In this document: positions 1 through 64,000 of the stretch, piece by piece
How the letters are laid out: every line of letters starts with the position of its first letter
Position numbering within the stretch: the first letter of the stretch is position 1
DNA from: Flectonema sp. DT1601
Lineage: Eukaryota; Euglenozoa; Diplonemea; Diplonemida; Diplonemidae
Assembly: GCA_964019425.1 (NCBI GenBank)
Contig: OZ025796.1
Location: 1,116,001 to 1,180,000 of the forward strand
Direction: 5' to 3'
DNA length: 64,000 bases
Notes under the pieces: model-generated
The model's input: only the letters and a program-made list of their open reading frames with translations
What the model was told of the DNA's origin: nothing
The model's database searches: none
Program-made: the position numbers and the translations under genes

Positions 1-3000
1 CAGAGTGAACTTATCATCTTCAGAAGAAATACTTTCCTCTTCATCCTCAAGTAAGACCTGATTGACAGTTCTCTTCTTTAGAGAACTTGGTGGAGCTGAG
101 CTCGTCTTTCCCTTTTCTTTTTGAGATGATGTGATCGTTGTTTTTCCTTTCTTCGCTGTTGGTGTCTTTACTCGTTTTTTCATTGGTTGGTCTTCCTCGT
201 CTGATTCTTGTTCCGCTGCTGGTTTTACTTTAACTCTTCCTTTTGTACCGCCAGCAGTTTTTTTATTACTTTTCTTAGGAGCAGCATCTTGAGAATCAGG
301 CAGAACCTCCCCAGCTCGTTTCATTAGCTGGCGGATGAATGCCAGAGCTGGTTCGGAATTTTCGTATTCCCGACTGCGGACAATTGTTAATAATCTTTTT
401 GTGGCTGGAACAGATAAGAATCTGATGAATGGAATCACAGCATACAGTACAAAGTGGAAATCACGATTGTCAGCTGCCATGCTTTCAATTTTTGTTAATA
501 ATTTAACAACCCCTTCTTTATTACTGCTGAAGGAATTACAAAGAGCTAGTCTTTTCGATAGTTCCAAAAGTACCTGTTCGCAGTCTTCTGCATCAGGAGA
601 ATCGTCATCGTGGGCGATCTTCAGTCGATGATGTGCCAACTGGATTGCATCAACCTCGTGGGTCCAGGCAACGTCAAATATTGATAAGTGAGAATGAAGT
701 GATTTGACTAAGTCTTGTCCTTTTTGATGAAGAAATGGCCATTTAATGTACAACTCAGCTACCCATCTATCGTTTAATAATCCTAAAGGTATTAGTCTGA
801 TCATTCCCATTAGAAAACATTCTACTTCAGACTGTCGAAGTGTATTCTCAGCTTCTGTTATGACTTTGTCGTGGTGTGGGAAGTCAACAACAACTTCAGA
901 GAATGTTGATACAAATAATCTCTGGACATCATCATCTGGTGGACTTAACAATTCACTACAACATCCGAGTGGCCATAATATTGAAAGGGACTTGAATACA
1001 ATTTTACGAATTTCGAGGGATGCCCTGTCGAGAAGTTCGTACATCGGCAATACGATTCCAAGGAAATCCTGTCTCAGATCAAAACTATCGTCGTTTAACG
1101 CGAGACTTCTGTGTGATCGTAAGACTAGTGAATCAGTTGATGAGGTTAGTATGTGAGAACATTCTTTGTGATTTTCAAGAGTCTCACTGTCACTGAAAGC
1201 TAACATTAATTGAGTCCATATCGTGTCAGTAATATCCATCCCGCAGTCTAATGCGATCGCAATTCTTAACCAAATCTTCTTCTTGCTGTTGGTGTTTGGA
1301 ATCGCCTTCTTCAGAGTAGTTACGACATCTGTCCAACTTTCTTCACACTTTTCTTGTAAATCGTGTTTTGATTTAATTAGGTGTCTGAATGCACATGTTC
1401 CTGCTGTGATTGTATCCTCATCAGTTGACTTTAAAACAACTTTCTGACAACACTCCAACAGCGTGTCCAACTTGTCTTCTTGTTTCTTACCTCCTCTACT
1501 CCAAGAGTCAGCAGAGAGTAGCTGAACCATCTGAAGAAGACATCTTTCACTTTGAGGATCAGCTAAAGTCTTAACGAGCATGTCAGTAATAAAAGTTGGA
1601 AGGTACTCTTCGAGTCTCTTTTTGATACTGACCCAGGAAGCATCGACTTCTTTACGTTTTGATTTAGGAGCGAGAGCTGGAGCATGGTCACCCGGAATTT
1701 TTAAATTCAACTTTCCCGATGCACGCTTCACAATAGCAAGTAGTAGCTGAAGTGCTGATTGAGTAATTGCGAGGTCTGAAGTGTCATCGTCATCAACTTG
1801 GAGAAGTTCTTTTGGATTATCTGAGAGAGCGATTTCTGCAATGCGATCGAAGTGTTTAAATTGTCTTTCAGCTCCGTGATAAGTGAGTGAGTCAACCATC
1901 GCATCCGCTGAAGCAGCAGACTCAGTTCCCTGCAACCAAATCAACATCAAATCCAATTGAGTGTGAGAACTCTCTTTTGGAGTTGGTTTAGTGTCTCCAC
2001 CTACTTCATGACCAAGACGAGTGTACGTTCGATCTTTTAAAATTAATTTAAATAATCCTCCCGCTGCTTGTCTAATTCCTAATTTCTCATCTCTCACAAG
2101 TTCTAATAGCCCAGCATGAATATCAGGTTGAAATACTTCCTCACGAGAAGTACATCCGTTGTATATTAATTTACCACATAATAACACCGCAGCCTGTGAT
2201 ACCGAAACGTTCGAGTCAAAAGTCATTTGTTGAATTCGAGCTTTGTATCTTTCTGTGAAGGGTCTCATTCTAACGTGAGAGTCGTCGAGGGAATATATTT
2301 TCTCAAGTGACTGTACAGCTGCAAGACGAACAGAATCGTCTTTGTCATAAAGCAACCATCCAAATGATCTCGTGTATGAAAAGTCATAAAAGAATGACGG
2401 GAATGCTTCAGTCCATTCACTCAGATACTGAAGTGTCACTGCTCTCAGTTCTGGGATCACATCTCTAAACCTCTGAAGACAACTTGCGCTTACTGCTTCA
2501 GTGATTAGCGATGTTAAAGTGTTTAGTTTGTTTTGAATTTCAGTCTTCTTCTTCTTGCTTTCACCTTTCTTTTTTCCATTCGTAATTTGACTTAATAAAT
2601 CATGAAGTTTCTTAGCATTGGTGACCATGACAGATACTAAATTATAAACAGCTACCATAGACTGATGTCGAAAAGATCTGACTTTTGATAAACTTAATCC
2701 GCATATCCACTTTAGAAGAATTTGAATGAAATCCGATTCGTAAATTGAATCGTTCGCAATCGCTGCGGAGGCAATTTCTTTCCAAAATTTAGGGTAGCTG
2801 ACTCGAAACCTTTTCCATTTCTTATCCCTTGATATCAACGGATATCTTTCTGCAACATGGTCAGGTACTAGTTCAGAGAGTTCCTTAAGAACGGTGTCAA
2901 TATCATTCGCTTTAACTTGCCAATTATCAATTCTTCCTTCAACACCACACGATGATAGAATAAGATTCATCAAGACCGTTATAATTTCATGGTTATCTTC

Positions 3001-3150
3001 TATTGATGTTTCAACTAATTGTTGTACTTCAGGACGAATACTTCTTCCTTCTTCAATTAGGACTGCCATCAGATTTAAGTCACCATTTGATTCTCTCGTT
3101 TGCTTCTTCTTTCCGCCACCTTTTTTCTTAGGTGATGGTTTTCCAGGCAT
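1..3150 (-). CDS. SCC3: Cohesin subunit Scc3/STAG/SA, C-terminus beyond window
   Basis: The frame is open for all 1,050 codons from the ATG at 3150 to base 1, with no intron and no stop, so the C-terminus lies outside the window. The family contacts the Scc1 kleisin and DNA and helps load and release the cohesin ring in the nucleus. A lysine-rich N-terminus is followed by a STAG-like segment (about residues 90-160, containing SKVRSFRHQS). The stromalin conservative domain lies at about 225-290 (FRDVIPELRAVTLQYLSEW, then GWLLYDKDDSVRLAAVQSL). HEAT-like helices follow to about residue 970, and a low-complexity acidic/basic tail (runs of E and K) ends the visible part, as in other SA proteins. 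A CTCAG followed by GT lies just upstream of the ATG and could be a 5'UTR splice site. The family assignment rests on the conserved domain order; no paralogue can be distinguished. Confidence 0.9.
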   Translation of the reverse strand, partial: MPGKPSPKKKGGGKKKQTRESNGDLNLMAVLIEEGRSIRPEVQQLVETSIEDNHEIITVLMNLILSSCGVEGRIDNWQVKANDIDTVLKELSELVPDHVAERYPLISRDKKWKRFRVSYPKFWKEIASAAIANDSIYESDFIQILLKWICGLSLSKVRSFRHQSMVAVYNLVSVMVTNAKKLHDLLSQITNGKKKGESKKKKTEIQNKLNTLTSLITEAVSASCLQRFRDVIPELRAVTLQYLSEWTEAFPSFFYDFSYTRSFGWLLYDKDDSVRLAAVQSLEKIYSLDDSHVRMRPFTERYKARIQQMTFDSNVSVSQAAVLLCGKLIYNGCTSREEVFQPDIHAGLLELVRDEKLGIRQAAGGLFKLILKDRTYTRLGHEVGGDTKPTPKESSHTQLDLMLIWLQGTESAASADAMVDSLTYHGAERQFKHFDRIAEIALSDNPKELLQVDDDDTSDLAITQSALQLLLAIVKRASGKLNLKIPGDHAPALAPKSKRKEVDASWVSIKKRLEEYLPTFITDMLVKTLADPQSERCLLQMVQLLSADSWSRGGKKQEDKLDTLLECCQKVVLKSTDEDTITAGTCAFRHLIKSKHDLQEKCEESWTDVVTTLKKAIPNTNSKKKIWLRIAIALDCGMDITDTIWTQLMLAFSDSETLENHKECSHILTSSTDSLVLRSHRSLALNDDSFDLRQDFLGIVLPMYELLDRASLEIRKIVFKSLSILWPLGCCSELLSPPDDDVQRLFVSTFSEVVVDFPHHDKVITEAENTLRQSEVECFLMGMIRLIPLGLLNDRWVAELYIKWPFLHQKGQDLVKSLHSHLSIFDVAWTHEVDAIQLAHHRLKIAHDDDSPDAEDCEQVLLELSKRLALCNSFSSNKEGVVKLLTKIESMAADNRDFHFVLYAVIPFIRFLSVPATKRLLTIVRSREYENSEPALAFIRQLMKRAGEVLPDSQDAAPKKSNKKTAGGTKGRVKVKPAAEQESDEEDQPMKKRVKTPTAKKGKTTITSSQKEKGKTSSAPPSSLKKRTVNQVLLEDEEESISSEDDKFTL

Positions 3151-3243
3151 CTTATAAATCGACCTGAGGAAGGAGTTTAAGAATTTTTTTTAAAAAAAAA
3201 AAAGAACGTTGGCAGATAGACAGGATGTGTAAATAAAACTGCT

Positions 3244-3275
<32 letters not shown>

Positions 3276-3435
3276 CAGGTTGTAGACTGTAAGAAAGAAA
3301 TTAAACTTTTCAAGAGGGGAAAAAAAAAAAAACACAAAAAAGTTTCCATTAAGTATCTTCACTTGTGTATGTGATAAAAAATTAAAAAGAGAGACATGGC
3401 TCAGACTGGTAACAGCAGAGACTCTAAAAGGGATG
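3151..3435. other. Intergenic spacer with long A/T homopolymers
   Basis: This gap holds an A run near 3,190, a T run of about 30 at 3,246-3,275 and an A run near 3,320. I see no coding signal. The short frame read through it encodes only poly-lysine and poly-phenylalanine. Confidence 0.6.
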
Positions 3436-4884
3436 CTAAATAATAATTTCAAAAGTAATATTAATATCTATACCGAGATCGCTGATCCATTTTGTTATGA
3501 ATTGAGGTGCAACCGAAGTTGTTCCTCTTGACCTTGCGATGACCGCCGGTCCAATAGAGATTACCCAGCAATCATTACCTCGAGTTAGATGGATGCCAGG
3601 GTCAATTGATTCCCAGCAACAGAATGAAGGAAGTTTGATAAACTGAACTGGTTTTTCTGGCCAAAGATCACAAGAATTGACTTTAAAATTAGGAAATTGA
3701 AACCAATGCCATTTCTGTGAGAGAAACAGTCGATCTCTGTGAGCAATCTTTAAACGATTTAATAGAATAACTGACGTCGTAAATCCTGTTTGAGATCGAA
3801 GTGAGTCGCAGTCTTGAGACCTTCGATCAACTGAAACAGCTTCTGAATTATGAATGATGTCAGTCGACGCCGGGAGAGTATTTATAATTTCATGATTAGG
3901 AGGAGGTACTCTCGCTAGCGTTGGTTTTACTGGTGTTTCACAACCAGAAACGACATCTTTGTTAGTACCTCGTCTGCTAGTTTGAAGCGTCTTTTCAATC
4001 AGCTGTGCAGGTGGTGGCAAAGATCCAATAGTTTGCCTGTCGATACTCACTTCAGTTCTGATCGATTCGGTTTTGAAATCTTCACTGTGATCATCAAGAG
4101 GTAAGCAACAACCTACTGTACCAGAAGTTGGATATATTATGTTTTCATTACTATTTAATACTACCTGATCTTCAACAAGTCTTTTATTGACGTCGATTGT
4201 GTTTATCTCTGAGGAGGTGATATCGTTATTTATGAAATCTGTTTGAGTTCGAGAATGTACCTTCTTCTGTTTAGATTGATAAATAATATTCAAAACAGAA
4301 CCAATCCCCGTCCACTTGTTATAATATTCTCTAATAAGTGAATGATCACAATAACGAGATATTATTGTTATCGATGAGGATAGTTGTTGGAGTCGACGAC
4401 CAGCTCGTTTTCTTCCTGGAAGGAGATTGCAAACAGCTCCTTCAGCCTGTCTTGCCTTGTGTAGCATCGAAACGATAACTCGATAGGCATCTGATATGAT
4501 CTTCCGTTGTGTTTCTTCCACTTCCAGAATGATGAATAAATCAGATTTCAATCGAAACCTCCAACGAGGTTTTTTAACCGTCTGTTTTGTTATGAAATTA
4601 TGAGAATTGTCCTGCGAGTTGTAAAAATAACTTCTAACAGGCGCAGTCCCTGTTGATTGTTGCATGGTAACATTTCTTATTGAGTGAGTTACAGGAAGTG
4701 GTGGTGGAGAAGGCGACGATCCTTTATTGTTATTCATCTTTATAATTTGAATTGATCTCTTTTTTCTTGGATACCATCCTCGATAATGATTACGAACGGG
4801 AGCACTACTAGGACGCTGAATCCAACCACCACCTCCTTCTGTTAGGTCATCACACCAGGCACCTGGTCCATCAACTTCAGACAT
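3436..4884 (-). CDS. Unrecognised 482-aa basic protein
   Basis: This is an uninterrupted frame from ATG at 4884 to TAG, on the same strand as both neighbours. I do not recognise the family. Residues 1-50 are glycine/proline-rich with arginine clusters. Residues about 100-200 are predicted helical and rich in K/R (RWRFRLKSD; GRKRAGRRLQQLSSS). The middle, about 215-380, is low in hydrophobic residues and probably disordered. The last about 110 residues look folded (KWHWFQFPNF, then LWPEKPVQFIKLPSF, then GIHLTRGNDCWVISIGPAVI). No signal peptide or membrane span is visible. Length, composition and in-line position support a real gene; function is unknown. It could be a fast-evolving chromatin or nucleic-acid-binding protein, but that is only a guess from the basic patches. 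Confidence 0.6.
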   Translation of the reverse strand: MSEVDGPGAWCDDLTEGGGGWIQRPSSAPVRNHYRGWYPRKKRSIQIIKMNNNKGSSPSPPPLPVTHSIRNVTMQQSTGTAPVRSYFYNSQDNSHNFITKQTVKKPRWRFRLKSDLFIILEVEETQRKIISDAYRVIVSMLHKARQAEGAVCNLLPGRKRAGRRLQQLSSSITIISRYCDHSLIREYYNKWTGIGSVLNIIYQSKQKKVHSRTQTDFINNDITSSEINTIDVNKRLVEDQVVLNSNENIIYPTSGTVGCCLPLDDHSEDFKTESIRTEVSIDRQTIGSLPPPAQLIEKTLQTSRRGTNKDVVSGCETPVKPTLARVPPPNHEIINTLPASTDIIHNSEAVSVDRRSQDCDSLRSQTGFTTSVILLNRLKIAHRDRLFLSQKWHWFQFPNFKVNSCDLWPEKPVQFIKLPSFCCWESIDPGIHLTRGNDCWVISIGPAVIARSRGTTSVAPQFITKWISDLGIDINITFEIII

Positions 4885-6210
4885 TACGTAACATAAAATA
4901 ATTGCTTCCTATTTTTTTAAATAAAATAACAAAACGAATCAACTATTTCAATCACAGTATTCATAGGGTTCATTTACGTGTATATCTTTTGGTGCTTTTT
5001 TTTTTTTTTTTTTTTCGATTTTTTTTTTTTTTTTCTTTTTGTATTTTCCAAGCAGAAGTTGAATAGTACGCCGCATGGATTTTATTTTTTTTTGTTGTTT
5101 TTTTCTCGCCTCAGCTCGCCTCATATCACTCATGATGTCCTGTGAGTGATACCGTGCGACAAGACGTGTTTGTTTTTTTTTGTTTTCCTGTATTATTCTC
5201 ATTGTGGTGTTCCAATACCAGTGAGGCTCTCTCCACAACACTATTCAGGTCGGTGAAGTGGGTTTTTTTTCTTTGAGCTCGATTCTCACTAAATATGGCA
5301 CTGAGAAACACAACCTCTGAAGTTTGTTGCTGCTGGTGGAGGTGGCGGTGGTGGCGCGACAGGAGCTGGCTTCGGCTTTACGACAGGTGCGCAGTAGTGC
5401 CAAGCTCCAAGTGCATTCTAGTTGTGTTATTTTTTTCTTTTTTTTGCAAACATTAAAAACATGAACAGAACGAGAAGAATAAACAACATACAAGGTTACT
5501 CTTTACTCCCTTAATAGAGCTAGCGTCAAAGCAAGCTTCAATAGGCATTGTTGGTGTGTAGTGTAATGTGTGTAATGCTTATTGAAAGAAAGAGAATTCT
5601 AAGAAGGCCTAACAACAAAAAGAGGGATCGAGAAAGGTTAGTAAAAAAGGATATTGCGGCAGCACGCTTACAATGAAAAGAAAAATATTCTCCACAGTCA
5701 CTTACGCTCTCAGAGTGTGACAATGCTGTCCTGCTACGTATGGTGAGGAGGAGGTTGTTCTTCTTTTTTTTCTTTTTGGTCGCCACACAACAATCCTTCT
5801 TAAGTTTGCTCGCACAATGCTTTGATTTGTTATTTGAAAAAAAAATCAAGCAAAAAAAATAATAATAATAAAATATGTCAAAGAGCTGGTTAATGCATCC
5901 TTTCAGGAAAAAAAAAAAAACGGATCTTTCCTAAGAAATACAAAAAACTTGCAGCGTGAAGTATGAAGGTCAAGAAGTAGTCTTTTTTTTTCTATTCTTT
6001 TTTTTTGAATACTAACGGTCGTAAAAAAAAGTCAGTAAATGAAAATATTACCAACGAGTAATCATTCAACCAAAACTAAGTAAGTAGAAGTTTGGTTTGA
6101 ATGAGTTACAAAATACTTAAAATAGAGAAGGGGAAAAAGAAAAGAAAAAACACAAATTCCACAGCGGCATTTTTTGGTTGAGAAAACTAGTAAACTCAAT
6201 CTTTGGGTTG
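4885..6210. other. Long intergenic gap, possible small spliced gene
   Basis: The gap is rich in A/T homopolymers (4,998-5,034, 5,090-5,110, 5,760-5,780). No long frame crosses it. A GC-richer island at about 5,110-5,420 and a good minus-strand donor (GTAAGTGA) near 5,707 suggest a small intron-containing gene on the minus strand. The best exon is listed separately. From 5,850 to 6,210 I see nothing beyond AT-rich DNA. Confidence 0.4.
5315..5417 (-). CDS. Candidate proline-rich exon of an unresolved gene
   Basis: The minus strand reads CTAG then a 103-bp open segment, then AG followed by GTTGTG. It encodes a segment with WHYCAP, VVKPKPAPVAP and seven prolines ending in AATNF. The segment is far more GC-rich than its surroundings, and its composition is like a disordered proline-rich linker. 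A plausible upstream exon ends at the GTAAGT donor near 5,707 in a compatible phase. A plausible downstream exon (TDLNSVVERASLVLEHHNE) lies near 5,190-5,280. The start, the stop and the full exon chain are not resolved, so this may instead be a decayed gene. Confidence 0.3.
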
Positions 6211-8796
6211 CTACTCAAATGAATGAGTAAAGGCTGCAAACATCAAACCAACTGACAGAAGAACACCTCCAACAGTAATTGCTGGGAGATCGCGGTTAAT
6301 AAATTGCTTTGCCTTTGTTAGTTTATCTTCGAACTTTTTAAAACAGGCAGCCACAGCTGTGGCATCCGTATCAGTGTCGCCTTCCTTTTCAACTCGTATC
6401 TGACCGAATTGAGGCTTTGGAAAGGTCACATCAATCTGAGGGATGTTCCAACATCCATCCCAACTAGCGTGTCCTAAGACTGATGCTCTTGATGTGGTAT
6501 TTAAAATAAATTCTCTCACCCTGACAGTGTGATTGCGACTTCCTTCACCCCAAACCTCTTCAAAGGTGTCATAACCTGACAGCATACTGCATGACTCCCC
6601 CCATGGAAGAGTTGCCAAATCTTTAAAACAGTCTTCATTTGCAGTGTGCCTCTCCGTAACATCGGCATACCAGTCTTGTGGGTTCATTTTTTCAACATTT
6701 TCACAATACGAATTACACCCATTAAGTGATATCTTTCCTTTAACCAACACGCCTTGAAGGAGGAGAGGAAGCTGTCGCTGTGTCTCTGCCATTAAAACTG
6801 ATTGACGTATCCATTTACCATCTTTGTTCTGTGTCTCAAAAACAGCATCTAAGTAACAAGAGTAAGCGAGACACTTTGATTTCGTAATTGGGCTTGTTAT
6901 AATCTTTGATCCGGGGTATGGAGTGAGTGGACCTGATCGCGCAGTTAGTTCAATCGGCTTTTCGTCATCTTCTTTTCTATCATCATCATCATCACTTGGA
7001 CGTAATTTCATATATAAAGGATCGTTAGTTGTTTTCCAAACTTTTCCATCTTCGAATGAAACGTCTGCTGACTGTTTTGGAACTTTTAAATCTTTTATGA
7101 GATTCCACATCTCCGTAGTTTTGTTCAATTCTTTGAGACCCGACTCCTTCCAAGTTGGAATTATTAATTTCTTTAGAAGAACAGCTGTTCCAATAGAAGA
7201 CAAGAAGAACACTCCTGAATACCAATTAGTTGTAAAGGATCCCAATGAAGAATCTTGAATGTAGGTAACTAAGTGTCCCAGAATAGCAACGGCATTGCTT
7301 CCTAAGTAAAAAACACCTCCGACGAGACCCATGCTAAATATAACTGCGATGAATGCTTTGGTATCTTCAAGTCGTTGTTGGAATTTAGAAAGTGGTCTCC
7401 AAGTTCTTCTTTGAATGTCTCTCTTAGAAACAAGATCCTTGTAGAGATCAGTAAACTGACTTTCAGTCGTGTTTAAGAAAGTTTTGTAAGGAACTTGTTC
7501 TAATGTAGTCAACGAGTCAAACCATTCTAACGACATCTGACGAAGTAATCTCCGAACAACTCCCTTCGCATAACTAATTTGATAATCTTCAATCTTCATC
7601 TCCTTACAGTTATCAATAAAAATATCGATCGGATATTTCCCATTATTATCTTTGAGCATACAGGTGTCAGAGATTACCTTAATAGCGAGCATTGCATCTA
7701 AAACTGAACCAGCTGAAGTAACAGCATCGGATTTAATATGTTGTAAGAAACAGTGCAAGATCGATCCCCCAACATAGAATGTCGATGGTGTTTCTTCGAT
7801 TGAGTGGATGGTTGGTTGCCATTTTAGAAGACTATTTTCAACTCCCGGCAGCTCTCCGGTACTCATTTCTGGTCCAAAATCATTAATAATAACTTCTTGG
7901 AAAGTTTTAAACCACCTCAGCGGTGGTGTTGCCTTCAAGTACTCGTCGTTTATCAACGTGTTGATCATTTCTCTTGACTCTGACGTCGATCTGTTTAATT
8001 CAATTTTAAATATTTTTGGAACAGCCCTAAACAGAGTTGTTAAAATACGACAACCACTATGACTCCAGTATTTATTAGTTTTATCAATAGGGAGAATACT
8101 TTGAATAAGTGAAGTGTTAAACAACTCACTAGGATTAAAGTCCCATCTACAGTCATCATCATCATCAGCAGACTTACAACAACTGTAACACGATGGTGAT
8201 TGATGAACTTCGAGTAATGTTTTTATAATTTCATAATTGTCAATATCACTGTTCTTCTTTGGGTTAGATCTCTCTAGTGCCATGTGAATCGGGTACAATC
8301 CGACACGTTGGTGTTCTTGATTTGGAATCTTTATTTTAATTTCCGAATTATGAACCAGAACAGCCTCAGGTTGACTCTTTACAATAATTTTAATGGTGTC
8401 TTGATGTACACAATCATTATGACATGCGATCATCAAAGGAGTGCATCCGTCACCATCTTGCAATAGGAGAAGAGTTGACTGTTCAGTTTTTGTGTGTTTT
8501 TTCTCTTCTTCCAATACAAGCCGAAGGATTTCTCTTGCAACGTCGTCTCTGTAACGATTCTTAACCGATCGGTTGCTTTTAAATAAATTACAAAGGAAGT
8601 TCTCTTTACTGTTTGTTATGTATGTAAGTCCCTCAATTCCAACCACCGATAGTTTTTCTTTAAATTCCTCGACCGATAATTCCTTCTTTCCACTTTCAAC
8701 AAATTCTGCCGCTGCAGAAGTGTCTTTCGGGAAGAGTGCACCAAATACTCCGCTGGCGGCATCATAAAGGTTTCTTTTTTGTTTTATCGATGTCAT
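6211..8796 (-). CDS. Ankyrin-repeat membrane protein with GIDE-like domain
   Basis: I chose the ATG at 8796 (MTSIKQKRN), giving 861 aa. The frame continues 140 codons upstream, but that part is low-complexity and overlaps the next gene. Ankyrin-like units are seen at about residues 115-215 (DGDGCTPLMIACHND, then VGLYPIHMALE) and again around 370-440 (GSILHCFLQH, then NGKYPIDIFI). Two hydrophobic spans follow at about 490-520 and 530-555 (GVFFLSSIGTAVLLKKLII). The region from about 620 to 820 resembles the GIDE domain of MULAN/MAPL E3 ligases: SPITKSKCLAYSCYLDAVF, then VREFILNTTSRASVLGHAS. A final hydrophobic span (AITVGGVLLSVGLMFAAF) ends the protein, and no RING follows it. I infer an organelle-membrane protein, by analogy with mitochondrial/peroxisomal MULAN. 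The ankyrin-GIDE combination is unusual. Ligase activity is not supported. Confidence 0.65.
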   Translation of the reverse strand: MTSIKQKRNLYDAASGVFGALFPKDTSAAAEFVESGKKELSVEEFKEKLSVVGIEGLTYITNSKENFLCNLFKSNRSVKNRYRDDVAREILRLVLEEEKKHTKTEQSTLLLLQDGDGCTPLMIACHNDCVHQDTIKIIVKSQPEAVLVHNSEIKIKIPNQEHQRVGLYPIHMALERSNPKKNSDIDNYEIIKTLLEVHQSPSCYSCCKSADDDDDCRWDFNPSELFNTSLIQSILPIDKTNKYWSHSGCRILTTLFRAVPKIFKIELNRSTSESREMINTLINDEYLKATPPLRWFKTFQEVIINDFGPEMSTGELPGVENSLLKWQPTIHSIEETPSTFYVGGSILHCFLQHIKSDAVTSAGSVLDAMLAIKVISDTCMLKDNNGKYPIDIFIDNCKEMKIEDYQISYAKGVVRRLLRQMSLEWFDSLTTLEQVPYKTFLNTTESQFTDLYKDLVSKRDIQRRTWRPLSKFQQRLEDTKAFIAVIFSMGLVGGVFYLGSNAVAILGHLVTYIQDSSLGSFTTNWYSGVFFLSSIGTAVLLKKLIIPTWKESGLKELNKTTEMWNLIKDLKVPKQSADVSFEDGKVWKTTNDPLYMKLRPSDDDDDRKEDDEKPIELTARSGPLTPYPGSKIITSPITKSKCLAYSCYLDAVFETQNKDGKWIRQSVLMAETQRQLPLLLQGVLVKGKISLNGCNSYCENVEKMNPQDWYADVTERHTANEDCFKDLATLPWGESCSMLSGYDTFEEVWGEGSRNHTVRVREFILNTTSRASVLGHASWDGCWNIPQIDVTFPKPQFGQIRVEKEGDTDTDATAVAACFKKFEDKLTKAKQFINRDLPAITVGGVLLSVGLMFAAFTHSFE

Positions 8797-9079
8797 TGTT
8801 GTTTGTTTTGCTTTTTTTCTTTTTTTTTTTTTTCTACAAAAAAAATAAATTATGAAAATAAACAAAACAAAAACTCCGTCAGCTGACTCACCCAATGGAG
8901 AATTCGATAAAAGATTATTATTCTTTTTTTTTTTGATGAAATCAGGGAAGTCAAAACTTCTGAGAAGCTCACGGGGAGTAACAGTAATGCAGTACAACAA
9001 CAGTGAGACTCTCACAGGCGAGAAGACGTAAGTTAACCAGAAATGACGACCCAGTCCAACCGCATGATTTATTAATTTT

Positions 9080-10357
9080 CTACTGCGATTCTTCGGTCTC
9101 AGTTTCAGGAGGATTGAATACTTGTGAAATAGTTTCCTCCATCGACGGTGAGATATAATTTGGTTTATAATGTCCGTATGGATTCTCCCACTGCCAATTA
9201 GAAAGTGGTGCTTCATTAATTGATATCTTCACAGTTATATCATAAGTTGGTAACGTATTTGAGAATTTCCGACGACAAAGTGTAGTAAAATAAGAAAGTT
9301 TATCACGACACAGGCCTGCTACAACAGGAAATCCAAAAGTGTATAAAATATTAATTGTTAATTGTTGTCTTCCATTGGGGGATACATATCCCAGAGTCCA
9401 ACCAACAACTCGCGCAATAACAAAAAAATATTCCGGATTGCTGTAAACTTCTGTGAGAATTGCTTCCAATGCGAGATTTTCTACTATTTCAAATTTAGTT
9501 TGATTTGTTTTAAACTCTTTAGGAAAGCTCCAAGGAGAAGGCAAGGCTTCTTTTAGCAACATTGAACAGAAAGTTGCATATGAATGTACTTTCTGCCTTC
9601 CAACAACAGACATCCCTCTGACTTCAAGTGGTGATAATTGCTGTAAATCTTTAATTAAAGGTTTTACATTAGATGCTAAGTCACTTCTATCAGCCATTGT
9701 TATCGCAAAGTAAACTGGTTTATCAGGAGTTCCTTGTTGTTCAAGTTTATCTTTTAAGGTTTGTAACAAAATTTGTTGTTCATTTACAAGGTGAGGTAGA
9801 TAACAAGGAACAGCAACAATAATAACATCACTGTGAACTGTAGCATCCCATGCAGCTTCAGAAACAAGCAGATCTTTTTCTGTTGTTTTATCTGTTGTTG
9901 AAAACTTATGATTGACGCTGTATGATACTCTAATAGAAGGGGTGTCGAGTAGAATTAGTTGTGTTTTCTTTATTGTGTGAATTCCCATAGTCCATCTTCT
10001 TGTTGAATATGCTCGCTTCGAAACAGCTGAGACATGAGCTCCTGTTATGTTATTTAATAAAGAAGACTTTCCTGATGATCGAAGACCGATGATTGCCGCT
10101 CGTAGTACTTTACTGTCGTCGGGACTATTTATTTCTTCTTTTGATGGTTTTCTTATTTTTTCTATTGTTTCGGTGTCAAAAGCCTTCCAAATTGGAGTAA
10201 ACGACTCTCTTACACGATTAGTTTTAGTTGGCGCTACGGTAGTCAGTTTTGCCTCTCTCGCACCAGCCATTGCTTGCGAGATATTATTCTTCACGACAGG
10301 TCTCATTCTAGCTTCGGAGTGCATTAGTCTGCGTGTGATACGATTTATTAAATTCAT
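9080..10357 (-). CDS. ERAL1: Era-type GTPase, probably mitochondrial
   Basis: This is a 425-aa frame with ATG at 10357 and TAG at 9080. An arginine-rich amphipathic N-terminus (NRITRRLMHSEARMRPVV) looks like a mitochondrial presequence. The G1 P-loop is GLRSSGKSS at about residue 90. The Era-type effector region AVSKRAYSTRRWTMGI matches the human ERAL1 pattern of KVHTTR, and TQLILLDTPS follows. Era proteins chaperone small-subunit rRNA during ribosome assembly, mitochondrial 12S rRNA in animals. The C-terminal about 150 residues would be the KH region, but it is poorly conserved. Two nucleotide-site motifs are off-consensus: G3 ends in DTPS rather than DTPG, and the G4 position reads TMAD rather than NKxD. 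Family assignment is good; normal GTP specificity is doubtful. Confidence 0.8.
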   Translation of the reverse strand: MNLINRITRRLMHSEARMRPVVKNNISQAMAGAREAKLTTVAPTKTNRVRESFTPIWKAFDTETIEKIRKPSKEEINSPDDSKVLRAAIIGLRSSGKSSLLNNITGAHVSAVSKRAYSTRRWTMGIHTIKKTQLILLDTPSIRVSYSVNHKFSTTDKTTEKDLLVSEAAWDATVHSDVIIVAVPCYLPHLVNEQQILLQTLKDKLEQQGTPDKPVYFAITMADRSDLASNVKPLIKDLQQLSPLEVRGMSVVGRQKVHSYATFCSMLLKEALPSPWSFPKEFKTNQTKFEIVENLALEAILTEVYSNPEYFFVIARVVGWTLGYVSPNGRQQLTINILYTFGFPVVAGLCRDKLSYFTTLCRRKFSNTLPTYDITVKISINEAPLSNWQWENPYGHYKPNYISPSMEETISQVFNPPETETEESQ

Positions 10358-10875
10358 TTTTTTTTTCTTTTTTTTTTTCTCGTCAGCACTCCTCTGGTCG
10401 TAAAAGAGAATAAAAAAAAATTAAAAAAAAGTTAATTCAAATGAAAACCTACTTTAATTCTAATTATTTTGATTGTTCGCAGAAGAAAAATTGTGTTCCC
10501 CGAACTTAATACTACATATTGTAATTAAACATCCTGTAAATGATATTAAAAAAAATTATTATTTTTTTCTAGCTGTTTGCATTTTTGACGGTCTCTGTTT
10601 ACTGCGTCAACAATCAACTCCAGCCATGGTTTGACAATAACGTTGTCAAAAATGTCGGCGTTGAGAATTAAATATCGAACATAACAAGTAACAAATAAAA
10701 AAAAACAAAAACAAGAAGTAATGAATTGGATGTCAGCCTATAAGCTAATAATAATAATAAAAGGAGACAGATTTTTCGATTTTGTCTATTTATTCGTCCC
10801 GACATATATATATATTGTCAGTAAAAGAAGTCTTTATCAGTATTTGCTAATCTTCAAAAGGCTGAAGAGTAGAGG
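10358..10875. other. Intergenic spacer, AT-rich
   Basis: There is a T/A homopolymer just upstream of the Era start, a short TA run at 10,806-10,814, and otherwise ordinary AT-rich DNA. I see no gene, RNA or repeat. Confidence 0.5.
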
Positions 10876-12906
10876 TTATTCAGATACACGTACATTAAGA
10901 AGAGGTAACCCGTCGCTGTCATCAGTATCTTCATCAACAATCGGCAGTAAATATGAGTATGAAGTAAACACCGAAGGAGCAGTAACAGATGGTATAGTTT
11001 CTTCCATTATTGGAAACGCATTAAGAGATGAGGCCTTTTTAATAAATGAGAATACCTCTTCGTCATCAGAATCCAATTGTGTTGGAACTCGATTTTGAAG
11101 TAAACAAAAAGCACAAGCAGCCAGACCAATAATAACAAGAATTAAAACAGACGGTAACAAAACTGACACAGAGACTACTGGAATCACAAAGAAACCAACT
11201 CCAGAAGCGATTGCCGACCATAATTTCATATGCGCAAATGACGCCTCTAAAAAAGAAGAACCTTTTCCGGTTTGAGCAGAATGAAGATCTGCATGAATTG
11301 CAGTAGCTGTTCCCTGCCAAACAGAAAACCCAACACCATGAAGAACATAAACAAATGGGATAAGCATCCTTACCGTGTCCTTCGTACTTTCACAAATTAA
11401 CATCAAAGTAATAAGTTCTAAAGACCAACAAAGACAACCAATACAAACAACAATAAACCTTGAGTAATAAGCTCCAATATAACTTATTATTGGTGCCAGT
11501 AAGGCTGCAGTTACACCCAACAAAGCGACATAACTCTCAATTACTGAAACTGAGGAGTAGAGTGGGGCAACAACTCGAGCATTGATATAAGTATTTAGTA
11601 AAGACGCCATAGCTCCCATTGACATGTTGTATGGAATTAATAAAGCGATTCTGTCATCCGAAAGGAGGACTTGCACAATTGCGGATTCCCACACAGCGGA
11701 GTGCAGCGAGTCTGTGAAGTTAATTACGAAGTCGGGGAAGTGTCCTATCAATCCATTCCTTTTTTTAAAACTTGCCTTATGTAAATATTTTCTCTTTGGG
11801 GATCGATCACCCGCGGCAGATGTCGTTCTCTTCACTCTTTCACCTCCTTTCCTCATACTAAATGATAGGGCGCTGGTTACACTTCCTGTTACTCTTTTTT
11901 TAGGACATTGCACACAACCAGCAAGAACTGTTCCAAAAAGAGCGAATAAAAGTAATACACCATACATTATTGGTGCTCCATAAAGATGATTGGTAACATA
12001 TGCGAGTACGTATCCACCCGGCATTGAAATTTGAAAAATTGTGTTAAAGACGCCAGACAGTAAGTCCGTTGGATTTTGATGTGTCTTTCCACTTACTCCC
12101 TGAAAAGCTCTCGTAATGTAAGAACAGGAGCCTTTGAGATTTATGGAGTAAGCTTGAGCTGATCTGGACAGGTAAAGTCCTTCAGCTGTCCACAATGCTG
12201 CCCCTCCAATACCAGATAAAATCGATGATGTTATTAATAATGGATAATCTAAGGAACTAGAACTTATATAACAAAACAGAGTACAAGCGACGTATAATAC
12301 GAAGGTAGAAAGACCAAATATTAGTGCTGGCCGGGGTGTCAATTTTTGTACTACTTTTGGAGAAAAGATAGTGGCGATGGCGAAGGAAAAGAAAAGAGCA
12401 CCGGATGATTGAGTTCCGACTCCCGAAGGGAAAACCGCTGGAGCGATGGCAACTGTAGCTACAAAGCTGCTTTCGACTATGCTGAATCCGATGGCAACAA
12501 TTGCGAATCGCAAGACAGAAACAGTACCACTTCGAGGTGTTTTTCCTTCCTTGTACTGACTGAAATCAGGTTGTTGTCCAGGGTATGCTGGTACGAAGCT
12601 ATACCGACACTCATTTCCTGGACTCATTACGAACAAACCACCTTGACTCTGATCAAGTACCTCAAAACAATCATCAATCAACGTGTAGACTTCTCCTTTG
12701 TAACGACTGCTGCGTTTCCATGTGACCGCATCTCTGCTGGTTATGATGATTTTTAGTTGTAGGTTTGCTTCTTCGATCTGTTTTAACATTGATTGGCACC
12801 ATCGTCCTCTTGCTGATCTGACAACGACAAGTAGGGTGTCTTTTTGTGACCATAAATTCTGGATTGGGATTCCTTTTCCATTTTCATCAGCTATCTCAAA
12901 TATCAT
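10876..12906 (-). CDS. UNC-93-like MFS protein with N-terminal thioredoxin-fold domain
   Basis: A 676-aa frame runs from ATG at 12906 to TAA. Residues about 10-110 look like a peroxiredoxin-like (AhpC/PRXL2-type) fold: IQNLWSQKDTLLVVVRSARG, then LKIIITSRD, then VYTLIDDCFEVLDQ. The usual CxxC-type active site is reduced to a single cysteine (GRWCQSM). From about 133 on there are about eleven hydrophobic spans. The UNC-93 family signature is visible in span 4 (GIGGAALWTAEGLYLSRSA). A basic cytosolic loop at about 345-385 (KKGGERVKRTTSAAGDRSPKRKY-like) splits the two halves, as in MFS proteins. The C-tail is acidic. UNC-93 proteins act as membrane trafficking or channel-regulatory subunits, and transport is unproven for most. 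A redox-fold domain fused to UNC-93 is unusual to my knowledge. The fusion is seen directly in one open frame with no splice needed. Confidence 0.75.
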   Translation of the reverse strand: MIFEIADENGKGIPIQNLWSQKDTLLVVVRSARGRWCQSMLKQIEEANLQLKIIITSRDAVTWKRSSRYKGEVYTLIDDCFEVLDQSQGGLFVMSPGNECRYSFVPAYPGQQPDFSQYKEGKTPRSGTVSVLRFAIVAIGFSIVESSFVATVAIAPAVFPSGVGTQSSGALFFSFAIATIFSPKVVQKLTPRPALIFGLSTFVLYVACTLFCYISSSSLDYPLLITSSILSGIGGAALWTAEGLYLSRSAQAYSINLKGSCSYITRAFQGVSGKTHQNPTDLLSGVFNTIFQISMPGGYVLAYVTNHLYGAPIMYGVLLLFALFGTVLAGCVQCPKKRVTGSVTSALSFSMRKGGERVKRTTSAAGDRSPKRKYLHKASFKKRNGLIGHFPDFVINFTDSLHSAVWESAIVQVLLSDDRIALLIPYNMSMGAMASLLNTYINARVVAPLYSSVSVIESYVALLGVTAALLAPIISYIGAYYSRFIVVCIGCLCWSLELITLMLICESTKDTVRMLIPFVYVLHGVGFSVWQGTATAIHADLHSAQTGKGSSFLEASFAHMKLWSAIASGVGFFVIPVVSVSVLLPSVLILVIIGLAACAFCLLQNRVPTQLDSDDEEVFSFIKKASSLNAFPIMEETIPSVTAPSVFTSYSYLLPIVDEDTDDSDGLPLLNVRVSE

Positions 12907-13638
12907 TTATTTAAACACAGCCTGTTCCTTCCTCACTCTCTTGTCTCTGGTTATTTTTTAGTAAAAACGACTATCGATTATTTCTTAACATTATAATTAG
13001 TACTTTCTTAAAATAATATTTTTTAAAAAATAAAAATACAAAAAGGATATTATTCAGCAGTCAATGTGGCGGCGGATATACCACCACTTAAATCTCATGT
13101 TTTTTTTTTTTTTTAAATATGCTGTACAAAGTATAATGATGTATTTTATTAGGTAGTGCACTCATTTCATCAAAAAGACCGTAATGAAATATTTATAACA
13201 AATAAAAATAAAATAAAAATCCAACACGAAAGGTAACAACTCGTTAATCAGTTTTTTTTTTTTTTTTTTTTTTTTTCTGTGTTGTGGATGTGTGTAAAAT
13301 AACTCCCCAATACTAACATGTTGGCTATTTTCTGACATATTGTTTAATGTTCGAAGTTGCGTAGAATAACAGCTGCGTCGCAAGTCATTTGGTCAGAACA
13401 CACCTCGCAACGAAAAATTAAAATGAAAAAAAAAAAGAGTGAAAAAGAAAAAGAATATCGCGAATTGGGCTGGATAAGGAAGAACGTAACATAAAGAAAA
13501 GATGAAATTCATCCACAAAAGAAATGTTCAATTAAAATATGCGGCATCCTACTTGTCGACGACCCGCTCGGGTAAATCGAAACACTTTTGTGTCCAAGTA
13601 AAGAATTGTTGTATTTCACAATGAAGAGGACAAGTAAT
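12907..13638. other. Intergenic spacer with T-run
   Basis: This gap holds T runs at about 13,101-13,114 and 13,252-13,276 and A-rich stretches. The short frames inside are low-complexity. The 100 bp nearest 13,638 is probably the 3'UTR of the CCCH gene. Nothing else is visible. Confidence 0.5.
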
Positions 13639-15106
13639 TCACTTCGCAGGGGGATCACCTCGTTGTCTTTTGATCACACGGAGAATTTCTTGAGCAACGG
13701 GAGGGGATGAGATAGCTGAAGCAGCTTTTCGTTTTTTAAACTCTTCAAGTTGAAGGTCAAGTTGGTCTCGTTCAACAACCCAATCCTTGCGAGGTGAGGA
13801 AGCAGAAGGCAAACGAGCTGGTGGCAGCTCCTCTAATTTAGTGGGTGTGGTGGATGCATTCGAAACAGGTTGATCTATAACAGGTGTTGGAGGAGTCTTC
13901 ACAGGTTCATCCTCGACCACAATTTTCTGTTGAGGGGAAAATGACACGACAAATGTTTGATCGTCATCACCCATCGGGTAGGGGACTGATTGCGCTTCTC
14001 TTTCTTTGTCATCAATTTCAGACGTAAACAATTCCTTAGCAACACTACCTCCTTCCACTTTACGAATTTTCACCGGTTCGCTTTCTTCTCGCAACTGTTC
14101 TTCGATTCCACTCCTCCTTTTTTTATAAATTCTCTCTCTGACAGTCTCACTGTGTTCGTAAGGACATTGGTCCCTTGAGCAACCTAAATGTGTCCTGTAA
14201 TACTTACAAGGTTCCATTAATTTTGGAACGTGTATTTTCTCAGAAGCAGCAGTGTGATATCCACAACGAGAATCAACCAGGACCCTTCTATTTACATACG
14301 CCTCCGCAGCCTTCGAACCCAATTTAGGAATTGCCTATTTTGATTAACTCAAAATACAGACTCTCTGACAACATCGGTTTGCAAACTTAAACAAGAAGTA
14401 ACATACCTCTTTAGAAAAACCTTGTCTTTGAGTCTGCTGCCACCTTCCGTAAGAAGAAGGGTCAGGTACTTGTAAAGCTCTGTGTGATTATTTATATTAA
14501 AATATTAAATAATAACACCTCACAATCCATAAACATAAATCCATACCCATTTAGTACAGCATGCAGACTTGTCAACAAACTGATTTCATCACCTCCAATA
14601 CCAGACAGCAATGATGGCTGAGGCTGTGGCTCTTGGGAAGGTGAGGTAGGTAATGGAGCAGTAAATGGACTCTGAGGCGAAAGAGGAAATCTCATCGGAC
14701 CTCTATTAGGAGATAATGAATTAACAATAGTCTGCAAAGTATTAGTAACTGGACTGTTGAGGTCCGTATTTAAAATACCTCTTCCGAGAGGAGGCGTCGC
14801 CTGCATTGGTAAGTTTGGTAGCATATTTCCCGGGGCATTAGAAAGCGACCTCGCTAGGGGTATGTTACCCGTCACGCTTCCCATTCCCCCAGCAAGTACA
14901 TAACTCCCCGGATTACCGTTATACATCGATGTGTGAGAAGGGAGGCCTAACAATAAACAAATAAAAATTAACGGGGAACAGTTTCATCCAAACTGCTGAA
15001 CCTACTGAGGTGCGAATACATCGCCTTACTTGCAGTTCCCTTCTTATTTATCTTTCCTCTTATTCTTCTCTTCTCCAGCTCATGGTTTCGATCACAACTG
15101 CTGAAC
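13639..15106 (-). CDS. CCCH zinc-finger protein, multi-exon, 5' end unresolved
   Basis: Four exons on the minus strand join in phase through GT-AG introns: 15106-15030, 14946-14547, 14479-14407 and 14334-13639 (stop TGA). The introns are 83, 67 and 72 bp, each with a good donor (GTAAGG, GTATGG, GTATGT) and a pyrimidine-type acceptor. The spliced partial product is about 414 aa. It starts with a basic segment (ELEKRRIRGKINKKG), then a Pro/Ser/Leu-rich region. A single CCCH finger follows (CKYYRTHLGCSRDQCPYEH, spacing C-x8-C-x5-C-x3-H), then an acidic and proline-rich C-terminus with a short coiled coil (LDLQLEEFKKRK). One CCCH finger suggests RNA binding in the nucleus; I cannot name the family. 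The first exon, beyond the acceptor at 15,107, is not found. The DIRS-like remnant begins about 170 bp upstream, so the 5' end may be displaced or lost. Confidence 0.7.
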
Positions 15107-15276
15107 CTGTGAAGAAAAAATCTGAACAACAACAACAAATCTTTTGACACACAAGAATCTTGTTGAACACTTTTGTTTTATTTTTTATTCACGATTTCAC
15201 AGGAGGTTCCCCTGCTGTTTTTTTGTATTTTTATTTAATGACTAGCGTTCCTGAGGTCCTCCAATTGCCCCCCTGG

Positions 15277-16322
15277 TTTGGCTTGTTGCACCGCTCTTGC
15301 CACGGTGCTTTTCAAAGTTTTGGTTTCCGACTCTCGTCGGGGTGCAACCCCGACGCCAGTTAGTATTTGTTTACTAAACTTCCCCCTGCGAATTTATTAT
15401 CCTTTATTTTATCAAGTCATCACAAAATGGACGAGGCTTATTTTTTGTACCGTAATCCTGCAACATACCAAAATTTCTTCCGAATTGAATTCTGTCCTTT
15501 AAAACATTTATTTTTTTTTTGGAAAATTCTCCGTTGCCTACATAAAAAAAAGTTTTTTCTAAAGATATTTCATGCTTCGAAACTGTTGACGGCATTTGTG
15601 GACGCTTCCTTAGAGGGATGGGGAGGTGTTGTAGTAGAACAGTCAGGTGCTCTTACTGTTGCAGGCGACGTTGGAGGCAAGAAAAAGGACTTCACATTAA
15701 TATTCTCGAAGCAAAGGCTCCTCTTAATACCTTGTTAGCGTTGGACTTGTGGGATTTAGAAGGATTTAGGCTTGATATCAGGGTAGACAATACTTCTGTT
15801 ATGGGGGCAATTTGATACCGTATTTTCAAGCTGATGGGGGCAGTTAGAAAAAGACAATGCCAGAAGAACAAAATCCTGAATGATTTAGTTCTGGCGGTTT
15901 CTGATTGGTTGGTTTTTAAAAAAGTGGTTTTCAGTGTCAAGTATATTAAGTCTGCCTTGAATCCTGCAGACGGTCCTTCCAGAACTTCTTTGGGCCTACT
16001 TTCATCTGATAAACTTCGAACTCAGGTCATACGAGCGGTGGGGCTATTTTTCCGCACATAATTACACTTAGTCTTAATATTTCAATATCAATCTCTTTAC
16101 TGGCGTTGGGGTGTTTCTTCTTGAGGTTCGCTAATTGTGTACCTGTTGTTTTTGGCTTGTTGCACCTCTTGCCTCGGTGTTTTTCAAAGTCTTGGGTAAC
16201 CGACCTCTCGAAGATGCAACATTACCCCGACGTCAGTTGTTTATGTTTATTCTCTTTGACATTATAATTATAATTTAGTATTTCTTTGTTTATTCAGTCT
16301 TAATTACACAATATGGACGATG
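15277..16322 (+). mobile_element. Decayed DIRS-like or other RNase H-bearing element with direct repeats
   Basis: A segment of about 85 bp beginning TTTGGCTTGTTGCACC at 15,277 recurs diverged at 16,151. Both copies are followed about 150 bp later by ATGGACGA (15,427 and 16,313). These direct repeats flank the RNase H remnant and may be split or terminal repeats. Everything inside is broken by a frameshift and a stop. I see no reverse transcriptase or tyrosine recombinase core, so the class call rests on the RNase H pattern alone. Confidence 0.5.
15568..15984 (+). pseudogene. Broken RNase H domain, DIRS/Ty3 style
   Basis: Two frames together carry the RNase H order: AFVDASLEGWGG (first catalytic Asp), HINILEAKAPLNTLL (Glu), DIRVDNTSVMGAI (Asp), and SALNPADGPSR (the N-x-A-D-x-x-S-R end typical of retroelement RNase H). 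The reading frame shifts near 15,680, and a TGA interrupts it at 15,813. The product is therefore dead as it stands. DIRS and some Ty3-like elements share this pattern, and I cannot separate them. Confidence 0.6.
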
Positions 16323-16375
16323 TTGGTCATTCCTGACGGACATCTGCAGAGCAGTCACCGATGTCGATGTCTTCG

Positions 16376-16417
16376 TCTGCTTCCTCTTCCTCACAACCGG
16401 TAAGAGATTGGCTAGAC
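16376..16417. repeat. 42-bp direct repeat, outer copy
   Basis: The 42 bp here recur at 16,621-16,662 without change. The second copy is inside the C-terminal coding end of the HNH-like gene, so this copy is a partial duplication of that gene's 3' end lying just past its stop. Confidence 0.8.
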
Positions 16418-16571
16418 TTCTCAATGCGATAGGGCATTGTTGCAAGAGGACTCTAAGCGTGGTCATGACCACAGCTCTTTTAATCTATTTTCCAGAAGAA
16501 AGTTCTCTAAGTGAAAAGGCGTTAGTAAGACTGACGGTGAATCAACACCATCATCATCGTATTTCCAGTAT

Positions 16572-17876
16572 TCACATTGATGAGGTGCTTGTACTCTGCT
16601 TGCCACTACTTGGACCTTCATCTGCTTCCTCTTCCTCACAACCGGTAAGAGATTGGCTAGACACACTGACACTGTCATCGCCGGTGTTGTTGTACATCTT
16701 GTTCATGTTGCGGTTGTGCCGTTCAACCAGATATTTCACTAAACTACTTGGTTTCTTGTGAAAGATTGTGACTTCAATAACACCTAGGTCAGTACTCGAC
16801 TTCGTCGGAGAACGTAAGGATGGGAAGTACTGAGCTGCTAGCTCCGGTGTTTTGAAATAAAGCTGCAAGGTTACAGGGCAACGTCCTTCATCGTTTTGTT
16901 GGAATTCCTGTTGCTCACTGGTAACAGACAACAGGTTATGGTCATCGTACATCGTGTGCAGGTTTTCATCCATGTAAAGGCGGTTTGCAGGATCTGCGTC
17001 GGCTGCCTTTCCCTTGCAATATTTCCTCTCTAAGATGTGGCATGATTTGAGGGCATAATACTTATTGTTACTGTGGTCCATGAGCGATTCGTAATCTACC
17101 TGTTCACTTGTTATCACAGTGGTGTGCGAAGGGATGCTCTCAGTCCGTAGTGCCGTTTTTACGGCAAACTCACGCGGTGGAGTGTTCTGTTGGTCGTAAT
17201 CTCCCTCTTTTACCAGATGATTGAGGTCGAACTTAAAATCATTCTCAGGCTCTCCAAGTTTAAATTGAACGGGCTTCTCCTCCGCTCGGTCAAACTTTTT
17301 GTGATGTTGCCTCCATTTTGTGATCATCTCCACTGCCCTTTCCTCGATTTTGAAGTAGAGTTCGACAACAAGGTCGCTTGCAGTTGTCAGTTGACCTTCC
17401 GGTGCTAATTCGCTGACGCCGGTCTTTTGGTATTCGCACTTCATCGAGTATCCCTGCAAAGCCGTGGCAAATTCGTAGAGATTCCCCTTGTAATTCCCAT
17501 AGCTGAAACTACATGGGACAGTGGCCGTCAGCTTAAACCCTGCTGTGTTTGCCACCTCCTGAGAAGCACTTTTGTAGTACTTCTTCTCTCTTTCCTCAAG
17601 ATCTTTGATGCTGTTGTTTAATCGTGCTTCGTCTTCCTCAAGGAATTTGTAATACTTCCCTTCATCTTTGCCTTCCATGATCAGCTTTTTCATCTCAGAG
17701 CGTACTTCTTCCAGCTTCTGCTCCTTTTCCCTGATCTGATCGACTGTAGTGGCAACCAGATCCACCATCCACTGCACTCTCTTCACTTGATTGGACTCAC
17801 CTTCCAAACTGCCTTCGTTGTTTCGTGGTGTTTTTAATGACAACCTCGGTGAAGGTGTGTCGTTTGGGGATGTCAT
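16572..17876 (-). CDS. Protein with HNH-like endonuclease motif
   Basis: A 434-aa frame has ATG at 17876 and TGA at 16572. Residues about 40-110 form a charged coiled coil (QIREKEQKLEEVRSEMKK). A folded middle part contains an HNH-like arrangement near residues 285-320: SCHILERKYC, then DPANRLYMDENLHTMYDDH. That is His, about 22 residues, Asn-Arg-Leu, then Leu-His with Met-Tyr-Asp, as in the HNH_2-type pattern. The C-terminus is acidic and serine-rich. HNH proteins nick or cut DNA. The base composition is more even than that of the neighbouring host genes, and the gene sits between mobile-element debris, so it may be a selfish or captured gene. The HNH call is by eye and needs a profile search. 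An alternative is a zinc-site domain without nuclease activity. Confidence 0.55.
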   Translation of the reverse strand: MTSPNDTPSPRLSLKTPRNNEGSLEGESNQVKRVQWMVDLVATTVDQIREKEQKLEEVRSEMKKLIMEGKDEGKYYKFLEEDEARLNNSIKDLEEREKKYYKSASQEVANTAGFKLTATVPCSFSYGNYKGNLYEFATALQGYSMKCEYQKTGVSELAPEGQLTTASDLVVELYFKIEERAVEMITKWRQHHKKFDRAEEKPVQFKLGEPENDFKFDLNHLVKEGDYDQQNTPPREFAVKTALRTESIPSHTTVITSEQVDYESLMDHSNNKYYALKSCHILERKYCKGKAADADPANRLYMDENLHTMYDDHNLLSVTSEQQEFQQNDEGRCPVTLQLYFKTPELAAQYFPSLRSPTKSSTDLGVIEVTIFHKKPSSLVKYLVERHNRNMNKMYNNTGDDSVSVSSQSLTGCEEEEADEGPSSGKQSTSTSSM

Positions 17877-18315
17877 TTTTTTTAATTTTAACGCTGCTGA
17901 GAAGAACTAGTAAAGTAAATAATACTGAGGCGATCGGCAGGGTGGAGGTGTTCACGATTTTTCACTTTGCTACACGAAAATTCATGATTTTTCACTTAAT
18001 TTTTTGCTGCTTTCTGGTAGTGAAATCCCGTGAAAATGTGTGAAAATGTGTGAATTCTAGTGAAAAAAGTGAGTGATATCCAGATGGTACCGTTGGTGCT
18101 GTGCAATGTCAAACCTGGACAGTTTGCCATACATGTCACTTTGACAACTAAATGGGCATCGCTTGTGCCCAGTGACCCATCACCCTTCCTGACCATCGCT
18201 TGTGGTGAGGTTCCGGACTTTGGACCGGCGCATCGCGTGTGCGGTGGGTTTAATCACTGAGGGGGCTCATTCTCGTTCGGACTGTTCTGTTCTGTAACAA
18301 CCCGACCATGATCAT
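17877..18315. other. Spacer with short internal repeats
   Basis: There are several TTCAC/GTGAA motifs, including a TGAAAATGTG unit repeated twice near 18,032-18,050 and an inverted counterpart near 17,953-17,998. There is no convincing coding content. Confidence 0.4.
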
Positions 18316-18885
18316 TCAGCAAATATGAGATGTCAATTGTGGCTGCCTCTGACATGTCACGTGCAACCTCTGCCCAAAACTGGAGAAGTTGTCGCGGAGT
18401 GCGATGCTCCGGGAGAATGAGATGAGACGTCTGAGCACACCATTCACAATACTATATTGTGCACACATGAACTCCATGATGTTGCCCATTTCCTCGTTAC
18501 TGAGAGACATCAGGTAAGCGTATGCCCGCCTGCGACGATGAGAGTACTTGATGAGGAGCTTGTTGCGCTGCAAGAATGTGAGAACCCACCTGAGGAATGG
18601 AATACCTCGAAGCGGGCATGATAACACATAGCATGCAAATGCTAAGGTTCCGAAGCGCCCATTCGTAACCTTCTCTTTAAATGGGCACGCCCTAAAAGAG
18701 ATGCGGTGCTTCTTGCGAAGCCAGTAAGCAAACGACCGATTCCCACGTATGAAGAAGCACAGCGTTACTATTGAACGGAGGAAGTCACTGAGGCCAAAGT
18801 ACTTCGCAATCCAGGAGGCAATGCAATGAACTCGGTGTGTAGGCTCCGTGATGAGGCAGATATTCACCCACTTCCACCCTTCAAT
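18316..18885 (-). CDS. Unexplained 183-aa frame, possibly an exon
   Basis: An open frame without an ATG at its start encodes a basic, cysteine- and arginine-containing sequence (FACYVLSCPLRGIPFLRWVL, then HRRRRAYAYLMSLSNEEMG). No family is recognised. Its upstream edge has an AG in the right place for a splice acceptor (near 18,880), so it could be the last exon of a larger gene or element ORF. The base composition is GC-richer than the host genes. It may be mobile-element debris. Confidence 0.3.
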   Translation of the reverse strand: MEGWKWVNICLITEPTHRVHCIASWIAKYFGLSDFLRSIVTLCFFIRGNRSFAYWLRKKHRISFRACPFKEKVTNGRFGTLAFACYVLSCPLRGIPFLRWVLTFLQRNKLLIKYSHRRRRAYAYLMSLSNEEMGNIMEFMCAQYSIVNGVLRRLISFSRSIALRDNFSSFGQRLHVTCQRQPQLTSHIC

Positions 18886-19020
18886 TCAAAACCAACCCAC
18901 CCACCCCCTGCCGGTGTCCCGTCAGGACCTGGCACTACCTCAGCGCGGTGAACCTGATGAATGTCCTTAGTATCTGTTCTGCCAGTTGTGCGTATTACTT
19001 TATATTCTTTATTCAGGTGG

Positions 19021-19467
19021 GTTGAGTTGCCAGGTGAGATTTGGACTGTTAGCTTTTGGCTAAGGCCCTCCCTGAAGAGCAAGAACAAAAAAACTACTCA
19101 CACCTGAAGAAAACATACACAAAGAACACACTGTTAGCTGTGTGTGTATTTTGTGTTTGTCACAACAGGAGAGAAAAGAAAGAATGTCAAGGTTGGTCAC
19201 CTTGCCTATCAACGCACAACATTGGTGGTCTCTACTAGACCCTGAGTGATCCCACTGGATCTCTCATCGTTCATAGTACCTATGTGAAGTTATAAAATCA
19301 AAGGTAAACTATGAACTACAAATGACTTAGCCTGTTATTATAATGCCACAGGCAGGCCCTGCATTCAGCAACTATCCAGCAGTGCTTGGATGTCCTGATC
19401 TTCTTCTAAAAAAAAGAAAGAAAAACAAAACTGTAGCTGGGATCACTCAGGATCAACAGACTACCAA
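19021..19467 (-). mobile_element. Partner element P, copy 1 (5'-truncated)
   Basis: This is a copy of the non-coding hairpin-rich element P. Its sense strand is minus, so its fixed 3' end is at 19,021, with the terminal hairpin TTAGC-CAAAA-GCTAA followed by CAGTCC. It is cut at 19,467, exactly where the LINE copy L2 begins head-to-head. The 447 bp match the other copies almost base for base. Confidence 0.85.
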
Positions 19468-21490
19468 CCAGCAGCATTAAAGAAGAACCTGCCACTGCAA
19501 GTTTTATAAAAGATGGTAAAGAAATCTTCCCTGTGGAAGAAGTCAAAATCCACAAAGTAACAAAACTGAAAACGATCGAAAAGCTCACCATTGAAAGATC
19601 GTGGCTGGAGAAATGTTTTATCTGGCAAACTTGTTACGCATCGGCTCTTTCTATTCTACTTATTGCCAATGGTTCTTCCTCCCCGGCCCCTTCTGTTTTG
19701 TTAGATGAGGATGAGCTCACTGGACTCTCCTTGTCATTCTCTTCTATTTCTTCCATCTCTTTCCAGACTCCCCCACCTGAACTCATGTCAACGGGATCGC
19801 AAACACTTCTTACTGATTTTGCTATGGTGATAAGAACTCAATCTGACATGGGTTCTCAAACCCCCTTGTACAAAAAAAAAGAAGGAAAATTAAGGCTGAA
19901 ACTTTCCTTGAAATGCCAGATTTTAGAAAACGAATTAGAGCAAATGAAAGAACGAATTTTTTATGTTCTATTTTTATTTTACTTTAATGCGATGTCAGCC
20001 TCCCTCGAGAAAGACAAGCAGTTACTAAATGGATTACCTGTTGAGATCAAAGCTACCAACCAGGATCCATCCTCACTTCCTCCTGCGCCCCCTGTTTTAA
20101 TTATTGAAAAAGATAGAAAAGAATATGAACTTCTGGAAGGAGTAATTCAACGGTTAACAGCAGAACGCGATGAATCGAAGACTTCTCTTTCTGCACTAGT
20201 TCGACAATATGACTTAGTGGAAGATTACAGGAAACGTGAGCTCGCAAATCTGACTCAGAGAGCAGACCTATCGGAAATGGCGCTCTTTAATTACCATCAA
20301 AGGTTTGTTCTTCTGTCGAACGAATTGGAGACCAAATGTAATGAGGAAAGAGAAAGTAAAATAAGACTTTTCTATACTCAACAGGAGGTCGAGAGTTTGC
20401 GTGCCGCGCGTCCCCACATGACCCACTTTAGTCAACAAGTTTCCCCCCGATCCCCTATTTTGTATGAATCTGTTGCTATGATGAAGATAGCAAAGAACTA
20501 CCTCTCGCTCTTTACAACTACGAGTAGTCTTTTTACTCCTCTTATTAAACCCCTTATCCCTACCCTTAATTATATCACCCCTCTTTGTCCTCTAGCCTCA
20601 ATTCCTCCGACAATGCCGCAGAGTGAAGCTCTCGACCGCACGCCGACCAAGATTTTACGACAAGAGAGTCACGTTATCTCCGTTAAAGAGAATACACCTA
20701 TTGCGAGACAATGGTCCGAGGGTAGGATTGACTTACTCGAGAACTACTGTCGAGCAGTAGATGACTCTCTCGAAACAATCGAGAAAGCGGCAGAGCTCTC
20801 AGAACAACTTCTGGATGCCCAACTTCGCCTCTCGGAGCTGAATCACCAACGGTGTACAACTCACGCAGAGCAGCTTGAGCAATCCATGATGTTAACGGGA
20901 CTGGCGAGCGATTTAAATGCTCAACTCGCCTTGGCACGGTCTCAAATTGCGGCCCTGAAGTTCCAATTAGCTTCATGGGCAGAAGGTTTGAGTCCGCCAG
21001 ACACAGAAGAACATGAGGAAAATGAAACTCCGCCGAGAAAGTCTGAGCGTTCAACTCTGAAAAAACGAACCCCTCCATCAAGATATCGTTACAATCGAAG
21101 GAGATGTTCTGCTGATGACGTTCACGGTGACTCCACCCCCTTGTAATTCTCTTTTTCCTTACTTTCACATCACTTTGTTTATTTAGTTTTTTTAGCTTAT
21201 TTATTATTTATTGTTTGTTTTTGTTTGTATTATTTTATCGATATGTTTTATGTCCGTCAGATCATAACGTTAATCAGGTTAATTGTTAATTGTAAATGGT
21301 CTAAACCCCAATCCAAGTTCCCAAGGCTTGGCATAGATTTGAGTGACGCCTTACTGGCCTCCTCATCCTCTATGAGTGGTGAGGGGGCCAGCAATGGTTT
21401 TTTTTTTTTTTTCTCTTATTTCTTTTTCTTCTTTTTCTTTTACTCTAATATGAAATATTTTTGAACAAAATGTGATTATTAATTTAAAAA
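19468..21490 (+). mobile_element. LINE copy L2, 5'-truncated, ORF 3' part and 3'UTR start
   Basis: From about 19,473 this repeats the last third of the L1 ORF in frame to the stop at 21,146, with only a handful of amino-acid changes (TLLTDFAMVI for TLPADFAIVI; DLSEM for DLSEL; SLETIEK for SLETNEK). The shared 3'UTR follows to about 21,490 and ends GAACAAAATG plus A/T. Only the coiled-coil C-terminal extension is present, with no RT or nuclease, so this copy is dead on arrival as a 5'-truncated insertion. L2 continues after the DNA transposon at 23,781. Confidence 0.85.
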
Positions 21491-21510
21491 GGGAAAACCC
21501 CTAATTCCAC

Positions 21511-22610
21511 GAGTTAAGTTACCAGGTGAGATTTGGACTGTTAGCTTTTGGCTAAGGCCCTCCCTGAAGAGAGTTGAATTTCCAGGTGAGATTTGGACTG
21601 TTAGCTTTTGGCTAAGGCCCTCCCTGAAGAGCAAGAACAAAAAAACTACTCACACCTGAAGAAAACATACACAAAGAACACACTGTTAGCTGTGTGTGTA
21701 TTTTGTGTTTGTCACAACAGGAGAGAAAAGAAAGAATGTCAAGGTTGGTCACCTTGCCTATCAACGCACAACATTGGTGGTCTCTACTAGACCCTGAGTG
21801 ATCCCACTGGATCTCTCATCGTTCATAGTACCTATGTGAAGTTATAAAATCAAAGGTAAACTATGAACTACAAATGACTTAGCCTGTTATTATAATGCCA
21901 CAGGCAGGCCCTGCATTCAGCAACTATCCAGCAGTGCTAGGATGTCCTGATCTTCTTCTAAAAAAAAGAAAGAAAAACAAAACTGTAGCTGGGATCACTC
22001 AGGATCAACAGACTACCAATGCTACCTGTTGTACTTGCTCACTATGGGGGGTGATGCCAAACACCCAGAAGTACTAAACTGCTTTCCTTCTTGCTGCCCA
22101 GGAGTTTCTGACCAGAACTAATAGAAAATAAAAAGTAGATGGGAAACAATAAAAAGTAAAATGGATATAACTGAAGTTAAACAAGACAAATGAAGTAACA
22201 GACCCGAACAGAAAGAGAATTGTAATAGAAGATTACAAATAAAAAAATGCAAGTATCAACACATGATCAGGATACACCAGCAGCTAACAAACAACATAAA
22301 ATTGAAGATCAGTTGCCAGAGTATTTCAACCATGGTAGAATACTCGCCCCTCTGGCAGGGATTATCCCAGACTTGTCCTTTAATTTAGTTGGACACCATG
22401 GCTTACAACCCTTCCAGAGGGAAGCACCATTATGACTTCTATTTTTTTTCTTCAAGAAAATCATAAGGTGGGAACAAAGAAAAATGCTAAGAGGAACCCC
22501 CTATTAACACCTAAGACATCTAAACTGCAGCCCAGCCTATGCCCAATGCACTAACAGGTCATTCCCTCACACTCAGATCAAAAAATCAAAGTTCAGAGTG
22601 CATCTTAGCG
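21511..22610 (-). mobile_element. Partner element P, copy 2, with doubled 3' module
   Basis: The 3' end of P is on the left. The 60-bp 3' module is present twice in direct tandem (21,511-21,570 and 21,571-21,630). The body then follows to 22,610, where the DNA transposon sequence resumes. P interrupts the left TIR of transposon A, so it came later. I see no clear target-site duplication. Confidence 0.85.
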
Positions 22611-22700
22611 AAAATAGTTTGCGAAATCGCCAACTCATCACAAAAATTTTAACCGCTCGAAACAACCCAACATGACGGGAAAATTTTCAGAATTTTCGAA

Positions 22701-22772
22701 GCTCCGGTGGTTTATTGGTTATGACCGCCGAATCATGACCCGGAGGTCTCGGGTTCGAACCCCGTGACATCC
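22701..22772 (+). ncRNA. tRNA-like 72-mer (SINE/Pol III-type head), decayed
   Basis: The segment matches tRNA numbering well: T8, A14, G18-G19, A21, T33, anticodon position CAT, TTCGA at 54-58, total 72 nt, then a T6 run. The T arm pairs over four base pairs and the D arm over three. The acceptor and anticodon stems do not pair, so it is not a working tRNA. The B box GGTTCGAACCC is perfect and the A-box region (TGGTTTATTGG) is plausible, so it may still act as a Pol III promoter. A second copy lies at 43,274-43,345. Confidence 0.55.
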
Positions 22773-23457
22773 TTTTTTCTCTTTTTCGTAATGACGGAAA
22801 ATGTGACCAAAACATAGTCAAAGGGCGGATTGATCACCCACTGGTCGAGTTGAGACATATTCCCGTTGCAATAAATCACCAAGACCCCTCCCGTGTGATC
22901 GATCACTTTAAAATGTTACTGTGCAGTTCACCAGTGAGACTAAGACCTCCAACCAAAATTCACCAGACTTCAAGCAGCATTCCAAATTAGGTAATTTTTG
23001 TCACATTCGAACCATCGAGAACAGAAATTCTCACGTTAGTAAAAGCTTGACCTTTAGAAATGTGGCTTAACGATCCTCATCATCGATTTAGGTTCGTGAC
23101 TTAGAAGCCTTCGTCAATGTGGCCCTCCTCCCAGCCAAACTCCCCACCTGACTGGTGTCTATAAACGAGGGGTCGAGCCGAAGCCCGTTTGTCGCTGGAA
23201 TCGGAAAAGCTACGAGTCCGAAAGGACCCTAACCTCCGAAGAGGCAGCTGCCGTTCCCCCATCATTGGATAAGTAAAGCGACGATAAGAGTTGGTAAACC
23301 TCCCACCTATAACTACACCCGACTAGAGTCAAACTCAACAGGGTCTTCTTTCCCCGCTGACAGTTTCAAGTCCGTTCCCTTGACTGCTGTTTCGCCAGAT
23401 AGTAGGTAGGGACAGAAGGAATCTCATTAGTCCATTCATGCGCGTCTTTAATTAGAA

Positions 23458-23489
<32 letters not shown>

Positions 23490-23576
23490 CAGTTGCAAAT
23501 TTGTTTTTTCAGGTTGGACTTTGTACGGAACAGGCGGGCTTTTATTAGGGGCTCCCCCCCTTGGGGGGGGGGGGGG

Positions 23577-23612
23577 CTTGCGTCCCGCCAAGAATTTGGC
23601 GGACGCAAGCCA
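23577..23612. repeat. Strong GC-rich hairpin near right end of transposon A
   Basis: GCTTGCGTC is followed by CCGCCAA, a short loop, and the reverse complement TTGGCGG then GACGCAAGC, giving a stem of about 15 bp with one bulge. A long G run precedes it. It could stall replication or act in transposition; I cannot tell which. Confidence 0.6.
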
Positions 23613-23780
23613 CCCTTGCACTCTTCCCAGCTTGGTAGGCTAAAAAACTAAAAAACAAAAAACCCGCCGCAAGCCAAATTTTTGGGTCAAGTTCGAGTCC
23701 TGGTGGACAACTTTTTTTTGTAGGGAGTTGGCGATTTCGCAAACTATTTTTGTTGAATTAGAGGTTTTCCCATTTAAAAA

Positions 23781-24385
23781 AAAAAAAAAATAAATAAATA
23801 ATGTAAATGAATAATAAAAAAAAAAAAAAAAAAAACATGCCTTGGGAATACAACCAAAGCCCCAATTAATCGGTCCTTTCTTTTTCCTTCTTGTCAAGTG
23901 ATCGCTCCACTCGTCGATCACCAAAACCGATTGTATTTATATCTGTTCTTTTCTCAACGATCGGCTATACCGATCATTTTTTTTAAAATAATTGTTTTCT
24001 TCTTCTCGACGATCAGATCCAATTGATCGACCTTTTTTTTTTTTTTCCTTTATTCCTTCCATCCCTCCCGCTCCCCTAATTTTAAATAAAAACAAGATCA
24101 GCTCAGCTTGATCGTTAATCTTTTTTTCTTTTTTTAATTTAAACTGATTGTATCTATATCTGTTTATTTTTCTCAACGATCGGCTATACCGATCAACCTT
24201 TAAAATAATTTCTTCTTCTCGACGATCAGATCCAATTGATTAACCTTTTCTTTTTTTTTCCTCTATTCCTTCCATCCCTCCCGCTCCCCTATTTGTGACT
24301 AATTTCTATTTTCCGTTTTTTTTTTCTTTAAAAAATAAATAAAAAGAATTTAAAAAAAAAAAAAAAAAAAAAAAAAGAATAAACA
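23781..24385 (+). repeat. L2 3' region: A-run, conserved lead and dyad blocks
   Basis: The order matches L1 in inverted orientation: A runs, CATGCCTTGGGAATACAACC at 23,837, then two blocks of about 220 bp with dyads such as GATCGGCTATACCGATC and near-palindromes around GATCAGCTCAGCTTGATC. The satellite follows. The same order beside both LINE copies shows this is LINE sequence, not flanking DNA. Confidence 0.7.
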
Positions 24386-24659
24386 ATGTTATCATTGTTT
24401 TTTTATCGATCGACTATGTCGATCACTTTCTATTTTCCGTCCTGGTCAAGACGCTAAACTGATTGTTTTTTTTTTTCAAAATTAATAAAAAAGAATATAA
24501 AAAAATACAAAAAAAAGAATAAACAATGTTATCATTGTTTTTTTTATCGATCGACTATGTCGATTACTTTCTATTTTCCGTCCTGGTCAAGACGCTAAAC
24601 TGATAGTTTTTTTTTCAAAATAAAAAAAAATATTAAAAAAAAAAAATAAAAAAAAAGAA

Positions 24660-24737
24660 GGGAAAACCCCTAATTCCACAAAAATAGTTTGCGAAATCGC
24701 CAACTCATCACAAAAATTTTAACCGCTCGAAACAACC
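24660..24737 (+). mobile_element. Fragment C of the TIR DNA transposon
   Basis: Only the left TIR and about 25 further bases are present (GGGAAAACCCCTAATTCCAC through CGAAACAACC). Its left flank is almost the same as that of fragment B at 43,163, which indicates a local duplication of the satellite plus transposon edge. Confidence 0.8.
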
Positions 24738-25033
24738 CAACTGGAAATATTACTGCGCTGAATAATTACTGCGGGGAAATATTACTGCGCGGAAAAATTA
24801 GTGCGGTTTTTTTGAGAAAAGATTAGTGCGGTCTTTTCCACTTGGTGGTAGAAAAAAATTTGGTTGCTTTTTTGCTGTGTAAGGCACCAGCAGAAAAATG
24901 CAGCTGGAGAAAAAATCACTTCTGAGCAGAAATATTAGTGCGGTGGAAATATTACTGCGTGGAAAAATTAGTGCGGTTTTTTGCAGATTTGGAAATTAGT
25001 GCGGTTTTTTCCGCGCAGTAATATTCCCAGTTG
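24738..25033. mobile_element. 296-bp MITE-like element with ATTAGTGCGG sub-repeats
   Basis: The ends are inverted repeats of about 22 bp (CAACTGG then AATATTACTGCGC; right end GCGCAGTAATATTCCCAGTTG with one extra base). Inside, ATTACTGCG or ATTAGTGCGG recurs about ten times, often followed by a T run. No frame is present and no target-site duplication is clear. It lies exactly between a transposon fragment and satellite. Confidence 0.65.
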
Positions 25034-26090
25034 CAGTATGTCGATTACTTTCTATTTTCCGTCCTGGTCAAGACGCTAAACTGATTGTTTTTTTTTCAAA
25101 ATTAATAAAAAAGAATATAAAAAAATACAAAAAAAAGAATAAACAATGTTATCATTGTTTTTTTTTATCGTTCGACTTTGTCGACTAATTTCTATTTTCC
25201 GTTTTTTTTCTTTAAAAAATAAATAAAAAGAATTTAAAATTAAAAAAAAAAAGAATAAACAATGTTATCATTGTTTTTTTTTATCGATCGACTATGTCGA
25301 TTACTTTCTATTTTCCGTCCTGGTCAAGACGCTAAACTGATTGTTTTTTTTTTTTCAAAATAAAAAAAAATATTAAAAAAAAAGAATAAAAAAAAAGAAT
25401 AAACAATGTTATCATTGTTTTTTTTATCGTTCGACTTTGTTGACTAATTTCTATTTTCCGTTTTTTTTTTCTTTAAAAATAAATAAAAAGAATTTAAAAT
25501 AAAAAAAAAAAAAGAATAAACAATGTTATCATTGTTTTTTTATCGATCGACTATGTCGATTACTTTCTATTTTCCGTCCTGGTCAAGACGCTAAATTGAT
25601 TGTTTCTTCTAAAAATAAATTAAAAAAAAAATATAAAAAAAAAAAAAAAAAAAAAAAAAAGGAATAAACAATGTTATCATTGTTTTTATCGATCGACTTT
25701 GTCGACTAATTTCTATTTTCCGTCCTGGTCAAGACGCTAAACTGATTGTTTTTTCTAAAAATAAATAAAAAGAATAAAAAAAAAAAAAAAAAAAAAAAAA
25801 GAATAAACAATGTTATCATTGTTTTTTTATCGATCGACTATGTCGATTACTTTCTATTTTCCGTCCTGGTCAAGATGCTAAACTGATTGTTTTTTTTTTT
25901 AACCCATTAAGGACGGGGGGTCCACTACAGTGGTTATTTTGAAATTTTATTTTCGCTAAGGGGAAAACCCGGCTAACGCTACCCAGGGGGGGTGTAATCG
26001 AGGCCGTTTCGCGACGAATCTTGGGTGGGATGGCGTGGTTCGCTGTGTTTTTATTCATGAAATTCAAAACTAATAATCAAAATTTTACCA

Positions 26091-26810
26091 CCTAACAAGA
26101 AGTTTCGTCTGCCTGTTGAAATTGATACAAGTTTGGCGTCCTATGAAAGTCTGATGATGATGGATTCTGTATCGGAGTCGTCATCTGACAGCAACACAGC
26201 AAAGGTATCAAAGTGGGGGGGCAAAACCAAGAGAATCCCCAGGGAAAAACGGAAAGGACCTACCCAGAGTGTGAGCGACTTTAATGAAATGAGCGAATTG
26301 AAGGCATCCAACTCATTTTCACTGATCATGTGCTTAAAATGATATTTCGACACACTCTTGCCTACCCGATTGACAAAGAGACGTCCATGAAGTCACTAGA
26401 AGTTGGTGAACTGAAATGCTTTCTCCGTAATTTCCACACTGCTAACAAACACATTCCTGCTTCTTATGTTCATAGTCTTGTTAAACCCCATAATAATAAA
26501 GGGCATTGGGTGACGTTTGACAATTTCAATTCGTCATACGCATTTCTTGTTTTGATGTTGGCGAAAGGGTTCCACTGTGTTGGAACAGCCTGACGGAACA
26601 GAAAGGGAGTTCTGTTGATGTTACAAAACCGAAGGCTACCCCTGGACCGGGACGACTAAGCAAATCGGAAGTGAAAGAAAGACCGAAGAATCTTTCTGCT
26701 TCTTACCTTCAGTCAAGCACGGCATCCACCATATAAAGTGGAGAGACTCAAAGGATGTGCATCTTTTCAGTACTCTTCCCTTACGTGAGCACTGTGTCGA
26801 TGTATATCGC
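26091..26810 (+). pseudogene. piggyBac transposase, N-terminal and middle part, broken
   Basis: Pieces in more than one frame include an acidic, serine-rich N-terminus, then GHWVTFDNFNSSYAFL, which corresponds to the catalytic Asp motif DNF-x-(T/S)-S. RNRKGV and KWRDSKDVHLFST, corresponding to the W-K-D-N-K-D block, follow. The large segment between the N-terminus and DNF, holding the first catalytic Asp, is missing, and stops and frameshifts intervene. The gene is non-functional. The coding trace runs into the TGGATTAGGA target site of L1. Confidence 0.75.
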
Positions 26811-26820
26811 TGGATTAGGA
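26811..26820. repeat. Target-site duplication of L1, 3' side
   Basis: TGGATTAGGA lies immediately before the first base of the L1 3' terminus and is repeated exactly at 38,087-38,096. Removing L1 and one copy restores continuity of the piggyBac coding trace. Confidence 0.85.
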
Positions 26821-26880
26821 GAATTTCGATAAAGTGGGAAGTAACGGACTGGGAGCTTTTGGCTCCTGCCCTATTCCCGA
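26821..26880 (-). ncRNA. Terminal 3' hairpin of the LINE
   Basis: The sense strand reads GGAGC-CAAAA-GCTCC, then CAGTCC, then GTTACTTCCCAC, and ends TTTATCGAAATTC. The same end is seen at 40,446 (copy L4) and, apart from one missing T, at 48,512 (copy L5), always as the sharp 3' boundary. RLE and stringent LINEs recognise 3' RNA structures for target-primed reverse transcription, so this is the likely RT recognition element. The partner element P carries the same hairpin with a covarying stem. Confidence 0.75.
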
Positions 26881-27012
26881 TGTAAACTTTCTTTTTATTT
26901 TTATTTTTTTTAACAGGCCCAAAGGGCGACAATGATGGTTGCTGACCAAGGAATAATATTCAAATGAATTTTCGTTTCAAAGAAACGAACAGAATTAAGA
27001 GAGAGGCAGAGG

Positions 27013-27044
<32 letters not shown>

Positions 27045-27224
27045 GAAAAAAAAAAATGAAGAGGAAATAATCAAACATGAAAAAAAAAAAAAAAAAAAAA
27101 TATATATATAAATAAAAAACGTTGTATGAAAAAGGAAAAAAAAGAAAAAAAAAAGACCAGAAAAGGAAAGAGAAAATGAAAAGGTATAATATTATTGTGG
27201 GGATATGAGGGATAGCAGGGAGAT

Positions 27225-27255
<31 letters not shown>

Positions 27256-27261
27256 CTTATT

Positions 27262-30200
27262 TATTATTTTAAAAAAAGGAAACAATCAGTTTAGCGTCTC
27301 GATCAGGACGGAAAATAGAAATTAATCGACATAGTTGATCGATAGAAAAAAAAACTATGATAACATTGTTTATTCATTTTTTTTTTTTTTTTTTTTTTAA
27401 ATCTTTTTAATTATTTTAAAGAAAAAACAATCAGTTTAGCGTCTTGACCAGGACGGAAAATAGTAAGTAATCGACATAGTCGATCGATAAAAAAAAAACA
27501 ATGATAACATTGTTTATTCCTTTTTTTTTTTTTATTCTTTTTATTTATTTTTAAAGAAAAAACAATCAGTTTAGCGTCCTGACCAGGACGGAAAATAGAA
27601 AGTAATCGACATAGTCGATCGATAAAAAAAACAATGATAACATTGTTTATTCTTTTTTTTTTTTTTTTTTTTTATTCTTTTTATTTATTTTTTTAAAAAG
27701 AAAAAAAATGGAAAATAGAAATTAGTCAACAAAGTCGAACGATAAAAAAAAACAATGATAACACTGTTTATTCTTTTTTTTTTTTATTTTTTTTATATTC
27801 TTTTTTATTAATTTTGAAAAAAAAACAATCAGTTTAGCGTCTTGACCAGGACGGAAAATAGAAAGTAATCGACATAGTCGATCGATAAAAAAACAATGAT
27901 AACATTGTTTATTCTTTTTTTTTTTTTTATTTTAAATTCTTTTTATTTATTTTTTAAAGAAAAAAAAACGGAAAATAGAAATTAGTCGACAAAGTCGAAC
28001 GATAAAAAAAAACAATGATAACATTGTTTATTCTTTTTTTTGTATTTTTTTATATTCTTTTTTATTAATTTTGAAAAAAAAAACAATCAGTTTAGCGTCT
28101 TGACCAGGACGGAAAATAGAAAGTAATCGACATAGTCGATCGATAAAAAAAACAATGATAACATTGTTTATTCTTTTTTTTTTTTTTTTTTTAAATTCTT
28201 TTTATTAATTTTTTAAAGAAAAAAAACGGAAAATAGAAATTAGTCAACAAAGTCGAACGATAAAAAAAAACAATGATAACATTGTTTATTCTTTTTTTTT
28301 TATTTTTTTTTTTTAATATTTTTTTTTTATTTTGAAAAAAAAAACAATCAGTTTAGCGTCTTGACCAGGACGGAAAATAGAAAGTAATCGACATAGTCGA
28401 TCGATAAAAAAAACAATGATAACATTGTTTATTCTTTTTTTGTATTTTTTTATATTCTTTTTTATTAATTTTGAAAAAAAAACAATCAGTTTAGCGTCTT
28501 GACCAGGACGGAAAATAGAAAGTAATCGACATAGTCGATCGATAAAAAAAACAATGATAACATTGTTTATTCTTTTTTTTTTTTTTTTTTTAAATTCTTT
28601 TTATTTATTTTTTAAAGAAAAAAAACGGAAAATAGAAATTAGTCAACAAAGTCGAACGATAAAAAAAAAACAATGATAACATTGTTTATTCTTTTTTTTT
28701 TATTTTTTTTTTTTAATATTTTTTTTTTTATTTTGAAAAAAAAAACAATCAGTTTAGCGTCTTGACCAGGACGGAAAATAGAAAGTAATCGACATAGTCG
28801 ATCGATAAAAAAAAACAATGATAACATTGTTTATTCTTTTTTTTTATTTTGTTTTCTTTTTATTCATTTTTTAAAGAAAAAAAACGGAAAATAGAAATTA
28901 GTCGACAAAGTCGAACGATAAAAAAAAAAACAATGATAACATTGTTTATTCTTTTTTTTTTTGTATTTTTTTTAATATTCTTTTTTATTAATTTTGAAAA
29001 AAAAAAAACAATCAGTTTAGCGTCTTGACCAGGACGGAAAATAGAAAGTAATCGACATAGTCGATCGATAAAAAAAAACAATGATAACATTGTTTATTCT
29101 TTTTTTTTATTTTGTTTTCTTTTTATTCATTTTTTAAAGAAAAAAAACGGAAAATAGAAATTAGTCGACAAAGTCGAACGATAAAAAAAAAAACAATGAT
29201 AACATTGTTTATTCTTTTTTTTTTTGTATTTTTTTTAATATTCTTTTTTATTAATTTTGAAAAAAAAAAAAACAATCAGTTTAGCGTCTTGACCAGGACG
29301 GAAAATAGAAAGTGATCGACATAGTCGATCGATAAAAAAACAATGATAACATTGTTTATTCTTTTTTTTTATTTTAAATTCTTTTTATTTATTTTTTAAA
29401 GAAAAAAAAACGGAAAATAGAAATTAGTCGACAAAGTCGAACGATAAAAAAAACAATGATAACATTGTTTATTCTTTTTTTTTGTATTTTTTTATATTCT
29501 TTTTTATTAATTTTGAAAAAAAAAACAATCAGTTTAGCGTCTTGACCAGGACGGAAAATAGAAAGTGATCGACATAGTCGATCGATAAAAAAAAAACAAT
29601 GATAACATTGTTTATTCTTTTTTTTTATTTTAAATTCTTTTTATTTATTCTTTAAAGAAAAGAAACGGAAAATAGAAATTAGTCGACAAAGTCGAACGAT
29701 AAAAAAAAACAATGATAACATTGTTTATTCTTTTTTTTTTTGTATTTTTTTTAATATTCTTTTTTATTAATTTTGAAAAAAAAAAAAAACAATCAGTTTA
29801 GCGTCTTGACCAGGACGGAAAATAGAAAGTGATCGACATAGTCGATCGATAAAAAAACAATGATAACATTGTTTATTCTTTTTTTTTATTTTAAATTCTT
29901 TTTATTTATTTTTTAAAGAAAAAAAAAACGGAAAATAGAAATTAGTCGACAAAGTCGAACGATAAAAAAAAACAATGATAACATTGTTTATTCTTTTTTT
30001 TGTATTTTTTTATATTCTTTTTTATTAATTTTGAAAAAAAAAAACAATCAGTTTAGCGTCTTGACCAGGACGGAAAATAGAAAGTGATCGACATAGTCGA
30101 TCGATAAAAAAACAATGATAACATTGTTTATTTTTTTTTTTTTTATTTTAAATTCTTTTTATTTATTCTTTAAAGAAAAGAAACGGAAAATAGAAATTAG

Positions 30201-30925
30201 TCGACAAAGTCGAACGATAAAAAAAAAACAATGATAACATTGTTTATTCTTTTTTTTTTTTTTTTTTTTATATTCTTTTTTATTAATTTTGAAAAAAAAA
30301 CAATCAGTTTAGCGTCTTGACCAGGACGGAAAATAGAAAGTGATCGACATAGTCGATCGATAAAAAAACAATGATAACATTGTTTATTCTTTTTTATTTA
30401 TTTTAAATTCTTTTTATTTATTTTTTAAAGAAAAAAAACGGAAAATAGAAATTAGTCAACAAAGTCGAACAATAAAAAAAAAACAATGATAACATTGTTT
30501 ATTCTTTTTTTTTTTTTTTTTTTTTATATTCTTTTTTATTAATTTTGAAAAAAAAAAAAACAATCAGTTTAGCGTCTTGACCAGGACGGAAAATAGAAAG
30601 TAATCGACATAGTCGATCGATAAAAAAAAAACAATGATGACATTGTTTATTCTTTTTTTTTATTTTAAATTCTTTTTATTTATTATTTAAAGAAAAGAAA
30701 CGGAAAATAGAAATTAGTCGACAAAGTCGAACGATAAAAAAAAAACAATGATAACATTGTTTATTCTTTTTTTTTTTTTTTTTATATTCTTTTTATTAAT
30801 TTTTTAAAAAAAAAAAAAAAAAAAAACAATCAGTTTAGCGTCTTGACCAGGACGGAAAACTGGAAGTAATCGACATAGTCGATCGATAAAAAAACAATGA
30901 TAACATTGTTTCATCTTTTATATTT
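27262..30925 (-). repeat. Dyad satellite in the L1 3' region, about 28 monomers
   Basis: I count 28 copies of the AAACAATG-ATAA-CATTGTTT dyad at 115-150-bp spacing. Type-A monomers add CAGTTTAGCGTCTTGACCAG and the dyad ATCGAC-ATA-GTCGAT. Type-B monomers lack the core and have GTCGACAAAGTCGAA. A and B alternate over most of the array. The dyads and core are kept while the A/T runs between them vary freely in length, which suggests selection or copying through the core rather than neutral drift. Confidence 0.85.
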
Positions 30926-31222
30926 TTTAATTTTTTTTTATATTTGAAGAAAAGAAAGAAGAAAAAAAAAAAAAAAAAAACAAGCGGAATTGATCATAAT
31001 GGGTGGCAGGGGTTGATATAACTTCATTTGAAAATTCTTCTTTTTTAATTTCTTTTTTTTTGAAATTTTTTTTTTTATTTAACAGGAGTTAAGATCACTT
31101 ACATGAGTTAACACAACACAGATACGAGAGTAGCAAAATGAGGTAACACTACCAATTCAACAAAAAATAATCAGGATCGGACACAAGGAGGAGAGTTCAT
31201 TCTACCTCTCACTGTCCTTGCT

Positions 31223-31325
31223 GGTATCTTAAGTGTCTTGGTATCTCTTGTGTGTCGGTATCTCGGAAGTGCTGGTATCTCGTATGTGCGTTGGTATCTC
31301 TTGCGTGTTGGTATCTCTTGCACAT
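31223..31325. repeat. Minisatellite TGGTATCTCTTG, about six units
   Basis: Units of 16-18 bp (GGTATCTCTTGTGTGT-like) are repeated about six times with small changes. This lies inside the 3' region of L1, and I do not see it in the other LINE copies. Confidence 0.7.
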
Positions 31326-31369
31326 AATAAAAAAAAATATTGAGTTAACATGATCAGTTTTATTTATCA

Positions 31370-32140
31370 TCAGAGACAGACCGGAACTATTTGAAAATAA
31401 AATGTAGATGGGAAACAGTGAAAATTAAAATGAATGATAAAATTAAATGAGATTTATGACATAACAGACCAGATAGAGAGTAATAAAGGGAAAAGGAAAA
31501 CGGAAAGGGTTCATTCACTTAGTTAAAGTTAAGACCGATTAGTCAGTTTAAGGTCTTGACTAGGACCAACAAAAAAAAAAAAAATATAAATAAATAAATA
31601 AATAACGATCAAGCTGAGCTGATCTTGTTTTTATTAAAATAAGGGGAGCGGGAGGGATGGAAGGAATAAAGGAAAAAAAAAGAAAAGGTCGATCAATTGG
31701 ATCTGGTCGTCGAGAAGAAGAAGACAATTATTTTAAAGGTCGATCGGCATAGCCGATCGTTGAGAAAAATAACCAGATATAAATACAATCAGTTTAAATA
31801 AAAAAAAAAAAAATAAATAAATTAAAAAAAAAAAAGTTTAACGATCAAGCTGAGCTGATCTTGTTTTTATTAAAATAAGGGGAGCGGGAGGGATGGAAGG
31901 AATAAAGGGAAAAAAAAGAAAAGGTCGATCAATTGGATCTGATCGTCGAGAAGAAGAAAACAATTGTTTTTAAAAAAATGATCGGTATAGCCGATCGTTG
32001 AGAAAAGAACAGATATAAATACAATCGATTTTGGTGATCGACGAGTGGAGCGATCACTTGACAAGAAGGAAAAAAGAAAGGACCGATTAATTGGGGCTTT
32101 GGTTGTATTCCCAAGGCATGTTTTTTTTTTTTTTTTTTTT
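31370..32140 (-). repeat. L1 3' region: P-like segment and dyad blocks
   Basis: At 31,385-31,490 the sequence resembles the P body (GTAGATGGGAAACA, then ACAGACCAGA). At 31,517-31,572 it resembles a 55-bp segment of the P array units and also, more distantly, the satellite core. From about 31,590 two blocks of about 230 bp carry GATCGGC-ATA-GCCGATC and GATCAAGCTGAGCTGATC. The lead CATGCCTTGGG (sense strand) begins at about 32,120. Confidence 0.65.
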
Positions 32141-32518
32141 ATTCATTTACACTTTTTTTTTTTTTTTTTTTTTTAAATTAATAATCACATTTTGTTCAAA
32201 AATATTTCATATTAGAGTAAAAGAAAAAGAAAAAAAAGAAATAAGAGAAAAAAAAAAAAAAACCATTGCTGGCCCCCTCACCACTCATAGAGGATGAGGA
32301 GGCCAGTAAGGCGTCACTCAAATCTATGCCAAGCCTTGGGAACTTGGATTGGGGTTTAGACCATTTATAATTAACAATTAACAATTAACCAGATTAACGT
32401 TATGATCTGACGGACATAAACATATCGACAAAATAATACAAACAAAAACGAACAATAAATAATAAATAAGCTAAAAAACTAAATAAACAAAGTGATGTGA
32501 AAGTAAGGAAAAAGAGAA

Positions 32519-35500
32519 TTACAAGGGGGTGGAGTCACCGTGAACGTCATCAGCAGAACATCTCCTTCGATTGTAACGATATCTTGATGGAGGGGTTCGT
32601 TTTTTCAGAGTTGAACGCTCAGACTTTCTCGGCGGAGTTTCATTTTCCTCATGTTCTTCTGTGTCTGGCGGACTCAAACCTTCTGCCCATGAAGCTAATT
32701 GGAACTTCAGGGCCGCAATTTGAGACCGTGCCAAGGCGAGTTGAGCATTTAAATCGCTCGCCAGTCCCGTTAACATCATGGATTGCTCAAGCTGCTCTGC
32801 GTGAGTTGTACACCGTTGGTGATTCAGCTCCGAGAGGCGAAGTTGGGCATCCAGAAGTTGTTCTGAGAGCTCTGCCGCTTTCTCGTTTGTTTCGAGAGAG
32901 TCATCTACTGCTCGACAGTAATTCTCGAGTAAATCAATCCTACCCTCGGACCATTGTCTCGCAATAGGTGTATTCTCTTTAACGGAGATAACGTGACTCT
33001 CTTGTCGTAAAATCTTGGTCGGCGTGCGGTCGAGAGCTTCACTCTGCGGCATTGTCGGAGGAATTGAGGCTAGAGGACAAAGAGGGGTGATATAATTAAG
33101 GGTAGGGATAAGGGGTTTAATAAGAGGAGTAAAAAGACTACTCGTAGTTGTAAAGAGCGAGAGGTAGTTCTTTGCTATCTTCATCATAGCAACAGATTCA
33201 TACAGAACGGGGGTTCGGGGGGAAACTTGTTGACTAAAGTGGGTCATACGGGGACGCGCGGCACGCAAACTCTCGACCTCCTGTTGAGTATAGAAAAGTC
33301 TTATTTTACTTTCTCTTTCCTCATTACATTTGGTCTCCAATTCGTTCGACAGAAGAACAAACCTTTGATGGTAATTAAAGAGCGCCAATTCCGATAGGTC
33401 TGCTCTCTGAGTCAGATTTGCGAGCTCACGTTTCCTGTAATCTTCCACTAAGTCATATTGTCGAACTAGTGCAGAAAGAGAAGTCTTCGATTCATCGCGT
33501 TCTGCTGTTAACCGTTGAATTACTCCTTCCAGAAGTTCATATTCTTTTCTATCTTTTTCAATAATTAAAACAGGGGGCGCAGGAGGAAGTGAGGATGGAT
33601 CCTGGTTGGTAGCTTTGATCTCAACAGGTAATCCATTTAGTAACTGCTTGTCTTTCTCGAGGGAGGCTGACATCGCATTAAAGTAAAATAAAAATAGAAC
33701 ATAAAAAATTCGTTCTTTCATTTGCTCTAATTCGTTTTCTAAAATCTGGCATTTCAAGGAAAGTTTCAGCCTTAATTTTCCTTCTTTTTTTTTGTACAAG
33801 GGGGTTTGAGAACCCATGTCAGATTGAGTTCTTATCACTATAGCGAAATCAGCAGGAAGTGTTTGCGATCCCGTTGACATGAGTTCAGGTGGGGGAGTCT
33901 GGAAAGAGATGGAAGAAATAGAAGAGAATGACAAGGAGAGTCCAGTGAGCTCATCCTCATCTAACAAAACAGAAGGGGCCGGGGAGGAAGAACCATTGGC
34001 AATAAGTAGAATAGAAAGAGCCGATGCGTAACAAGTTTGCCAGATAAAACATTTCTCAAGCCACGATCTTTCAATGGTGAGCTTTTCGATCGTTTTCAGT
34101 TTTGTTACTTTGTGGATTTTGACTTCTTCCACAGGGAAGATTTCTTTACCATCTTTTATAAAACTTGCAGTGGCAGGTTCTTCTTTAATGCTGCGCATTA
34201 GTGGTCTTGAATGCCACGTGGGGAGGTTCCTCGTCTGGAACAGAACATATGAGCACTGTCTGGCGATTCTGGTGCATTCACAAAATAAAGCTTTTGTTGG
34301 TGCTAAAGGTGAACCGATGTGACGTGTCCAGATGTTCAGCTGGTCCATGCAGATGTTTCCTCGTACGCCAACTTCAATAGTAAAAATGTTACAGTCGAAG
34401 CCATTAGCGATGATCGAGTCTCTTAGCTTTAGGTATTTCTTTTCCTTTAAGACATGAGAGGTTTCGAAACGATCTTCATTTGGACACGTCAGCTCCAGAA
34501 TCAGTGCTCTTTTCGCAAAAAAAGAATAAATAAAAATGTCTGGTCTTAGAGAGGACGAGACATGGCACACTTCAAGAGGAACAATTAGGCGGTTATCACC
34601 GACATCGTCGAGGATGACCCAATCATTCGCTAGTGAAAGTTCGCCTGTCTCTTTAGAAATTCTTTCTAGGGGTTTATTTTCCCCTGTTTTTAAAAAAGTT
34701 TGAGAGGGAGGCGGGAGGTTTTCTTTTCTTTTGTTGGCTTTTATTATCAACTCTTCCAAGAAGATAACAATGCGTTTTAGAACGCTGTCGTGACGCCACG
34801 TGAACCTCCCTTGTGTTAAAGAGACAGGACAGCCTGTTAAGACATGCCTGAGGGTAGGATTCACTTTGCCACACAAAACACAATTTTGGTCCACATTGGT
34901 GATGTTCCACCTCTTTAAATTATCTTGTGAGGGGAGGGTGTTTGTAACCGCTTTCAGTTGAAATGAGATATAGGCAGGATTTCCCTCCCTAAGTACCTTA
35001 TTCCAGGTGAAGTCGTTTATCATACATTTAGACCACTCCTTCCACTGACCTTGGACTTGTAATTTATTCAAAGAGTTCAGTAGTTCATCTGTGGCTTCCA
35101 CTTCAAAACGCTTAAGGAGATCGGGGCGAGTAGTACGTAGATCGCGCAATCGGTGACCAAGACCAGCTGATTGCTTCGCAAGAGAACGGTAAGAAAAAAA
35201 CTTAATAAGGCGCTCCCACTCAGCAGAAGCTGAAAACTTTTTCGACCAGTTGGACGATTTCTCCATAATAACATTGTAGACACCGTGCATGTCAGAGTCC
35301 TGTGAGGATCTGAGGATGTCTAGTTTAATTGATTGCGCTTGTTTATATAGCGTCTCAACTCTTTTGTGTCTGAGACCAACAGTGTTCTTTGAACCGGTAA
35401 AAAGGATGACTGTGTTCGCAGAGCGGACAAATCCCCACCATTTCTTCAAAAAAGGTTTAATAATTTTGTCCATTTTTTTGGCAAAAGGGAGAGATAAGTC

Positions 35501-37645
35501 ATGGATCATTAAACTCCATGTTAACCTTGACAATAACAAGTGTTGGACAGACCAAGCCTTCTGAGACCCATATAGTGGCATGGCGTCGACTTTTTTTAAA
35601 AAATTCCTGGTAAAAGTGGTCAGGCGCTCTCGCAATTTCTGTTCTTTGGCGTTCGGCTCAAACCAACGCCCGAGGTATTTGAACTCTCCAGCTTCCTGGA
35701 GATTCGTAATCGGAACATTGTTAATCTTCAGGTCCGGGTTAGCTGGTTTCCCTTGTACAAAGCTGTGGGCAATGCATTTCTGGGGTTTCGCTTTCATACC
35801 ACGAGACCAGGAAAGAAACTGTTCGAGCGACTTGATTAGCAATTTTGCCCCCGCCTTTGATGACGTGGTAAGTTGTAAATCATCAGCAAAAGCTGCAACT
35901 AATAGTTGGAGGGATTTATTGTTAAACTCGTAGGCTTCCTGTTGATGAACTGCTAAGGAAAAGAGCAGTAGTTGGAATACCAAATTAAAAAGGGTTGGGG
36001 AGGAAACGCAGCCTTGAAAGACACCAACTTCAAAAGGGATAGTGGGCGTCAGGCCTTCTCCAACTCTGATTTGGACGCGCATGGAGGAATAATACCTTTT
36101 ATAGAAACCGATTATTCTTTCGTGAATTCCGAAATATTTTAAAGCAAAGAAAATTAATTGATGTTTGACTGAGCCGAAAGCATCTGCCAAATCCACCCAG
36201 ACAATTGTTAGGTTTTTCCGGAGAGCTTTCACTTCTTTAAAAATCTCTGAGGTGATCGTGGCATGTTCGATACACCCAGAGACACCTTTCCTAAAGCCTT
36301 TTTGAAAATTAAATTTAGAAAGAGTGTGGTTTGCGACGGCTTCCTGAATAACCGTATTAAAAATTTTCCCGTCGCAGTTGCCCACAGCTATCGGTCTCGT
36401 TTTCGAGATGTCTTTCCCATCGGAGTTGGGCTTTGGGAGCATTGTTACAAATGCTAAGCCCCAACTATCCGGATAGGCCTTGAGTTCGAAAATTCTCTTT
36501 AATACCTTGTAAAGTGCTTCCATAAAAGTTGGGACCTTTTTCCATACAACATAAGGTATGCAATTGGGACCAGGGGCACATTTGTTTTTTTTCTTTGATA
36601 AGAGAATACCAAACTGTTCGAAGCTCGGGAACTGGATATCATCCATTGTCTTGTAGTCAGACTTAGGTAAAAAAGAGGGATGGGTGAAATCAGTTTTTTT
36701 TTTTTCATTGTCACAATAATTGTTTTTAAAATGTTCAATTATTTTTTCCTCTGGAATATCAAGGGAGGGGGGTTGAGGATCTTCTTTTTGGAGTTCTTCT
36801 TTTATGGCAGTAAACGGATTTTGACGAAATTTATCTTGTAATTTTTTGAATAAATTTTTCTTTTCTAAATTCCGATACATTCGGAAAATCCTTTTCATTC
36901 TCGTTCTTGCCTCTTTCCATTTGACAGCGTTCTCTATAGAAGGCCCAGATTTGCGGAGCTCCTGTCTTAGCTGTTTCATTTCCAGACGACATTCAAGTTT
37001 TTCTTGGTCGAGGATGACCTCTTCCCTTGATTTCTGTTTGCGGGGTAAATTCCGCTTTGTTTCTTCAAAGAAACCGCTACATATTTGATAAACCGTTTTG
37101 AGTAGTTTATCAAGTTGGTCGGCAGGTTTTGAAGAGTTTTCTGTTTCGACGGAGAAAGTTTGAAGTTTTTCTGCAGCAGAAACGTCGATGTCCTTCCATT
37201 CAGTTCCAAAAGATCGGAATTTGAGACGAGACGGGTGTAACGGGGTAAAAGTGGGTGTTGTAGAGTTATAAGGAACGAAAGCTGTTTGTGAAGTTTTAAA
37301 ATCTACAGATTCTCCTACAAAGGGAGGTTCCAGGTCTGAATTATTCCCTGTGAGGGGAGACAGAGGTGTACCTTTACATGTACCGTTAACACAGTGTTTC
37401 GCTCTCGTAGCGATACTTTTGAAAAGCTTACCACAATCTGGACAAGGTAAGTGGTAACAATCTTTAACTTGGGAGTGGGTAGATGGGGGAAAACGTGACT
37501 TATAGTCCTTAAATTCCTTACTAAACTTACAGTTACGTCTAAAATGCGCAACTGGACCTTTGAGGTATGTCTCAAAACATAAAGGACATTTGGCTACTAA
37601 AGTTTTATCCCCATCCAGAGCCGATCTCGAAATAGCCTCTTGCAA
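32519..37645 (-). CDS. LINE polyprotein: zinc fingers, RT, CCHC, RLE, coiled-coil tail
   Basis: The 1,708-codon frame has no interruption. Zinc fingers: CPLCFETYLKGPVAHFRRNC near residue 20 and CPDCGKLFKSIATRAKHC near 70. RT: APGPNCIPYVVWKK (about 362), DLADAFGSVKH (about 485), GVFQGCVSSPTLFN, and the catalytic FADD (about 587). A CCHC knuckle (CVLCGKVNPTLRHVLTGC) is at about 917. The restriction-like endonuclease follows at about 1,033 (LRPDIFIYSFF, then LILELTCPNE). The remaining about 550 residues form a coiled-coil-rich extension that is not usual for the family. The frame opens at TTG and stays open upstream to 37,798 with no ATG; the first in-frame ATG is about 220 codons in, after the fingers. 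Start is therefore non-AUG, or supplied by splicing. Confidence 0.85.
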   Translation of the reverse strand: MQEAISRSALDGDKTLVAKCPLCFETYLKGPVAHFRRNCKFSKEFKDYKSRFPPSTHSQVKDCYHLPCPDCGKLFKSIATRAKHCVNGTCKGTPLSPLTGNNSDLEPPFVGESVDFKTSQTAFVPYNSTTPTFTPLHPSRLKFRSFGTEWKDIDVSAAEKLQTFSVETENSSKPADQLDKLLKTVYQICSGFFEETKRNLPRKQKSREEVILDQEKLECRLEMKQLRQELRKSGPSIENAVKWKEARTRMKRIFRMYRNLEKKNLFKKLQDKFRQNPFTAIKEELQKEDPQPPSLDIPEEKIIEHFKNNYCDNEKKKTDFTHPSFLPKSDYKTMDDIQFPSFEQFGILLSKKKNKCAPGPNCIPYVVWKKVPTFMEALYKVLKRIFELKAYPDSWGLAFVTMLPKPNSDGKDISKTRPIAVGNCDGKIFNTVIQEAVANHTLSKFNFQKGFRKGVSGCIEHATITSEIFKEVKALRKNLTIVWVDLADAFGSVKHQLIFFALKYFGIHERIIGFYKRYYSSMRVQIRVGEGLTPTIPFEVGVFQGCVSSPTLFNLVFQLLLFSLAVHQQEAYEFNNKSLQLLVAAFADDLQLTTSSKAGAKLLIKSLEQFLSWSRGMKAKPQKCIAHSFVQGKPANPDLKINNVPITNLQEAGEFKYLGRWFEPNAKEQKLRERLTTFTRNFLKKVDAMPLYGSQKAWSVQHLLLSRLTWSLMIHDLSLPFAKKMDKIIKPFLKKWWGFVRSANTVILFTGSKNTVGLRHKRVETLYKQAQSIKLDILRSSQDSDMHGVYNVIMEKSSNWSKKFSASAEWERLIKFFSYRSLAKQSAGLGHRLRDLRTTRPDLLKRFEVEATDELLNSLNKLQVQGQWKEWSKCMINDFTWNKVLREGNPAYISFQLKAVTNTLPSQDNLKRWNITNVDQNCVLCGKVNPTLRHVLTGCPVSLTQGRFTWRHDSVLKRIVIFLEELIIKANKRKENLPPPSQTFLKTGENKPLERISKETGELSLANDWVILDDVGDNRLIVPLEVCHVSSSLRPDIFIYSFFAKRALILELTCPNEDRFETSHVLKEKKYLKLRDSIIANGFDCNIFTIEVGVRGNICMDQLNIWTRHIGSPLAPTKALFCECTRIARQCSYVLFQTRNLPTWHSRPLMRSIKEEPATASFIKDGKEIFPVEEVKIHKVTKLKTIEKLTIERSWLEKCFIWQTCYASALSILLIANGSSSPAPSVLLDEDELTGLSLSFSSISSISFQTPPPELMSTGSQTLPADFAIVIRTQSDMGSQTPLYKKKEGKLRLKLSLKCQILENELEQMKERIFYVLFLFYFNAMSASLEKDKQLLNGLPVEIKATNQDPSSLPPAPPVLIIEKDRKEYELLEGVIQRLTAERDESKTSLSALVRQYDLVEDYRKRELANLTQRADLSELALFNYHQRFVLLSNELETKCNEERESKIRLFYTQQEVESLRAARPRMTHFSQQVSPRTPVLYESVAMMKIAKNYLSLFTTTSSLFTPLIKPLIPTLNYITPLCPLASIPPTMPQSEALDRTPTKILRQESHVISVKENTPIARQWSEGRIDLLENYCRAVDDSLETNEKAAELSEQLLDAQLRLSELNHQRCTTHAEQLEQSMMLTGLASDLNAQLALARSQIAALKFQLASWAEGLSPPDTEEHEENETPPRKSERSTLKKRTPPSRYRYNRRRCSADDVHGDSTPL

Positions 37646-37801
37646 AGCCTCGGGGGCTGGGTTGGCTGAGAGATGGTTGCCAGTATCTTTATGACACCGC
37701 CGGCCCGGTGTTTCTTTTTTTTTTTGTTGTGAAGTAGCAATAATAAGAAAAAAAAAAAAAAATAGAAAAGAGAATGGCTCAGAAACAATATCGATGAGTT
37801 A

Positions 37802-38086
37802 AGATCTTTTTTTTTAAACTATTCCTTTTTTTTTTAATTTCGGGCAGCTAACCCTAGAGTTTTTTTTTGGTAAATACTGTTTAAAGGAAAACGAGCTACG
37901 CTCTAAAACAGAAAAATCGGAGTAACTACTTGTTTATAATATATATTTTGATAAATAATGTGGTTGGCAAATGAATGCCGAAGAGGCAACTTGAGAAAAG
38001 CAATTGGATGAGAAGAAACATTGGGTCTTATAAAGCAAAGGAGATAGAGGGGCCTAAAAAGACCGCAGAGTGGATAGCTCGCAGAG
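37802..38086 (-). other. 5' leader of L1
   Basis: This is the non-coding 5' end of the full-length LINE. A TTTATAAGA motif lies about 55 nt from the 5' boundary and could be a TATA box. The first 35 nt repeat CTCTGCG twice. The GC-rich near-palindrome CACCGGGCCGGCGGTG occurs further in (about 37,695-37,711). No rDNA-like or ribozyme fold could be proven by eye. Confidence 0.5.
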
Positions 38087-38096
38087 TGGATTAGGA
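38087..38096. repeat. Target-site duplication of L1, 5' side
   Basis: This is the second copy of TGGATTAGGA, immediately outside the L1 5' end. It is followed by piggyBac coding trace. Confidence 0.85.
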
Positions 38097-38456
38097 AGAG
38101 AAATAAAAAAGAAAAAGTGCCGATCAAACTACCGTGCAAGTAGACAGGTACACCAAAACGATGGGAGGTGTTAACCTGATGGATAGCGTGAAGGGAAGGC
38201 GAACAGAAACCTTCAAACTAAACGATGGCATCTAAAGGTTTTCGACTACTTGCTGAAAGTTTCAATGTTCAACACGTTTACCCTTCAAAAGAAATGCAGT
38301 AAGGATACTGGTACCTACACACGGTATGTAGAGGAGCTCGCTATGCAACTCGTCAGTGACGGGACGTCGAGAGACAAGACAACCAATACTACATCTACTA
38401 TTGACTCGGGTTCGCACTTTTCACACATGTTCAGCACCACTGAGCACTATCCATCG
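38097..38456 (+). pseudogene. piggyBac transposase, third part, frameshifted
   Basis: Coding traces resume right after the L1 duplication. VDRYTKTMGGVNLMD corresponds to the conserved Y-N-x-x-M-G-G-V-D block. After a frameshift, RWHLKVFDYLLKVSMFN and YVEELAMQLVSD correspond to the helical part before the cysteine-rich end. The part stops where P copy 3 enters at 38,457. Confidence 0.75.
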
Positions 38457-39915
38457 GAGTTGAGTTTACCAGGTGAGATTTGGACTGTTAGCTTTTGGCT
38501 AAGGCCCTCCCTGAAGAGCAAGAACAAAAAAACTACTCACACCTGAAGAAAACATACACAAAGAACACACTGTAAGCTGTGTGTGTATTTTGTGTTTGTC
38601 ACAACAGGAGAGAAAAGAAAGAATGTCAAGGTTGGTCACCTTGCCTATCAACGCACAACATTGGTGGTCTCTACTAGACCCTGAGTGATCCCACTGGATC
38701 TCTCATCGTTCATAGTACCCTGTGTGAAGTTATAAAATCAAAGGTAAACTATGAACTACAAATGACTTAGCCTGTTATTATAATGCCACAGGCAGGCCCT
38801 GCATTCAGCAACTATCCAGCAGTGCTAGGATGTCCTGATCTTCTTCTAAAAAAAAGAAAGAAAAACAAAACTGTAGCTGGGATCACTCAGGATCAACAGA
38901 CTACCAATGCTACCTGTTGTACTTGCTCACTATGGGGGGTGATGCCAAACACCCAGAAGTACTTAACTACTTTCCTTCTTGCTGCCCAGGAGTTTCTGAC
39001 CAGAACTAATAGAAAATAAAAAGTAGATGGGAAATAATAAAAAGTAAAATGAATATAACTGAAGTTAAACAAGACAAATGAGGTAACAGACCAGAACAGA
39101 TAGAGAATAAAAATAAAAGATATAGGCAAGAATGATTGTAGTGAAAGATTACAAATAAAAAAAATGCAAGATCAACACATGATCAAGATACACCAGCAGC
39201 TAACAAACAACATAAAATTGAAGATCAGTTGCCAGAGTATTTCAACCATGGTAGAATACTCGCCCCTCTGGCAGGGATTATCCCAGACTTGTCCTTTAAT
39301 CTAGTTGGACACCATGGCTTACAACCCTTCCAGAGGGAAGCACCATTATGACTTCTATTTTTTTTCTTCAAGAAAATCATAAGGTGGGAACAAAGAAAAA
39401 TGCTAAGAGGAACCCCTTATTAACACCTAAGACATCTAAACTGCAGCCCAGCTTATGCCCAATGCACTAACAGGTCATTCCCTCACACTCAGATCAAAAA
39501 ATCAAAGTTCAGAGTGCATCTTAGCGTGAATGAGAGAATTTCCTCCCGCTTTTTTTGAACAAAAGGGATAGGAGAAGGGATAGAAAACGAACATAACAAT
39601 AAGATTCTAAGTGAGGAACACTTAGCAGAAATACTTAGCAGCTTTTAAGGAGCTGAAAAGCAAAAAAAAAATCTAAGTGAGAAACACTTAGTAGAAACAC
39701 TTTGTAGCTAATTGAGCTGAAAATAAAAAAATAAAAAAATTTCTAAGTGAGAGATACTTAGCAACTTTTAGAACAAATATTTCAGTAAATAACCTGTTGA
39801 AATGGTAGTTAATGTAACCATTACAGGTTTGATGCCAATACTGACAAAGACTGAGTTGAGTTTACCAGGTGAGATTTGGACTGTTAGCTTTTGGCTAAGG
39901 CCCTCCCTGAAGAGC
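38457..39915 (-). mobile_element. Partner element P, copy 3, in piggyBac
   Basis: The fixed 3' end is at 38,457. The copy runs the whole unit and ends, on its 5' side, with a second partial 3' module (about 39,853-39,915). This is the structure expected if the RNA template was a tandem or circular P transcript. Three perfect CTAAGTG-loop-CACTTAG-type hairpins are near its 5' side. The 145-bp segment found in the array units is absent. Confidence 0.85.
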
Positions 39916-40174
39916 TGCGATATTTGGCGCTGCTAAACAATGTAAGTATCACAATACTCGAGTGAGGACTACTTATGGATGCCAGGGGTGTAAGGTTTTT
40001 ATGTGTCCTGCACCCTGTTTTGGCAAATACCACTTAAATCTTACAAAGGGGAGAACATTTGCGTCCCATACCACCACCTCTGTGTCGGGAGGTGCTATCC
40101 GGGAAGAATGTACGAAGGGGAAGACCCCTGCACTCACAACAACATCAAAATTGAAGAGGCGCAGGGAGTCATAA
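39916..40174 (+). pseudogene. piggyBac transposase, cysteine-rich C-terminus
   Basis: In one frame: CKYHNTRVRTTYGCQGCKVF, then MCPAPCFGKYH. This is the C-x-H/C, C-x2-C, C-x3-C-F-x-x-Y-H pattern of the piggyBac C-terminal cysteine-rich domain, which binds the transposon ends. It is joined out of frame to the preceding part. Confidence 0.75.
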
Positions 40175-40382
40175 GAACTGAGCTTATTTTTGTCTTTGGT
40201 GGTGTTTTCATTTGTTCTGTTCACCCTTTAGGTGGTGAATGTGTGTGTATTTTTAACGGGCAGGCAATGGCGGTTCACTTTGTCACATCACCTTTCCGAG
40301 CCCCCCTACCCCTTTTCCCCGTTAGCTCTTTTTTCAAAAAAAGTCAAAAAACCGGGTTTTACCCCCGTCCGTAATGGGTTAA

Positions 40383-40844
40383 AAAATAAATAAAAAGAAT
40401 TTAAAAAAAAAAAAAAAAAAAAAAAGAATAAACGAAAAAAAAAAAATTTCGATAAAGTGGGAAGTAACGGACTGGGAGCTTTTGGCTCCTGCCCTATTCC
40501 CGATGTAAACTTTCTTTTTATTTTTTTTTTTTTTTTTAACAGGCCCAAAGGGCGACAATGATGGTTGCTGACCAAGGAATAATATTCAAATGAATTTTCG
40601 TTTCAAAGAAACGAACAGAATTAAGAGAGAGGTAGAGAAAAAAAAAAAAAAAAAAAAGAAAGAATAGAAAAAAAATATGAAGAGGAAATAATCAAACATG
40701 AAAAAAAAAAGAAAAAAAAAATATAAATAAAAAACGTTGTATGAAAAAGGAAAAAAAAGAAAAAAAAAAAAAAAAGACCAGAAAAGGAAAGAGAAAATGA
40801 AAAGGTATAATATTATTGTGGGGATATGAGGATAGCAGGGAGAT

Positions 40845-40879
<35 letters not shown>

Positions 40880-42626
40880 TTATTATTTAAAAAAAGGAAA
40901 CAATCAGTTTAGCGTCTCGATCAGGACGGAAAATAGAAATTAATCGACATAGTCGATCGATAGAAAAAAAAACAATGATAACATTGTTTATTCCTTTTTT
41001 TTTTTTTTTTTTTTTATTCTTTTTATTTATTTTTAAAGAAAAAACAATCAGTTTAGCGTCTTGACCAGGACGGAAAATAGAAAGTGATCGACATAGTCGA
41101 TCGATAAAAAGACAATGATAACATTGTTTATTCTTTTTTTTTTTTTTTTTTTAAATTCTTTTTATTTATTTTTAAAGAAAAAAAAACGGAAAATAAAAAT
41201 TAGTCGACAAAGTCGAACGATAAAAAAAAACAATGATAAGAGTTGAATTTCCAGGTGAGATTTGGACTGTTAGCTTTTGGCTAAGGCCCTCCCTGAAGAG
41301 CAAGAACAAAAAAACTACTCACACCTGAAGAAAACATACACAAAGAACACACTGTAAGCTGTGTGTGTATTTTGTGTTTGTCACAACAGGAGAGAAAAGA
41401 AAGAATGTCAAGGTTGGTCACCTTGCCTATCAACGCACAACATTGGTGGTCTCTACTAGACCCTGAGTGATCCCACTGGATCTCTCATCGTTCATAGTAC
41501 CCTGTGTGAAGTTATAAAATCAAAGGTAAACTATGAACTACAAATGACTTAGCCTGTTATTATAATGCCACAGGCAGGCCCTGCATTCAGCAACTATCCA
41601 GCAGTGCTTGGATGTCCTGATCTTCTTCTAAAAAAAAGAAAGAAAAACAAAACTGTAGCTGGGATCACTCAGGATCAACAGACTACCAATGCTACCTGTT
41701 GTACTTGCTCACTATGGGGGGTGATGCCAAACACCCAGAAGTACTAAACTACTTTCCTTCTTGCTGCCCAGGAGTTTCTGACCAGAACTAATAGAAAATA
41801 AAAAGTAGATGGGAAACAATAAAAAGTAAAATGGATATAACTGAAGTTAAACAAGACAAATGAAGTAACAGACCAGAACAGAAAGAGAATTGTAATAGAA
41901 GATTACAAATAAGAAAATGCAAGTATCAACACATAATCAAGATACACCAGCAGCTAACAAACAACATAAAATTGAAGATCAGTTGCCAGAGTATTTCAAC
42001 CATGGTAGAATACTCGCCCCTCTGGCAGGGATTATCCCAGACTTGTCCTTTAATTTAGTTGGACACCATGGTTGTTTATTCTTTTTTTTTTTTGTTTTTT
42101 TTTATATTCTTTTTTATTAATTTTGAAAAAAAAACAATCAGTTTAGCGTCTTGACCAGGACGGAAAATAGAAAGTGATCGACATAGTCGATCGATAAAAA
42201 GACAATGATAACATTGTTTATTCTTTTTTTTTTTTTTTTTTTAAATTCTTTTTATTTATTTTTAAAGAAAAAAAAACGGAAAATAAAAATTAGTCGACAA
42301 AGTCGAACGATAAAAAAAAAACAATGATAACATTGTTTATTCTTTTTTTTTTTGTTTTTTTTTATATTCTTTTTTATTAATTTTGAAAAAAAAACAATCA
42401 GTTTAGCGTCTTGACCAGGACGGAAAATAGAAAGTAATCGACATAGTCGATCGATAAAAAAAAAACAATGATAACATTGTTTACTCTTTTTTTTTTTTTT
42501 TTTTAAATTCTTTTTATTTTAAAAAGAAAAAAAACGGAAAATAGAAATTAGTCAACAAAGTCGAACGATAAAAAAAAAACAATGATAACATTGTTTATTC
42601 TTTTTTTTTTATTTTTTTATATTCTT
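40383..42626 (-). mobile_element. LINE copy L4, 3' region only, with P inside
   Basis: A short stretch of L2 satellite (40,383 to about 40,434) comes first. Then the LINE 3' terminus begins (AATTTCGATAAAGTGGG at about 40,446), followed by the 400-bp A/T block, satellite on the minus strand, P copy 4 (41,240-42,071), and more satellite to 42,626. There the satellite flips back to the plus strand. This is a 5'-truncated LINE insertion of about 1.35 kb without P, lying in the L2 satellite. Confidence 0.7.
41240..42071 (-). mobile_element. Partner element P, copy 4
   Basis: The 3' end GAGTTGAATTTCCAGG (minus-strand end) is at 41,240. The 5' end is truncated at ACACCATGG (42,071). It sits inside the satellite dyad ACAATGATAACATTGTT with three target bases lost. 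Confidence 0.85.
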
Positions 42627-43162
42627 TTATGTTATCATTGTTTTTTTATCGATCGACTATGTCGATCACTTTCTATTTTCCGTCCTGGTCAAGACGCTAA
42701 ACTGATTGTTTTTTTTTTTCAAAATTAATAAAAAAGAATATAAAAAAATACAAAAAAAAGAATAAACAATGTTATCATTGTTTTTTTTATCGATCGACTA
42801 TGTCGATTACTTTCTATTTTCCGTCCTGGTCAAGACGCTAAACTGATTGTTTTTTTTTCAAAATAAAAAAAAATATTAAAAAAAAAAAATAAAAAAAAAG
42901 AATAAACAATGTTATCATTGTTTTTTTTTATCGTTCGACTTTGTTGACTAATTTCTATTTTCCGTTTTTTTTTCTTTAAAAAATAAATAAAAAGAATTTA
43001 AAAAAAAAAAAAAAAAAAAGAATAAACAATGTTATCATTGTTTTTTTTATCGATCGACTATGTCGATTACTTTCTATTTTCCGTCCTGGTCAAGACGCTA
43101 AACTGATTGTTTTTTTTTCAAAATAAAAAAAAATATTAAAAAAAAAAAATAAAAAAAAAGAA
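42627..43162 (+). repeat. Satellite, continuation of L2
   Basis: Plus-strand monomers of both types continue the array cut at 40,434. The last 250 bp nearly repeat 24,390-24,659, including the sequence directly left of the DNA transposon edge. Confidence 0.75.
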
Positions 43163-43793
43163 GGGAAAACCCCTAATTCCACAAAAATAGTTTGCGAAAT
43201 CGCCAACTCATCACAAAAATTTTAACCGCTCGAAACAACCCAACATGACGGGAAGATTTTCAGAATTTTCGAAGCTCCGGTGGTTTATTGGTTATGACCG
43301 CCGAATCATGACCCGGAGGTCTCGGGTTCGAACCCCGTGACATCCTTTTTTCTCTTTTTCGTAATGACGGAAAATGTGACCAAAACATAGTCAAAGGGCG
43401 GATTGATCACCCACTGGTCGAGTTGAGACATATTCCCGTTGCAATAAATCACCAAGACCCTCCCGTGTGATCGATCACTTTAAAATGTTACTGTGCAGTT
43501 CACCAGTGAGACTAAGACCTCCAACCAAAATTCACCAGACTTCAAGCAGCATTCCAAATTAGGTAATTTTTGTCAGACACATTCGAACCATCGAGAACAG
43601 AAATTCTCACGTTAGTAAAAGCTTGACCTTTAGAAATGTGGCATAACGATCCTCATCATCGATTTAGGTTCGTGACTTAGAAGCCTTCGTCAATGTGGCC
43701 CTCCTCCCAGCCAAACTCCCCACCTGACTGGTGTCTCCAAACGAGGGGTCGAGCCGAAGCCCGTTTGTCGCTGGAATCGGAAAAGCTACGAGT
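43163..43793 (+). mobile_element. DNA transposon fragment B with tRNA-like segment
   Basis: This matches 21,491-21,510 plus 22,611 to about 23,210 with few changes, and includes the left TIR and the tRNA-like 72-mer at 43,274-43,345. It breaks off at 43,793. P is absent at the site that P copy 2 occupies in element A, so fragment B shows the empty site. Confidence 0.8.
43274..43345 (+). ncRNA. tRNA-like 72-mer, second copy
   Basis: The sequence is the same as the copy at 22,701-22,772 and is followed by a T7 run. Conservation of the whole 72-mer with the B box fits a Pol III head carried by the transposon. Confidence 0.5.
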
Positions 43794-44798
43794 TTCGAAA
43801 TCCGAAAGACTCCTGTTGTGCTTGTTCTTGCCAATCTGAAGAGGGTCGGTGGTCCTGCGTTGATGTGGTAGCCATTGGAAGCCCGTGTGCCTCTGGAATA
43901 TGTTGTACGTTATCAGTAGGGCAACATTCACGCCACTGGTTCCATCAGTTGACTAAGAACTATCAACAACACTGAATAACCTCCCCATCCCTTGAGGGGT
44001 GCAGGATGACAACGAACACAACGGTTGTTAGCTTCATCCCACGAGCACGACGGTACCAGAGGAAGTATCATGCTGCAGCGATGTGACGGAGGGTGAGGAG
44101 GAAGCTGCTGCTTCAAGAAGTCAGGTCACCGACAGATCACCTGTGAATCCATCAACAAGCCGGACTGTCCTTCGAGATATAATTGGTGACTTCGACCCGC
44201 TTCCCTTCTGTCTGTGCACCTGCGACAGCTTCAACTATGTCACTCACTCAGGACTTAGTTAGATCTCTCTGCGCCGATCCCTTCTTGCCGCAATATCTGC
44301 AGTGTAGTTAAGACTCCAAGACTCTAGGAGTATATCCCCCTTGTTTGGGTACAGTTGCAAGCGGATGTGTCTTCCGTACTTCTTTGTATGCCGCATGTAC
44401 TGGAGTGTCTTGTATGCCCTGCTGGTGAGTATGGTTGGGTCTTGAGTGATGCCTTGAACGGCTTTTTGGACGGGGCATGTTGCCCTATGTCGCTGTTGCT
44501 ATCTATGGCACTGCTATTTGAGGCACTACCACTACAGCTGTCTTCAGGCTTATCCCTGTTTGGGGTACAGACGTGGCGCTTTGTCTATTCTGTGAGCCTT
44601 CTGTGACCACGATTCAGATACTGGACGTTTTTGGACCCCTTTCTCACGCGTATCTTGCTTCTGACTGTCCAAGTGCTGTTGAGTGACTTCAGGGATGTCT
44701 CGGGAGGTGTTTTCATGCACTCCGGGATCAATGCTCTCCTCCGCAGAATGACTTTGTGAGCTGCCCTGCAGAACGTTGTTTTCCGCTGCGATATCCTC
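43794..44798. other. Unassigned GC-richer segment
   Basis: About 1 kb with more even base composition than its surroundings. Short open frames occur on both strands (for example CMPHVLECLVCPAGEYGW near 44,390 on plus), none recognised. It is probably old mobile-element debris. No repeat copy elsewhere in the window. Confidence 0.35.
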
Positions 44799-45076
44799 CG
44801 GTTTATCAAATATGTAGCGGTTTCTTTGAAGAAACAAAGCGGAATTTACCCCGCAAACAGAAATCAAGGGAAGAGGTCATCCTCGACCAAGAAAAACTTG
44901 AATGTCGTCTGGAAATGAAACAGCTAAGACAGGAGCTCCGCAAATCTGGGCCTTCTATAGAGAACGCTGTCAAATGGAAAGAGGCAAGAACGAGAATGAA
45001 AAGGATTTTCCGAATGTATCGGAATTTAGAAAAGAAAAATTTATTCAAAAAATTACAAGATAAATTTCGTCAAAAT

Positions 45077-45087
45077 CCGTTTACTGC
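45077..45087. repeat. 11-bp target-site duplication of P copy 5, left
   Basis: CCGTTTACTGC occurs once in the intact L1 ORF but on both sides of the P insertion here (second copy at 46,248-46,258). Confidence 0.9.
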
Positions 45088-46247
45088 GTTGAATTTCCAG
45101 GTGAGATTTGGACTGTTAGCTTTTGGCTAAGGCCCTCCCTGAAGAGCAAGAACAAAAAAACTACTCACACCTGAAGAAAACATACACAAAGAACACACTG
45201 TTAGCTGTGTGTGTATTTTGTGTTTGTCACAACAGGAGAGAAAAGAAAGAATGTCAAGGTTGGTCACCTTGCCTATCAACGCACAACATTGGTGGTCTCT
45301 ACTAGACCCTGAGTGATCCCACTGGATCTCTCATCGTTCATAGTACCTATGTGAAGTTATAAAATCAAAGGTAAACTATGAACTACAAATGACTTAGCCT
45401 GTTATTATAATGCCACAGGCAGGCCCTGCATTCAGCAACTATCCAGCAGTGCTAGGATGTCCTGATCTTCTTCTAAAAAAAAGAAAGAAAAACAAAACTG
45501 TAGCTGGGATCACTCAGGATCAACAGACTACCAATGCTACCTGTTGTACTTGCTCACTATGGGGGGTGATGCCAAACACCCAGAAGTACTAAACTGCTTT
45601 CCTTCTTGCTGCCCAGGAGTTTCTGACCAGAACTAATAGAAAATAAAAAGTAGATGGGAAACAATAAAAAGTAAAATGGATATAACTGAAGTTAAACAAG
45701 ACAAATGAAGTAACAGACCCGAACAGAAAGAGAATTGTAATAGAAGATTACAAATAAAAAAATGCAAGTATCAACACATGATCAGGATACACCAGCAGCT
45801 AACAAACAACATAAAATTGAAGATCAGTTGCCAGAGTATTTCAACCATGGTAGAATACTCGCCCCTCTGGCAGGGATTATCCCAGACTTGTCCTTTAATT
45901 TAGTTGGACACCATGGCTTACAACCCTTCCAGAGGGAAGCACCATTATGACTTCTATTTTTTTTCTTCAAGAAAATCATAAGGTGGGAACAAAGAAAAAT
46001 GCTAAGAGGAACCCCCTATTAACACCTAAGACATCTAAACTGCAGCCCAGCCTATGCCCAATGCACTAACAGGTCATTCCCTCACACTCAGATCAAAAAA
46101 TCAAAGTTCAGAGTGCATCTTAGCGTGAATGAGAGAATTTCCTCCCGCTTATTTTGAACAAAAGGGATAGGAGAAGGGATAGAAAACGAACATAAAAATA
46201 AAATTCTAAGTGAGAAACACTTAGCAGAAACACTTAGCAGCTTTTAA
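45088..46247 (-). mobile_element. Partner element P, copy 5, with exact ends
   Basis: The uninterrupted sequence in L1 gives the empty site, so both ends are known to the base. The 3' end (minus strand) reads CTCACCTGG then AAATTCAAC, with no poly(A). The 5' end is truncated at TTAAAAGCTGC. Length 1,160 bp. The fixed 3' end, variable 5' end and 11-bp duplication show target-primed insertion like a LINE or SINE. There is no ORF of note on the sense strand. Confidence 0.9.
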
Positions 46248-46258
46248 CCGTTTACTGC
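46248..46258. repeat. 11-bp target-site duplication of P copy 5, right
   Basis: The second copy of CCGTTTACTGC, followed directly by the continuing LINE coding sequence. Confidence 0.9.
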
Positions 46259-47027
46259 CATAAAAGAAGAACTCCAAAAAGAAGATCCTCAACCCCCCTC
46301 CCTTGATATTCCAGAGGAAAAAATAATTGAACATTTTAAAAACAATTATTGTGACAATGAAAAAAAAAAAACTGATTTCACCCATCCCTCTTTTTTACCT
46401 AAGTCTGACTACAAGACAATGGATGATATCCAGTTCCCGAGCTTCGAACAGTTTGGTATTCTCTTATCAAAGAAAAAAAACAAATGTGCCCCTGGTCCCA
46501 ATTGCATACCTTATGTTGTATGGAAAAAGGTCCCAACTTTTATGGAAGCACTTTACAAGGTATTAAAGAGAATTTTCGAACTCAAGGCCTATCCGGATAG
46601 TTGGGGCTTAGCATTTGTAACAATGCTCCCAAAGCCCAACTCCGATGGGAAAGACATCTCGAAAACGAGACCGATAGCTGTGGGCAACTGCGACGGGAAA
46701 ATTTTTAATACGGTTATTCAGGAAGCCGTCGCAAACCACACTCTTTCTAAATTTAATTTTCAAAAAGGCTTTAGGAAAGGTGTCTCTGGGTGTATCGAAC
46801 ATGCCACGATCACCTCAGAGATTTTTAAAGAAGTGAAAGCTCTCCGGAAAAACCTAACAATTGTCTGGGTGGATTTGGCAGATGCTTTCGGCTCAGTCAA
46901 ACATCAATTAATTTTCTTTGCTTTAAAATATTTCGGAATTCACGAAAGAATAATCGGTTTCTATAAAAGGTATTATTCCTCCATGCGCGTCCAAATCAGA
47001 GTTGGAGAAGGCCTGACGCCCACTATC

Positions 47028-47664
47028 ACTCATTGTTTTTTTTTTTTATTGTTCGACTTTGTTGACTAATTTCTATTTTCCGTTTTTTTTTTTTCTTTTT
47101 AAAAAATAAATAAAAAGAATTTAAAAAAAAAAAAAAAAAAAAGAATAAACAATGTTATCATTGTTTTTTTTTTCATCGATCGACTATGTCGATTACTTTC
47201 TATTTTCCGTCCTGGTCAAGACGCTAAACTGATTGTTTTTTTTCAAAATTAATAAAAAAGAATATAAAAAAAAAACAAAAACAAAAAGAATAAACAATGC
47301 TATCATTGTTTTTTTTTTATCGTTCGACTTTGTCGACTAATTTTTATTTTCCGTTTTTTTTTCTTTAAAAATAAATAAAAAGAAATTAAAAAAAAAAAAA
47401 AAAAAAAAGAATAAACAATGTTATCATTGTTTTTTTAGCGATCGACTATGTCGATCACTTTCTATTTTCCGTCCTGGTCAAGAAGCTAAACTGATTGTTT
47501 TTTCTTTAAAATAATAAAAAGGATTAAAAAAAAAAAAAAAAAAAAAAAAAAGAATAAACAATGTTATCATTGTTTTTTATCGATCGACTATGTCGATCAC
47601 TTTCTATTTTCCGTCCTGGTCAAGACGCTAAACTGATTGTTTTTTCTTTAAAAAATAATTAAAA

Positions 47665-47702
<38 letters not shown>

Positions 47703-47960
47703 TTAATCAATGTTATCATTGTTTTTTTTATCGATCGACTATGTCGATCACTTTCAATTTTCCGTCCTGGTCAGGACGCTAAACTGATTGTTTTTTCTTT
47801 AAAAATAAATGAAAAGAACAAAAAAAAAAAAAAAAAAAAAAGGAATAAACAATGTTATCATTGTTTTTTTTTTATCGATCGACTATGTCGATTACTTTCT
47901 ATTTTCCGTCCTGGTCAAGACGCTAAACTGATTGTTTTTTCTTTAAAATAATTAAAAGGG

Positions 47961-47991
<31 letters not shown>

Positions 47992-48512
47992 ATAAACAAT
48001 GTTATCATTGTTTTTTTTCTATCGATCGACTATGTCGATTAATTTCTATTTTCCGTCCTGATCGAGACGCTAAACTGATTGTTTCCTTTTTTTAAATAAT
48101 AAAAAAAAAAAAAAAAGAGCATCTCCCTGCTATCCTCATATCCCCACAATAATATTATACCTTTTCATTTTCTCTTTCCTTTTCTGGTCTTTTTTTTTCT
48201 TTTTTTCCTTTTTCATACAACGTTTTTTATTTATATATTTTTTTTTTTTTTTTTTTCATGTTTGATTATTTCCTCTTCATATTTTTTTTTTTCTATTCTT
48301 TCTTTTTTTTTTTTTTTTTTCTCTGCCTCTCTCTCAATTCTGTTCGTTTCTTTGAAACGAAAATTCATTTGAATATTATTCCTTGGTCAGCAACCATCAT
48401 TGTCGCCCTTTGGGCCTGTTAAAAAAAAAAATAAAAATAAAAAGAAAGTTTACATCGGGAATAGGGCAGGAGCCAAAAGCTCCCAGTCCGTTACTTCCCA
48501 CTTATCGAAATT
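47028..48512 (+). mobile_element. LINE copy L5, 3' region only, inside L3
   Basis: Satellite (about seven or eight monomers), then the 400-bp A/T block, then the terminal hairpin and CTTATCGAAATT. The insertion joins L3 coding sequence with no gain or loss of target bases (CCCACTATC on the left, CCTTTTGAAG on the right), so no target-site duplication is seen. It proves that the satellite and the terminal block travel with the LINE 3' end. Confidence 0.85.
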
Positions 48513-49888
48513 CCTTTTGAAGTTGGTGTCTTTCAAGGCTGCGTTTCCTCCCCAACCCTTTTTAATTTGGTATTCCAACTACTGCTCTTTTCCTTAGCAG
48601 TTCATCAACAGGAAGCCTACGAGTTTAACAATAAATCCCTCCAACTATTAGTTGCAGCTTTTGCTGATGATTTACAACTTACCACGTCATCAAAGGCGGG
48701 GGCAAAATTGCTAATCAAGTCGCTCGAACAGTTTCTTTCCTGGTCTCGTGGTATGAAAGCGAAACCCCAGAAATGCATTGCCCACAGCTTTGTACAAGGG
48801 AAACCAGCTAACCCGGACCTGAAGATTAACAATGTTCCGATTACGAATCTCCAGGAAGCTGGAGAGTTCAAATACCTCGGGCGTTGGTTTGAGCCGAACG
48901 CCAAAGAACAGAAATTGCGAGAGCGCCTGACCACTTTTACCAGGAATTTTTTAAAAAAAGTCGACGCCATGCCACTATATGGGTCTCAGAAGGCTTGGTC
49001 TGTCCAACACTTGTTATTGTCAAGGTTAACATGGAGTTTAATGATCCATGACTTATCTCTCCCTTTTGCCAAAAAAATGGACAAAATTATTAAACCTTTT
49101 TTGAAGAAATGGTGGGGATTTGTCCGCTCTGCGAACACAGTCATCCTTTTTACCGGTTCAAAGAACACTGTTGGTCTCAGACACAAAAGAGTTGAGACGC
49201 TATATAAACAAGCGCAATCAATTAAACTAGACATCCTCAGATCCTCACAGGACTCTGACATGCACGGTGTCTACAATGTTATTATGGAGAAATCGTCCAA
49301 CTGGTCGAAAAAGTTTTCAGCTTCTGCTGAGTGGGAGCGCCTTATTAAGTTTTTTTCTTACCGTTCTCTTGCGAAGCAATCAGCTGGTCTTGGTCACCGA
49401 TTGCGCGATCTACGTACTACTCGCCCCGATCTCCTTAAGCGTTTTGAAGTGGAAGCCACAGATGAACTACTGAACTCTTTGAATAAATTACAAGTCCAAG
49501 GTCAGTGGAAGGAGTGGTCTAAATGTATGATAAACGACTTCACCTGGAATAAGGTACTTAGGGAGGGAAATCCTGCCTATATCTCATTTCAACTGAAAGC
49601 GGTTACAAACACCCTCCCCTCACAAGATAATTTAAAGAGGTGGAACATCACCAATGTGGACCAAAATTGTGTTTTGTGTGGCAAAGTGAATCCTACCCTC
49701 AGGCATGTCTTAACAGGCTGTCCTGTCTCTTTAACACAAGGGAGGTTCACGTGGCGTCACGACAGCGTTCTAAAACGCATTGTTATCTTCTTGGAAGAGT
49801 TGATAATAAAAGCCAACAAAAGAAAAGAAAACCTCCCGCCTCCCTCTCAAACTTTTTTAAAAACAGGGGAAAATAAACCCCTAGAAAG

Positions 49889-49921
49889 AATGATTGTTTT
49901 TTCTTTAAAACAATTAAAAAG

Positions 49922-49956
<35 letters not shown>

Positions 49957-50227
49957 AATAAACAATGTTATCATTGTTTTTTTTCTATCGATCAACTATG
50001 TCGATTAATTTCTATTTTCCGTCCTGATCGAGACGCTAAACTGATTGTTTCCTTTTTTTAAATAATAAATAAGAAAAAAAAAAAAAAAAAAAAAGAGCAT
50101 CTCCCTGCTATCCCTCATATCCCCACAATAATATTATACCTTTTCATTTTCTCTTTCCTTTTCTGGTCTTTTTTTTTTTCTTTTTTTTCCTTTTTCATAC
50201 AACGTTTTTTATTTATATATATATATA
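49889..50227 (+). repeat. L3 satellite remnant and A/T block
   Basis: One to two monomers follow the deletion point, then the same block as in L1 (GAGCATCTCCCTGCTATCC, then CATACAACG). It stops in a TA dinucleotide run before the terminal hairpin. The order agrees with L1. Confidence 0.75.
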
Positions 50228-50755
50228 TCAGTCATTCCTTTTTTTTGCGAACAAATTCTGGACACTGAAAATTTTTTTCAAAAAAAAAATGTAAAAATTT
50301 CGATCGAAGCGGCATTTTAATGCGCTGCATCGTTGGGTTCATTTCCGTCCGAAATCGGGAGGTTGGCATCACATACTTCTCTCCCGAATTGAGAAAAGAG
50401 ATTTTGTGGTTTACTAAATCAGCTCAGCCGTGGACAAGTACCAAAACTAAAAATTACTCGAAGGGTCTAATTTTACACTGCTGGCCCAGCGGGATCCAGA
50501 GAAAAAACAATCGAGCAAAAATATATTAAAGAGTACTAAGCATGTGCCGGTGAGGCAGATTGTTACTACCTGTCTTTTTGTACCTACTTTGATACTTAAT
50601 GAAAACATTTTCTTTATATAGATGCAACATTTTCCTTACATAATTGCTACTAGGGTTGATTAGTTAGCAAAAAGGTGCATATCTCCTGAGTGCGGGAGAA
50701 GGAAAAAAAATAGTAAAAAAAAAAAAATTAGGGGTGTTTTTTACTCAGATTTTCT
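50228..50755. other. Unassigned spacer
   Basis: No gene, RNA or known repeat is visible. Contains A runs and one short frame at 50,320-50,529 without similarity that I recognise. Confidence 0.4.
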
Positions 50756-51651
50756 CAGATAAACAATGTTATCATTGTTTTTTTATCGATCGACTATGTC
50801 GATCACTTTCTATTTTCCGTCCTGGTCAAGACGCAAAACTGATTGTTTTTTTTCAAAATTAATAAAAAAGAATACAAAAAAAAATAAAAAAAAAAGAATA
50901 AACAATGTTATCCTTGTTTTTTTTTTTATCGTTCGACTTTGTTGACTAATTTCTATTTTCCGTTTTTTTTTTTCTTTTTAAAAAATAAATAAAAAGAATT
51001 TAAAATAAAAAAAAAGAATAAACAATGTTATCATTGTCTTTTTTTTATCGATCGACTATGTCGATTACTTTCTATTTTCCGTCCTGGTCAAGACGCTAAA
51101 CTGATTGTTTTTTCTTTAAAAAAAAAAAAAAAACGATTTAAAAAAAAAAAAAAAAAGAATAAACAATGTTATCATTGTTTTTTTTTATCGATCGACTATG
51201 TCGATCACTTTCTATTTTCCGTCCTGGTCAAGACGCTAAATTGATTGTTTTTTTTTTCAAAATTAATAAAAAAGAATATAAAAAAAAATAAAAAAAAAAG
51301 AATAAACAATGTTATCATTGTTTTTTTTTTTATCGTTCGACTTTGTTGACTAATTTCTATTTTCCGTTTTTTTTTCTTTTTAAAAAATAAATAAAAAGAA
51401 TTTAAAAAAAAAAAAAAAAAGAGTAAACAATGTTATCATTGTTTTTTTTTATCGATCGACTATGTCGATTACTTTCTATTTTCCGTCCTGGTCAAGACGC
51501 TAAACTGATTGTTTTTTTTTCAAAATTATTAAAAAAGAATATAAAAAAAAACAAAAAAAAAAGAATAAACAATGTTATCATTGTTTTTTTTTTATATCGT
51601 TCGACTTTGTCGACTAATTTTTATTTTCCGTTTTTTTTCTTTAAAAATAAT
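50756..51651 (+). repeat. Satellite block, both monomer types
   Basis: About seven plus-strand monomers with alternating A and B types and the usual dyads. The block ends at 51,651, at the first base shared by the tandem P array. It is probably the 3' part of a further LINE copy. Confidence 0.8.
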
Positions 51652-54600
51652 TGTTTCTTCATTTTTTTACATTAATAATTACATTTTGTTCAAAAAGAAA
51701 AAAAAAGAAAAAAGATTTCATATTAGAAACCAGGAAACTAGGTTAACACTTAGTTAAAATTAAGACCGGTTAGTCAGTTTAAGGTCTTGTCTAGGACCAA
51801 CATTCTTGTTTAACTTCAGTTATATTCATTTTACTTTTTATTGTTTCCCATCTACTTTTTATTTTCTATTAGTTCTGGTCAGAAACTCCTGGGCAGCAAG
51901 AAGGAAAGTAGTTAAGTACTTCTGGGTGTTTGGCATCACCCCCCATAGTGAGCAAGTACAACAGGTAGCATTGGTAGTCTGTTGATCCTGAGTGATCCCA
52001 GCTACAGTTTTGTTTTTCTTTCTTTTTTTTAGAAGAAGATCAGGACATTCAAGCACTGCTGGATAGTTGCTGAATGCAGGGCCTGCCTGTGGCATTATAA
52101 TAACAGGCTAAGTCATTTGTAGTTCATAGTTTACCTTTGATTTTATAACTTCACATAGGGTACTATGAACGATGAGAGATCCAGTGGGATCACTCAGGGT
52201 CTAGTAGAGACCACCAATGTTGTGCGTTGATAGGCAAGGTGACCAACCTTGACATTCTTTCTTTTCTCTCCTGTTGTGACAAACACAAAATACACACACA
52301 GCTTACAGTGTGTTCTTTGTGTATGTTTTCTTCAGGTGTGAGTAGTTTTTTTGTTCTTGCTCTTCAGGGAGGGCCTTAGCCAAAAGCTAACAGTCCAAAT
52401 CTCACCTGGTAAACTCAACTCAGTCTTTGTCAGTATTGGCATCAAACCTGTAATGGTTACATTAACTACCATTTCAACAGGTTATTTACTGAAATATTTG
52501 TTCTAAAAGTTGCTAAGTATCTCTCACTTAGAAATTTTTTTATTTTTTTATTTTCAGCTCAATTAGCTACAAAGTGTTTCTACTAAGTGTTTCTCACTTA
52601 GATTTTTTTTTTGCTTTTCAGCTCCTTAAAAGCTGCTAAGTATTTCTGCTAAGTGTTTCTCACTTAGAATCTTATTGTTATGTTCGTTTTCTATCCCTTC
52701 TCCTATCCCTTTTGTTCAAAAAAAGCGGGAGGAAATTCTCTCATTCATGCTAAGATGCACTCTGAACTTTGATTTTTTTGATCTGAGTGTGAGGGAATGA
52801 CCTGTTAGTGCATTGGGCATAAGCTGGGCTGCAGTTTAGATGTCTTAGGTGTTAATAAGGGGTTCCTCTTAGCATTTTTCTTTGTTACCACCTTATGATT
52901 TTCTTGAAGAAAAAAAATAGAAGTCATAATGGTGCTTCCCTCTGGAAGGGTTGTAAGCCATGGTGTCCAACTAAATTAAAGGACAAGTCTGGGATAATCC
53001 CTGCCAGAGGGGCGAGTATTCTACCATGGTTGAAATACTCTGGCAACTGATCTTCAATTTTATGTTGTTTGTTAGCTGCTGGTGTATCTCGATCATGTGT
53101 TGATACTTGCATTTTTTTTTTTATTTGTAATCTTTTACTACAATAACTCTTGCAATTATCTTTTCTTTTTTATTCTCTATCTGTTCTGGTCTGTTTCTTC
53201 ATTTTTTTACATTAATAATTACATTTTGTTCAAAAAGAAAAAAAAAGAAAAAAGATTTCATATTAGAAACCAGGAAACTAGGTTAACACTTAGTTAAAAT
53301 TAAGACCGGTTAGTCAGTTTAAGGTCTTGTCTAGGACCAACATTCTTGTTTAACTTCAGTTATATTCATTTTACTTTTTATTGTTTCCCATCTACTTTTT
53401 ATTTTCTATTAGTTCTGGTCAGAAACTCCTGGGCAGCAAGAAGGAAAGTAGTTAAGTACTCCTGGGTGTTTGGCATCACCCCCCATAGTGAGCAAGTACA
53501 ACAGGTAGCATTGGTAGTCTGTTGATCCTGAGTGATCCCAGCTACAGTTTTGTTTTTCTTTCTTTTTTTTAGAAGAAGATCAGGACATTCAAGCACTGCT
53601 GGATAGTTGCTGAATGCAGGGCCTGCCTGTGGCATTATAATAACAGGCTAAGTCATTTGTAGTTCATAGTTTACCTTTGATTTTATAACTTCACATAGGG
53701 TACTATGAACGATGAGAGATCCAGTGGGATCACTCAGGGTCTAGTAGAGACCACCAATGTTGTGCGTTGATAGGCAAGGTGACCAACCTTGACATTCTTT
53801 CTTTTCTCTCCTGTTGTGACAAACACAAAATACACACACAGCTTACAGTGTGTTCTTTGTGTATGTTTTCTTCAGGTGTGAGTAGTTTTTTTGTTCTTGC
53901 TCTTCAGGGAGGGCCTTAGCCAAAAGCTAACAGTCCAAATCTCACCTGGTAAACTCAACTCAGTCTTTGTCAGTATTGGCATCAAACCTGTAATGGTTAC
54001 ATTAACTACCATTTCAACAGGTTATTTACTGAAATATTTGTTCTAAAAGTTGCTAAGTATCTCTCACTTAGAAATTTTTTTATTTTTTTATTTTCAGCTC
54101 AATTAGCTACAAAGTGTTTCTACTAAGTGTTTCTCACTTAGATTTTTTTTTTGCTTTTCAGCTCCTTAAAAGCTGCTAAGTATTTCTGCTAAGTGTTTCT
54201 CACTTAGAATCTTATTGTTATGTTCGTTTTCTATCCCTTCTCCTATCCCTTTTGTTCAAAAAAAGCGGGAGGAAATTCTCTCATTCATGCTAAGATGCAC
54301 TCTGAACTTTGATTTTTTTGATCTGAGTGTGAGGGAATGACCTGTTAGTGCATTGGGCATAAGCTGGGCTGCAGTTTAGATGTCTTAGGTGTTAATAAGG
54401 GGTTCCTCTTAGCATTTTTCTTTGTTACCACCTTATGATTTTCTTGAAGAAAAAAAATAGAAGTCATAATGGTGCTTCCCTCTGGAAGGGTTGTAAGCCA
54501 TGGTGTCCAACTAAATTAAAGGACAAGTCTGGGATAATCCCTGCCAGAGGGGCGAGTATTCTACCATGGTTGAAATACTCTGGCAACTGATCTTCAATTT

Positions 54601-57600
54601 TATGTTGTTTGTTAGCTGCTGGTGTATCTCGATCATGTGTTGATACTTGCATTTTTTTTTTTATTTGTAATCTTTTACTACAATAACTCTTGCAATTATC
54701 TTTTCTTTTTTATTCTCTATCTGTTCTGGTCTGTTTCTTCATTTTTTTACATTAATAATTACATTTTGTTCAAAAAGAAAAAAAAAGAAAAAAGATTTCA
54801 TATTAGAAACCAGGAAACTAGGTTAACACTTAGTTAAAATTAAGACCGGTTAGTCAGTTTAAGGTCTTGTCTAGGACCAACATTCTTGTTTAACTTCAGT
54901 TATATTCATTTTACTTTTTATTGTTTCCCATCTACTTTTTATTTTCTATTAGTTCTGGTCAGAAACTCCTGGGCAGCAAGAAGGAAAGTAGTTAAGTACT
55001 CCTGGGTGTTTGGCATCACCCCCCATAGTGAGCAAGTACAACAGGTAGCATTGGTAGTCTGTTGATCCTGAGTGATCCCAGCTACAGTTTTGTTTTTCTT
55101 TCTTTTTTTTAGAAGAAGATCAGGACATTCAAGCACTGCTGGATAGTTGCTGAATGCAGGGCCTGCCTGTGGCATTATAATAACAGGCTAAGTCATTTGT
55201 AGTTCATAGTTTACCTTTGATTTTATAACTTCACATAGGGTACTATGAACGATGAGAGATCCAGTGGGATCACTCAGGGTCTAGTAGAGACCACCAATGT
55301 TGTGCGTTGATAGGCAAGGTGACCAACCTTGACATTCTTTCTTTTCTCTCCTGTTGTGACAAACACAAAATACACACACAGCTTACAGTGTGTTCTTTGT
55401 GTATGTTTTCTTCAGGTGTGAGTAGTTTTTTTGTTCTTGCTCTTCAGGGAGGGCCTTAGCCAAAAGCTAACAGTCCAAATCTCACCTGGTAAACTCAACT
55501 CAGTCTTTGTCAGTATTGGCATCAAACCTGTAATGGTTACATTAACTACCATTTCAACAGGTTATTTACTGAAATATTTGTTCTAAAAGTTGCTAAGTAT
55601 CTCTCACTTAGAAATTTTTTTATTTTTTTATTTTCAGCTCAATTAGCTACAAAGTGTTTCTACTAAGTGTTTCTCACTTAGATTTTTTTTTTGCTTTTCA
55701 GCTCCTTAAAAGCTGCTAAGTATTTCTGCTAAGTGTTTCTCACTTAGAATCTTATTGTTATGTTCGTTTTCTATCCCTTCTCCTATCCCTTTTGTTCAAA
55801 AAAAGCGGGAGGAAATTCTCTCATTCATGCTAAGATGCACTCTGAACTTTGATTTTTTTGATCTGAGTGTGAGGGAATGACCTGTTAGTGCATTGGGCAT
55901 AAGCTGGGCTGCAGTTTAGATGTCTTAGGTGTTAATAAGGGGTTCCTCTTAGCATTTTTCTTTGTTACCACCTTATGATTTTCTTGAAGAAAAAAAATAG
56001 AAGTCATAATGGTGCTTCCCTCTGGAAGGGTTGTAAGCCATGGTGTCCAACTAAATTAAAGGACAAGTCTGGGATAATCCCTGCCAGAGGGGCGAGTATT
56101 CTACCATGGTTGAAATACTCTGGCAACTGATCTTCAATTTTATGTTGTTTGTTAGCTGCTGGTGTATCTCGATCATGTGTTGATACTTGCATTTTTTTTT
56201 TTATTTGTAATCTTTTACTACAATAACTCTTGCAATTATCTTTTCTTTTTTATTCTCTATCTGTTCTGGTCTGTTTCTTCATTTTTTTACATTAATAATT
56301 ACATTTTGTTCAAAAAGAAAAAAAAAGAAAAAAGATTTCATATTAGAAACCAGGAAACTAGGTTAACACTTAGTTAAAATTAAGACCGGTTAGTCAGTTT
56401 AAGGTCTTGTCTAGGACCAACATTCTTGTTTAACTTCAGTTATATTCATTTTACTTTTTATTGTTTCCCATCTACTTTTTATTTTCTATTAGTTCTGGTC
56501 AGAAACTCCTGGGCAGCAAGAAGGAAAGTAGTTAAGTACTTCTGGGTGTTTGGCATCACCCCCCATAGTGAGCAAGTACAACAGGTAGCATTGGTAGTCT
56601 GTTGATCCTGAGTGATCCCAGCTACAGTTTTGTTTTTCTTTCTTTTTTTTAGAAGAAGATCAGGACATTCAAGCACTGCTGGATAGTTGCTGAATGCAGG
56701 GCCTGCCTGTGGCATTATAATAACAGGCTAAGTCATTTGTAGTTCATAGTTTACCTTTGATTTTATAACTTCACATAGGGTACTATGAACGATGAGAGAT
56801 CCAGTGGGATCACTCAGGGTCTAGTAGAGACCACCAATGTTGTGCGTTGATAGGCAAGGTGACCAACCTTGACATTCTTTCTTTTCTCTCCTGTTGTGAC
56901 AAACACAAAATACACACACAGCTTACAGTGTGTTCTTTGTGTATGTTTTCTTCAGGTGTGAGTAGTTTTTTTGTTCTTGCTCTTCAGGGAGGGCCTTAGC
57001 CAAAAGCTAACAGTCCAAATCTCACCTGGTAAACTCAACTCAGTCTTTGTCAGTATTGGCATCAAACCTGTAATGGTTACATTAACTACCATTTCAACAG
57101 GTTATTTACTGAAATATTTGTTCTAAAAGTTGCTAAGTATCTCTCACTTAGAAATTTTTTTATTTTTTTATTTTCAGCTCAATTAGCTACAAAGTGTTTC
57201 TACTAAGTGTTTCTCACTTAGATTTTTTTTTTGCTTTTCAGCTCCTTAAAAGCTGCTAAGTATTTCTGCTAAGTGTTTCTCACTTAGAATCTTATTGTTA
57301 TGTTCGTTTTCTATCCCTTCTCCTATCCCTTTTGTTCAAAAAAAGCGGGAGGAAATTCTCTCATTCATGCTAAGATGCACTCTGAACTTTGATTTTTTTG
57401 ATCTGAGTGTGAGGGAATGACCTGTTAGTGCATTGGGCATAAGCTGGGCTGCAGTTTAGATGTCTTAGGTGTTAATAAGGGGTTCCTCTTAGCATTTTTC
57501 TTTGTTACCACCTTATGATTTTCTTGAAGAAAAAAAATAGAAGTCATAATGGTGCTTCCCTCTGGAAGGGTTGTAAGCCATGGTGTCCAACTAAATTAAA

Positions 57601-60600
57601 GGACAAGTCTGGGATAATCCCTGCCAGAGGGGCGAGTATTCTACCATGGTTGAAATACTCTGGCAACTGATCTTCAATTTTATGTTGTTTGTTAGCTGCT
57701 GGTGTATCTCGATCATGTGTTGATACTTGCATTTTTTTTTTTATTTGTAATCTTTTACTACAATAACTCTTGCAATTATCTTTTCTTTTTTATTCTCTAT
57801 CTGTTCTGGTCTGTTTCTTCATTTTTTTACATTAATAATTACATTTTGTTCAAAAAGAAAAAAAAAGAAAAAAGATTTCATATTAGAAACCAGGAAACTA
57901 GGTTAACACTTAGTTAAAATTAAGACCGGTTAGTCAGTTTAAGGTCTTGTCTAGGACCAACATTCTTGTTTAACTTCAGTTATATTCATTTTACTTTTTA
58001 TTGTTTCCCATCTACTTTTTATTTTCTATTAGTTCTGGTCAGAAACTCCTGGGCAGCAAGAAGGAAAGTAGTTAAGTACTTCTGGGTGTTTGGCATCACC
58101 CCCCATAGTGAGCAAGTACAACAGGTAGCATTGGTAGTCTGTTGATCCTGAGTGATCCCAGCTACAGTTTTGTTTTTCTTTCTTTTTTTTAGAAGAAGAT
58201 CAGGACATTCAAGCACTGCTGGATAGTTGCTGAATGCAGGGCCTGCCTGTGGCATTATAATAACAGGCTAAGTCATTTGTAGTTCATAGTTTACCTTTGA
58301 TTTTATAACTTCACATAGGGTACTATGAACGATGAGAGATCCAGTGGGATCACTCAGGGTCTAGTAGAGACCACCAATGTTGTGCGTTGATAGGCAAGGT
58401 GACCAACCTTGACATTCTTTCTTTTCTCTCCTGTTGTGACAAACACAAAATACACACACAGCTTACAGTGTGTTCTTTGTGTATGTTTTCTTCAGGTGTG
58501 AGTAGTTTTTTTGTTCTTGCTCTTCAGGGAGGGCCTTAGCCAAAAGCTAACAGTCCAAATCTCACCTGGTAAACTCAACTCAGTCTTTGTCAGTATTGGC
58601 ATCAAACCTGTAATGGTTACATTAACTACCATTTCAACAGGTTATTTACTGAAATATTTGTTCTAAAAGTTGCTAAGTATCTCTCACTTAGAAATTTTTT
58701 TATTTTTTTATTTTCAGCTCAATTAGCTACAAAGTGTTTCTACTAAGTGTTTCTCACTTAGATTTTTTTTTTGCTTTTCAGCTCCTTAAAAGCTGCTAAG
58801 TATTTCTGCTAAGTGTTTCTCACTTAGAATCTTATTGTTATGTTCGTTTTCTATCCCTTCTCCTATCCCTTTTGTTCAAAAAAAGCGGGAGGAAATTCTC
58901 TCATTCATGCTAAGATGCACTCTGAACTTTGATTTTTTTGATCTGAGTGTGAGGGAATGACCTGTTAGTGCATTGGGCATAAGCTGGGCTGCAGTTTAGA
59001 TGTCTTAGGTGTTAATAAGGGGTTCCTCTTAGCATTTTTCTTTGTTACCACCTTATGATTTTCTTGAAGAAAAAAAATAGAAGTCATAATGGTGCTTCCC
59101 TCTGGAAGGGTTGTAAGCCATGGTGTCCAACTAAATTAAAGGACAAGTCTGGGATAATCCCTGCCAGAGGGGCGAGTATTCTACCATGGTTGAAATACTC
59201 TGGCAACTGATCTTCAATTTTATGTTGTTTGTTAGCTGCTGGTGTATCTCGATCATGTGTTGATACTTGCATTTTTTTTTTTATTTGTAATCTTTTACTA
59301 CAATAACTCTTGCAATTATCTTTTCTTTTTTATTCTCTATCTGTTCTGGTCTGTTTCTTCATTTTTTTACATTAATAATTACATTTTGTTCAAAAAGAAA
59401 AAAAAAGAAAAAAGATTTCATATTAGAAACCAGGAAACTAGGTTAACACTTAGTTAAAATTAAGACCGGTTAGTCAGTTTAAGGTCTTGTCTAGGACCAA
59501 CATTCTTGTTTAACTTCAGTTATATTCATTTTACTTTTTATTGTTTCCCATCTACTTTTTATTTTCTATTAGTTCTGGTCAGAAACTCCTGGGCAGCAAG
59601 AAGGAAAGTAGTTAAGTACTTCTGGGTGTTTGGCATCACCCCCCATAGTGAGCAAGTACAACAGGTAGCATTGGTAGTCTGTTGATCCTGAGTGATCCCA
59701 GCTACAGTTTTGTTTTTCTTTCTTTTTTTTAGAAGAAGATCAGGACATTCAAGCACTGCTGGATAGTTGCTGAATGCAGGGCCTGCCTGTGGCATTATAA
59801 TAACAGGCTAAGTCATTTGTAGTTCATAGTTTACCTTTGATTTTATAACTTCACATAGGGTACTATGAACGATGAGAGATCCAGTGGGATCACTCAGGGT
59901 CTAGTAGAGACCACCAATGTTGTGCGTTGATAGGCAAGGTGACCAACCTTGACATTCTTTCTTTTCTCTCCTGTTGTGACAAACACAAAATACACACACA
60001 GCTTACAGTGTGTTCTTTGTGTATGTTTTCTTCAGGTGTGAGTAGTTTTTTTGTTCTTGCTCTTCAGGGAGGGCCTTAGCCAAAAGCTAACAGTCCAAAT
60101 CTCACCTGGTAAACTCAACTCAGTCTTTGTCAGTATTGGCATCAAACCTGTAATGGTTACATTAACTACCATTTCAACAGGTTATTTACTGAAATATTTG
60201 TTCTAAAAGTTGCTAAGTATCTCTCACTTAGAAATTTTTTTATTTTTTTATTTTCAGCTCAATTAGCTACAAAGTGTTTCTACTAAGTGTTTCTCACTTA
60301 GATTTTTTTTTTGCTTTTCAGCTCCTTAAAAGCTGCTAAGTATTTCTGCTAAGTGTTTCTCACTTAGAATCTTATTGTTATGTTCGTTTTCTATCCCTTC
60401 TCCTATCCCTTTTGTTCAAAAAAAGCGGGAGGAAATTCTCTCATTCATGCTAAGATGCACTCTGAACTTTGATTTTTTTGATCTGAGTGTGAGGGAATGA
60501 CCTGTTAGTGCATTGGGCATAAGCTGGGCTGCAGTTTAGATGTCTTAGGTGTTAATAAGGGGTTCCTCTTAGCATTTTTCTTTGTTACCACCTTATGATT

Positions 60601-63600
60601 TTCTTGAAGAAAAAAAATAGAAGTCATAATGGTGCTTCCCTCTGGAAGGGTTGTAAGCCATGGTGTCCAACTAAATTAAAGGACAAGTCTGGGATAATCC
60701 CTGCCAGAGGGGCGAGTATTCTACCATGGTTGAAATACTCTGGCAACTGATCTTCAATTTTATGTTGTTTGTTAGCTGCTGGTGTATCTCGATCATGTGT
60801 TGATACTTGCATTTTTTTTTTTATTTGTAATCTTTTACTACAATAACTCTTGCAATTATCTTTTCTTTTTTATTCTCTATCTGTTCTGGTCTGTTTCTTC
60901 ATTTTTTTACATTAATAATTACATTTTGTTCAAAAAGAAAAAAAAAGAAAAAAGATTTCATATTAGAAACCAGGAAACTAGGTTAACACTTAGTTAAAAT
61001 TAAGACCGGTTAGTCAGTTTAAGGTCTTGTCTAGGACCAACATTCTTGTTTAACTTCAGTTATATTCATTTTACTTTTTATTGTTTCCCATCTACTTTTT
61101 ATTTTCTATTAGTTCTGGTCAGAAACTCCTGGGCAGCAAGAAGGAAAGTAGTTAAGTACTTCTGGGTGTTTGGCATCACCCCCCATAGTGAGCAAGTACA
61201 ACAGGTAGCATTGGTAGTCTGTTGATCCTGAGTGATCCCAGCTACAGTTTTGTTTTTCTTTCTTTTTTTTAGAAGAAGATCAGGACATTCAAGCACTGCT
61301 GGATAGTTGCTGAATGCAGGGCCTGCCTGTGGCATTATAATAACAGGCTAAGTCATTTGTAGTTCATAGTTTACCTTTGATTTTATAACTTCACATAGGG
61401 TACTATGAACGATGAGAGATCCAGTGGGATCACTCAGGGTCTAGTAGAGACCACCAATGTTGTGCGTTGATAGGCAAGGTGACCAACCTTGACATTCTTT
61501 CTTTTCTCTCCTGTTGTGACAAACACAAAATACACACACAGCTTACAGTGTGTTCTTTGTGTATGTTTTCTTCAGGTGTGAGTAGTTTTTTTGTTCTTGC
61601 TCTTCAGGGAGGGCCTTAGCCAAAAGCTAACAGTCCAAATCTCACCTGGTAAACTCAACTCAGTCTTTGTCAGTATTGGCATCAAACCTGTAATGGTTAC
61701 ATTAACTACCATTTCAACAGGTTATTTACTGAAATATTTGTTCTAAAAGTTGCTAAGTATCTCTCACTTAGAAATTTTTTTATTTTTTTATTTTCAGCTC
61801 AATTAGCTACAAAGTGTTTCTACTAAGTGTTTCTCACTTAGATTTTTTTTTTGCTTTTCAGCTCCTTAAAAGCTGCTAAGTATTTCTGCTAAGTGTTTCT
61901 CACTTAGAATCTTATTGTTATGTTCGTTTTCTATCCCTTCTCCTATCCCTTTTGTTCAAAAAAAGCGGGAGGAAATTCTCTCATTCATGCTAAGATGCAC
62001 TCTGAACTTTGATTTTTTTGATCTGAGTGTGAGGGAATGACCTGTTAGTGCATTGGGCATAAGCTGGGCTGCAGTTTAGATGTCTTAGGTGTTAATAAGG
62101 GGTTCCTCTTAGCATTTTTCTTTGTTACCACCTTATGATTTTCTTGAAGAAAAAAAATAGAAGTCATAATGGTGCTTCCCTCTGGAAGGGTTGTAAGCCA
62201 TGGTGTCCAACTAAATTAAAGGACAAGTCTGGGATAATCCCTGCCAGAGGGGCGAGTATTCTACCATGGTTGAAATACTCTGGCAACTGATCTTCAATTT
62301 TATGTTGTTTGTTAGCTGCTGGTGTATCTCGATCATGTGTTGATACTTGCATTTTTTTTTTTATTTGTAATCTTTTACTACAATAACTCTTGCAATTATC
62401 TTTTCTTTTTTATTCTCTATCTGTTCTGGTCTGTTTCTTCATTTTTTTACATTAATAATTACATTTTGTTCAAAAAGAAAAAAAAAGAAAAAAGATTTCA
62501 TATTAGAAACCAGGAAACTAGGTTAACACTTAGTTAAAATTAAGACCGGTTAGTCAGTTTAAGGTCTTGTCTAGGACCAACATTCTTGTTTAACTTCAGT
62601 TATATTCATTTTACTTTTTATTGTTTCCCATCTACTTTTTATTTTCTATTAGTTCTGGTCAGAAACTCCTGGGCAGCAAGAAGGAAAGTAGTTAAGTACT
62701 TCTGGGTGTTTGGCATCACCCCCCATAGTGAGCAAGTACAACAGGTAGCATTGGTAGTCTGTTGATCCTGAGTGATCCCAGCTACAGTTTTGTTTTTCTT
62801 TCTTTTTTTTAGAAGAAGATCAGGACATTCAAGCACTGCTGGATAGTTGCTGAATGCAGGGCCTGCCTGTGGCATTATAATAACAGGCTAAGTCATTTGT
62901 AGTTCATAGTTTACCTTTGATTTTATAACTTCACATAGGGTACTATGAACGATGAGAGATCCAGTGGGATCACTCAGGGTCTAGTAGAGACCACCAATGT
63001 TGTGCGTTGATAGGCAAGGTGACCAACCTTGACATTCTTTCTTTTCTCTCCTGTTGTGACAAACACAAAATACACACACAGCTTACAGTGTGTTCTTTGT
63101 GTATGTTTTCTTCAGGTGTGAGTAGTTTTTTTGTTCTTGCTCTTCAGGGAGGGCCTTAGCCAAAAGCTAACAGTCCAAATCTCACCTGGTAAACTCAACT
63201 CAGTCTTTGTCAGTATTGGCATCAAACCTGTAATGGTTACATTAACTACCATTTCAACAGGTTATTTACTGAAATATTTGTTCTAAAAGTTGCTAAGTAT
63301 CTCTCACTTAGAAATTTTTTTATTTTTTTATTTTCAGCTCAATTAGCTACAAAGTGTTTCTACTAAGTGTTTCTCACTTAGATTTTTTTTTTGCTTTTCA
63401 GCTCCTTAAAAGCTGCTAAGTATTTCTGCTAAGTGTTTCTCACTTAGAATCTTATTGTTATGTTCGTTTTCTATCCCTTCTCCTATCCCTTTTGTTCAAA
63501 AAAAGCGGGAGGAAATTCTCTCATTCATGCTAAGATGCACTCTGAACTTTGATTTTTTTGATCTGAGTGTGAGGGAATGACCTGTTAGTGCATTGGGCAT

Positions 63601-64000
63601 AAGCTGGGCTGCAGTTTAGATGTCTTAGGTGTTAATAAGGGGTTCCTCTTAGCATTTTTCTTTGTTACCACCTTATGATTTTCTTGAAGAAAAAAAATAG
63701 AAGTCATAATGGTGCTTCCCTCTGGAAGGGTTGTAAGCCATGGTGTCCAACTAAATTAAAGGACAAGTCTGGGATAATCCCTGCCAGAGGGGCGAGTATT
63801 CTACCATGGTTGAAATACTCTGGCAACTGATCTTCAATTTTATGTTGTTTGTTAGCTGCTGGTGTATCTCGATCATGTGTTGATACTTGCATTTTTTTTT
63901 TTATTTGTAATCTTTTACTACAATAACTCTTGCAATTATCTTTTCTTTTTTATTCTCTATCTGTTCTGGTCTGTTTCTTCATTTTTTTACATTAATAATT
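51652..64000 (+). repeat. Tandem array of P, eight 1,540-bp units, runs off window
   Basis: The period is 1,540 bp by exact position: units start at 51,652, 53,192, 54,732, 56,272, 57,812, 59,352, 60,892 and 62,432, and a ninth begins at 63,972. I found one difference among the units: a C instead of T at 53,461 and 55,001 (units two and three). Even the A/T runs keep their length. The sense strand is plus; the 3' module with TTAGC-CAAAA-GCTAA lies at 52,374-52,388 in unit one. Each unit also holds a segment of about 145 bp (51,652 to about 51,805) not found in the dispersed copies. Short frames in the unit are not conserved genes. Confidence 0.95.

What the first reader, a model, noticed from the sequence alone, without database searches (positions are those of the whole stretch)
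52360..52420. LINE and non-coding P share a 3' hairpin with compensated stem changes
In sense orientation both end in an AGC-CAAAA-GCT hairpin followed by CAGTCC and then a C-rich stretch. Over the 21 aligned bases 17 agree. The four that differ are GG/CC in the LINE and TT/AA in P, which pair with each other: two compensated base pairs. This is what is expected if one reverse transcriptase recognises both RNAs, as known for LINE/SINE pairs that share 3' tails. Outside this hairpin the two ends are different.
Basis: partly seen in the sequence, partly recalled or inferred. Interest (0 to 1): 0.92.

Follow-up and report, generated by a model that had tools for sequence, protein, structure and literature searches.

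The report
Shared 3' RNA fold, three retroelements
A reverse-transcriptase-encoding element and two non-coding repeat families in one eukaryotic genome end in the same predicted RNA fold, with stem letters changed in matched pairs, as expected if the one enzyme copies all three.

Summary
The LINE ends in GGAGC-CAAAA-GCTCC-CAGTCC, P in TTAGC-CAAAA-GCTAA-CAGTCC; 17 of 21 bases agree and the four differences are two compensated pairs. Of 2,463 genomic matches to the core, 1,242 are GG/CC, 1,206 TT/AA and 15 neither. (1) The shared part is larger: LINE and P tails fold separately into the same three-helix structure (inner hairpin; GGGC/GTCC stem; 3' bulge; outer stem of different letters), and the last bases are alike. 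(2) A third non-coding family, Q (12 copies, 9 distinct flanks), ends in GTGGC-CAAAA-GTCAC-CAGTCC with its own outer stem and the same fold. (3) Two places join a LINE tail to a P 5' start, one exactly, one with extra bases. The LINE encodes an R2-type reverse transcriptase with restriction-like endonuclease motifs; P has no ORF over 78 aa. Most likely the LINE enzyme recognises the 3' fold and mobilises P and Q; this is inferred, not shown. Compensated stems in shared LINE/SINE-type tails are known (plant L1/SINE, Drosophila R2/SIDE), so this is a new, unusually clear member of a known kind.

The parts
26821..38077 (-). LINE copy, near full length: ORF, AT-rich 3' UTR with ~263-bp satellite repeats, unique 0.4-kb tail, 3' fold
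   Evidence: ORF, 3' region, satellites and tail in one line; 5' start matches other copies from about 38077. A nested truncated copy inside the satellites cannot be excluded.
32519..37645 (-). LINE ORF, 1708 aa: N-terminal C2H2-like fingers, RT, CCHC knuckle, restriction-like endonuclease motif RPD..ELT..E..K, long C-terminal extension
   Evidence: Pfam RVT_1 3.3e-26 and zf-RVT; best PDB matches R2 retrotransposon protein; invariant residues in 11 proteins
26821..26878 (-). LINE 3' fold and tail end, GG/CC stem (hairpin and CAGTCC 26846-26866)
40445..40501 (-). LINE 3' fold and tail end, GG/CC stem (hairpin and CAGTCC 40469-40489)
47028..48513 (+). 1,486-bp 5'-truncated LINE copy inserted in another LINE ORF; 3' fold 48457-48499, hairpin and CAGTCC 48469-48489
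52365..52421 (+). P 3' fold and tail end: outer stem 52365-52370/52402-52408, GGGC 52371-52374/GTCC 52393-52396, inner hairpin 52376-52390, 5-nt bulge 52397-52401
51652..64000 (+). head-to-tail P array, 1540-bp unit, units at least 99.9% identical; first copy starts inside P, last is cut by the window end
38482..39898 (-). 60-nt P mini-copy joined end to end with a long P copy; tails 39878-39898 and 38482-38502
21535..21615 (-). P tail followed directly by a second, 60-nt P copy
45110..45130 (-). P tail, TT/AA stem; this copy shows a 9-bp target duplication
41264..41284 (-). P tail, TT/AA stem
19043..19063 (-). P tail, TT/AA stem

Best explanation
The LINE protein (R2-like RT plus restriction-like endonuclease) recognises a three-helix fold at the 3' end of its own RNA and starts target-primed reverse transcription just 3' of it. 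Two non-coding RNA families, P and Q, carry the same fold with different stem letters and are copied in trans. Shown by sequence: the compensated changes, the predicted common fold, precise 3' termini with different flanks, 5' truncation with mostly few or no duplicated target bases, and LINE/P junctions. Inferred: that the LINE protein is the binder, that shape rather than letters is read in the stems, and that the junctions arose by template jumping.
For: Same fold predicted separately for LINE (z -2.5 to -3.5), P (z +0.1 to -1.9, by variant and trimming) and Q (z -2.8). On the 26-nt core 54 of 54 cells pair, covariation 0.452 against 0.237 shuffled, 6 cells with two-sided change against 2.1, each 0 of 500 shuffles as high. 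Each family's 5' strand pairs fully only with its own 3' strand: inner 5/5 against 3-4/5, outer 5/5 or 4/4 against 1-3. 1,242 and 1,206 copies. Q: 12 copies with 9 distinct flanks. LINE tail joined to P start exactly at C69:330550 and with extra bases at C5:810337. Mini-copies of about 45 nt (LINE), 47 and 60 nt (P) are little more than the fold and end. R2 relation and RLE motif. LINE ORF and tail in one line in the window and at C69, and tails spaced by whole LINE units on C1.
Against: Only three families, so few independent changes: in the core test 3 pairs with two-sided change (78 of 500 shuffles as high) and 6 further pair types (178 of 500) are not exceptional. P folds no better than shuffles in the longer constructs (60 to 95 of 200 as good). 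Only two LINE/P junctions were found, against 39 P/P among 43 listed starts, and the P-tail/LINE-start search found none. Whether LINE and P at C69 went in together is unresolved. The same signs would fit a shared RNA 3'-end-forming signal. Other RT families abound (759 RVT_1 candidates, 150 scored) and their 3' ends were not examined.
Confidence: 0.8

Rival explanations
1. The fold is an RNA 3'-end-forming or stabilising signal that the three transcripts share; it sets the 3' terminus, and the RT then copies any such RNA without binding the fold.
For: Copies of each family end within a few bases of one place. No regular poly(A) tail is seen at the listed ends.
Against: A processing signal alone does not make an RT accept the RNA; R2 protein is reported to bind its 3' UTR to start reverse transcription (PMC3414825, passages). 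That an RT-encoding element is among the three carriers would be a coincidence.
Confidence: 0.12
2. P and Q are moved by another RT of this genome, and the tail resemblance to the LINE is a relic.
For: Many other RT copies exist; their 3' ends were not examined.
Against: No further tail family in the two exclusion searches; LINE/P junctions; LINE and P are both abundant with many near-identical copies.
Confidence: 0.05
3. Tails are alike only through recent common descent or DNA-level exchange; the paired changes are chance.
For: 17 of 21 bases agree; P carries pieces related to the LINE 3' UTR in mixed orientation.
Against: 0.03% chance for the paired pattern between LINE and P; Q adds changes in inner and outer stems, with a random chance of both pairing of about 8e-4.
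Confidence: 0.03

Closest known systems
R2 and R2 SIDEs of Drosophila
   Same: R2-type RT; non-autonomous partner shares the predicted 3' fold with compensatory changes; in vivo template jumps (PMC3414825, passages only)
   Different: SIDEs are described as internally deleted R2 (or R2/R1) elements in 28S genes; P and Q have other bodies, lie at many sites, and P forms head-to-tail arrays
Plant L1-clade LINE and ZmSINE2/SINE2 pairs
   Same: About 50-nt related 3' end, hairpin with compensatory stem changes, conserved loop and 3' flank (PMC3747384, section 16)
   Different: L1 clade rather than RLE; tRNA-type SINEs; a hairpin rather than the three helices seen here
Entamoeba EhLINE/EhSINE and R4-1_ED pairs
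   Same: SINE-like partners of unknown promoter with LINEs in a single-celled eukaryote (PMC3747384, Table 1; that these LINEs are RLE-type is recalled and suggested by the name EhRLE)
   Different: The part read says nothing on compensated stems there

Membership tests
RLE-type LINE (R2-like) | ORF with RT related to R2 | tested here: met
   RVT_1 3.3e-26; R2 chains are best PDB hits, single sequence 4.1e-32, profile 9.1e-65; LINE-1 ORF2 also matches, more weakly
RLE-type LINE (R2-like) | Restriction-like endonuclease after a CCHC knuckle | tested here: met
   C922, C925, H934, C939 and R1034-P1035-D1036, E1051-L1052-T1053, E1057, K1067 invariant in 11 sequences; weak second-domain match to R2, i-Evalue 0.011; that this is the RLE signature is recalled
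RLE-type LINE (R2-like) | N-terminal zinc fingers | tested here: inconclusive
   CPLC..H..C and CPDC..H..C spacings seen by eye in P0001; no domain search hit
R2 proper | Insertion at the R2 site of 28S rRNA genes | tested here: not met
   LINE tails have many unrelated flanks, including P and LINE sequence
LINE/SINE-type partner pair, stringent type | Non-coding partner shares the LINE's 3' end | tested here: met
   P and Q tails; P longest ORF 78 aa; coding content of Q was not tested
LINE/SINE-type partner pair, stringent type | Partner moved by the LINE's enzyme | not testable with these tools
   Only indirect: LINE/P junctions
SINE | Pol III promoter (tRNA, 5S or 7SL head) | tested here: inconclusive
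   No tRNA gene in 4 of the 12 Q loci scanned; P and other promoter types were not tested

The most novel reading that the evidence does not exclude
The LINE enzyme reads a three-helix shape with few fixed letters and jumps end to end between RNAs that carry it, so that head-to-tail P and LINE series and LINE/P hybrids are made in one reaction, and P satellite-like arrays begin as such jumps.
Probability: 0.4. Interest if true: 0.65.

Novelty: new member of a known kind. Interest (0 to 1): 0.5.

Why it matters
Three families with matched stem changes in one genome, two of them in over a thousand copies each, make a natural mutant set for the question of what an R2-type enzyme reads at an RNA 3' end: shape or letters. 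The fixed positions (loop CAAAA, CAGTCC, GGGC) against the swapped stems give a direct list of what to test. If the LINE/P junctions are template jumps, they tie the two RNAs to one reaction.

Tried and rejected
Twister-type ribozyme in the LINE 3' UTR and Q (a recalled resemblance of GTCTAAACCCCAAT..TTCCCAAGG..GAGGGG): among Rfam matches at E up to 5 there was no ribozyme, only chance-level hits (5, 2); dropped. Known RNAs in the window: none at gathering threshold; the P unit gave two chance-level hits. Other loop types: one search found one match without a matching stem, and its reversed-pattern control found two. Host name: not obtained; the UNC-93-like protein has one listed relative besides itself, 72% identical, from an unnamed EukProt transcriptome (capped at 8,000 candidates). 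Claim that all full-length copies follow a tail: rejected; 39 of 43 listed P starts on C1-C5 (of 599 exact in the genome) follow an exact P tail, of the other four one follows a mini P tail, one a 16-nt P stub, one a LINE tail, one none; the window LINE start does not follow a LINE tail. Claim that insertions never duplicate target: rejected; one P has a 9-bp duplication and the window LINE has TCCTAATCCA on both sides. Claim that no copy is shorter than the fold: not made, since copies were found by the hairpin itself. The MAFFT alignment with outer stems (A2) misplaced them and was not counted. No structure prediction and no covariance model was run.

Full report
Setting. The window is C17:1116001-1180000 of an unnamed assembly of 89.5 Mb in 92 contigs. 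It holds an RT-encoding element on the minus strand (ORF 32519-37645, 1708 aa), a second copy in pieces on the plus strand (ORFs 46419-47069 and 48567-49961), AT-rich satellites, and from 51652 to the end a head-to-tail array of a 1540-bp unit, P. P has no ORF over 78 aa.

The observation. TTAGCCAAAAGCTAACAGTCC lies at 52376-52396. The window has 18 hairpins of this core, 0 in 100 shuffles; 3 have GG/CC and 15 TT/AA. In the genome the core occurs 2,463 times: 1,242 GG/CC, 1,206 TT/AA, 15 others by subtraction. Four of these were seen; at least two of the four are mini-copies whose first stem bases appear to come from the target. The tool calls counts of repeats lower bounds. Copies are not independent, so this shows that source elements are in one of two states, not 2,448 separate events.

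The larger fold. LINE and P tails were folded separately. Both give an inner 5-bp hairpin with loop CAAAA, a 1x2 internal loop, a 4-bp GGGC/GTCC stem, a 5-nt bulge on the 3' side, and an outer stem. The outer stem is GGGAA/TTCCC in the LINE and CAGGGA/TC-A-CCTG in P. The LINE fold is better than most shuffles (z -2.8 and -2.5 for two variants, -3.5 when trimmed). P is weak: z -0.5, -0.1 and +0.1 for three end variants, -1.9 when trimmed. The last bases are also alike: LINE ...CACTTTATCGAAATTC or CACCTTTTCGAAATTC, P ...CACCTGGAAATTCAACTC and variants.

A third family. A pattern that fixes GGGC, CAAAA and CAGTCC and excludes the two known stems gave 14 matches in the genome: one P variant, one LINE variant and 12 copies of a new element, Q. 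Q has GTGGC/GTCAC and an outer stem TGACA/TGTCA with a 3-nt bulge, and folds the same way (z -2.8). Eleven of 12 copies continue with ATATGTCATTCAAACCGACTTC or a small variant; one, L065, departs after ATATGT. The bases beyond fall into 9 distinct flanks; three copies on C80 share one and two on C69 share one. So this is a 3' terminus. A search for other loops found one match without a matching stem.

Statistics. On six distinct rows of the 26-nt core all 54 cells pair, against 88.7% in shuffles (0 of 500 as high); covariation 0.452 against 0.237 (0 of 500); cells with two-sided change 6 against 2.1 (0 of 500). Pairs with two-sided change, 3 against 1.6 (78 of 500), and further pair types, 6 against 5.1 (178 of 500), are not exceptional. 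Sliding the partner by 1 to 3 columns drops pairing to 24-56%. The rows are three families plus three single variants, so the test is small. The cross-pairing table shows full pairing only within a family.

What the LINE is. The best PDB matches are R2 proteins: 9nl2 at 4.1e-32 for the single sequence, 9nl3 at 9.1e-65 for the profile of P0001 and 10 relatives. An RPD..ELT..E..K signature, which I recall as that of the restriction-like endonuclease, is invariant among those 11, and a weak second match covers the R2 C-terminal region (i-Evalue 0.011). Fifty-nine copies are listed at 100% (rounded) identity over 762-763 residues, one with a stop (59 of 743 candidates scored), so the family looks young. 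LINE ORF, 3' UTR, satellites and GG/CC tail lie in one line in the window and at C69; a nested truncated copy within the satellites cannot be excluded in either. On C1, tails bound LINE units of 10,561 and 10,824 bases (coordinates), and each of those tails is followed by the LINE 5' start.

Insertion style. Empty sites were sought for 63 distinct tails (34 LINE, 24 P, 5 Q); 28 gave a candidate. I judge 13 clear (7 LINE, 6 P, no Q): 12 show at most 3 bp of duplication and 0 to 3 bp of loss, one P shows a 9-bp duplication. The other 15 lie in repeats or AT-rich stretches and were left out; among them three show apparent losses of 7 to 16 bp and several show apparent duplications of 10 to 30 bp that are probably matches to neighbouring copies. 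Copies are cut at varied 5' points and share the 3' end. Copies of about 45 nt (LINE) and 47 nt (P), and 60-nt P copies joined to other P copies, are little more than the fold and tail end; they were found by their hairpin, so shorter ones would be missed.

Junctions. Of 43 P starts listed on C1-C5 (599 exact in the genome), 39 follow an exact P tail, 38 of them 29 or 30 bases after the hairpin match and one 89. The other four: a P mini-tail, a 16-nt P stub, a LINE tail and no tail. A genome search for LINE tail joined to P start found one exact case, C69:330550, with a P that runs through to its tail, behind a LINE copy that extends back into its ORF; the right flank is LINE ORF sequence, and the left end was not resolved. 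The second case, C5:810337, has CACTC between the two, and its P is recognisable only for about 300 bases. The reverse order, P tail to LINE start, was not found by an exact pattern. Template jumping is reported for R2 (PMC3414825 and PMC5678591, passages) and would explain these joins and the 16-nt stub; unequal exchange would explain the long uniform arrays equally well or better.

Known work. Shared 3' tails of LINEs and SINEs, the idea that the LINE enzyme reads them, and compensatory changes in such hairpins are in print (PMC3747384, passages, sections 7 and 16, and part 1 of section 21). In Drosophila willistoni R2 and its SIDE share a predicted 3' fold, with differences largely in loops or compensatory (PMC3414825, passages). 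LINEs with SINE-like partners are listed for Entamoeba (PMC3747384, Table 1).

Verdict. The best explanation is one R2-type enzyme serving three RNAs through a common 3' fold. It is a strong new example of a known kind; what is missing is any direct test of the enzyme.

Noticed in passing
L058:834-1151: One Q copy carries a piece of eukaryotic large-subunit rRNA inside the element (Rfam RF02543, E 5.7e-84; Q alignment), perhaps a template switch.
   Followed up: partly
window 32290-32400 (-) and L053 (turned) 1200-1300: LINE 3' UTR and Q share GTCTAAACCCCAAT-hairpin-TTCCCAAGG..GAGGGG, with different hairpin stems (CCAAG/CTTGG, CTGAG/CTCAG, by eye); no ribozyme match in Rfam.
   Followed up: partly
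window 32519-34200 (-): The LINE protein has a C-terminal extension of over 500 residues, in part coiled-coil-like by eye, that the 10 aligned relatives lack.
   Followed up: no
proteins P0047 and P0035: Relatives of this LINE protein in the protein search carry a DarT or a ubiquitin hydrolase domain beside the RT.
   Followed up: no
window 51652-64000: The P array units are at least 99.9% identical, so the array is very recent or homogenised.
   Followed up: partly
P unit 806-1024 (window 53202-53420 and repeats): P holds pieces related to the LINE 3' UTR, some in opposite orientation.
   Followed up: no
L052 (turned) 2100-3026: Downstream of a Q copy, a stretch that by eye would encode a GIY-YIG-like nuclease.
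   Followed up: no
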